Shown one piece after another: positions 1-34,807 of a DNA stretch of 34,807 nt (its first letter is position 1; every line of letters starts with the position of its first letter). The translations under genes and the position numbers were made by a program. The notes below the pieces were generated by a model. That model saw nothing but the letters and a program-made list of their open reading frames with translations. It ran no database searches and was not told the origin of the DNA. Origin of the DNA: a virus; IMG/VR virus record IMGVR_UViG_3300025286_000067, positions 1 through 34,807 of that record; one strand, written 5' to 3'.

Positions 1-1
1 T

Positions 2-1831
2 ATAATTGGTGCTGCCATTGGTGGTATTGCAGGAGGAGTAAAAGGTGGTGGATTTAAGAATGTTCTAAAAGGTGCGGCTCTAGGAGGACTTGCTGGTCTT
101 GGTGGAGCTGGTTTAGGAATGGCTTTCGGTGCTCCCGGTGGTATGTGGACAACGGCAGCAGGACCATTCAGTGGTTTCGGTTCTGGTTTAAGTAGTTTAT
201 TTGGTGGTGCTGGTGGTGGTGCTGGTCTTGTTGGAGGACCTGCTGGTGGTGTGGCTGGTCAATCAGCTTTAATTGATGCGGGTGTTCTTGGAACTGCTGG
301 AGGAGCACCTATGGCAACTGTTGGAGCCGGTACAGCAGGATTAAATCCTTTCGTTGGAGGCTTCGGCTCACAAGCTTTAAGTTCTAGTCCACATACAATG
401 GGAATGTTTGGAGGAGTGCCTCCTCAAGCTGCTTTACAAGGTGCTACTGGTTTGGGAGGAACATCTATAGCTCCTGTTATGCAACAAGCAGCAGGAACAG
501 CTATTAAACCATCTTTAGATTCTTGGTCAGGTGCTCAATTAGGTTTACCTCAGAATGTAATGTCTGAAGCAGTTTCTGAGACAATGGGACCAACTGTATC
601 TCAACCTAATGCATTGCAACGAATGCTTCAAAATATAGGTATAGGGCAGGGAACAGGTACAGAACCAGTTGAGAAAGCAGCAGAAGAAACATGGCTCCAA
701 CGTAATAGGTTACCAGTTTCTGCAGGTGTCGTAGGAGCCAGTCTTCTGGCTAATCAACAACCTGATTTTACTGGTACATCCAGTCCTTTTGAAGCTGTAG
801 CAAAAGGCGCGGGAACTGCCAGAGTACGAGGAAGAGGACCTTTTGATGTTCGCGACATAACTGCAGAGCAAGCTTTGGAAGAAGCTACAGGACCGGGAGG
901 TATTGAAGAATTCATAACAGAAGAAGATGTAGAAGATATAGAGGAGCGTACGGGTGGTCTGATATCCTTGTATGGAGGAGGTACTCCAGATATACTAGGA
1001 GGAAAGCGTAGTGGTAATCGTATATCATTACTTGGTGGTAGTCAAGGCTATTTTGGACCAACACATCCGGGTTCACAGCCTCCACCTCCCGGTATGACAT
1101 ATGTTCCCGGCCAAACGCCGATGCATGGTCCAGTGTTAAGGAAGGTATCAGACGTTGGTGGTGTATATATAGGAGGAACTGGGCAGGGTCAAGGTGGAAT
1201 TAACCTTGTAAAAGGAGCAACGATGGGTCCATCTGGTCAAATAAGTTTCCCTGATTGGGAACGTGCGGGAGATACTGGTGCTGCTACTGCTGCGCCTGAA
1301 GAAGTTGAGGAAGTAAGTGATATTGAAGTTAGAGAACGTGCTCCCAGAGCCTTCAGGAATCCTGCAGGAGGAACAGGTGAATTGACTGAGCAGCAAATCG
1401 TTGACTATATGACTGGTGTAACTCCCGGTGGATTACCTAATCTTCTCAATGCTCCTTTCGGAGGAACTGGTAGTACAGAAGAAGAGATTGCATCACAGTT
1501 TATAGGAAGTGCTCGTGGAGGAAATGTCTTTGAGGGACAGGTACATACTACCGGAGATGGCATGTCTGATGACCGTCGCTTCGATATAGTAGAAACTAAT
1601 CCTACTGGCTTTGGTCCACTTGTAAAAACTGATACAGATGCTGTCATAGCCAGAGATGAGTATGTCTGGCCTGCCGATGCAGTAGCGATGCTTGGCAATG
1701 GCAGCAGCAATGCTGGAGCTGATATTCTGGATAATGCTGTAAAGAATATTCGTTATGCTTCAATAGGACATAAAAACCAAGTGAACCAGATAGATGGAAA
1801 AAAACAATTAAGGAAGGCACTTACAGCCTAG
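2..1831 (+). CDS. Glycine-rich virion structural protein (5' end outside window)
   Basis: The frame is open from base 2, so the true start lies upstream; the first internal ATG is at 119. The visible N-terminal part is an unusually Gly/Ala-rich stretch with repeated GG and GxxxG steps, as in glycine-zipper or membrane-active virion proteins. The last ~120 residues contain a pattern I recognise from marine phage structural proteins: a DGMSDD stretch, then VIARDEYVWPADAVAMLGNG and SSNAGADILDN. It ends two bases before the GNAT-like gene and heads a plus-strand run of virion genes. A tail-tip, injection or internal virion role is inferred from neighbours. The exact function is not known to me. 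Confidence 0.75.
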   Translation: MIGAAIGGIAGGVKGGGFKNVLKGAALGGLAGLGGAGLGMAFGAPGGMWTTAAGPFSGFGSGLSSLFGGAGGGAGLVGGPAGGVAGQSALIDAGVLGTAGGAPMATVGAGTAGLNPFVGGFGSQALSSSPHTMGMFGGVPPQAALQGATGLGGTSIAPVMQQAAGTAIKPSLDSWSGAQLGLPQNVMSEAVSETMGPTVSQPNALQRMLQNIGIGQGTGTEPVEKAAEETWLQRNRLPVSAGVVGASLLANQQPDFTGTSSPFEAVAKGAGTARVRGRGPFDVRDITAEQALEEATGPGGIEEFITEEDVEDIEERTGGLISLYGGGTPDILGGKRSGNRISLLGGSQGYFGPTHPGSQPPPPGMTYVPGQTPMHGPVLRKVSDVGGVYIGGTGQGQGGINLVKGATMGPSGQISFPDWERAGDTGAATAAPEEVEEVSDIEVRERAPRAFRNPAGGTGELTEQQIVDYMTGVTPGGLPNLLNAPFGGTGSTEEEIASQFIGSARGGNVFEGQVHTTGDGMSDDRRFDIVETNPTGFGPLVKTDTDAVIARDEYVWPADAVAMLGNGSSNAGADILDNAVKNIRYASIGHKNQVNQIDGKKQLRKALTA

Positions 1832-1832
1832 A

Positions 1833-2264
1833 ATGATTGTATACAAAGCAGAACCACAGTATATTGATGTCTTATGGCCTTACGTAAAACCTCTTTTAAA
1901 CAAGGCTATTCAAAGAACGATAGGAGAAGTTGGATTAAAAGATGTAAAAGATTGGTTAAAGAAAGAACAACAGCAACTCTGGATAATTGCCGACCCAGAT
2001 GAGAAGGAAATCATTGGCGCTTTTACAACAGAGATTTATATCTATCCTAATCAGAGACATTTAAGAGGACACCTGTGGGGAACTAAGCCGAATACATTGG
2101 ATAAGTGGATGGATGTCTGGAGTGAACCTGTTGAAAAGTTCTGCAAGGAACAAAATATAAGTCATATCGAAACTGCTGGAAGAGATGGCTGGACCAGAGC
2201 TTTAAAAGATAAAGGATACCAAAAGTACTATACTGTGCTAGTGAAGGAATTAAAGAATGACTAA
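1833..2264 (+). CDS. GNAT-like acyltransferase fold protein of the virion module
   Basis: A 143-aa protein with the layout of a small GNAT domain: an N-terminal helical part, a central strand pair (LWIIADPDEKEIIGAFTTEI) followed by a YPNQRHLRGHLWG strand, and a C-terminal block IETAGRDGWTRALKDKGY ending in a valine-rich strand. The RDGW...KGY block is typical of short phage GNAT-like proteins found next to tail genes. It starts one base after the previous stop and overlaps the next gene by 8 bases, so it is probably translated by coupling; the only purine-rich stretch (AGGAAGG) is about 16 bases upstream. The acetyl-CoA binding loop is weak, so catalysis is uncertain. Confidence 0.65.
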   Translation: MIVYKAEPQYIDVLWPYVKPLLNKAIQRTIGEVGLKDVKDWLKKEQQQLWIIADPDEKEIIGAFTTEIYIYPNQRHLRGHLWGTKPNTLDKWMDVWSEPVEKFCKEQNISHIETAGRDGWTRALKDKGYQKYYTVLVKELKND

Positions 2265-4806
2265 TGCAAAAGAGTTTGTCTCCAAGTTTTCAATGCCTGA
2301 AAAGATTGAGCTGTTAAATGAATTATACAGCGAACTCTCAGGTTATGGGACAGAAGGAGATACAGAACTTGCTCATATCAATACGTTAGAAGCTAACATT
2401 CTCAAAGCTGTAGGTGGTTCAGGAACTATCAATGAGATAACAGGTTTGCGTGAGTATAAAGGAGGAGGGTCTGCTCCTGCTCCTGTTCCAGCGACACAAA
2501 CAACGCAGGATATCACACAGACAGCAGAGTTTCCTGAAGAACTTCAACCACATGTAGAGAGAATTACCGGAGAAGCAGAAGCAGAATATGATGTTTCTCG
2601 TGACGAAGGATTTCTTCCATTTGGTGGTCCACGTATTGCAGCATTCAGACCGGAACAGTTACAGGCACAGGAACTGGGACGGCAACAGTTTGGTACTGGA
2701 TTAGCAGGAACAGCTTTAGGAGACCCGACAACTTATTATGACCCAGCCTTGCAAGCGGCATTAGCTGGTCAGCAAACGATTGGTACAGGGCTTGAAACAG
2801 CACTAGCTGGTGTTGGAGCAGCTCAGACTGGTATTGGAGCAGGTCTTACTGGTCTTCAGGAAATAACACCTGAACAAATACAAGCGGGTATTAATCCATT
2901 TCAGCAGAATGTTATTGACATTGCCAAGAGAGAAGCAGAGCGGGTTGAAGAAGCACAACGGCAACAGAGAGGAGCTGAAGCAGCTGGTGCTGCATCCTTT
3001 GGTGGTTCAAGAGCAGGGCTACGTGAAGCAGAAGCAGAAAGAAATCTTACTCAGCAGCTAAGTGATATTCAGGAAAGAGGGCTTCAGCAAGGTTATGACA
3101 GAGCCTTTATAAATCTTGAGAATCAAAGACGGAGACAGATTGCTGCTGCACAACCAATAGTTCAAGGAGCTGGTGCGATTGGTCAGATGGCTGGTCAGTT
3201 TATGTCCGGTGCTCAACAACAGGCTCTTGGTTCTCAACAGCTAGGACGGCTGGGAGAAAGTGCAGCTGACAGAGCAAGAAGGCAGGTTGCTGGTCTCTCA
3301 GGTGTTGGTCAAGTTCAACAAGCTCAACGTCAGTTGGCTCTTGACTTGGCACAACAGCAGTTTGAACAGGAGAAATTCTTCCCGAAAGGTGAACTGCAGG
3401 CATATCAATCTATTATTCGTGGTTTCCCAGCGGCACAAGGATTACAACGAGTTACCAGAGAACCAATTATTCAGCCTAGATTGTCTTCTGAAATTCTTAA
3501 TGCTGGTCTTGCTGGTTTGAATATCTACGGACAGACCGGAGGATTTGGTGCTGGTAAAAGAGGTGGACGGGTAGGTTCATTTGCTGATGGCGGCATTGTC
3601 TCTTTACAACAGGCTGGAAGTCTTGAAGAGGCACTTTTTGGACCTATTGAAGAGGAGCCTGATACAGAAGCAGTATTCCAAGCAGAGTTGGACGCCTTAG
3701 CTGAAGCAAAAGCAGCAGCTGTACAAAAACAGATACAATTAGCAGCAGCAAGAGAAGGTACATCTACTATATCAGATGCGGAAAGGGCAGCAATGGATGA
3801 ATGGAGTCCAGCAGAATCAAATCTCTTATCTATTAGACCGCCTGATGAACTACAAACATTAATACAATCTCAGACTATAGGACCTGCTGGGCAGAAATAT
3901 GCTAAAATGGTAAAAGACTACCAACAACAACAGAAAGATAGACCTGTCTGGGCTGCAGGTTTTGGACCTGCTGCTGCTGAATCTCAGAGGCTCATGGAGG
4001 AGGCTAGGAGTGCAAGAGGTGGTTTAGGTGCCTTTCAACAGCCAAGCTTCTTAGAACAGCTTACAGCGGCAGCAAATGCTGCTTCAGGAGGTATTAAGGA
4101 AGAGAGAATCAGAAGAGAAGCTCTTGATTATGGACTGGCAAAAGAAGCGGCGGAAGCTGAAGCTGCTATCGAACAACAGAGAATTGAGAATCTTATTAGA
4201 TTTAAAGAAGTAGGAGGGAAACGTGGAAAGTTTTCTCCTACTGGACAGTCAACACTAGAGATTGCTACAGCTGCTGGAGATAGATTAGATGGTTTTAATG
4301 TTGAGGATGATGTCCAGCTAACAGATTTTAGAAATAAAATTAATATTATTTCTAATGCTTTATTTGATAATCCTGACTTTGCAGATAGGAGTTTGTATGA
4401 GACAGCTACTAAAGCGTCTGAATTGGTTTCTTTAGCATGGGACCCAAAAACAGACGCATGGGATGTGGATACATTAAATAAAATTACTTTATCAGTACAA
4501 CATGCGAGGGATGGTGTAGTTGACCCGACAGGAAGAATTCCTCCCTTAGAAGTGATAGAAGACATGGCTGCTAAAGCCCAACATGTACATCCTAATGACC
4601 CTGATAAACAATCAGCACTTTTCTTTGGTTTAATGGGACAAGCTCTAAAACGGTTAAGTGTAGAGGAACATGGTGTACCCCCGGGAGCTGAAACTGTTGA
4701 AGAAACTGGTGATACAATAGTAGATAAAAGAATAGCTCAACAAAAGGCTCTGGAAGCTAAAAGACAGCTTGCACTAGAGGAACAACGCCAGAGGTCTCGT
4801 CCATAA
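2257..4806 (+). CDS. Large Q/A-rich helical virion protein (tail or internal)
   Basis: An 849-aa protein, mostly Gln-, Ala- and Glu-rich helix likely to form coiled coils. Near residues 90-135 is the stretch FLPFGGPRIAAFRPEQLQAQ, and near 245-290 a GGSRAGLREAEAERN segment; both are recurrent in hypothetical structural proteins of aquatic phages. A short GGRVGSFADGGIV motif sits near residue 435, a Gly-rich signature I associate with marine phage virion proteins. It overlaps the GNAT-like gene by 8 bases and shares one base with the next gene (TAATG). The start follows AAGGA at about 8 bases. A role in the tail or as an ejected internal protein is inferred from position and composition. Confidence 0.72.
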   Translation: MTNAKEFVSKFSMPEKIELLNELYSELSGYGTEGDTELAHINTLEANILKAVGGSGTINEITGLREYKGGGSAPAPVPATQTTQDITQTAEFPEELQPHVERITGEAEAEYDVSRDEGFLPFGGPRIAAFRPEQLQAQELGRQQFGTGLAGTALGDPTTYYDPALQAALAGQQTIGTGLETALAGVGAAQTGIGAGLTGLQEITPEQIQAGINPFQQNVIDIAKREAERVEEAQRQQRGAEAAGAASFGGSRAGLREAEAERNLTQQLSDIQERGLQQGYDRAFINLENQRRRQIAAAQPIVQGAGAIGQMAGQFMSGAQQQALGSQQLGRLGESAADRARRQVAGLSGVGQVQQAQRQLALDLAQQQFEQEKFFPKGELQAYQSIIRGFPAAQGLQRVTREPIIQPRLSSEILNAGLAGLNIYGQTGGFGAGKRGGRVGSFADGGIVSLQQAGSLEEALFGPIEEEPDTEAVFQAELDALAEAKAAAVQKQIQLAAAREGTSTISDAERAAMDEWSPAESNLLSIRPPDELQTLIQSQTIGPAGQKYAKMVKDYQQQQKDRPVWAAGFGPAAAESQRLMEEARSARGGLGAFQQPSFLEQLTAAANAASGGIKEERIRREALDYGLAKEAAEAEAAIEQQRIENLIRFKEVGGKRGKFSPTGQSTLEIATAAGDRLDGFNVEDDVQLTDFRNKINIISNALFDNPDFADRSLYETATKASELVSLAWDPKTDAWDVDTLNKITLSVQHARDGVVDPTGRIPPLEVIEDMAAKAQHVHPNDPDKQSALFFGLMGQALKRLSVEEHGVPPGAETVEETGDTIVDKRIAQQKALEAKRQLALEEQRQRSRP

Positions 4807-7800
4807 TGATTAATTATCAACCTACACCGGGGTTTGATTTTTCAACAGGTCTTCTTACTCCTGATATGTCAAAAAAATGGATTAAAGAAGCTGAAGATAT
4901 TAGTATTGAACAAGCTCGTATAAGAGGACCAGACCCTGTTACTCGTGGAGAAAAATTACAGTTATTCGGCACTGAGTCTGTCAATGCATTTTTTGATGCT
5001 GTTGCCAGAGCAATTCGTGGTACAGCATCTTTAGTTGCTGATGAAGAAAGTATGGAATCTTTACAAAAGCAGATAGTCAGAACTAAAAACTTTTTAGGTG
5101 TAAAATCTCCTTATTATGCTGGACAGGATACATTTACTATTACTCGTCCCGGTGCTATAGCTGCAGAAGTAGGAAGTTATGTTATTCCTTATATAGGTCT
5201 TAGAAGAGGATTACTACAGGGATTAAAAGGATTTCCAGAATTAGCAAAAAAATATGAGGCACTTTCTCCCGTAAACAAAGTAGCTATAGACGCTGTTAGT
5301 TTTGGTCTTTCCGATTTTATTGTTGCTGACCCGACTGACCTTCATACTTTTGGAGATTACTTAGGTGGTCCTACTGCCATTAAACCTGATGACAGTGTAA
5401 TGGAGAAGAAAGCTAAAGTATTCGCAGAAAGTGTAGTATTTGGTGGTTCTATTTCAGGAGCGACTCATGGTCTTGGTAACCTTTTTAGAGGAAGTAAACC
5501 TCCCAAATTTAACACGGAACCTAAATCTCTTACAAAGGGACAAAAAGCTACAGACCCTAATGATGGTGTTGAATATACATGGTTAGGTGCCCAATGGGTA
5601 ACTCCTACGGGAAAAGTGGCTGCTAAAAAAGTAGGAGAAAGATTAACTTTCTTTACTCTTAATCCGAGAGCAGACTGGGCGGGTGCTCAAAGTGCAGTAG
5701 AAGCAGTGGACCTTACTCCCGGTACAAGAGTAACAGCTAAATTTCCTGAATTACCTTACGGAACTGTTCGTAGTTTAGGTCCTAAAAAATATGAATGGAG
5801 AAAAGCTGAAGAAGTAGATGTTGCTCCTGAAATGTCCGCACAGGAACTCAGAGATTGGGGATTGTTAGGACCTATGGAAAGGTTAGGAGCAGGAAGGATA
5901 CGTGAACCTGATAGGTGGGTAGAACTTAAAAAGATAAGAGGAGAATGGAAACCTTTACAAACTGCTAGTCGTGACACACAACAAAAGTTAAATAAAGCAC
6001 ATGGAACTGGTAAAAGAAAAGTAGAGTGGACTCCTACAGGTTGGAGAAATTTGGATACTGGAGCTATTCTTCCAAGAGGTTCTTTTGTAGATGAACTAAA
6101 TGCTACTTATAGACCTAAAGCAACTGGTAGTAAGATAGTTCCAGAACAGAACTTAGATGCTTCCTTAAAGGATGCTACTGCTCTAAATCAGCCTCCCGGT
6201 GTCTTAGGAGGAAAAGAACTAGCTCCTACTGGACCCCTATCAAAGTTCAGAGCTTACGCCCAAAAAGCAGGTGATAAACTAGCCTTGGAACTTGAAGTAA
6301 TGGGTTTTAAATCTATATCTTCTCTTGATGCCTTGGCTCGTGTATCTCCTTCCTTCCGTCAATTACGCCATATGTTACATGCCTTTGAGGAATCAGAGAA
6401 TTTAAAAGGTATTGCATGGGGAGACAAGGGTGACTTCTTTGAAGAAATGTCCAAACGTATAGGAAAGTATACTACTTTACGTGATAAAGCATTGGATGAA
6501 TTAACTGCTGCTATTCCTCGAAGTGCTCTGGTAAGAATCGGTAAGGCTATTCCCGGTGTTCGTATGATGGCGCGGGAAACACGAGAAGGTCTTCCTCAAG
6601 ATGTACAGCTTCAGATTGTTAGAGCATTGCGTGGAGGAGAAACACCACAAGAGCTAAGTAAAGCTGTTGTAGGAATAAGAACTCTTCTTAATGAGGTAGC
6701 GAAGGATGCTAAATTAGCAGAGCTACCTATGAATATCAGAAAGAATTATTTTCCTCGTGTGTGGGAAGTAGAAAAACTTAATACGGCTGCTGGTCGTGCC
6801 TTCTTACGGTCAAAGGGAATGAAAGATGAGCAAATAGAAGGATTTATTAAAGAGATTTCAGAAAATAGTGGTGTAGAAGATGCCAGTATGGTAAAAGATT
6901 TGTTTGAACGACCACGTAAAGGAGGACCAGCTCCTCGTCCCACTAAAAAGATGAGTAACATTGAGAAGTCTCGTACATTTCTAAAAGATGTTCCTGATAA
7001 TGAACTTGAACCATTTCTAAATAATAATCTTTTTGATATCCTTACTTCATATACCAGTAATGCTGCCAGACGTATTTCATATGCTGACCTTTTTGGAGCT
7101 AAAGAAGGTAAGCTTAGTAATTTGGTACGAAAAGGAATTGAGGAAGCTGCTGCAGCAGGAAGACCAGCAACGCCAAAAGAACTAAATCGTATTTATGATA
7201 TTGCAGATGCTCTCCAACAAAGAGTAGACCCTGTAAAACATGGTCCTAGTTGGGGGAGAAAAATTAATATTCTTGCTTCTACTTATCAGAATATGAGATT
7301 ACTTTCATTAGCTACTCTGGCTTCGTTAGCTGAACCATTAGTAGCTTTGGAACGTGCTGGTCCTGCTGCTTTTGCACGAGCTGTTCCTTCTTTAATAAGC
7401 ACAGCCAGTAGAAGCATGGTACGAACCGCATTTCGTGGAGTATCCAGAAGTGAAGCAGATATCATGGCCCGTGATATTGGTATGGCTTTGGATACAGGTG
7501 AGAATAGTATGATACAGCGTCTTACTCAGGGTTTCGGAGGAGAAGTAAACAGAGCCAATACTATTTTCTTTGATTTGACTTTACTCTCTCAATGGACAAA
7601 ATTGACACGAATATTCTCTGACCAAGTAGGACAAAATCTAATTGAATCCAATATTAAAGCTCTTGCTACCAATCCTAATCTGTCTCGTAATGCACAACAA
7701 AGATTTGTTCGACAGTTAAATGATTTAGGCATGGATGCAGATGAAGCTATCGCATGGTACAGACAAGGAAAACCTCAACAGGGTGCTTTCTTTGAAAAAA

Positions 7801-9395
7801 TAAAGACTGGAAGAATTAGATTTATCAATGATGTCATAGTAAATCCTCGTGTAACTAATCGTCCTTATTGGCATTCAGACGCACGTTGGGGGATGATTTC
7901 AAATCTTAAAGGTTTCCAGACTGTTTTTGGAAATACTATCATGAAGAGATGGTATAGGAAGTTTGCACCTGAAGCTATGGGAGGAAGAGGGGTACCAGCT
8001 ACAGAAAAGAATCTTGATAGACTTAATATATTAGCTACAGGTGTAGGAATGATGGCTGTTATTAATGTAGCTTCGGACCTTCGTGATATTGCTAAATATG
8101 GTGGTTACGGAAAAAGCCCACGAAAGGAAAAATGGACAGCATGGGATAGGTTCTGGGATAATATTTATCGTAGTGGCTTCTTAGGTTCTTTCCAGTTTGC
8201 TGTAGATGCAAAGAGGTCTGCAGAATTTGGTGCCAGTCCTTTAGGAGCTATCTTGGGGCCAACAATGGCACAGGCAGAAAGAGCTTTTGAAAGACCTAAT
8301 ATGACTACCTTGAAACGGGCTATTCCTCTTATAGGACAGTCTCAATTCTTTAGTAACAGGCTGGATGAAATTCTTGAACAACGTAAATCTTTTGAATCTG
8401 GAAGAGTTAATTATGATATCCCACAAGAAGTAGAACAGGCTCAAGGCGGATTGATAGGCAGACAATCAGGAGGTCAACTTAAAGAGTCTCCTAATAGTTT
8501 AGAAGACGTTAATGTTTCTGAAGAAACTGTTATCAATTCTCCTAAAGAACAATTTCTTTTAGACTATCACAGAAAACATCTTAATGATAAGACGTATGGT
8601 TTAGACGAGAATGGTAGGATGGTTACTATAAGAGTGATTGGAGTAACAGGTCCTGATGGAAGAGTTTATAGTATTCCTTCTTTCTGGTCTGTAGGTGGAG
8701 AAGGAACGGTTGGAGAGATTCTTTCAGATGAAGATTCAGCAAAGTTAGCGGCGAGAATTGGTTGGGATAAATTTCCTGTTCATGATTCACCTCCCGAACA
8801 TGATGCAGCAGCTAAAAAAAGACATCATCTTATAGAGCAGGATGCTATAAAAGCTGGAGTTCCTAGTTTTCAAACAGGAGGTACACCAGCAGATAATATT
8901 CCTTTACAAGCAATTCAAAAAAGATTAAGTATAGAAGACCCTCAAACTCTTTGGAAGTTTTCTGAACAGGTAAGAGAGATTGAAAGTGGAGGAGGAAGAG
9001 CTAATCCTGAATCTTCGGCCAGAGGTTATTATCAGTGGTTAACTGCTAATCCTGACCCTACTTGGAAAAAAGGAAATGCTTTTCAAACAGCTTTGAACAG
9101 GATGAAAAAGGTATATAACAGAATGGATGCTCCGTTACCGTCTTGGTATTCTAAAGCAAGAGATGCTTCCTTAGATGAAACTAAAGCAGAGAAATTCATT
9201 CTTGATGATATGACTATGGAACAGGAACGCGAATTGTTTTTTGCAAATATAGAAGAATCAACTGGCTCAGATGTTTTGTTGAGAGAGGCGCAGAAAGGAA
9301 ATATTGAAGCCATAAAAGAACTTTATTCTAAGTACCACCATACTAATATAGATAAAGCTACCCGTGACCGTATGGAAGATATATTTGGTAATTAA
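4806..9395 (+). CDS. Giant internal virion protein with C-terminal lysozyme/SLT-like domain
   Basis: A 1529-aa protein, probably packaged and ejected with DNA. Most of it is helical. The segment FINDVIVNPRVTNRPYWHSD near residues 1003-1025 followed by a LKGFQTVFGN strand resembles a region seen in large polyvalent phage proteins. Near residues 1390-1425 lies REIESGGGRANPESSARGYY, matching the catalytic block of transglycosylase or lysozyme-like domains (acidic residue then S-G, then ARG-YYQW), with Glu1393 as the likely catalytic acid. T7 gp16 carries such a domain at its N-terminus, whereas here it is C-terminal. Gly-rich GGLIGRQSGGQ and SFQTGGTPADN motifs lie near 1220 and 1358. The gene starts by TAATG coupling. 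Confidence 0.75.
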   Translation: MINYQPTPGFDFSTGLLTPDMSKKWIKEAEDISIEQARIRGPDPVTRGEKLQLFGTESVNAFFDAVARAIRGTASLVADEESMESLQKQIVRTKNFLGVKSPYYAGQDTFTITRPGAIAAEVGSYVIPYIGLRRGLLQGLKGFPELAKKYEALSPVNKVAIDAVSFGLSDFIVADPTDLHTFGDYLGGPTAIKPDDSVMEKKAKVFAESVVFGGSISGATHGLGNLFRGSKPPKFNTEPKSLTKGQKATDPNDGVEYTWLGAQWVTPTGKVAAKKVGERLTFFTLNPRADWAGAQSAVEAVDLTPGTRVTAKFPELPYGTVRSLGPKKYEWRKAEEVDVAPEMSAQELRDWGLLGPMERLGAGRIREPDRWVELKKIRGEWKPLQTASRDTQQKLNKAHGTGKRKVEWTPTGWRNLDTGAILPRGSFVDELNATYRPKATGSKIVPEQNLDASLKDATALNQPPGVLGGKELAPTGPLSKFRAYAQKAGDKLALELEVMGFKSISSLDALARVSPSFRQLRHMLHAFEESENLKGIAWGDKGDFFEEMSKRIGKYTTLRDKALDELTAAIPRSALVRIGKAIPGVRMMARETREGLPQDVQLQIVRALRGGETPQELSKAVVGIRTLLNEVAKDAKLAELPMNIRKNYFPRVWEVEKLNTAAGRAFLRSKGMKDEQIEGFIKEISENSGVEDASMVKDLFERPRKGGPAPRPTKKMSNIEKSRTFLKDVPDNELEPFLNNNLFDILTSYTSNAARRISYADLFGAKEGKLSNLVRKGIEEAAAAGRPATPKELNRIYDIADALQQRVDPVKHGPSWGRKINILASTYQNMRLLSLATLASLAEPLVALERAGPAAFARAVPSLISTASRSMVRTAFRGVSRSEADIMARDIGMALDTGENSMIQRLTQGFGGEVNRANTIFFDLTLLSQWTKLTRIFSDQVGQNLIESNIKALATNPNLSRNAQQRFVRQLNDLGMDADEAIAWYRQGKPQQGAFFEKIKTGRIRFINDVIVNPRVTNRPYWHSDARWGMISNLKGFQTVFGNTIMKRWYRKFAPEAMGGRGVPATEKNLDRLNILATGVGMMAVINVASDLRDIAKYGGYGKSPRKEKWTAWDRFWDNIYRSGFLGSFQFAVDAKRSAEFGASPLGAILGPTMAQAERAFERPNMTTLKRAIPLIGQSQFFSNRLDEILEQRKSFESGRVNYDIPQEVEQAQGGLIGRQSGGQLKESPNSLEDVNVSEETVINSPKEQFLLDYHRKHLNDKTYGLDENGRMVTIRVIGVTGPDGRVYSIPSFWSVGGEGTVGEILSDEDSAKLAARIGWDKFPVHDSPPEHDAAAKKRHHLIEQDAIKAGVPSFQTGGTPADNIPLQAIQKRLSIEDPQTLWKFSEQVREIESGGGRANPESSARGYYQWLTANPDPTWKKGNAFQTALNRMKKVYNRMDAPLPSWYSKARDASLDETKAEKFILDDMTMEQERELFFANIEESTGSDVLLREAQKGNIEAIKELYSKYHHTNIDKATRDRMEDIFGN

Positions 9396-9410
9396 TAAAA
9401 GGAACTTACT

Positions 9411-9701
9411 ATGCCAACAGACCCAACCATGCTCTGGAATGCTATTCTAAGTCTCGCCGCTGGAGGATTTATGTGGTGGATGCGAGGAGTTAGTCAACAT
9501 ATAGCCTATATAAAACGCCGAATGGCTGACACTCGTGAAGAGCTACCTAAAATCTATGCAACCAGAGAAGAGTTGGCTAGAGAGGTTACTGAAATTAAAA
9601 CTGAGATGCAACGGGATATGGAAAAACTATTAGGGAGATTTGATAAGCTTGAAAATAAATTAGATAGCTTACTAGCTAAATTTGTTACTAGTGTCAGATG
9701 A
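9411..9701 (+). CDS. Small membrane-anchored coiled-coil protein (possible lysis accessory)
   Basis: A 96-aa protein with one hydrophobic segment near residues 7-24 (LWNAILSLAAGGFMWWM) followed by a long charged helix rich in Glu, Lys and Arg with heptad-like spacing. This single-TM plus coiled-coil plan resembles small phage proteins sometimes annotated as holin-like or spanin-like, but no lipobox or second segment is visible. The start is 7 bases after AAGGA. Its stop overlaps the start of the IscA-like gene as ATGA, so the two are translated together. It could equally be a small virion or membrane protein of unknown use. Confidence 0.68.
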   Translation: MPTDPTMLWNAILSLAAGGFMWWMRGVSQHIAYIKRRMADTREELPKIYATREELAREVTEIKTEMQRDMEKLLGRFDKLENKLDSLLAKFVTSVR

Positions 9702-10018
9702 TTACTGTCACACCTGAAGCCAATAAACATCTTTCAGGCATATTAAAGAACTCTCCTGAATCTCAGGGAGTTCTTTTGTCTGTCAAGGGAGGAGGATGTT
9801 CTGGCTTTTCTTATGTCTGGTCTCTGGCTGAAGAGGAAGACAAAGCAGCAGAAAGAATACCACTGGAAATAGGGACGCTCTTTGTTGACCCCTTAGCGAT
9901 GATGTTTGTAACAGGTACTACTATTGATTATCGGGAGGATATTATGGGGTCTCTATTGAAGATAGATAATCCTAATGCCAAGTCTATGTGTGGATGTGGA
10001 GAAAGCTTCAGCTTCTAA
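9698..10018 (+). CDS. A-type iron-sulfur cluster carrier, IscA/SufA/HesB-like
   Basis: A 106-aa protein of normal length for the A-type carrier family. The three ligand cysteines stand at the expected places: Cys34 in GGGCSGFSY and Cys98 and Cys100 in the C-terminal MCGCGESFSF. In bacteria these proteins pass Fe-S clusters to apo-enzymes. On a phage it may supply clusters to phage or host proteins; the exonuclease at 17457-18317 has a four-cysteine pattern that could bind one. It is coupled to the preceding gene by ATGA and is the last plus-strand gene. Its stop overlaps the stop of the convergent small terminase gene by 4 bases. Confidence 0.9.
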   Translation: MITVTPEANKHLSGILKNSPESQGVLLSVKGGGCSGFSYVWSLAEEEDKAAERIPLEIGTLFVDPLAMMFVTGTTIDYREDIMGSLLKIDNPNAKSMCGCGESFSF

Positions 10019-10425
10019 TCGAACTTGCATTTGGTAACCAGAGTTTCTACCTCTTCCTTACCAAGAATCTCCATGAAGTGAACAATTCTAGTGCGAAGTT
10101 CCTCATGGTTTATTTCTTCCTTATCACTCTTGTTTCCACGCACACGGGATAAGAGTTCTAAAGCTTTGATAGCACTGTTAGTGTTGCCTTGTTGCTTGGC
10201 AAATGTATACTGACTTTCTATTTCGTCAATAACATCTACACTGGTTTCCAGTTCGTTGCCAAGTTCTTCGATACGTTCCTGAACCAGTTGGTTCTGAAGT
10301 AAACGATACCCTTGGTTGTATGCTGAAGCAGTGGCATAGCCTGCTTCTCTCGCTGCCTCTGTAGCATTGTGATAAATAAGGTAGGCTTGTGCGAACTTTT
10401 CCTGCTTCTCGTTTAGTTCAACCAT
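10015..10425 (-). CDS. terS: Terminase small subunit
   Basis: A 136-aa protein beginning LNEKQEKFAQAYLIYHNATEAAREAGY, the signature N-terminal helix-turn-helix of Terminase_2-type small subunits, which recognise the packaging site. A central acidic helical part (IEELGNELETSVDVIDEIES and the following residues) fits the oligomerisation region. It lies about 22 kb from the large subunit in this window and on the opposite strand, which is unusual although known in some phages. Its start overlaps the upstream membrane-protein gene by 13 bases and its stop overlaps the IscA-like stop by 4. Confidence 0.85.
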   Translation of the reverse strand: MVELNEKQEKFAQAYLIYHNATEAAREAGYATASAYNQGYRLLQNQLVQERIEELGNELETSVDVIDEIESQYTFAKQQGNTNSAIKALELLSRVRGNKSDKEEINHEELRTRIVHFMEILGKEEVETLVTKCKFD

Positions 10426-10664
10426 ATTCCTATTTCAGCTTTTATAGTTCCTAAATCTTCCAGACTAAAGGTAAAATCATAATTAGTTTCTGGCGTCCAT
10501 GAGAGCCTCGCAAAGTATCTGTCGTCCTCATATAGGTAATATAGTTCCTCAGTTATGAGTTCGGCAGATGCTACCTCTTGCCAGATAAAGAATAATGCAA
10601 AAAATCCTACAACAATCATCAATATAACTACTGCATCAGTCCATAACTCTTTTAATAAGTTCAT
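10413..10664 (-). CDS. Small single-TM protein beside the holin
   Basis: An 83-aa protein with one strong transmembrane stretch near residues 10-30 (DAVVILMIVVGFFALFFIWQ) and a short acidic, Tyr-rich C-terminal part. It starts with ATGA overlap to the holin gene and overlaps terS, so it belongs to the lysis/packaging operon. A second lysis component such as an antiholin or inner-membrane spanin is possible from position only. No lipobox and no long coiled coil are seen. Confidence 0.65.
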   Translation of the reverse strand: MNLLKELWTDAVVILMIVVGFFALFFIWQEVASAELITEELYYLYEDDRYFARLSWTPETNYDFTFSLEDLGTIKAEIGIWLN

Positions 10665-11068
10665 TTCATGTTCTCTCTATGAACGCCTTTCATCTTCTCA
10701 AAGCTTCTCATTCCACCTAGACCCAGTAAGGACAGTGTTAAAGTAAGCAGGCCATCTGTTGGAATAACTGGAATTGGTATAGCATGAGCAGTAACTGTCA
10801 ATCCCCATATAAAGATAGGTTGGAAAACAAATTGCCAGCCAAGGCCAAAGGCGCATATCCACATGATGGCTGGTCTAGCCCCGGCAACAAAGATAGAAGG
10901 ATGTTTAGCCTGCTCCATATTAACAGCTATCTGTGCTAGGTTAGCCTTCTGTACCTGTGTCTTTAGTTCATGATTAAGCTTGGCGCGAAGGTCTTTGTCT
11001 TCTACAAACTTATCCAAGACATTATCTACGACACCAACTACTGCTTCTGCAATCCCAAATAAAGCCAT
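10661..11068 (-). CDS. Holin of the GTA 3-TM type
   Basis: A 135-aa protein. A helical, charged N-terminal half (VVDNVLDKFVEDKDLRAKLN) is followed by HPSIFVAGARPAIMWICAF and two further hydrophobic segments, ending LLTLTLSLLGLGGMRSFEKM. The ARPA-W...LGGMRSFEKMKG pattern is that of the three-TM holin family known from gene transfer agents and many aquatic phages, which forms inner-membrane lesions at lysis. The start has a strong AGGAGG five bases upstream. It is preceded by the 790-aa fusion gene and followed by coupled small membrane and terS genes. No separate endolysin was recognised in the window. Confidence 0.88.
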   Translation of the reverse strand: MALFGIAEAVVGVVDNVLDKFVEDKDLRAKLNHELKTQVQKANLAQIAVNMEQAKHPSIFVAGARPAIMWICAFGLGWQFVFQPIFIWGLTVTAHAIPIPVIPTDGLLTLTLSLLGLGGMRSFEKMKGVHRENMK

Positions 11069-11069
11069 C

Positions 11070-13442
11070 TTATCCTCCTACTACTTCGGTATAATGTTTT
11101 AACTGTTGTACTGGTGAAGTGTGCCATAACGTGGAGACCAGAGTATTCTCTCCGTGAAAAATAATCTCCATATCAATATCATCCCTGCTGAATAGCTTTT
11201 CACAGTCCTGTGCCATTGCCAGTAACTCTCCAGTTGTCCAATGAGGTTTGTGGTCTACACTTACTCTGAGAAATTTTGGTTTTCCTTGGTCATCTTTTTC
11301 TTTCTGGAGTTTCTCTGAAGGTGTGTTAAAGGAACAATCATAGCCAAATAAGTGAAACTGTCTGAACCCTAATGTATGCATGATGCCTATACCACGCATG
11401 GCTGCACATGTACCGCCTACAATTAGAGTGGCTCCTTCATCCATTCCTAGTGCTTCCTCAACAATCAACTTATTCTCTTTAGGTTGCTTGCCCTGCTCTT
11501 CAGGAGTTCTTAGAGCTTCAGAGAAGGCATGCCAACCAACAATCTTATCTGTCTTATTCTTAAGTAGATTGGTAACAGAGGGGTCAGTCATGGATGCCAG
11601 CATGAATATCGTATCTTCATGTATGGTCTCAAAAAGAGTCGAGCGTATAATTCCATGCGTACTTGTTCCATCAATAGGGCGCGGGTCAAGAATGACACAT
11701 GCCCAAGGTTTAAAGCCATTCTTTAAGAGGTTAGGATAGGCATGCTTCACACAAACAATCTTGCAGTTCTCCTCACCTTCATGTTTTATTACGTTATGAA
11801 GCTCATCCCAGTTGGTACTCTCACCACCTGAAACCATAATAGCGATGTCCTCATTTCTCTTTGCTCTTCCTACCCACTTATTAATAAGTTTATTATTAGC
11901 TATGATATTATCTCTGATGTATTCTTTAGGTACACAATCCTTGGGTTGGACAACAATAGGAACCTGAAATAAATACTGTGGTGGTTGTTCAGCTTTATCA
12001 TCAATTACTATAACAAGATGGGTAGAGCCTAATTTTTCTTCTTCATGTAGATAAATAGGGTCAGCTGAAGGTAGTATCCATTTACGTTTATCTTTAAAGG
12101 TATCACATAAACGATTCACAGCCAGATAATGTTCAGCTTCTTCTTTCTTGTTGTCTAAAGGATGGATAAAATCATCCAAGACAATAACCGGAACATCTTT
12201 TAATACTTTATAATCATGCTGCACAGTAGCATCGGAATGTCCACCATCAATGAAAGCAAGGTCAGCGTCTGAAGGATGTATAATTATCTCATCCTGTGGT
12301 GTATCTATAATGACAGGATGCTGAAGTGTTTCTTTAGTATCTCCTGCTATCAAGCGGAAGTTAAATGTCTTTCCTTTTTTCTTAAACTTCTCAGCAAAAT
12401 CCTGTAATCTTTTCCGCACTACTTCCAGTGTGTTGTGGGGCTTACTATTAAATTCAATCTCATCCAGTTGGAGGGTAGCATGCTCAAATAAATCATACCC
12501 AACGTAGTTAACGGTATCTTTATTTTCAAAAGCAACCGTTGCCATATGAATTGCCCTTCCGCCATTGAAGGTTCCTGTTTCTACAATGGTTTCCGGTTTG
12601 TAAAAACGAACTGCATCCAGTAATTGCCCATATCTCTTGGCACTCAAAGCCATGTCTTCTGAGTATTTTTCTGTGTGCAGCGGTTTCTTTTTACCTTTGA
12701 AATGGGTCATGAAGGGGCCTATAGGAGACCGCTCAAATGCCTGTGGACCTTTAGTCATGCTCTTCAGGTCTTTCATATGACCTGTCCAGTCATGGCTTTT
12801 CATTCCATGTGCGTTATAGAGAATTAACAATCTCTCAAAAAGAAAACCATCATGCCATTCACGATAGTTTAATACCTCACCGGAAATGTATTGTCCTCTC
12901 AGGTCTCCCAGTAAATCCAGTGGAGGGCGATGATTAAGATTAAAGCCGACAAAAGATGTTTCACTGTACTCAAAGTTATGTCGGCCAAGGTAGACCAACT
13001 CAGACTTTGCAGGAAGGCATGCAGACATATCCTCATATGTAAATCTTTTATCTGTTATAGTATCAGCATCCAACCAGACAAGCCATCCCGGTGTTCTACT
13101 TTCTTCACATAATTCAAATGCGAACTCAGTGAGAGCAAAAACTTTGTGACAGAACTTGACGCAGTCAAGCTTCCAGTTATAGGGCTGCTTACCAGCCAAT
13201 GTACCATCATACTCTTTATGAATCTCTTTGAATTCTAGCATGTCACTAATCTCATTAAGATAGCGATATGTAATGTTGGGAGATTCTATTGGGTTGTAAG
13301 TTTTTAAATCAAAGTCATGATAAAAAGCAGTAAGATGAAGATTTGGACCCCAATGTTCGGCTACTGATTCTACCATCTTCTGTGCATAATTTCTCCAACC
13401 ATGTTCAGAGAATGAGGTAATAACATTTATCTTAGGCGTCAT
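11070..13442 (-). CDS. Trifunctional fusion: glycosyltransferase, SAM methyltransferase, MptE-like (DUF115)
   Basis: A 790-aa protein with three recognisable parts. Residues ~1-250 look like a GT-A glycosyltransferase with a DxD motif (Asp125-Ala-Asp127 in LVWLDADTIT). Residues ~270-480 form a class I SAM-dependent methyltransferase of the Methyltransf_24 type, with motif I ETGTFNGGRA at ~288 and DADLAFIDGGHSDATVQHDY farther on. Residues ~530-740 resemble the DUF115/MptE-like domain (IMVSGGESTNWDEL, then LIVGGTCAAMRGIGIMHTLG and FGYDCSF), which in Campylobacter Maf proteins is linked to surface glycan transfer. The start overlaps the next glycosyltransferase by 11 bases. Substrate unknown; virion or host-surface glycan modification is inferred. 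Confidence 0.78.
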   Translation of the reverse strand: MTPKINVITSFSEHGWRNYAQKMVESVAEHWGPNLHLTAFYHDFDLKTYNPIESPNITYRYLNEISDMLEFKEIHKEYDGTLAGKQPYNWKLDCVKFCHKVFALTEFAFELCEESRTPGWLVWLDADTITDKRFTYEDMSACLPAKSELVYLGRHNFEYSETSFVGFNLNHRPPLDLLGDLRGQYISGEVLNYREWHDGFLFERLLILYNAHGMKSHDWTGHMKDLKSMTKGPQAFERSPIGPFMTHFKGKKKPLHTEKYSEDMALSAKRYGQLLDAVRFYKPETIVETGTFNGGRAIHMATVAFENKDTVNYVGYDLFEHATLQLDEIEFNSKPHNTLEVVRKRLQDFAEKFKKKGKTFNFRLIAGDTKETLQHPVIIDTPQDEIIIHPSDADLAFIDGGHSDATVQHDYKVLKDVPVIVLDDFIHPLDNKKEEAEHYLAVNRLCDTFKDKRKWILPSADPIYLHEEEKLGSTHLVIVIDDKAEQPPQYLFQVPIVVQPKDCVPKEYIRDNIIANNKLINKWVGRAKRNEDIAIMVSGGESTNWDELHNVIKHEGEENCKIVCVKHAYPNLLKNGFKPWACVILDPRPIDGTSTHGIIRSTLFETIHEDTIFMLASMTDPSVTNLLKNKTDKIVGWHAFSEALRTPEEQGKQPKENKLIVEEALGMDEGATLIVGGTCAAMRGIGIMHTLGFRQFHLFGYDCSFNTPSEKLQKEKDDQGKPKFLRVSVDHKPHWTTGELLAMAQDCEKLFSRDDIDMEIIFHGENTLVSTLWHTSPVQQLKHYTEVVGG

Positions 13443-14292
13443 CTAATTTTTTCCATTTGATAGTATTTTCTCTCCCTAGCATTTCATCCATCTCAAGCAA
13501 GCTGTTATACTGTTCCCATTCAGCAGCATAGCTGGCATCCTTAACTCGTTGTGCATTCCATTTGGGATACCACGGTCCTCCTGTAGTAAAATGAACATTC
13601 TTTGGGGGAAGTTGTTCTGGTGAATGACCGTCCAACCAATTCCACTCTTCGGGTAGGGTTCCTATCAGCTCACTATGATAAGAGATATGCTTTGTCTCTG
13701 CTGAATAGGGACCTTCAGTCTGAGAAATAGGTAAGTCAGCTAACCATCTAAAGTTATGCAACCATAATCCCGGTTTCGTATTGATATCATCAATAGTTAG
13801 ATTTCTGTGTGCCTCATGAGCACAGTTCCATAAGACAAAGCTTGACCAGTTCTTACGAGAATACTGTGTTTGAATTCTATCATCCATCTTAACTTTTTGT
13901 TCAGGGGCGTAATGGTGTTTAACACACCACATAGCAGTGGATGGATTGGAACGGTGAACACTATCAAATACTTCCATAATATCAGAACGTACCAACATGT
14001 CACAATCCATGTAGATAGCCAATCCTTGATACATGTTAAGAAATGGAACAAGAAATCTGGTAAAGCTGAACTCAGTTGAAAAAGGTTTTTTATCTATCAC
14101 ATCAACAATGTTATTTTCTTTATCACGTTTCCAACTGCGCCTATACAAGCCCATGTGACGAAGAGAAGATTGAACTAATGGTATTATATTTACAGGTCGG
14201 GAAGAAGTTGATAAAATAGAATCAGATAAAACTTTATAAGCTCTATCTTCTCTCTTGTCATATCCTATATAAACAGTTGGAATATTATTCAT
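13432..14292 (-). CDS. GT-A (GT8-like) glycosyltransferase
   Basis: A 286-aa protein from the ATG at 14292, preferred over the in-frame ATG at 14331 because AGAGGAG lies 4-5 bases upstream of it. The N-terminus PTVYIGYDKREDRAYKVL is the opening strand of a nucleotide-sugar binding fold. FSTEFSFTRFLVPFLNMYQG is followed by a DxD motif, Asp96-Cys-Asp98, in AIYMDCDML, as in GT8-like enzymes that bind UDP-sugar through a metal. It overlaps the 790-aa fusion gene by 11 bases, so the two probably act together. A regulatory hairpin may sit just ahead of the start. Confidence 0.78.
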   Translation of the reverse strand: MNNIPTVYIGYDKREDRAYKVLSDSILSTSSRPVNIIPLVQSSLRHMGLYRRSWKRDKENNIVDVIDKKPFSTEFSFTRFLVPFLNMYQGLAIYMDCDMLVRSDIMEVFDSVHRSNPSTAMWCVKHHYAPEQKVKMDDRIQTQYSRKNWSSFVLWNCAHEAHRNLTIDDINTKPGLWLHNFRWLADLPISQTEGPYSAETKHISYHSELIGTLPEEWNWLDGHSPEQLPPKNVHFTTGGPWYPKWNAQRVKDASYAAEWEQYNSLLEMDEMLGRENTIKWKKLDDA

Positions 14293-14296
14293 TGGC

Positions 14297-14328
14297 TCCT
14301 CTAGGAGAGAGGGAGGATTGCTCCTCCC
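14297..14328 (-). promoter_or_regulatory. Tandem hairpins over the glycosyltransferase ribosome-binding site
   Basis: Reading the minus strand, GGGAGGA-GCAA-TCCTCCC forms a perfect 7-bp stem with a GNRA tetraloop (14311-14328). It is followed at 14297-14308 by CTCCTAGAGGAG, where the Shine-Dalgarno AGGAG pairs with the CTCCT just before it. Pyrimidine blocks of one element can also pair with purine blocks of the other, so alternative folds that open or close the start at 14292 are possible. No U-tract follows, so it is not a terminator. The function is inferred. Confidence 0.4.
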
Positions 14329-14336
14329 CATCCTTT

Positions 14337-14771
14337 TTAGTTGATTGGGAGAAGTTTTGCCTTCTCTTTTTCAGGAATATTAATTACAACCTGAATGGAT
14401 AGAACTCCATCTCGTAATGTAATATCTGAAACATCTGCATGTTCAGAAAGAGAAAAATTCTTTACAAACTTTCTCTCTGCAATTCCCTTATGCAAATACT
14501 CTGTCTTGTTATCAGAACTTTGCATGTCTCCTGAGATGGAAAGAATATCTTCTTTCAGTTCTATCGTCAGGTCATCCTTGGAAAAACCAGCAACAGCCAT
14601 CTCTATTTGATAGCCCTCTTCTGTCTTGATTAAATCATGTGGAGGATATGAAGGTAGTACTCCTCTCATGCGTTCTACATGAGTAAATAGCCTATCGAAT
14701 CCTATTGAATGACGGAAGAAACTATCCCATACATAGGGCGGAGTATCTTTAAAATTACGTGTTAGAATCAT
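14337..14771 (-). CDS. hsp20: Small heat shock protein Hsp20 (alpha-crystallin family)
   Basis: A 144-aa protein from the ATG at 14771, which has AAGGA 7 bases upstream; the 16-codon longer form from 14819 lacks such a site. It has an IbpA-like N-terminus (FFRHSIGFDRLF) and a full alpha-crystallin domain: IEMAVAGFSKDDLTIELKED, then HKGIAERKFVKNFSLSE, then the hallmark LRDGVLSIQV. It ends with the short tail PEKEKAKLLPIN. Hsp20 holds unfolding proteins for refolding. Phage copies are known in cyanophages, where a role in scaffold or capsid folding or host stress has been proposed. A TTGACA promoter lies just upstream. Confidence 0.93.
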   Translation of the reverse strand: MILTRNFKDTPPYVWDSFFRHSIGFDRLFTHVERMRGVLPSYPPHDLIKTEEGYQIEMAVAGFSKDDLTIELKEDILSISGDMQSSDNKTEYLHKGIAERKFVKNFSLSEHADVSDITLRDGVLSIQVVINIPEKEKAKLLPIN

Positions 14772-14848
14772 AATACAATCCTTTCCTTCAGTTAGACAAG
14801 GAATAAGAGAAAGCCACATAAAGTCTACTTTCTCCTATTACAGGGCGT

Positions 14849-14877
14849 ATTATTGCATATTTTGAAAGGCTTGTCAA
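14849..14877 (-). promoter_or_regulatory. Sigma70-like promoter for hsp20
   Basis: On the minus strand TTGACA (14872-14877) is followed after 17 bases by AATAAT (14849-14854), five of six matches to the -10 consensus. It lies between the reductase stop and the hsp20 start. The spacer AGCCTTTCAAAATATGC resembles the spacers of the promoters at 18922 and 32548. It probably drives hsp20 and the genes down to terS. Confidence 0.6.
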
Positions 14878-14885
14878 GAAAAAAA

Positions 14886-16562
14886 TTATACTCCGCAAGT
14901 GTCACCAGAAGCTGAGATAGCACAGATGTCATGAGTTTGTATATTATCCTCAAACTCCTCACCTAGTTTGGTAATGGCTTCCTGATAAGGAACAGGGGTC
15001 AATGGTTGACCTCCTCTGCAGCCGTCAGGGAAGCAGGTAAAGCCTCGTAGCCTGTGAGCATACTTGGCAAGTGTCTGAGTGAAGGCTTCGACGCCATCTT
15101 CATTGTTCTTTTCTGTACCCCATGATGGAAGATTGATGGTACTGGAAATAGACATATCCACATACTCTTGGACGTTAGCCTGAAAGCTCATACGGCGCTC
15201 ATAATTCTCAGCTAAATCCAAGGCCGACTCAATCGTGTCAGGAGGTGTATCATATATCTCTATCATTTCCTGTGCTGTACTGTCTACTACATACTGGTAG
15301 TGCCATCTCTTGTTCTTCATGTAACGGCGCTTGTAGGCTACTGCAAAGATAGGTTCAATACCTGTGGAAGTACCTCCCAGTATCCCTATAGTGCCTGTAG
15401 GAGCTACCGCTCGCACAGCTACAGGACAGGAGATAGAAGTGAAGGCAGAAAACTCCTTTGCAGTTCTGTCCGACTGAGCTTCATAAACTTTCAACCATCT
15501 ATGAAGTTCAGGAGTGGTCCCATACTTATGACCACGTTGTAGTAGCCATTCATGTAGACCCATCAGACCTAGTCCTAGTCGTCTGTTCTTGACACGTACC
15601 TTTGTTATCTTATCATAGGGAAGCTGTGCTCTGAGTGTACCACAAACAAGAAACTTGGTAGCTAACTCTACAACTTCACGTAGTTGATGGAGGTCATCAA
15701 TACGAGCGAAGTTCAGGCTTCCCAGATTACACACATCTGAATCATCTTCAGAGGTAACTTCTGTACATGCATTTCTTAATGTTTCATTTTCCTGAGCAAA
15801 GAAATTAAAAGAGAATCCCGGTTCAGCTGTAGACAAAGCCTGTCTTACATTAGTACGGAAGATATCTCCTACTTCTCCTGTCTGCCAGTAATTCAACAAC
15901 CACTCTGTATCATAATTAACAGAGATGTTTGTCATGTCCAGAGGTGCAGGAAAGTCGAAGTCATCCTGTTTAACATCGAACAGGCTCTGCCCTGTAGTGC
16001 CGACAGGGACATCCTTCCAGTTCTTGATGACCAAGAACTTGTCAATATCATTATGTTTCCAGTTAAGTGAAGCGTAGATAGCAGACCTTCTGGAGCCGCC
16101 CTGCATCACACGCCTGCCTATCTCGTTTATCATCATCATCTTTGGTATGGGACCTGAAGCAATTCCTCCTGTTCCCTTAAGGGTCTGGCCTTCTGAACGG
16201 TAGACAGAGTAATCAACTCCTATCCCACCGCCTGTCATCAGACAGCTCTCTGATTTCCAACTAAGGTCAGCCCAGTCTTCTCGTGTATCTTCTTCTGCTT
16301 TCAACAGATAACAATTGTTAAAGAATTTCTTTTCCCTTCCTGCATAGTAAAGATATCTACCACCGGGAATAAAACGCAGGTTTGAAATATGGTCAGCCAG
16401 TGCGACCTTCTCATCGTTTGTCATTTTGTTCTGACATACATCCTCTACCAAGGTGCATGCCAGCTCATGAAAGGTCTCTGCTCCTTCATGAGAATATTTA
16501 TTATAGAATATATCTTCGGAAAACTTCGACCTGAACTGTGGATTTCTGGCTGATTTAAACAT
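14886..16562 (-). CDS. nrdJ: Class II (adenosylcobalamin-dependent) ribonucleotide reductase
   Basis: A 558-aa protein that reduces ribonucleotides to deoxyribonucleotides. The core pattern is complete: the disulfide cysteines Cys84 (FNNCYL) and Cys278 (CNLGSLN), the N-C-E triad Asn264/Cys266/Glu268 in NACTEV, the SRRSA segment, and APTGTIGILGGTSTGIEPIF. A C-terminal Cys pair (ICAISASGDTCGV) may relay electrons. No small subunit (nrdB) or glycyl-radical activase is nearby, and the length and motifs fit monomeric class II, which needs vitamin B12. The start at 16562 is chosen over 16574 because GGGGGAGAAG stands just before it. It overlaps the DUF3310 gene by 8 bases. Confidence 0.9.
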   Translation of the reverse strand: MFKSARNPQFRSKFSEDIFYNKYSHEGAETFHELACTLVEDVCQNKMTNDEKVALADHISNLRFIPGGRYLYYAGREKKFFNNCYLLKAEEDTREDWADLSWKSESCLMTGGGIGVDYSVYRSEGQTLKGTGGIASGPIPKMMMINEIGRRVMQGGSRRSAIYASLNWKHNDIDKFLVIKNWKDVPVGTTGQSLFDVKQDDFDFPAPLDMTNISVNYDTEWLLNYWQTGEVGDIFRTNVRQALSTAEPGFSFNFFAQENETLRNACTEVTSEDDSDVCNLGSLNFARIDDLHQLREVVELATKFLVCGTLRAQLPYDKITKVRVKNRRLGLGLMGLHEWLLQRGHKYGTTPELHRWLKVYEAQSDRTAKEFSAFTSISCPVAVRAVAPTGTIGILGGTSTGIEPIFAVAYKRRYMKNKRWHYQYVVDSTAQEMIEIYDTPPDTIESALDLAENYERRMSFQANVQEYVDMSISSTINLPSWGTEKNNEDGVEAFTQTLAKYAHRLRGFTCFPDGCRGGQPLTPVPYQEAITKLGEEFEDNIQTHDICAISASGDTCGV

Positions 16563-16785
16563 CTTCTCCCCCATATTCTAATTCTATACACAAGTTAATG
16601 TAGTGCCGTGCCTTCAACAAATCTTGTAGTCCTTCACCTTTTATCCGATGTCTGGTAATATACTTAACTGCATTACCTTCACACCAGCTAAGGTTGTTAG
16701 CTATGATATATTCTGTAGGTTGTATCGCGCAATTCTTATAGTGGTCTCCTCCTACTTGTTGTTCTGAAGCTTTCTTTTTTCCCAT
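16555..16785 (-). CDS. DUF3310 protein (nucleotide-kinase-associated family)
   Basis: A 76-aa protein almost wholly made of the DUF3310 pattern: GGDHYKNCAIQPTEYIIANN, SWCEGNAVKYITRHRIKGEG, then DLLKARHYINLCIELE. The same domain occurs in T7 gp1.7, a nucleotide kinase, which fits its place beside the reductase, but this short form lacks any visible kinase part. It starts by TAATG overlap with the upstream gene and has GAGAGG 5 bases before the start. Confidence 0.88.
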   Translation of the reverse strand: MGKKKASEQQVGGDHYKNCAIQPTEYIIANNLSWCEGNAVKYITRHRIKGEGLQDLLKARHYINLCIELEYGGEDV

Positions 16786-17129
16786 TACATCCTCTCACTT
16801 TGTAAAAGTTTGTTTAATCTGTGACGAATAAAAGTTTTCTCTTTGGAATGAATAACCTTATATGCAAAGTTCCTCATATGTTTATAATCAAGGTCAGCCA
16901 TATCACATATCTCTGAGAAGTTTGCTGCCGTTACTCCTATGGAAGCAGTGAACCATCCAATAGCTCTCTCTCTGTGGTAGATAGCCTGCTTTGATTCATT
17001 GTCTACCTCCGGTTTAGTTGCATCCAGCAGCGCCTGAAAGATAACAGCCAAAAAGAGGGAGCGTTCAGGATAATCTACTTGATGATAGTCCTGCAATAAA
17101 TTCAATAGTTCTCTTTTTAGCTTATTCAT
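16785..17129 (-). CDS. Conserved phage protein of unknown function
   Basis: A 114-aa, mainly helical protein. The middle, RERAIGWFTASIGVTAANFSEICD then MADLDYKHMRNFAYKVI, resembles a short domain common in proteobacterial phage hypotheticals where a tryptophan-containing helix is followed by a FxxxCxxAxLD turn, possibly a DNA-binding helix-turn-helix. It overlaps the nuclease gene by 8 bases and shares a base with the DUF3310 gene, so it belongs to the replication operon. Confidence 0.65.
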   Translation of the reverse strand: MNKLKRELLNLLQDYHQVDYPERSLFLAVIFQALLDATKPEVDNESKQAIYHRERAIGWFTASIGVTAANFSEICDMADLDYKHMRNFAYKVIHSKEKTFIRHRLNKLLQSERM

Positions 17130-17460
17130 TTATCTTATGTAAGTTGACAAAGTATTCTGCATCCACAACCACGAGTGGATTTCTTCTGTTCTTCTTGATA
17201 ACGACAAGCGGTTCAAATTTACCAGCATTGGTTTCTGCCTGTTCATATGCTGACCAGATGTTTAATTTCTCTTGGTTCTTGCATTCAATAGAATAAGGGA
17301 ACAAGCGGCGAGCGGCTCTTGCCATCATGATATCCTCACCCCCTGCTCCCATACTCCTGCTTTCCAAGTCAGCATTATTTATATTGAGAGAAGTTATTAA
17401 CAAATCCCTAAACCACTGCTGTAATCTCCTTCCTTTACTCTTTGCACTTTGGACCTTCAT
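17122..17460 (-). CDS. PD-(D/E)XK nuclease, Holliday-junction-resolvase-like
   Basis: A 112-aa protein. The conserved order is an N-terminal helix GRRLQQWFRDLL, then GGEDIMMARAARRLFPYSIE with Asp43, then Glu59-Cys-Lys61 in SIECKNQEKLN, then a VIKKNRRNPLVVVD strand pair. This is the PD-(D/E)XK core with the GGEDI...ECKN spacing of small phage resolvase-like endonucleases. It may resolve branched replication intermediates before packaging, a job done by gp3 in T7. It starts by ATGA overlap with the exonuclease gene. Confidence 0.75.
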   Translation of the reverse strand: MKVQSAKSKGRRLQQWFRDLLITSLNINNADLESRSMGAGGEDIMMARAARRLFPYSIECKNQEKLNIWSAYEQAETNAGKFEPLVVIKKNRRNPLVVVDAEYFVNLHKINE

Positions 17461-18317
17461 AGTTCAGGAACATTAGGTTCTCGTAGTACCTGTGTAAAAA
17501 ATCTTGGACCATTAGCATAGTCAAAAGTACGGATACCTCTTCCACCATTGGCATCAGCCCAACATCCAAACTTGTAAGGACAGAAGACACAACCAATAGC
17601 AAGCTTACGATTACCAGAAGTACCCTCCGGTATGTCTGCATAGCAACGAGGAGGAAGATGGTTATCATCAAGATAGGTTCTTAAGTTATCTATCTTGGTG
17701 GATGCATCTTCCATCTCAAGGTCATGAAGAAAAGATAAAGCCAGAGTTCCTCGTTGTTTATCTATAGCAAAGAAGGCTGCTTCCTTATCCCCTTCTGCCT
17801 GAGCATAGGCAGAGAGTTGACCTATGTAACCAAAAGGGTCATCACTTGCAAGACTTCCATTCTCGAATTTCTTGAAGGCATAAGAAGAAGTACTCTTGAT
17901 ATCTACAGTCACTCCGTCAATACGACAATCTTTATGACCTACTACACCATTAAGAATAACTTCCTTCTGTTCATCCTGAACTTTATGCCCTGCTATTGTA
18001 CTTAGTAAGATTAAGAGTTCTTCAAGAATGTTACCATAAAGAAACTTAATCTGAGTAGGACCGGAAGGGTCAACCGTTTCTTTGTAACCTTTAACATCAT
18101 AGAATACCTGACGGGCTGGCCTTCCTATCTGTGACAAGCGCAGCTTTCTCCTATCTTTCTCACTCCTTTCTTCATAGATTCTACCCAAGACATGCTGCTT
18201 AACCCTCTCTGCAAACTGAGCAGCAGCTTTCTCGATAGCTTTGGTTGGTTTTTTTGTTGGAGGTTTATCAATAAATAACTTATAGATATCCTCTATCAGA
18301 GTGAATATACTTTTCAT
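17457..18317 (-). CDS. PD-(D/E)XK exonuclease with Cas4/RecB-like core and putative Fe-S cluster
   Basis: A 286-aa protein. The nuclease core reads GHKDCRIDGVTVDIKSTSSY (Asp130, Asp139, Lys141) followed by the QLSAYAQ helix (Gln167, Tyr171), as in PDDEXK_1/RecB/Cas4 enzymes. Four cysteines, Cys225, Cys243, Cys246 and Cys252 (C...CVFCPYKFGC), could hold a 4Fe-4S cluster as in Cas4 and AddB. It likely degrades host DNA or processes ends, the T7 gp6 role. There is no clear Shine-Dalgarno before the ATG; instead a G+C-rich hairpin at 18327-18356 ends 9 bases upstream. Confidence 0.82.
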   Translation of the reverse strand: MKSIFTLIEDIYKLFIDKPPTKKPTKAIEKAAAQFAERVKQHVLGRIYEERSEKDRRKLRLSQIGRPARQVFYDVKGYKETVDPSGPTQIKFLYGNILEELLILLSTIAGHKVQDEQKEVILNGVVGHKDCRIDGVTVDIKSTSSYAFKKFENGSLASDDPFGYIGQLSAYAQAEGDKEAAFFAIDKQRGTLALSFLHDLEMEDASTKIDNLRTYLDDNHLPPRCYADIPEGTSGNRKLAIGCVFCPYKFGCWADANGGRGIRTFDYANGPRFFTQVLREPNVPEL

Positions 18318-18326
18318 AAGAAAGGC

Positions 18327-18356
18327 GGGGGTTAGAACGGCTAAGAACTAACCCCC
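18327..18356 (-). promoter_or_regulatory. Strong stem-loop between SSB and exonuclease genes
   Basis: GGGGGTTAG (18327-18335) pairs with CTAACCCCC (18348-18356), a 9-bp perfect stem with a 12-base loop. On the transcribed strand only a short GCCTTTCTT follows, so termination would be weak. More likely it is an attenuator, an mRNA 3'-end stabiliser for the abundant SSB transcript, or an element that sets translation of the exonuclease gene, whose start has no normal ribosome-binding site. Confidence 0.55.
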
Positions 18357-18364
18357 TACTCGCT

Positions 18365-18886
18365 CTAGTTAGAGGGGAATGGGATTTCGTCGTCTGAAAC
18401 GAAACCACCGGCTACTACATCCAACTCGTCATCAGCAGATGAGCTGGGTGTATACTGTTTTTGTTCAACAACCTGAATAGTTTTCAGGTATACAGTACGT
18501 CCACCAGCAGCAAGCTTATGGTCGCTGGCTTCATATACAACATTAACTTTAGAACCATTTCCTAACCACTCATTGCTATCAGGATGCAACTCATTCTTGT
18601 CAGCATCCACAAATCGTGGTGCTTGATTAGGAGTACCATCTTTCCTAGCAACAGCCTGCGTGAAAGTCATAAAGTTTCCACGAACATCCTGCGGGTCAGC
18701 TCCTTTGGTATTAAGACCTTCGGCTTTATTCTTCACACGATGGTCTACTCTATCGGTCTTAAGAATTTTCATAGCCTTGGCATCTAAGTTACCAATATCA
18801 ATCGTCCACTTCAACGGCTCTTCTGAGTTAAAACGGTGTGGTACGACACATTTATTCCAGTAAACAGTTCCAGTAATTACGGACAT
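18365..18886 (-). CDS. ssb: Single-stranded DNA-binding protein, T7 gp2.5-like
   Basis: A 173-aa protein with the layout of phage gp2.5-like OB-fold SSBs: N-terminal VITGTVYWNKCVVPHRFNSE and WTIDIGNLD, a basic middle (KTDRVDHRVKNKAEG), a strand-rich part with NEWLGNGSKVNVVYEA, then a long acidic tail ending SDDEIPFPSN. The acidic tail with terminal hydrophobics is what contacts polymerase and primase-helicase in this family. It lies in the replication operon with its own promoter at 18922 and AAGGAG before the start, and is followed by a stem-loop. Confidence 0.82.
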   Translation of the reverse strand: MSVITGTVYWNKCVVPHRFNSEEPLKWTIDIGNLDAKAMKILKTDRVDHRVKNKAEGLNTKGADPQDVRGNFMTFTQAVARKDGTPNQAPRFVDADKNELHPDSNEWLGNGSKVNVVYEASDHKLAAGGRTVYLKTIQVVEQKQYTPSSSADDELDVVAGGFVSDDEIPFPSN

Positions 18887-18921
18887 ATTGTCTCCTTTTC
18901 ATTTCTCTTCATTGAAAGGGC

Positions 18922-18950
18922 AGTATGACATACTTTAAAAGCTATGTCAA
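18922..18950 (-). promoter_or_regulatory. Sigma70-like promoter for the SSB gene
   Basis: On the minus strand TTGACA (18945-18950) and CATACT (18922-18927) are 17 bases apart, in the 71-base gap upstream of the SSB gene. The spacer TAGCTTTTAAAGTATGT is close to that of the promoter at 32548 and also like the hsp20 promoter. TGACATA and TATGTCA form an inverted repeat across the same site, so a regulator could bind here. Confidence 0.6.
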
Positions 18951-18957
18951 GCACTTT

Positions 18958-19461
18958 TTAAAACCCTCTTTCGGTACATTCATCATGTATTTGTCTCCAC
19001 TTCATACCCATACTATAATGCGCTGCCTTTGAGATATTCAAATCCTCTTGAAGAATCTGGTGAATTCCCAACCGTTTGATTCTCTTTCCCAGCTTGGTGA
19101 ATTGTTTATTCTCTTCAGCAACCATTGCAAAGTATATAATAGTCATTGTATCCCAGAATGATTCTCTATCCTCCTTGTCTAGGTCAGCAGATAAATCTTC
19201 AATGTACTGTACTACGTTTGCATAACATTTGTTTGATGTTCTGTCATATATCTCCACAAATTTGTTATAGATTACATCGGCTCCGTATTTGTCAGACAGT
19301 CTTTTCAAAGCTTGAAAGTAAGTCTTGTCATGAGGAGCTTGAGCGTTCCCATTCTTCTTCAGGTATACACACCAGCTATCAAACTTCCCCTTGGAGAAGT
19401 AGATACGAGTGCCGTATGGAGAAACGCAGGAACGTATCTCGCTCAATGTGTTTCCGCCCAT
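18958..19461 (-). CDS. Conserved phage protein next to DNA polymerase, function unknown
   Basis: A 167-aa protein. It has an N-terminal strand region (GTRIYFSKGKFDSWCVYL), a helical middle (YFQALKRLSDKYGADVIYNK) and a well-conserved C-terminal block (MVAEENKQFTKLGKRIKRLG, then ISKAAHYSMGMKWRQIHDECTERGF). I recognise the overall pattern as a family common in aquatic phages near the replication genes but know of no function. The start has GGTGAG 5 bases upstream and overlaps the polymerase stop by 19 bases, suggesting co-translation. Confidence 0.75.
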   Translation of the reverse strand: MGGNTLSEIRSCVSPYGTRIYFSKGKFDSWCVYLKKNGNAQAPHDKTYFQALKRLSDKYGADVIYNKFVEIYDRTSNKCYANVVQYIEDLSADLDKEDRESFWDTMTIIYFAMVAEENKQFTKLGKRIKRLGIHQILQEDLNISKAAHYSMGMKWRQIHDECTERGF

Positions 19462-21113
19462 GTCTCACCTACCTTGAATTCACTGTCGAGTGGACAGTTA
19501 AGTTGTAGTATTTCTTGGGCCTCCTTTATGGCTATGTTGGTTAATCTTCCGAACTCATCGGTATCACCTTTAGCTACTTCAAACTGGTACTCATCATGAA
19601 TGGAGGCTACTAACTTTACATCCATCCCTGACCTATGTACCTTCTTCATCAGAGATACGAGCCAGACTTTACATATAATGGCTCCAGCACCCTGTATAAG
19701 CAGGTTCAGAGAGGCATGAGGGCTTCTTACCATGAACAGCCTACCATCCAGTCCTCTAATCTTTCCCTGCTCTCCAGCTTCCTGTACTTGGCTCCTGAGC
19801 CGTCTTAGATTAGGAACATTGTCAAGAAACCTGTCTATTAATCTTTGTCCTATGACAGCATCTCCTCCGACTATCTTTCCTATCTTGGCTGCGCCTGCCC
19901 CGTACAAAAATGCGTAGATGAAAGTTTTTGCTTGGTCACGGTTACCCAGTCCAGCCATCTTCTGATTGGCTGTATGAATATCACCATCAATTACTTCCTT
20001 GGTGAAGTCATCATCCTCAATGTAATGTGCCAATGCTCTCAGTTCAAGGCCACTAGCATCTGTACCTACCAGAGAGTGGGTCTCAGGATTGCTGACAGTC
20101 CAGCACGTTCTACACTCCTTCCCATATGGAGAGTAGCCAGCTGGCACTTGCGCCATGTTAGGAGAGCTGTGTGCCATACGTGCTGTAATGGTTTTCAATG
20201 TCATCACTCTGCCATGTACGCGCCCATCTATGCAGGCTTCCAGCCATGAACGCAGCTGAGACACTCTCTTTTGCAGAAGAAGGTAATGACTAATCTGTTG
20301 AGCTTCCGGTAAATCTATTTCAGATAGTACCTTCTCATCTATAATTACGTTACCTTTCTCTGTTGTCTGCTTTGGTTCCCATCCACGTTCCATCAGTCGT
20401 GAAGCTATCTGTTTGCGTGAAGCAGGATTAAAGATTTCCACATGGTCCTTTAATCGTTTACCTGTTTTCTCTGAGACTCTTTCATGAACTACTGGTTTGA
20501 ATACTTCCTGCAGGTCTCGTTCAATCTGGTCAGCCTCATCTTCCAGTTTAGCCATGAACGCTGTAGTGTAAGGTACATCCAAGGCAAATCCGGTTGCTTC
20601 CTGTTGGTCAAGAATCGCGCGTACGTTGTGCTCAAGACGGATGGAGTCATTTGAAAATCCTTTCCCTTCAGTTTGTAGATGGTGCATTAGTTTACTTGTT
20701 AACTCCACATCTCTCTTACAATAGAGAAGCATCTCTCCATTGAACTTCTGAAAGTCTGGCTGCTCACCTTTGGAGAAATCCAGACGTTCCCCCCATGCAG
20801 CCAGTGAATGACCATCTGGCCGAATGGGATTAAAGAGTTGAGATAGTATCAGTGTGTCTATGACATCTGATACTTTTATTCTTGTTCCCAGAAGCTTGTT
20901 CAAGACAGGAGCATCAAAGGACACACCATTATGCATGATAAGTTTATCAGTAGTGGGAAGCCATCTGGGAAACAAGGATGAACATTGATGTCCTTGAAAG
21001 TCATGTACTTCCCCTGTCTGATAGTTACGTGCAACGATGCAGTGTACCTTCGATACGTCAGGTAACAGACCATCTGTTTCTACGTCAACTATCCACGGCA
21101 TTGTCTGTCTCAT
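19443..21113 (-). CDS. polA: DNA polymerase, family A, T7-like with 3'-5' exonuclease
   Basis: A 556-aa replicative polymerase. The exonuclease motifs are present: VDVETDGL (Asp10, Glu12), MHNGVSFDAPVL (Asp67) and YCKRDVEL (Asp135). The polymerase motifs are A, GTDASGLELRALAHYI with Asp352; B, RDQAKTFIYAFLYG; and C, SIHDEYQFE with His506-Asp507-Glu508. The residue matching E. coli Phe762 is Tyr400, as in T7. No 5'-3' exonuclease domain is present. The first ATG (21113) and a second at 21101 (MPWIVDVETDG) are both possible; neither has a good Shine-Dalgarno. It overlaps the primase-helicase gene by 29 bases. Confidence 0.95.
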   Translation of the reverse strand: MRQTMPWIVDVETDGLLPDVSKVHCIVARNYQTGEVHDFQGHQCSSLFPRWLPTTDKLIMHNGVSFDAPVLNKLLGTRIKVSDVIDTLILSQLFNPIRPDGHSLAAWGERLDFSKGEQPDFQKFNGEMLLYCKRDVELTSKLMHHLQTEGKGFSNDSIRLEHNVRAILDQQEATGFALDVPYTTAFMAKLEDEADQIERDLQEVFKPVVHERVSEKTGKRLKDHVEIFNPASRKQIASRLMERGWEPKQTTEKGNVIIDEKVLSEIDLPEAQQISHYLLLQKRVSQLRSWLEACIDGRVHGRVMTLKTITARMAHSSPNMAQVPAGYSPYGKECRTCWTVSNPETHSLVGTDASGLELRALAHYIEDDDFTKEVIDGDIHTANQKMAGLGNRDQAKTFIYAFLYGAGAAKIGKIVGGDAVIGQRLIDRFLDNVPNLRRLRSQVQEAGEQGKIRGLDGRLFMVRSPHASLNLLIQGAGAIICKVWLVSLMKKVHRSGMDVKLVASIHDEYQFEVAKGDTDEFGRLTNIAIKEAQEILQLNCPLDSEFKVGETWAETH

Positions 21114-22743
21114 CTGGTGTAAAGGGATTGGAAACTTCTGATAATCTTCCTGACTCCCTGTTGTAGAACAGGTAAGTTCCTATTCCTGTTTCACCTGTGT
21201 ATCGGTTCTTCAGTATTCGCACTGCTGTAGTGTGTGCTTCCACTGGGTCATCTGCCTGTTGATTTCTTTCCAAGGCAATGACGGCGTCCGACAAATGTGC
21301 AATGCTCTGGGACCCGCGCAGATGACTTAAGGACACCTCGCGACCTTCCTCATGCCCCCTGTCTGCCGTGGTACGGCGTAGGTGAGACACAAGCAACAGT
21401 CCTATCTGTGTTTCTTCTACCAGTGAACGCATCTTGGTCATCAGGATATCTATACTTCTCCTTTCATCTACATCTTCCTGACCTGAAACCAGAATTGATA
21501 AATGGTCTAACACAATCCACTTGCACTCAAGAGCTTTTGCCATGTAGCGTATGCGATTCATTATCTCATTGTTGGAGATAGAACCAAAATGGTCAAAGGC
21601 AAAGAACCTTCCAGTTCCTATGGTTTTCTTTTCCCATTCATGCAGTTGTTCACGAGTGAACTTCTCTCTGATTTCTGAGATATACAATCTCTCTTCTGCT
21701 TCAACTGACATGAGATTGAATGCTGTGTTCTTTGTACTCTCTTCCAAAGCGAGTATGCCTATGTTATCCTTGGAGTTGAGCATGATATGGTGCATCAGTT
21801 CTCTTATGACGGAACTTTTTCCCATTCCAGCACCGCTGGTAAAAGTTATAAGTTCTCCGGTCCTCATTCCATAAAGTTTATCATTAAGACCAGTCCAAGG
21901 ATACGTTACAGTCTCACAGTAGTTCTCATCGTAGAGAGCATCTCCAAGACTGTTGAGATTGATGATACCAGCTGGTGTGTAAGGTACTGCTGCCCACCAC
22001 AGACGTACAAACTCCTCACGCTTCCCAGCTACCAAGTATTCATTGGCATCCTTGAAGTCCTTCATGTTTACTATCCGACACTTGTGAGGCTGAAAAAGTT
22101 CCGCTACCTTGGTGGTAGCCTGCTTGCCAGCCTTGTCATTGTCGAAGCAAAGAACAATTGTTTCAAAGGAATCAAGATACTCCAAGTTGTCCTTGCAATC
22201 CCGCACTGCGGAAGCAGCGGATTTTACAGAGACAGAAGGCCACTTGGAACCAAACATCTGAAAGACAGACAAGGCATCCAACTCACCTTCACATACAGTT
22301 ATGTATTTACCTTTAGGAGAAAAACTATTCTGACCGAACAGAGTTCCTCTTGATATACTTCCTTCTACTAAGAAGCTTTTGTTTGATGTTAATCTAACTT
22401 TGTTAGAGACATGGTTCCCTTCTGAATCATAGTAAGGGTATATATGTTTATAGATAAAGTTATTCTCTTTTTCTACCTGTACACTATAAGCTTTACAAGT
22501 AGCTGCTTTTAAAGCTCTATCTTTTATATCAGAATAAGAACCTTTAGAAAAAGTATTTGATATAACTCCTTTGATAGGAGATACAGTTTGTGCTGCTGCC
22601 ATATAATTACTTCCTTCCGGTTGAGTAAAAGTTTCACAAACAAAACAGTATTGATGACCATCAGACCATAAAGAATTCCCATCAGAGGAATTACAATTAG
22701 GACATGGTACATGCTTAACAAAAGTTGACTCTTCAGATTTCAC
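21085..22743 (-). CDS. Primase-helicase, T7 gp4-like
   Basis: A 552-aa bifunctional protein. The N-terminal zinc finger CPNC...YCFVC has Cys14, Cys17, Cys33 and Cys36. The TOPRIM primase core has YITVCEGELDALSVFQ (Glu152) and CFDNDKAGK (Asp201, Asp203). The DnaB-like helicase has Walker A GAGMGKSS (304-311), LALEES (Glu334), Walker B WIVLDHLSIL (Asp413) and SHLRRT. It unwinds the fork and makes primers for the family A polymerase. The start is GTG at 22743, immediately after the TGA of the upstream 47-aa gene (TGAGTG), with GGAG 8 bases before. Confidence 0.95.
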   Translation of the reverse strand: MKSEESTFVKHVPCPNCNSSDGNSLWSDGHQYCFVCETFTQPEGSNYMAAAQTVSPIKGVISNTFSKGSYSDIKDRALKAATCKAYSVQVEKENNFIYKHIYPYYDSEGNHVSNKVRLTSNKSFLVEGSISRGTLFGQNSFSPKGKYITVCEGELDALSVFQMFGSKWPSVSVKSAASAVRDCKDNLEYLDSFETIVLCFDNDKAGKQATTKVAELFQPHKCRIVNMKDFKDANEYLVAGKREEFVRLWWAAVPYTPAGIINLNSLGDALYDENYCETVTYPWTGLNDKLYGMRTGELITFTSGAGMGKSSVIRELMHHIMLNSKDNIGILALEESTKNTAFNLMSVEAEERLYISEIREKFTREQLHEWEKKTIGTGRFFAFDHFGSISNNEIMNRIRYMAKALECKWIVLDHLSILVSGQEDVDERRSIDILMTKMRSLVEETQIGLLLVSHLRRTTADRGHEEGREVSLSHLRGSQSIAHLSDAVIALERNQQADDPVEAHTTAVRILKNRYTGETGIGTYLFYNRESGRLSEVSNPFTPDETDNAVDS

Positions 22744-22887
22744 TCATACTACTCCATATGTTCCAGTTGCAGCCTCAAGAATATATAAAACATAGGCCAC
22801 TACTAATCCTGCCAGTGACCACCACAGAATACTTTTAAGAACGCTGGATAATGTATATATCTTCCGCCTCTGATTTTTCCAAAGCAT
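22744..22887 (-). CDS. Tiny single-TM protein coupled to primase-helicase
   Basis: A 47-aa ORF starting ATG at 22887, with AAGGA 7 bases upstream. The sequence has a basic N-terminus (MLWKNQRRKIYTLSSVL), one hydrophobic segment (KSILWWSLAGLVVAYVLYIL) and a short tail EAATGTYGVV. A short TM followed by a TGxYG tail is common among small aquatic phage membrane proteins of unknown function. It overlaps the preceding 56-aa gene and its TGA directly abuts the GTG of the primase-helicase, suggesting translational coupling. Confidence 0.6.
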   Translation of the reverse strand: MLWKNQRRKIYTLSSVLKSILWWSLAGLVVAYVLYILEAATGTYGVV

Positions 22888-23005
22888 AGACTAATCCTTT
22901 CCGCATGTCAAGTTCTTTTTTAGCATCTGTTCTTTTCTCAAAGGTTTCAACAAGACGCCTCTTTCCTTTCTTAGGTTGGTGGATAAGTTTCCATCTTCCT
23001 TTCAT
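22835..23005 (-). CDS. Small basic protein, function unknown
   Basis: A 56-aa ORF with AGGAGA 5 bases before the ATG. The N-terminus MKGRWKLIHQPKKGKRRLVE is strongly basic, followed by a charged helix (KRTDAKKELDMRKGLVYALE) and an acidic end. It fills the gap between the methyltransferase and the 47-aa membrane gene, which overlaps its 3' end. Basic composition suggests nucleic acid contact, but no family is recognised. Confidence 0.6.
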   Translation of the reverse strand: MKGRWKLIHQPKKGKRRLVETFEKRTDAKKELDMRKGLVYALEKSEAEDIYIIQRS

Positions 23006-23014
23006 CTGCTTCTC

Positions 23015-23740
23015 CTATTGAAATGTAAATTTAACTAACTCAGTCGGTAACATTACCGCTAGTGAGCAGGATGTATTAAATCCTATACTATTTGCCATTT
23101 GGATAGTTGGATTGTAGACTAACAAGTAATTCTGAAACTCCTTTCTCTTTGTCAGTTTTATATAATTTCCCATACCTTTTTCTATCCCCTCAAAATCATC
23201 CAGACATATAACAGTTTTACTTAAGTCTATCAAATCAATGAACATATCCATGTCCTTGTCTTCACTTAATCTACCATCTAAATTAACGAAGTCAAAGGGA
23301 GGGGAGCCTGCTTCCTTCAGGGAACGTAACATTTCAGTACTTGTTTTCTTCTTATACTGAATAAGCTCACAGCTGTAAGGATTTTGCCAGAGAATTTCTA
23401 TATCATTCTCTCTATCGCAGGTATGTAACGGAACTTTATCATTCAACCTACCGGAGTCATAAATTCCTGCTGCCATAGAGACAGTGGACTTACCGATGTA
23501 AGTACCAATCTCCATGATGCGGTCAGGCTGAAAGTATCTCACCATATTATACAAGGCCCATCCAGTCAGAGGTTGGATGGAACCTGTCTTCTCATCTACA
23601 AGTTGTTCTCGACTTTCTGCTCTATCAAAATGTAGATTAAACAAAGTTGTAAGGTTACCATGACGAGCACCTTGCTCCTCAAATATTCTACGCCAGAATA
23701 TTTCAGAGAATAATTCCTGACTTATGTTAAAGTTATTCAT
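23015..23740 (-). CDS. Class I SAM-dependent methyltransferase (Methyltransf_24-like)
   Basis: A 241-aa protein from the second ATG (23740), which has GGGAAG 6 bases upstream; the ATG at 23746 is also possible. Motif I RIMEIGTYIGKSTVSMA lies near residues 85-105, then LHTCDREND and DFVNLDGRLSEDKDMDMFID, then TVICLDDFEGIEKGM. This order is like the methyltransferase domain of the 790-aa fusion protein, so it may act on the same type of small-molecule or sugar substrate. It overlaps the upstream 63-aa gene by 8 bases. Target unknown. Confidence 0.75.
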   Translation of the reverse strand: MNNFNISQELFSEIFWRRIFEEQGARHGNLTTLFNLHFDRAESREQLVDEKTGSIQPLTGWALYNMVRYFQPDRIMEIGTYIGKSTVSMAAGIYDSGRLNDKVPLHTCDRENDIEILWQNPYSCELIQYKKKTSTEMLRSLKEAGSPPFDFVNLDGRLSEDKDMDMFIDLIDLSKTVICLDDFEGIEKGMGNYIKLTKRKEFQNYLLVYNPTIQMANSIGFNTSCSLAVMLPTELVKFTFQ

Positions 23741-23924
23741 GTTCATCTTCCCATTCTTGTCTAATGATTTCGTTAATAAACCCTTCCTTGTCTGCCATGA
23801 TTTCGTCAGTTTCTTTACGAGCCAGCCGCCTAGCTTCCTTGAGAGAGTATCCTTCTCGCTGATACTCCCGTACTAATGCACGATGCCAAGTCTTTCTGTC
23901 TCGTTCCCATAAGTTTTTAGACAT
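23733..23924 (-). CDS. Small highly charged helical protein
   Basis: A 63-aa protein, nearly all charged helix: RDRKTWHRALVREYQREGYS, LKEARRLARKETDEIM, ending EWEDEHE. It is the first gene after the palindrome at 23945-23970 and overlaps the methyltransferase gene. The start has GAAAGAGAAAG upstream. No family or function is recognised. Confidence 0.6.
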   Translation of the reverse strand: MSKNLWERDRKTWHRALVREYQREGYSLKEARRLARKETDEIMADKEGFINEIIRQEWEDEHE

Positions 23925-23944
23925 AGTCTTTCTCTTTCTTGATT

Positions 23945-23970
23945 AGTTGAGTGACATGTGTCACCCAACT
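23945..23970 (-). promoter_or_regulatory. 26-bp palindromic element, copy 1 (inverted orientation)
   Basis: On the minus strand AGTTG-G-GTGACA-CA-TGTCAC-T-CAACT, the most symmetrical of four copies in the window. It fills the short gap between the 75-aa and 63-aa genes. The other copies are at 31258, 32125 and 32261 in plus orientation. Symmetry suggests a site for a dimeric regulator. No U-tract follows, so it is not a terminator. Confidence 0.6.
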
Positions 23971-24197
23971 TAAGATGGATATTTAGTATTGATAAACAAG
24001 ACATCCATTAAATGGCTTCGCATGTTTACCAGTTCTTTTTCTATCTTTACCAACACATCTAGTTGTTCTACTGGAGGAAGAATCTTGTAATCTTCTTCCG
24101 GTGTTACAAATAGATGTTGCCAACCTTCTCCTTCAACTGTTTCAACTTCTTCTCCAATGGTAAAATATTTACGTTGTGTCAATGAATACTCACTCAT
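23970..24197 (-). CDS. Small acidic protein, function unknown
   Basis: A 75-aa protein from the ATG at 24197, which makes an ATGA overlap with the preceding stop and has AAGGT upstream; a longer form from 24215 is less likely. It contains YFTIGEEVETVEGEGWQHLF, then a helix (PVEQLDVLVKIEKELVNMRS). No family recognised. The last base of its stop touches the 26-bp palindrome. Confidence 0.6.
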   Translation of the reverse strand: MSEYSLTQRKYFTIGEEVETVEGEGWQHLFVTPEEDYKILPPVEQLDVLVKIEKELVNMRSHLMDVLFINTKYPS

Positions 24198-24610
24198 GAT
24201 GCTACCTTTCTCCATAGCGTTGTGTTACTTCCATCTGCACCCCACACATCTGAGACCCAGTCTCCTGTTCTAAGATAGTGGTTCATCTCTTTGATGTAAG
24301 CTTTTGCATCTGTTTGTTTTCTTGATGCTATTGCTTTCTCATCAGGAGATGCCTTGTAACTTCGGGCTATCTTTCCATATGCAGTTGCTTCTGCTCTCTG
24401 ATAGGCAATCCATTCGGCTACCGTATCAGGATGGATAGGATGGTCCTTTGGTTTCAAAGGTATCTTATACTCAGTGGTCTTTTGGATACTCACCTTCTTC
24501 TTTTTGGAAGGAAGCCTTACGTTGCGAGATTGTTTTCTCGACTTGTGGCGTTTCAAAAAGGTCGGGATGACTAACCCGTCCTCCGCCTGTTTCTCTTGCG
24601 ATGTCTTCAT
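24194..24610 (-). CDS. Conserved small phage protein overlapping the cupin gene
   Basis: A 138-aa protein. The N-terminal third is basic (PTFLKRHKSRKQSRNVRLPS then KKKK), the C-terminal part helical: TVAEWIAYQRAEATAYGKIA, KQTDAKAYIKEMNHYLRTGD, WVSDVWGADGS. Its first 140 bases overlap the cupin gene in a different frame. The only Shine-Dalgarno-like GGAG is 11 bases before the ATG. A GTG at 24493 near the cupin stop could be an alternative start, giving about 99 aa. The LKR-rich leader looks meaningful, so I keep the long form. Function unknown. Confidence 0.6.
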   Translation of the reverse strand: MKTSQEKQAEDGLVIPTFLKRHKSRKQSRNVRLPSKKKKVSIQKTTEYKIPLKPKDHPIHPDTVAEWIAYQRAEATAYGKIARSYKASPDEKAIASRKQTDAKAYIKEMNHYLRTGDWVSDVWGADGSNTTLWRKVAS

Positions 24611-24911
24611 GGTTTAATTCGCTCCAATAAATTTCCAGTACTTCTGCTTTCTCTGTTGCGCTGAACCGATGGTATTCACCAGCTGGTACAATACACATCT
24701 CGTTCTTATGTAGAATAGTTTTGTCAATCATTCCATTCTTCCATCTACTTACTTCCAGCTTACCTGACAGAACATAGAAAGCATTCTGCTTTGACTGGTG
24801 TTTATGTTTGGAACAAAAGCCGCCCTCTTCTACAGTGATGCGGTGAATTTCTATCGCTCCTGTCTGGAGTAATGGACGGGTAATTCCCCACACCTTACCA
24901 TCAGTTTGCAT
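24471..24911 (-). CDS. Cupin-fold protein
   Basis: A 146-aa protein with a single cupin domain in the first ~105 residues. Motif 1 is CSKHKHQSKQNAFYVLSGKL with metal-ligand candidates His36 and His38; the usual Glu is replaced (Gln42/Asn43). Motif 2 is NEMCIVPAGEYHRFSA with His81. The domain closes with VLEIYWSELN. Loss of the Glu is common in small phage cupins, so binding without catalysis is possible. The last ~38 residues overlap the next gene in another frame. AGGAGA stands 5 bases before the start. Ligand unknown. Confidence 0.8.
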   Translation of the reverse strand: MQTDGKVWGITRPLLQTGAIEIHRITVEEGGFCSKHKHQSKQNAFYVLSGKLEVSRWKNGMIDKTILHKNEMCIVPAGEYHRFSATEKAEVLEIYWSELNHEDIARETGGGRVSHPDLFETPQVEKTISQRKASFQKEEGEYPKDH

Positions 24912-24928
24912 TATCTTCTCCTATGTTA

Positions 24929-25093
24929 TTAGTCATTCAATCTGCTTCTCGCCAGAGTTTCAAGCAACTCTTCTGCGTGTTTCAGCTGCCCTTTCCACAT
25001 TTCTATTTCACTGTCTTTTTGTTTTAACAGCTCCTTCAAGGTAAAGATAGTATCTTCTGCCTCTCTCAAACGTACATAATTTTCGTTGTTCAT
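24929..25093 (-). CDS. Small coiled-coil protein
   Basis: A 54-aa ORF that starts by TAATG overlap with the preceding gene and has AAGGA 7 bases before the ATG. It is one continuous charged helix (YVRLREAEDTIFTLKELLKQ, KDSEIEMWKGQLKHAEELLE) with leucines in heptad-like positions, so a dimeric coiled coil is likely. No function recognised. Confidence 0.6.
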   Translation of the reverse strand: MNNENYVRLREAEDTIFTLKELLKQKDSEIEMWKGQLKHAEELLETLARSRLND

Positions 25094-25377
25094 TAGTATT
25101 TCCTTTTACCAGACATTGCAGGTAATCTTGTTGTCCACCCATTAGTTGTTAAAGGTGCCTGACCTATATGTACTTCAGAGGTAGTTTCTATCCAGACCTC
25201 TGCTCCACATTTTAAAGGTTGGTCCGGTGAATATACTATATCACAGGCCCCATCTATATGCACCCAATGTCCGTAAGTGTTTGATTTATAATCCTTAACT
25301 GTAATCACAGGGTCTCTGGTCCCGTGCTTGCGGTTACGTTTAATGTGATGTTGGTTGACGTGGATACGTTTAAGCAT
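25093..25377 (-). CDS. Conserved basic phage protein (KRIHVNQH type)
   Basis: A 94-aa protein from the ATG at 25377, which has GAGGA 8 bases upstream and overlaps the zinc-ribbon gene by 8 bases; a longer reading from 25449 is a shadow of that gene. The pattern MLKRIHVNQHHIKRNRKHGT, DPVITVKDYKSNTYGH, VYSPDQPLKCGAEVWIETTS is one I recognise from many bacteriophage and actinobacterial hypotheticals. It is probably a small beta barrel. Function unknown. Confidence 0.72.
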   Translation of the reverse strand: MLKRIHVNQHHIKRNRKHGTRDPVITVKDYKSNTYGHWVHIDGACDIVYSPDQPLKCGAEVWIETTSEVHIGQAPLTTNGWTTRLPAMSGKRKY

Positions 25378-25543
25378 TCTTTTGTTCCTCTTTAAAGATA
25401 TAACCTGCTCCACATCTGGTGCATCTGAAGCTGCCATCTTCGTATACAAAGAAGTGTGCGTGCATCAGTTCCCAGTTGGAACAGTTCTCACATACCATTG
25501 GGTATGGTTCTTCTGTCTCTGGTAATCTAACTACATCACCCAT
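25370..25543 (-). CDS. Small zinc-ribbon protein
   Basis: A 57-aa ORF beginning MGDVVRLPETEEPYPMVCEN. CENC near residues 18-21 and CTRCG near 41-45 form a classic two-knuckle zinc ribbon, separated by the ELMHAHFFVYEDGSFR linker. AGAGG lies 7-8 bases before the start. It sits between the GP88-like and basic protein genes, with tight overlaps. It may bind nucleic acid or be a structural adaptor; partner unknown. Confidence 0.68.
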   Translation of the reverse strand: MGDVVRLPETEEPYPMVCENCSNWELMHAHFFVYEDGSFRCTRCGAGYIFKEEQKNA

Positions 25544-25544
25544 A

Positions 25545-26216
25545 TTAGTACCTCTTTACTTTCTCTACTATTGTATCTACTCCATTGTCTGGTGTGTAGC
25601 ATAGTAAACAATCCTTACACTTCTGTCCAGTACAATTTTGTAATTCCACGTACTCATGTGCAAGAACATTATTGAATGTGCGGTCAAAGTGTTTTGGAGG
25701 TTTGCTCAGAATTGTACCTACCTTCTTGTTGGAATAGATAAGGATAAGATTGGCAGGCTTCTCACGCTGGTCGAAGAATGGCCTAATGATGTCCGTTCTC
25801 TTCGTCCAGAGAGCGAAGATGCAGTGCGGGTTGTGCTCTGCAATCCTGCAATAGTTCTCTATGTGATTGAATTTAGGATACTTTATTCCATCCACGGTTT
25901 CAGTTATCAGCTCACCATGAGCATCAAATCTATAGTATAATTCTAGGATGGTGGGTAACTCATGTGATTCCAGTACCCTCACAGGAAACAGGTCACTGTT
26001 CCTCTGCAATGCAGGTGCAGTATTCTTACGAAAACCCTTGAGCATATCATATGAGTAACATACCCCACAGATATCCACTACTTCACCTGCTTCTTTGTTA
26101 CGCTTCTTACCACGTATGTAGTTATCATGACAGAATTTATTGGTAAGCGTATTCACACTGACAGACTTAAACAATTCCAACTTGCCTGTCAAGTAAGTCT
26201 CATGCACTAATTGCAT
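25545..26216 (-). CDS. GP88-like cysteine-rich phage protein
   Basis: A 223-aa protein with the gene product 88 layout: N-terminal Cys29 and CGVCY (Cys50, Cys53), a middle YYRFDAHGELITETVDG, then IFALWTKR and LILIYSNKK, and a C-terminal cluster NCTGQKCKDCLLCYT (Cys195, 200, 203, 206). In this family the cysteines probably bind a metal or Fe-S cluster. The family is known from mycobacteriophages and others but its role is not established. AAGGAG stands upstream of the start. Confidence 0.65.
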   Translation of the reverse strand: MQLVHETYLTGKLELFKSVSVNTLTNKFCHDNYIRGKKRNKEAGEVVDICGVCYSYDMLKGFRKNTAPALQRNSDLFPVRVLESHELPTILELYYRFDAHGELITETVDGIKYPKFNHIENYCRIAEHNPHCIFALWTKRTDIIRPFFDQREKPANLILIYSNKKVGTILSKPPKHFDRTFNNVLAHEYVELQNCTGQKCKDCLLCYTPDNGVDTIVEKVKRY

Positions 26217-26228
26217 GGCTAGTTCTCC

Positions 26229-26291
26229 TTATGTTACAGCCAGTAACACTAAAAATACAACAAGACCAATCATTATGTACTCAGCTTTCAT
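26229..26291 (-). CDS. Putative 20-aa membrane peptide
   Basis: A very short ORF, MKAEYIMIGLVVFLVLLAVT, almost entirely one transmembrane helix. AGGAGG is 6 bases before its ATG, and it overlaps the stop of the 90-aa gene, as coupled micro-genes do. Its size makes the call tentative. Confidence 0.4.
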   Translation of the reverse strand: MKAEYIMIGLVVFLVLLAVT

Positions 26292-26553
26292 CCTCATCCT
26301 CCTCTTCCTGTCCATGTTTCCAGTACATCTCTTCTTCCCAGTCATGGGTCAACTCTTCCAGCTTCTCAAACATCTCATAGCTGTCTGATGTCTCTGCTTC
26401 GGTAGCTATCCATTTCATTCTAAGTCTACGAACTTCTTCATACGTAAGCTCCGTCTTTTCTATTGTCTCAATAGCATACTCAAGTAGGGCATCATCTCGT
26501 ATCCTACTCCACAATTGTATGCTTTCAAGTACATCGTCTAGTCTCTTAGACAT
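26281..26553 (-). CDS. Acidic helical protein, function unknown
   Basis: A 90-aa protein, mostly helix (LDDVLESIQLWSRIRDDALL, YEEVRRLRMKWIATEAETSD) with a very acidic C-terminus (HGQEEEDEDES). The start has AAGGAAGAG upstream and overlaps the preceding gene by 8 bases. Acidic small proteins in such regions are sometimes DNA mimics or inhibitors, but nothing specific shows that here. Confidence 0.6.
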   Translation of the reverse strand: MSKRLDDVLESIQLWSRIRDDALLEYAIETIEKTELTYEEVRRLRMKWIATEAETSDSYEMFEKLEELTHDWEEEMYWKHGQEEEDEDES

Positions 26554-26722
26554 TACTCTTCCTTTCTATTTCAGCTGCTACTTCTTCTAAGTGTATCAAG
26601 TGACCTCGCACAACGGCGAGAACATTCTGCATAGACAGCCCTTCTTCACATGCTAACAGACATTCTGTTTCAAGACACTTGAATAATCTGTCAGCATGTT
26701 TGTGTACTTCAGCTTTCGTCAT
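26546..26722 (-). CDS. Small protein of 58 aa, function unknown
   Basis: The ORF starts MTKAEVHKHADRLFKCLETE and continues CLLACEEGLSMQNVLAVVRG to HLIHLEEVAAEIERKSNV. It is helical with three cysteines. A GGAG lies ~10 bases before the ATG. It fills the gap between the integrase-arm-like gene and the 90-aa gene and overlaps the latter by 8 bases, the usual spacing in this operon. No family recognised. Confidence 0.6.
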   Translation of the reverse strand: MTKAEVHKHADRLFKCLETECLLACEEGLSMQNVLAVVRGHLIHLEEVAAEIERKSNV

Positions 26723-26729
26723 CCCAGTA

Positions 26730-27086
26730 CTACTCCTTTCTTCTGCATATGTACAATCTGACTGTTTTATCTTCCTTCTCAGAAGACCAAATTGTTACAG
26801 CTATCTTGTTATTAGCTGTGTCTACTGCTTCGTATGAATTAATGTAAACGCAATCCTCCTCTGTAAATTCCCAATCGTAATATTCTGAAGTGATGGTATA
26901 GTCTTGTCCATCCAATCCATAATCCCACTCATTTAATAAGGAATTTTTCTGAAGAAGTGCATCTCGTTTTCGTATAGCTACTTCCAAATCACGAGTATGC
27001 AAGCTACATCTTTTCATTTTTTTAGTGCCTTTCAAGCGCTTCTTAAAATGCCAGATGCCATTGCGTTGATAAAGATAACGTGCCAT
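26730..27086 (-). CDS. Orphan integrase-arm-like (DUF6538-like) DNA-binding protein
   Basis: A 118-aa protein from the ATG at 27086, joined by TAATG to the preceding gene; a longer frame start is discarded. The first ~45 residues, ARYLYQRNGIWHFKKRLKGT then LHTRDLEVAIRKRDALLQ, look like the N-terminal arm-type DNA-binding domain of tyrosine recombinases. The rest (YDWEFTEEDCVYINSYEAVD, then IAVTIWSSEKEDKTVRLYIC) is a small beta-rich domain, not a catalytic core, and no R-H-R-Y residues are present. It may be a stand-alone DNA-binding regulator or excision-like factor. Confidence 0.6.
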   Translation of the reverse strand: MARYLYQRNGIWHFKKRLKGTKKMKRCSLHTRDLEVAIRKRDALLQKNSLLNEWDYGLDGQDYTITSEYYDWEFTEEDCVYINSYEAVDTANNKIAVTIWSSEKEDKTVRLYICRRKE

Positions 27087-28015
27087 TACGCAGCCAGCGC
27101 CAAGGATGCCCACTCAGTTGAGTTAAGCATCTTACGAACCTTCTCTTCACGCCCTACCAGAGCGTTCTGAGAGGCTGCTCCTTCACGAGACTTGGTATGT
27201 GTGCTCCATGCGGTAGCCGCATTGTATGCACTCCACAAACTACCTTGGTCTCTCATACCATACTTTTCGTAGACACCTTTACCATGAATGTGACGGTTCT
27301 CTTCATCGAATGTCTTCATGAGATTAGACAGCCGCACTTGGTTAGGCTTGTTCTTTCTTGTTACATTGTCCTGATGCTTGGCTAATGTCTTGCTGAAGAG
27401 GTTGATAGCCTGCTCACGAGTGACAGGTGTAACATACCAGCGGCGCATCTCTTCCGCACCTTCACCTGCAATGTACTCAAGAGCGTTACCCAACTTAGCC
27501 ATGAACTCATCCACATTGAAGTTCTTGCTATGCCTGTTAGTTATGTAGGTAATCTTATCACCCAGCCATTGCCCATTGTAGCAATGCATGTCGAAGAAAC
27601 CTACGGACCCATTATGCTTCCATGTCCTGTTGTGAGAAGTACGAAAGAATAATTGTGGATGAAGCTTACTGTGGCCTATCTGCATTGAATGAGCAGGGAA
27701 GGTAGCTTCCAACATAAGTTGTGAGCCATTCCCATACACATTAGTCCTGAACGCAGCTCCGGTCAGGTCCAATGGAGACTTACGAATGGCATACTCTACG
27801 CCATCCACGATAGTAGCATACTGTTGAAGGTTGTATGACTCTGATACAATAGCCAGTGGCTCCTTGGTATCTGTACGTCGAAGTCCCATGCCTACTTCAG
27901 GTGAGACTGCTAACAGTCCACTCGTCCAAGTACCCGTAGACATGTACTCGTCCATATCCCATGCGTGAAGTGGGAACTTCTCTACTTGAAAGTTAACTGC
28001 ATCATGATTAAACAT
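27086..28015 (-). CDS. DUF932 phage/plasmid-like protein
   Basis: A 309-aa protein of the DUF932 type found on phages and plasmids. Signature stretches are LRRTDTKEPLAIVSESYNLQ near residue 45, GVEYAIRKSPLDLTGAAF, PQLFFRTSHNRTWKHNGSVG, and GSLWSAYNAATAWSTHTK near 265. Its biochemical role is not established. It is the longest gene of the accessory region and is preceded by AAGGAAAAAGG. It overlaps the upstream gene by 8 bases and the downstream gene by one. Confidence 0.85.
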   Translation of the reverse strand: MFNHDAVNFQVEKFPLHAWDMDEYMSTGTWTSGLLAVSPEVGMGLRRTDTKEPLAIVSESYNLQQYATIVDGVEYAIRKSPLDLTGAAFRTNVYGNGSQLMLEATFPAHSMQIGHSKLHPQLFFRTSHNRTWKHNGSVGFFDMHCYNGQWLGDKITYITNRHSKNFNVDEFMAKLGNALEYIAGEGAEEMRRWYVTPVTREQAINLFSKTLAKHQDNVTRKNKPNQVRLSNLMKTFDEENRHIHGKGVYEKYGMRDQGSLWSAYNAATAWSTHTKSREGAASQNALVGREEKVRKMLNSTEWASLALAA

Positions 28016-28199
28016 TGCCTTTTTCCTTTGCTATTTTTTTGTCAAGTTCTCTTACTCTGGCTCCGACATTGTTCTCGTCGCCAGTCATTACGCCAGCAAG
28101 TATAGCATTATACATGTTGACTAGTCTCTCCCGCTGGTCCTCAAGGGTAGCGAGATAGATTTCTTTTGGTTTCTTCTTCGGGATATCCGTCGAAGTCAT
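28008..28199 (-). CDS. Small helical protein, function unknown
   Basis: A 63-aa protein (PKKKPKEIYLATLEDQRERL, LDKKIAKEKGNV) with a canonical AAGGAGG 6 bases before its ATG, so the start is well supported even though it lies 59 bases inside the preceding gene in another frame. Charged helices dominate. It resembles small phage coiled-coil proteins without a known role. Confidence 0.65.
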   Translation of the reverse strand: MTSTDIPKKKPKEIYLATLEDQRERLVNMYNAILAGVMTGDENNVGARVRELDKKIAKEKGNV

Positions 28200-28356
28200 C
28201 CATATCCTCCTTATCTTGGCCGTCTAAGTATTGTAGACGCTCATTGAGAGAGGTTAACATTTCTTCAAGTGACTTGTCATCGTCACCCATTTCTCTTAGC
28301 AGTTCCCACATATCTGGTGGGATATCTGCCTTCGACTCAAAGTTATATCTCTCCAT
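28141..28356 (-). CDS. Small acidic protein, function unknown
   Basis: A 71-aa protein from the ATG at 28356, with AAGAAGGTGAG just upstream; the longer frame from 28461 is a shadow of the ArfA-like gene. The body is DMWELLREMGDDDKSLEEML then NERLQYLDGQDKEDMDDFDG, strongly acidic and helical. It overlaps the ArfA-like gene by 14 bases and the next gene by 59. Confidence 0.55.
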   Translation of the reverse strand: MERYNFESKADIPPDMWELLREMGDDDKSLEEMLTSLNERLQYLDGQDKEDMDDFDGYPEEETKRNLSRYP

Positions 28357-28510
28357 TCTCACCTTCTTTCTTTTGTTTGTTACGATTGTATGAGCCGCTA
28401 CCTTTCTTAGGCGGCACCACATGTTTGCCCAATGCCCTAAGCTGCTTCCAGTAAGGGTCACGGGACTTCCTCACCTTGCGGTTGAGGATATCTCTAAGTG
28501 ATTTATGCAT
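28343..28510 (-). CDS. Probable ArfA-like alternative ribosome-rescue protein
   Basis: A 55-aa, very basic ORF. The stretch SRDPYWKQLRALGKHVVPPK followed by KGSGSYNRNKQKKEG matches the ArfA pattern HDPLFRQRV...KKGKGSYMRK of E. coli: an Asp-Pro aromatic turn, a basic strand, then KKGxGSYxR. ArfA enters the empty mRNA channel of stalled ribosomes through its basic tail and recruits RF2 for release. Here the frame ends with a normal TAA and is coupled to the next gene by a 14-base overlap. The first ~14 residues (MHKSLRDILNRKVR) are also basic. No strong Shine-Dalgarno is seen. Identity is inferred from one motif. Confidence 0.6.
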   Translation of the reverse strand: MHKSLRDILNRKVRKSRDPYWKQLRALGKHVVPPKKGSGSYNRNKQKKEGENGEI

Positions 28511-28548
28511 GCGTGAGCATACTCCTATTGAGACAGGATGTCAACAGA

Positions 28549-28968
28549 CTACAGATTTTCTTCTATATAATCTGCTATCTCTAGGAAGGTCTCCCCACTA
28601 TCATTCATTTCTGCGAGGGTTGAAGCCTCCTGAGAATCCAGTCCACCCATTCTCTTAAGCATGTCTGGGCTAGGAAAGTCATTCTTTACTTCTGCAAAGG
28701 GAGGTGGGTTGCCCCAAGCAGCAGTTGCTTCCTCTCTATCCTTGTAAAGTCTATGCTGCTGCTCAACCCTAAGCTCCGAATAACTATCAATGTCACCATT
28801 TGGCACCTTCTCAATATAGCTATAAACACCTGCTACATCTGCAGCTACACCCAGACAGCAACGTCCATTTGTACCATCACCCAGACGTGCCCGTATTTGT
28901 TTATAGATATCGCTACGCAAAAGGTCGAGCCACTTCTCTTTGAACTTAGGTTCTAGGCTATAAGACAT
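28549..28968 (-). CDS. Conserved phage CCLG-motif protein
   Basis: A 139-aa protein beginning with a KWLDLLRSDIYKQIRARLGD helix, then NGRCCLGVAADVAGV, then a helical C-terminal half ending MNDSGETFLEIADYIEENL. The xWLxxLRSxxYxQ...CCLGV pattern is a widespread phage and bacterial hypothetical family. No function is known to me. AGAGGA is 9 bases before the ATG; the next upstream gene overlaps it by 11 bases. Confidence 0.78.
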   Translation of the reverse strand: MSYSLEPKFKEKWLDLLRSDIYKQIRARLGDGTNGRCCLGVAADVAGVYSYIEKVPNGDIDSYSELRVEQQHRLYKDREEATAAWGNPPPFAEVKNDFPSPDMLKRMGGLDSQEASTLAEMNDSGETFLEIADYIEENL

Positions 28969-29158
28969 ATCGTTTTTCCTCTTCTATTTTCATGCAGTTG
29001 ATGAACTTATGTGAATTAAGTTTGGCATTGGCCCCATAGAACAGAGCTATGGGTTCCTTCCTTAGCACATCACGCACTACTACTTCAGTAAACTCTCCAC
29101 CAGAATGTAGATGGTGATGTTTGGTAATCCTTTCCCAACCATATCTGAGTTTACTCAT
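28958..29158 (-). CDS. Small protein, function unknown
   Basis: A 66-aa protein from the ATG at 29158, which overlaps the end of the zinc-ribbon gene by 8 bases; a longer frame from 29308 is mostly its shadow. The body SKLRYGWERITKHHHLHSGG, EFTEVVVRDVLRKEPIALFY looks like a small alpha/beta protein with a His cluster. No family recognised. Confidence 0.55.
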   Translation of the reverse strand: MSKLRYGWERITKHHHLHSGGEFTEVVVRDVLRKEPIALFYGANAKLNSHKFINCMKIEEEKRYVL

Positions 29159-29363
29159 CTGATACTCCATACACTTTGTCCTGACAAGTCTGACACATAC
29201 CAGAGATGGTATATTCCTTTCTCGACAAAGCATCCCTGAAATTTGTATCAGCATCCTTACACCACACACATTCATTGTTGCGTATAGCAGTCGGTCGATG
29301 CTTGCCACTGATGTTCGTTAAAACGTCCTCAATGGCTACTGATTTTACAGTAGGTTCAGGCAT
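29151..29363 (-). CDS. Zinc-finger phage protein (SRKEYTISGMCQTCQD type)
   Basis: A 70-aa protein with two cysteine pairs, CVWC (Cys32, Cys35) and CQTC (Cys57, Cys60), and the stretch FRDALSRKEYTISGMCQTCQ DK that is highly conserved across unrelated phages. A small zinc-binding fold is clear, the task unknown. The start shares one base with the preceding stop and has AAAGGG upstream. Confidence 0.78.
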   Translation of the reverse strand: MPEPTVKSVAIEDVLTNISGKHRPTAIRNNECVWCKDADTNFRDALSRKEYTISGMCQTCQDKVYGVSDE

Positions 29364-29593
29364 TAGTGTACCCTTTCAGTGTCAGGCCAATCTTCACCTG
29401 CTTCTTTCTCAGCATGTTGCAGAGTTTCTATTATTAAACTTACAAATCCGTGATGAACATGAAAAAGATTCTTTTCCATATCACCGGAAGGATTCTCCAA
29501 CGCTGCTGCCAGTTTAAGCAGCTCCTCAGAGTTTTCTTTTGCACACGTAAGAACACGGTCAATGTTCCTAAGATTAGCTTCAAAGTTAGACAT
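29363..29593 (-). CDS. Small helical protein, function unknown
   Basis: A 76-aa protein from the ATG at 29593, with AAGGA 8 bases upstream; a start at 29608 has no such site. It is a helical bundle-like sequence: NFEANLRNIDRVLTCAKENS, EELLKLAAALENPSGDMEKN, HHGFVSLIIETLQHAEKEAG. No family recognised. Confidence 0.6.
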   Translation of the reverse strand: MSNFEANLRNIDRVLTCAKENSEELLKLAAALENPSGDMEKNLFHVHHGFVSLIIETLQHAEKEAGEDWPDTERVH

Positions 29594-29604
29594 CGCTTTT
29601 CCTT

Positions 29605-29802
29605 TCAATAGATGCGACTGTCATCAAATACGTAAGGAACTACCTTACGCTCACTGCCATTGGCGAATATAGCTACATCACCAGCGACAATCTCGTTAAC
29701 GGCGCGTCGGTCATGCCAGCGGTGTATGAAGTCAGGCTGACCCCATATTTTTAACGCTGAATGATACTCGCTGCCAGTAAATCCTATGAAGTGTATTGCC
29801 AT
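29605..29802 (-). CDS. Conserved small phage protein (HFIGF type)
   Basis: A 65-aa protein starting MAIHFIGFTGSEYHSALKIW at 29802, with GGGAGGG just upstream. The order IHFIGF, then QPDFIHRWHDRRAVNEIVAG then DVAIFANG is a recognisable pattern in many phage and prophage hypotheticals. Function unknown. Confidence 0.72.
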   Translation of the reverse strand: MAIHFIGFTGSEYHSALKIWGQPDFIHRWHDRRAVNEIVAGDVAIFANGSERKVVPYVFDDSRIY

Positions 29803-29826
29803 GTGCCCTCCCATACTGCAAAGTAT

Positions 29827-30261
29827 CTAGCCATTATAATAGCTCCCATACTGGTCATAGTCAGGGTCATCTTTATTTAACATAACAAGTCCTCTCCCTG
29901 TAACAGGTATGTCAAGAGCATCAGAAGAAAAAGGCCAATTCTCCTTTATGTCTTCTGCTCCACGATAATGATACCATGTACATGTTTTACCATAAACATC
30001 AACAAGGTGTGCGCCACTCTGTACTAGAGCCATAGGCACATCGTCGCCGCCTATTCCTAAAGACTTTGAAGATACAAGCTGTATCCAATCAGGGAGAGGA
30101 TAGTTTCCCATAAATACACCAGCTAAATCAGGTGCGTCATCAGTTTGTTGGTTCTCCTGCACCCAATGTTCCAGCCCATTATGAAAATAAACCCACGGGG
30201 TTGAACGATGACAACCAGTATCACTAGCCTGTCTGAGTTGGAGAAGCGGAGTGTTATCCAT
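29827..30261 (-). CDS. Hypothetical protein, 144 aa
   Basis: Contains an aromatic, Asp-rich sequence: CHRSTPWVYFHNGLEHWVQE, NYPLPDWIQLVSSKSLGIGG, TCTWYHYRGAEDIKENWPFS, ending in DPDYDQYGSYYNG. The composition suggests a compact beta protein without a signal peptide. The start overlaps the end of the 56-aa gene by 8 bases. No family recognised. Confidence 0.6.
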   Translation of the reverse strand: MDNTPLLQLRQASDTGCHRSTPWVYFHNGLEHWVQENQQTDDAPDLAGVFMGNYPLPDWIQLVSSKSLGIGGDDVPMALVQSGAHLVDVYGKTCTWYHYRGAEDIKENWPFSSDALDIPVTGRGLVMLNKDDPDYDQYGSYYNG

Positions 30262-30424
30262 TATGTTTCACCCTGTTTGAGGACGCCACGCCCTCCGTTA
30301 TATCACGCGCTTCATCGCGAGTGAAATCAAACTCCTCTGTCAATATCTCTATCGTCTCAAGGAGTGTATGAGTAGGCAACAGCTCAACCACACGGTCACA
30401 TGCGGCAAAAGGATTGTCACTCAT
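30254..30424 (-). CDS. Small helical protein, 56 aa
   Basis: The ORF reads MSDNPFAACDRVVELLPTHT, LLETIEILTEEFDFTRDEAR, DITEGVASSNRVKHNG. It starts by ATGA overlap with the 63-aa gene and its end overlaps the 144-aa gene by 8 bases, the same coupling as its neighbours. Function unknown. Confidence 0.6.
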   Translation of the reverse strand: MSDNPFAACDRVVELLPTHTLLETIEILTEEFDFTRDEARDITEGVASSNRVKHNG

Positions 30425-30612
30425 GAGTTAATTTGTGAGAGGTAGCGTAATCTTTCGACAGAAGAATTCTCTGCCTCTAAAGCATTGGCAAAGAACATGT
30501 CTGCCTTAGCAGTATCACCCACCTCTTCAGCTTCAACAGCCAGCTTCAGACGTGAAGCAGCAGCATCAATCAGGACTGTGCCTGACCCATCCAGTTTCAT
30601 AAGTAACGGCAT
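30421..30612 (-). CDS. Small helical protein, 63 aa
   Basis: A protein rich in Ala, Glu and Leu: LIDAAASRLKLAVEAEEVGD, KADMFFANALEAENSSVERL. It looks like two helices of a TPR-like or bundle fold. GAAAGG lies ~8 bases before the ATG. The stop overlaps the next start as ATGA. Function unknown. Confidence 0.6.
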   Translation of the reverse strand: MPLLMKLDGSGTVLIDAAASRLKLAVEAEEVGDTAKADMFFANALEAENSSVERLRYLSQINS

Positions 30613-30627
30613 AGCATTACCTTTCTG

Positions 30628-30900
30628 TTATGATACATCAAAATCAAACAGCAGCTGCCAATTATCATTGGTCACTACTGCCTGCTTAGTTGCCTTGTCA
30701 TACATGGGCCACAACTCCAGCGCCCCATTAATCTGGTCCTTCACTACCAGTATCGTAGCGAGTGTGAAAGTACCAAGTCCTCGCCTATTGAGTACCCATA
30801 GACAGAAGGCACGTAACTGGTGTTCTTTCATGTCTTTGGGCAACTCGACCAGCTTAACAAGCGTGTTAAGACAAGTCATCATGACGACATCATTACCCAT
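30628..30900 (-). CDS. Hypothetical protein, 90 aa
   Basis: The start at 30900 has GAGG 7 bases upstream; an earlier ATG at 30915 is also possible because the stop of a tiny upstream ORF overlaps it as ATGA. Helical: VVMMTCLNTLVKLVELPKDM, LRAFCLWVLNRRGLGTFTLA, then DNWQLLFDFDVS. No family recognised. Confidence 0.55.
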   Translation of the reverse strand: MGNDVVMMTCLNTLVKLVELPKDMKEHQLRAFCLWVLNRRGLGTFTLATILVVKDQINGALELWPMYDKATKQAVVTNDNWQLLFDFDVS

Positions 30901-30911
30901 GATAAGCCTCG

Positions 30912-31004
30912 TCATCTGGTTGATGTTGTTCGTCTACGTGCGACCGCAACGCAGAAGTATGCACAGGCATGAAAAGCCCATACATACCAATAGGTTGCGC
31001 CCAT
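30912..31004 (-). CDS. Putative 30-aa hydrophobic peptide
   Basis: A tiny ORF, MGATYWYVWAFHACAYFCVA then VARRRTTSTR, has one hydrophobic helix and a basic tail and ends by ATGA overlap with the ATG at 30915. It lacks a good Shine-Dalgarno, so the call is weak; the coupling is the main support. Confidence 0.25.
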   Translation of the reverse strand: MGATYWYVWAFHACAYFCVAVARRRTTSTR

Positions 31005-31020
31005 CTATGGTAGACCATTC

Positions 31021-31233
31021 TCATGCTCGTTTATGTCGTTTTAGGGAATTGTGTGATGAAAACATCGGCTCTCTCTTTTCGTGCGTGCGCCCATCTAGGT
31101 GAACTATTGTTATTATCTGCACACACCTACCGTGTCCCTTGGTGTAGAGCTTACGCTTGGGGGTGTTCCCATATAGCTTGAGCCTACGGCATATCTCTGA
31201 GATATTACTGTTGTGGTACTGAGCTGCGCCCAT
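31021..31233 (-). CDS. Small basic protein at the head of the leftward accessory operon
   Basis: A 70-aa protein from the ATG at 31233 (AAGGA about 10 bases upstream). The body SNISEICRRLKLYGNTPKRK, LYTKGHGRCVQIITIVHLDG, then THEKREPMFSSHN and KRHKRA is basic with a possible DNA-binding helix. It is the first gene after the palindrome at 31258, so a regulatory role is possible. Longer frames from 31293 and 31298 run through the palindrome and are rejected. Confidence 0.5.
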   Translation of the reverse strand: MGAAQYHNSNISEICRRLKLYGNTPKRKLYTKGHGRCVQIITIVHLDGRTHEKREPMFSSHNSLKRHKRA

Positions 31234-31257
31234 GCGACCTGTTTCCTTTTTTGCTGG

Positions 31258-31283
31258 AGTTGAGTGACACATGTCACTGAAGT
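31258..31283 (+). promoter_or_regulatory. 26-bp palindromic element, copy 2
   Basis: AGTTG-A-GTGACA-CA-TGTCAC-T-GAAGT. The 19-base core GTTGAGTGACACATGTCAC is identical to copies at 32125 and 32261. It lies between the terminator of the 237-aa gene and the first gene of the accessory operon, where a leftward promoter and its operator would be expected. Confidence 0.6.
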
Positions 31284-31290
31284 ATTGCCA

Positions 31291-31326
31291 CAAAACAAAA
31301 GAAAACCCCCAGCGTTAACTGGGGGC
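31291..31326 (-). terminator. Intrinsic terminator after the 237-aa gene
   Basis: CCCCCAG (31306-31312) pairs with CTGGGGG (31319-31325) around a six-base loop. On the minus strand the stem is followed by TTTTCTTTTGTTTTG, an excellent U-tract. It lies 22 bases downstream of the stop of the 237-aa gene, making that gene a separate transcription unit. In the plus direction only CTTCTTCT follows, so it could act weakly both ways. Confidence 0.85.
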
Positions 31327-31347
31327 TTCTTCTAAATATTTACGATG

Positions 31348-32061
31348 TTAAACAGTCGCTTGTTCCTGTACGGCTTTCATAGCCTTGGCAATTTTGCCAG
31401 TGCCGTGATTGCCACCGTGAACCTTAGCATTTCGACTACCGTGCTTTTTAGCTTCCGCACGATTGTCTTTCCGCTTGTCAGTAATGAGAGACAGAATGTC
31501 GACTTGAATTTTCCTAATTTTCAAATCGTTAGCAAGCTTATCATCGTTAGCCTTTTCGTACGTCTTTTTGAAGTGTCGACGTAGAGCAGTGGGTGACATC
31601 TTGTACATTTCAGTCAGTGTTAGATTTTTTGTACCAGTGTCGTTTCCTGCTGCAGCATTTCGCCAAGCTTTAAACGTGTACAGTTTGCGATTGTGTACAG
31701 TATGTTTGTAATCATCTAAATCTTTACAGTTCGCAAACAATGCGCGAACTTTCGGATTTAACGTTAGCCTGCTAAGTTGTCTTGCGAATGTTTCCGACTT
31801 GGTAATGTTAGGATTTAACCATTTAATCCAGTCACTTGCAGTCGTAACATTGTTGTCTGCCTTTTTAGTGCGTGACTTGACATCCAGAACTAGTTCGCTT
31901 GCTAAGTAAACAAGCGGACCAAGAATGTCGCCAACTGTATTTTGAGATTTCTCGTACGTTTCACTTGCTGTCTTTACTGTCGCGACAACTGTACCAAATA
32001 TCTCATGTTTGCTTAGGTCACTAAGCACTATTCGAGACGCACCGTTTTTTAACTGTTCCAT
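31348..32061 (-). CDS. Orphan basic protein, 237 aa, in its own transcription unit
   Basis: No family recognised. The first ~70 residues are helical (SDLSKHEIFGTVVATVKTAS, ILGPLVYLASELVLDV). The middle is KTKNLTLTE-like with TFKAWRNAAAGNDTGTKNLT, and the last third is very basic (KLANDLKIRKIQ, TDKRKDNRAEAKKHGSRNAK, HGGNHGTGKIAKAMK). Synonymous-site use looks different from neighbouring genes, with more TCG, CGT and ACG codons, hinting at a separate origin. Two 26-bp palindromes and a CACTGC/GCAGTG hairpin lie upstream, a strong terminator downstream. An early gene that binds nucleic acid or controls this region is a reasonable inference. Confidence 0.75.
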   Translation of the reverse strand: MEQLKNGASRIVLSDLSKHEIFGTVVATVKTASETYEKSQNTVGDILGPLVYLASELVLDVKSRTKKADNNVTTASDWIKWLNPNITKSETFARQLSRLTLNPKVRALFANCKDLDDYKHTVHNRKLYTFKAWRNAAAGNDTGTKNLTLTEMYKMSPTALRRHFKKTYEKANDDKLANDLKIRKIQVDILSLITDKRKDNRAEAKKHGSRNAKVHGGNHGTGKIAKAMKAVQEQATV

Positions 32062-32100
32062 AGTTTACCTACTGTTAGGTTGCTAATGAATAATGCATCT

Positions 32101-32115
32101 CACTGCATAGCAGTG
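32101..32115. promoter_or_regulatory. Perfect 6-bp hairpin in the leader of the 237-aa gene
   Basis: CACTGC-ATA-GCAGTG, a short perfect inverted repeat ~40 bases upstream of the 237-aa start. It may be an operator half or an mRNA leader hairpin; there is no U-tract. Confidence 0.35.
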
Positions 32116-32124
32116 CCGGTCGCT

Positions 32125-32150
32125 AGTTGAGTGACACATGTCACTGAACC
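32125..32150 (+). promoter_or_regulatory. 26-bp palindromic element, copy 3
   Basis: AGTTG-A-GTGACA-CA-TGTCAC-T-GAACC, 64 bases upstream of the 237-aa start. It shares the GTTGAGTGACACATGTCAC core with copies at 31258 and 32261. It probably regulates the 237-aa gene. Confidence 0.6.
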
Positions 32151-32210
32151 AACGTTAGACTGTTATTCACAATGAGAAACATTAAGAATCTACATCCTAA
32201 ACCAATGGGC

Positions 32211-32242
32211 GCGGTATACAAGCTTTTATTTTGTGCGGTATA
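32211..32242. repeat. Pair of GCGGTATA direct repeats
   Basis: GCGGTATA occurs at 32211-32218 and 32235-32242, exactly 24 bases apart, between the two palindromes. On the minus strand they read TATACCGC. They could be promoter or activator half-sites for the leftward 237-aa gene. Confidence 0.4.
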
Positions 32243-32260
32243 GTGGTTCGCATACTAACT

Positions 32261-32286
32261 AGTTGAGTGACACATGTCACCGAACT
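32261..32286 (+). promoter_or_regulatory. 26-bp palindromic element, copy 4
   Basis: AGTTG-A-GTGACA-CA-TGTCAC-C-GAACT. It lies 136 bases from copy 3 and just before the iterons at 32294, so one regulator could bridge both. Confidence 0.6.
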
Positions 32287-32293
32287 AAGTGCT

Positions 32294-32353
32294 TAGTAGG
32301 CTAACGAGTACAGTAGCAAGCTAACGAGTTCGATAGCAGGCTAACGATTAAAG
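32294..32353. repeat. Three 20-bp iterons
   Basis: Three tandem units of exactly 20 bp: TAGTAGGCTAACGAGTACAG, TAGCAAGCTAACGAGTTCGA, TAGCAGGCTAACGATTAAAG. The core GCTAACGA is invariant. The 20-bp period puts each copy on the same DNA face. Iterons next to A-rich DNA are typical of replication origins or of operator arrays. Confidence 0.75.
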
Positions 32354-32547
32354 GTAATGTTTATTTCTGGGAACTGGTGCGCCCGAAAGGAAAATGAAAG
32401 GGGGAGGGGAAAAAAATGGGCGCGCAAAAAAAAAAATAAGAAACCCTCCACACATAAAAGTAGCAAAACCTCCCCAGTTCATCGCCACCTAAATATATTA
32501 TCTATAGTGGCATAAATACCACATATAAAAATATTTCTCTTTACCCC
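32354..32547. other. Non-coding polypurine and A/T-rich tract beside the iterons
   Basis: No gene is seen. At 32388-32430 a purine run (GAAAGGAAAATGAAAGGGGG then AGGGGAAAAAAATGGG) precedes a CGCGC and an 11-A run. The rest is AT-rich up to the promoter. It could be an unwinding element, a packaging site near the terminase genes, or a genome end. Confidence 0.5.
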
Positions 32548-32577
32548 TTGACATTGCCCTTTAAAGTACTATATACT
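32548..32577 (+). promoter_or_regulatory. Sigma70-like promoter for the terminase operon
   Basis: TTGACA (32548-32553), then TATACT (32572-32577) at 18 bases, or ATATAC at 17. The spacer TTGCCCTTTAAAGTACT is close to that of the SSB promoter. It faces the small gene and large terminase and leaves a ~110-base leader. Confidence 0.65.
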
Positions 32578-32582
32578 CTTAT

Positions 32583-32676
32583 AACTATAAAGAGTACTCT
32601 ATAGTTATTTAGAGTTTTATTTTTATAATTAAACTCTAATAACTCTAGTTACTCTTAGTTATTCTTAGTTACTCTT
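32583..32676 (+). repeat. Structured leader: palindromes and 10-bp tandem repeats
   Basis: AACTATA/TATAGTT arms at 32583-32606 enclose the perfect palindrome AGAGTACTCT. AGAGTTT/AAACTCT lie at 32611-32637. Three tandem 10-bp units, AGTTACTCTT, AGTTATTCTT, AGTTACTCTT, run at 32647-32676, one helical turn each. All are in the untranslated leader of the terminase operon. Confidence 0.7.
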
Positions 32677-32688
32677 AGTAGGAACATT

Positions 32689-32964
32689 ATGAGCGATATA
32701 AAAAATAGTATAAAGAATCTTGAAAAATGTCTTGAACTTGAAAAAGGGACTTTAGAAAAGTCCTTTGTTCAGTTGGATTCTTTGTCTGCCTCTGAGCTTC
32801 TGTCCAGAATGATTGAAGAAATTATAACTGGAATAGCTACTTCGCCAGCTGTTTTCAAGCGTCCCTATATGGCAGAAGGAGTTACTTGTGTGATATCAAA
32901 CCTAAGTCTTTTAAGAACTTTATTTATGGAAGATTATGCAGACGGAAACTACACAGTCCATTAA
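32689..32964 (+). CDS. Small helical protein ahead of the large terminase
   Basis: A 91-aa protein with two coiled-coil-like helices: MSDIKNSIKNLEKCLELEKG, LDSLSASELLSRMIEEIITG and VISNLSLLRTLFMEDYADGN. It is the first gene of the rightward operon, with AGGAAC before the ATG, and overlaps the terminase gene by 29 bases. Small helical proteins in this place are often packaging or regulatory helpers, but no family is recognised. Confidence 0.65.
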   Translation: MSDIKNSIKNLEKCLELEKGTLEKSFVQLDSLSASELLSRMIEEIITGIATSPAVFKRPYMAEGVTCVISNLSLLRTLFMEDYADGNYTVH

Positions 32965-34489
32965 CAAACTTGAGGGGTTGCTCGCTACAGCAGCCTTATT
33001 GGAAGAAACTGTACTTACTGTTTGTAAGTCTGATTTTCTGTCTTTTGTGCGTCTTGTCGCTCCTACCCTTGTCTCTGACTGGAAAATGGGGCAACACATT
33101 AAAGTAATTTCTCAGAAGCTTCAGGCTATGGAAGAAGGTAAAATAAAAAGGCTTATGGTCTTCTTACCTCCTCGTTCCTCCAAATCAGTTACGTGTTCCA
33201 AGTTATTTCCTGCATGGTATATTGGTCGCCATCCTGAACACGAGATACTGACTGTCTCTCACAGTGACCAGCTATCCAGTGATTTCGGCAGGACCGTCAG
33301 GGATATCGTGAATACGGAATTGTTTCAGGAAATATTCCGTGGTGTTAAATTACGCAGTGATGTGCGAGCTGCTGGCAAATGGAAGACAAACCACAACGGC
33401 ACCTATTATGCAGCCGGGGTTCGCAGTCAGATAGCTGGCCGTGGTGCTCACGTTGCCATTCTGGATGATGTGATGTCCGAAGAGGATTCCTTTTCGGAAG
33501 CGGGACGGCGCTATGTCAAGGAGTGGTATCCTGCTGGTCTTAGAACCCGTATCATGCCAAACGGTTCCATAGTCATAATAAATACACGCTACCATCATGA
33601 TGACCTCTGCGGCTGGCTATTGAAGCAGGAGGAAATCATGGACATGGAAACTACCAATCCTTGGGAAGTAATAAGCATTCCTGCATGGCTGGACGAACCG
33701 GCAGCAGAGCTTCTCAATCTTCCGGTAGGTTCTTCTTATTTTCCTGAATGGAAACCCGAAGAAATCCTCAAAGTAGACGAAGAAGAAATTATTGCAAGCA
33801 ACGGCAGTCGCTACTGGGACTCCCTCTATATGCAAAATCCTACACCGGAGGAAGGTGGTGTAATCAAAAAACGATGGATAAAAAACTGGACAGACGATGA
33901 GCCTCCTCTGTGTGATTTTATTCTACAAACTTATGATACTGCTTTTTCTACGAGAACTTCTGCTGATTTCAGTGTTATCCAGACTTGGGGTATATTCAAT
34001 ATGCCCGAAGAGGACTCCATAGGGAGGGAATACTGGGGTGGGCATTTAATATTGCTGGGTAATGTTCGAGGTCGCTATGAATATCCTGAACTGCGCCGAA
34101 TGGCCCAGCTTCTTCACGACGAGCATAAACCTGACGTATGTATCGTTGAGAAGAAGGCAAGCGGCCAGTCCCTCATACAAGATATGAGAAGGGCTGGCTT
34201 GCCTGTCTTGGAATACAATCCTGACAAGGACAAGGTAGCGCGTGTCTATGCTGCCAGTCCCATGCTTGAGTCAGGACATGTCTGGATTCCCACTCAGAAG
34301 AAATGGTCAAGTGAACTCATTGAAGAACTGATAACTTTCCCCAATGCTCGCCATGATGACCAAGTGGATGCCTTGACAATGGCGGTTCATTATATGCGTG
34401 AATCTTGGCGGTTATCCCATCCTGATGACCCTAACGAGGAAGATGAACCAAAAAGAAACAAGAAGAGGGTTGCGTACTGGAACTTTTAG
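32936..34489 (+). CDS. terL: Terminase large subunit
   Basis: A 517-aa packaging ATPase and nuclease. The ATPase motifs are Walker A FLPPRSSKSVTCSKLFPAW, where the usual Gly before Lys83 is Ser82; Walker B VAILDDVM (Asp177, Asp178); and the coupling stretch INTRYHHDDL. The RNase H-like nuclease motifs are ILQTYDTAFS (Asp334), DVCIVEKKASG (Glu405) and ARHDDQVDALTMAV (Asp474, Asp475, Asp478). It starts with GGAAG ~4 bases upstream, inside the end of the 91-aa gene. Only the small protein at 34528 follows; portal and capsid genes would lie beyond the window. Confidence 0.95.
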   Translation: MQTETTQSINKLEGLLATAALLEETVLTVCKSDFLSFVRLVAPTLVSDWKMGQHIKVISQKLQAMEEGKIKRLMVFLPPRSSKSVTCSKLFPAWYIGRHPEHEILTVSHSDQLSSDFGRTVRDIVNTELFQEIFRGVKLRSDVRAAGKWKTNHNGTYYAAGVRSQIAGRGAHVAILDDVMSEEDSFSEAGRRYVKEWYPAGLRTRIMPNGSIVIINTRYHHDDLCGWLLKQEEIMDMETTNPWEVISIPAWLDEPAAELLNLPVGSSYFPEWKPEEILKVDEEEIIASNGSRYWDSLYMQNPTPEEGGVIKKRWIKNWTDDEPPLCDFILQTYDTAFSTRTSADFSVIQTWGIFNMPEEDSIGREYWGGHLILLGNVRGRYEYPELRRMAQLLHDEHKPDVCIVEKKASGQSLIQDMRRAGLPVLEYNPDKDKVARVYAASPMLESGHVWIPTQKKWSSELIEELITFPNARHDDQVDALTMAVHYMRESWRLSHPDDPNEEDEPKRNKKRVAYWNF

Positions 34490-34498
34490 GTGTATAAT
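34470..34498 (+). promoter_or_regulatory. Possible sigma70-like promoter after terL
   Basis: TTGCGT (34470-34475) and a perfect TATAAT (34493-34498) are 17 bases apart. It overlaps the terL stop and lies 30 bases before the next gene. The -35 is weak, so it is only a candidate. Confidence 0.4.
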
Positions 34499-34527
34499 AT
34501 GCAATCCTGAATTATAAGGAGTTTTTT

Positions 34528-34782
34528 ATGGAACTTGCACATATATGGTTAGCTATTATTTTGATGTACAATGTAGGTGGTAATCCTAATACACCATTGT
34601 ACAAGACTGCCTCGACAGGTCCTTTTGAATCACAGGAAATATGCGTAAAGAATGTCCAGACTATTGGTGTGCCTATGATGCTGAATATGAATAAGCAACA
34701 GGGTTATCGAATAATTGATTCCTACTGCATAGCTGTGAATGAAGAAGATTCAGTCGAAGCTTTTATTGGTTCCAGTACTTGA
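34528..34782 (+). CDS. Small protein with N-terminal hydrophobic segment
   Basis: An 84-aa protein beginning with a short hydrophobic segment (MELAHIWLAIILMYNVGGNP), then ESQEICVKNVQTIGVPMMLN and YRIIDSYCIAVNEE. The layout of a signal-like start, a Cys before a VxxVxxIGVP helix and a second Cys near the end is shared with small phage and bacterial proteins of unknown function that may be exported. AAGGAG precedes the ATG by 7 bases. Confidence 0.65.
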   Translation: MELAHIWLAIILMYNVGGNPNTPLYKTASTGPFESQEICVKNVQTIGVPMMLNMNKQQGYRIIDSYCIAVNEEDSVEAFIGSST

Positions 34783-34807
34783 TAGAGATAACGTACTTCC
34801 ATCTCTT

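Follow-up and report, generated by a model that had tools for sequence, protein, structure and literature searches.

The DNA stretch analyzed here (the window) is a marine phage sequence of 34,807 bp (IMGVR_UViG_3300025286_000067, positions 1 to 34,807); its large terminase and the terminases of Pelagibacter phages HTVC023P and HTVC027P share ~39% identity. The window is ~96% coding; noncoding DNA makes up 4% of its length and 11% of the 22.8–32.7 kb segment. On the two sides of a control region at ~32.1–32.6 kb lie leftward accessory, replication, and nucleotide-metabolism genes and the rightward terminase genes, the first leftward gene coding for a protein of 237 aa. A 26-bp two-fold-symmetric element with the core GTGACA-NN-TGTCAC is present in four copies: two upstream of the 237-aa gene, one beyond its terminator, and one ahead of a 63-aa gene. 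Relatives were gathered by scans with DNA polymerase and terminase, which gave 160 loci on incomplete contigs. The features of the locus are as follows (element sequences are those of the + strand):

23733..23924, − strand: 63-aa gene behind copy 1, heading the methyltransferase/primase-helicase/DNA polymerase group
23945..23970, − strand: copy 1 of the element (PAL1), AGTTGAGTGACATGTGTCACCCAACT, between the stop codon of an 81-aa gene and a ribosome-binding site; the start of the 63-aa gene is ~20 bp downstream
31021..31233, − strand: 70-aa gene, first in the accessory leftward unit behind copy 2; homologous sequence in L098
31258..31283, − strand: copy 2 (PAL2), AGTTGAGTGACACATGTCACTGAAGT, directly beyond the terminator of the 237-aa gene; the first accessory gene is ~25 bp downstream
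31302..31329, − strand: the 237-aa gene's intrinsic terminator; L089 and L090 have an equivalent stem-loop sequence
31348..32061, − strand: 237-aa gene, candidate cognate regulator, predicted to be all-helical
32125..32150, − strand: copy 3 (PAL3), AGTTGAGTGACACATGTCACTGAACC; the start codon of the 237-aa gene is ~64 bp downstream
32168..32181: box CACAATGAGAAACA, adjoining copy 3; the window, L089, and L090 do not differ here, and L098 has one change
32261..32286, − strand: copy 4 (PAL4), AGTTGAGTGACACATGTCACCGAACT, in the divergent control region; equivalent place in L098
32548..32577, + strand: sigma-70-like promoter TTGACA-18-TATACT of the rightward terminase unit, by consensus match only (11/12)

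Three 20-bp iteron-like direct repeats around GCTAACGA (32294–32353) adjoin copy 4, and similar repeats occur at the same place in L098. Host-like genes were seen at 9698–10018 and 14337–16574, including one for an Fe-S cluster biosynthesis domain protein and, by eye, those for an apparent small heat-shock protein and ribonucleotide reductase.

Direct reading confirmed the coordinates given for the four copies in the initial annotation, as well as the identity of the last three over GTTGAGTGACACATGTCAC. The 26-bp pattern proposed there is valid only with the center read as CA or TG and with 1–2 differences allowed in the outer right arm. Copy 1 had been described as inverted; this is true of its central dinucleotide, TG for CA, and not of its left half on the + strand, AGTTGAGTGACA, which matches the other three. 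Read on the leftward strand, the copies are AGTTGGGTGACACATGTCACTCAACT, ACTTCAGTGACATGTGTCACTCAACT, GGTTCAGTGACATGTGTCACTCAACT, and AGTTCGGTGACATGTGTCACTCAACT. All four have TGTCACTCAACT as their downstream half; the upstream half is variable, and CA or TG occupies the center. When up to 3 mismatches were allowed, the pattern was found nowhere but at these four places (7 strand hits), whereas shuffles gave an expectation of 0.02. A 26-bp PWM scored 38.9–43.0 for the four copies and 10.7 for the best other place in the window, in agreement with the earlier failure to see a further copy by eye. As previously noted, every copy lies in a gap, outside plausible genes rather than scattered in coding DNA, and on the upstream side of leftward genes (4/4 in both respects). 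Three of the four surround the 237-aa gene, which suggests autoregulation.

Three relatives carry a homologue of the 237-aa gene together with sites of their own. The proteins of the window, L098, L089, and L090 are homologous (phmmer 1e-11 to 1e-103), the L098 orthologue being 70% identical to that of the window. L098 has three sites at equivalent places, and in all of them the spacer is 3 instead of 2 (GTGACACCATGTCAC, GTGACA-N3-TGTCAC), a concerted change; its whole 59,988-bp record contained no site beyond these three. L089, which is the other end of the L010 contig, encodes a 220-aa homologue and has two GTTGTACGTACAAC sites, and L090 encodes a 222-aa homologue and has two sites with the core GTGGGNNNNCCCAC (GTGGG..CCCAC). 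The operator cores of L089 and L090 are thus different inside AGTT..AACT arms; the outer arms of the L090 sites resemble those of the window, but the core differs. The place of copy 3 is occupied in all three relatives, and the adjacent box CACAATGAGAAACA is kept although the neighboring operator cores differ. Conservation in relatives, on which the initial annotation had let its reading depend, applies to positions, each relative having its own type of site, while the sequence is lineage-specific. The center of the sites alternates with its own reverse complement (CA/TG; CCA/TGG), and the flanks hold their orientation. The flipping of the center within fixed flanks and the spacing change in all L098 copies both agree with recognition of duplex DNA by a symmetric protein.

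To the left of the locus, L089 and L090 share 99.2% identity over 236 bp, and to the right 96.8% over 2.8 kb; their regulators, homologous as they are, have nevertheless diverged (phmmer ~1e-18). The difference is not a simple block swap because the terminator inside the exchanged region is conserved.

Other phage groups have a comparable arrangement. In L107/L111, L109, L120, L128/L139, and L131/L146, a gene of 150–260 aa occupies the same place, each flanked by its own repeated palindrome. Between the groups the regulators show no detectable homology, and the profiles of four other regulator families, compared with that of the window family, gave no link; a common regulator function therefore rests on position and covariation. 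Pairs with homologous genes (window/L098, L107/L111, L128/L139, and L131/L146) have a common palindrome type, while diverged or unrelated genes do not have the palindrome in common. Despite 97% identity over 3 kb of sequence adjoining the locus, L128 and L131 have unrelated genes and unrelated palindromes, TTTACA-N-TGTAAA in L128 and TTAGYTRAAA-NN-TTTYARCTAA in L131. One gene start common to L131 and L145 has an equal ribosome-binding-site region in both, with each phage’s own palindrome before the start. Palindromes with at least 3 copies were detected in 16 of 80 terminase loci, including some phages of a separate hairpin class (see below), and in none of the shuffles of those loci.

If 12 phages are divided by their genes into four pairs and four singletons, palindromes grouped at random would reproduce these four pairs with a chance of 1 in 51,975 (12!/(2^4 4! 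4!)); this value is optimistic owing to phylogeny, a concern partly answered by the near-identical pairs with different types, and it describes a covariation found by inspection, not by a preset test. Palindrome types are nearly private to the gene type. The exceptions are an L145-type site in L131, an L109-type match in L138, and single L128- and L109-type matches in L140. The L145-type palindrome of L131 is at 1701, the other five sites of this phage being of the L131 type; it is perhaps a leftover of recombination. L145 has four palindromes, none of them upstream of the candidate gene, and no repeated palindrome was found in L133 and L118. Single GTGACA-N3-TGTCAC matches in L127, L130, L132, L136, L139, and L145 were rejected as operators: they occupy one conserved place, which we took as coding, and an ORF was confirmed there in the four loci checked (L127, L132, L139, and L145). 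Next to the regulator gene of L131 there are also three asymmetric repeats TACGGTCATACATG (3649–3765, − strand), similar to which is ACGGTCATA in L128, L139, and L146.

The 237-aa protein had no match in Pfam, PHROG, or PDB and belonged to no recognizable DNA-binding family. Its homologues were absent outside this phage group from phage records, bacterial genomes, and PDB, and viral contigs contained none beyond the window, L098, L089, and L090 types. The AlphaFold model was weak (pLDDT 65, pTM 0.50), and a fold search with it found no confident structural match; for the L131/L146 regulators, the models were uninformative (pLDDT 39). In the predicted structure, the helices around residues 75–100 might, as a conjecture, form a helix-turn-helix; its possible second helix differs between the window, L089, and L090 proteins. 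The initial annotation had named the 237-aa protein and an arm-like protein as candidate binders. Comparison with relatives makes the former the best candidate, and no reason was found to involve the latter.

Taken from the sequences compared, the reading that we consider probable is a DNA-binding phage regulator that controls its own gene and acts at dispersed operators, with protein and sites diversifying like a heteroimmunity cassette. The relatives lend good support to the earlier idea of an operator serving several leftward units through one dimeric regulator, a protein that would bind as a symmetric dimer. The second idea put forward at that time, a phage-specific promoter, is not favored: the type of the element changes with the neighboring gene, copy 1, placed after a stop codon and ahead of a ribosome-binding site, has no convincing promoter, and no phage RNA polymerase was seen among the genes of the window. 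Sigma-70 hexamers around the sites were not more frequent than by chance, and no clear promoter was found at copy 1 or copy 2. A half-site of copy 4 could be the −35 hexamer of a leftward promoter (GTGACA-17-TAGTAT).

Copy 1 constitutes an insertion of ~34 bp that follows the 81-aa stop codon and precedes the ribosome-binding site for the 63-aa gene; the insertion is absent from L010 and L011, which have the same gene junction without any site. The Methyltransf_24 methyltransferase gene between the 63-aa and 56-aa genes (23015–23746) is likewise absent from L010 and L011. Since copy 1 has no convincing promoter, a roadblock would be the simplest way for it to act.

Activator sites, through which the 237-aa protein would switch on leftward middle genes as in a virulent phage, would equally be expected upstream of leftward genes, where all copies lie. 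Copy 2 directly follows a terminator, so that transcription of the accessory unit would have to begin anew or read through, and a lysogenic repressor is not required, as the one profile used for tyrosine integrases (PF00589) matched nothing in 15 records of relatives, several of them fragments. Copy 1, however, is ~20 bp from a start codon, usually too near the gene for an activator site, a −10 hexamer at a fitting distance was seen for neither copy 1 nor copy 2, and the junction shared with L010 and L011 has no site in those phages; we regard activation as unlikely.

The elements might also act as RNA hairpins in leftward 5′ leaders, as processing sites or targets of an RNA-binding protein. 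Folding z values of −4.4 (copy 1), −3.7 (copy 3), and −5.5 (L098 copy 2) agree with this, but copy 2 folds no better than shuffles (−0.4) and copy 4 does so weakly (−2.1). A different set of relatives truly has covarying leader hairpins: AGTATC-UURC-GATACT hairpins were found in L113, L122, L130, L132, L136, L138, L143, L147, L148, and some others, shortly before leftward start codons. Their AGTAG bulge is constant, and the outer stems covary between copies. In DNA form (AGTAG-AGTATC-TTRC-GATACT), this leader hairpin is often flanked by AATTA, e.g., at 7439 in L143 and 7483 in L138. It looks like an RNA element and may be an undescribed one of phages; there was no Rfam match in the four loci scanned, and the members checked had no gene of at least 140 aa in the regulator’s position directly left of the control region. 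The L138-type AGTATC repeats, initially a candidate for the same kind of palindrome as in the window, were set apart owing to their covarying outer stems. The window sites show no such covariation around a constant inner hairpin: arm changes are uncompensated (C opposite C in most copies), the right half is constant, and the loop would have to alternate between a sequence and its own reverse complement. No Rfam match was obtained in the window or the relatives tested. An RNA role of the window sites is improbable.

A role as replication-origin or partition sites, with the 237-aa protein as an initiator or centromere-binding protein, would account for the clustering in the divergent control region beside the iteron-like repeats; copy 1, however, lies ~8 kb away at a gene start, sites in other phages are spread over several gene starts, and the protein has no match to initiator or partition families in Pfam or PHROG, which leaves this explanation very little room. 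Palindromes of about this size are typical of bacterial regulators, so a host-encoded protein could be thought of, but phages with 97–99% identical flanks, presumably with common hosts, have different palindromes that match their own neighboring gene, making a host regulator the most doubtful of all.

Under the regulator–operator reading, the product of the 237-aa gene, which lies between copies 2 and 3, would bind the 26-bp elements as two-fold-symmetric duplex operators. Made early, it would control its own leftward transcription by binding at copies 3 and 4, and would also bind copies 2 and 1, which stand in front of the accessory and the replication genes, respectively. Repression is favored, with less confidence than the operator reading itself: most likely, the protein would occlude the control region at copies 3 and 4 and act at copies 1 and 2 as a roadblock to the elongating polymerase, in the manner of stoperators. 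Regulator and operators would change together at one locus, and selection may favor a switch insensitive to the regulators that co-infecting relatives carry, as in heteroimmunity.

In the immunity regions of lambdoid phages, regulator and operators are exchanged between otherwise similar phages. Here, by contrast, the locus consists of a single gene, different phages have unrelated protein families, and there is no known lysogeny. The stoperators of Cluster A mycobacteriophages (L5, Bxb1) are likewise dispersed sites, mostly in one orientation to transcription, and there, as here, site sequence and regulator diverge together between relatives (PMC6550527, PMC9283540). They are, however, asymmetric 13-bp sites in ~20–30 copies genome-wide, bound by a monomeric repressor of temperate phages, whereas we observed a 26-bp near-palindrome in 2–5 copies (4 in the window, 3 in the 60-kb L098) and found no tyrosine integrase; with no Pfam or PHROG match, the 237-aa protein was not assigned to the Cluster A repressor family. 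The SPBRE repeats of the temperate prophage SPbeta are also intergenic phage repeats, and their prediction came long before the identification of MrpR, the phage-encoded regulator (PMC10516654). MrpR has a tyrosine-recombinase fold of 15 helices and 4 strands, whereas the 237-aa protein is shorter and predicted to be all-helical (by a weak model, with no significant PDB match). The 17-bp dyad repeats of Cluster O phages such as Corndog (PMC4351075) similarly have constant arms and a center in both orientations (3 bp, TTT/AAA), in phages with no integrase and no reported stable lysogens; they differ in numbering >30 copies, and the passages on them name no cognate protein and report no lineage-specific exchange. 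By analogy, the window arrangement would work like Cluster A stoperators and SPBRE/MrpR, with the site anatomy of Corndog, and by the features tested it belongs to none of these systems.

More tentatively, and with somewhat more doubt than trust, we propose that a large group of uncultured marine phages without tyrosine integrase may possess an exchangeable regulator-plus-operator locus served by several unrelated new DNA-binding families, which would split virulent or non-integrating phages into heteroimmune types; operators would be gained at pre-existing junctions, as with copy 1, and replaced together with the regulator. If this is true, immunity-type specificity switching, known from temperate phages, would also occur in marine phages with no sign of integration. 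The locus would then offer several new sequence-specific DNA-binding families along with their natural targets and natural specificity changes, and the question of whether closely related phages avoid each other’s regulators would become testable.
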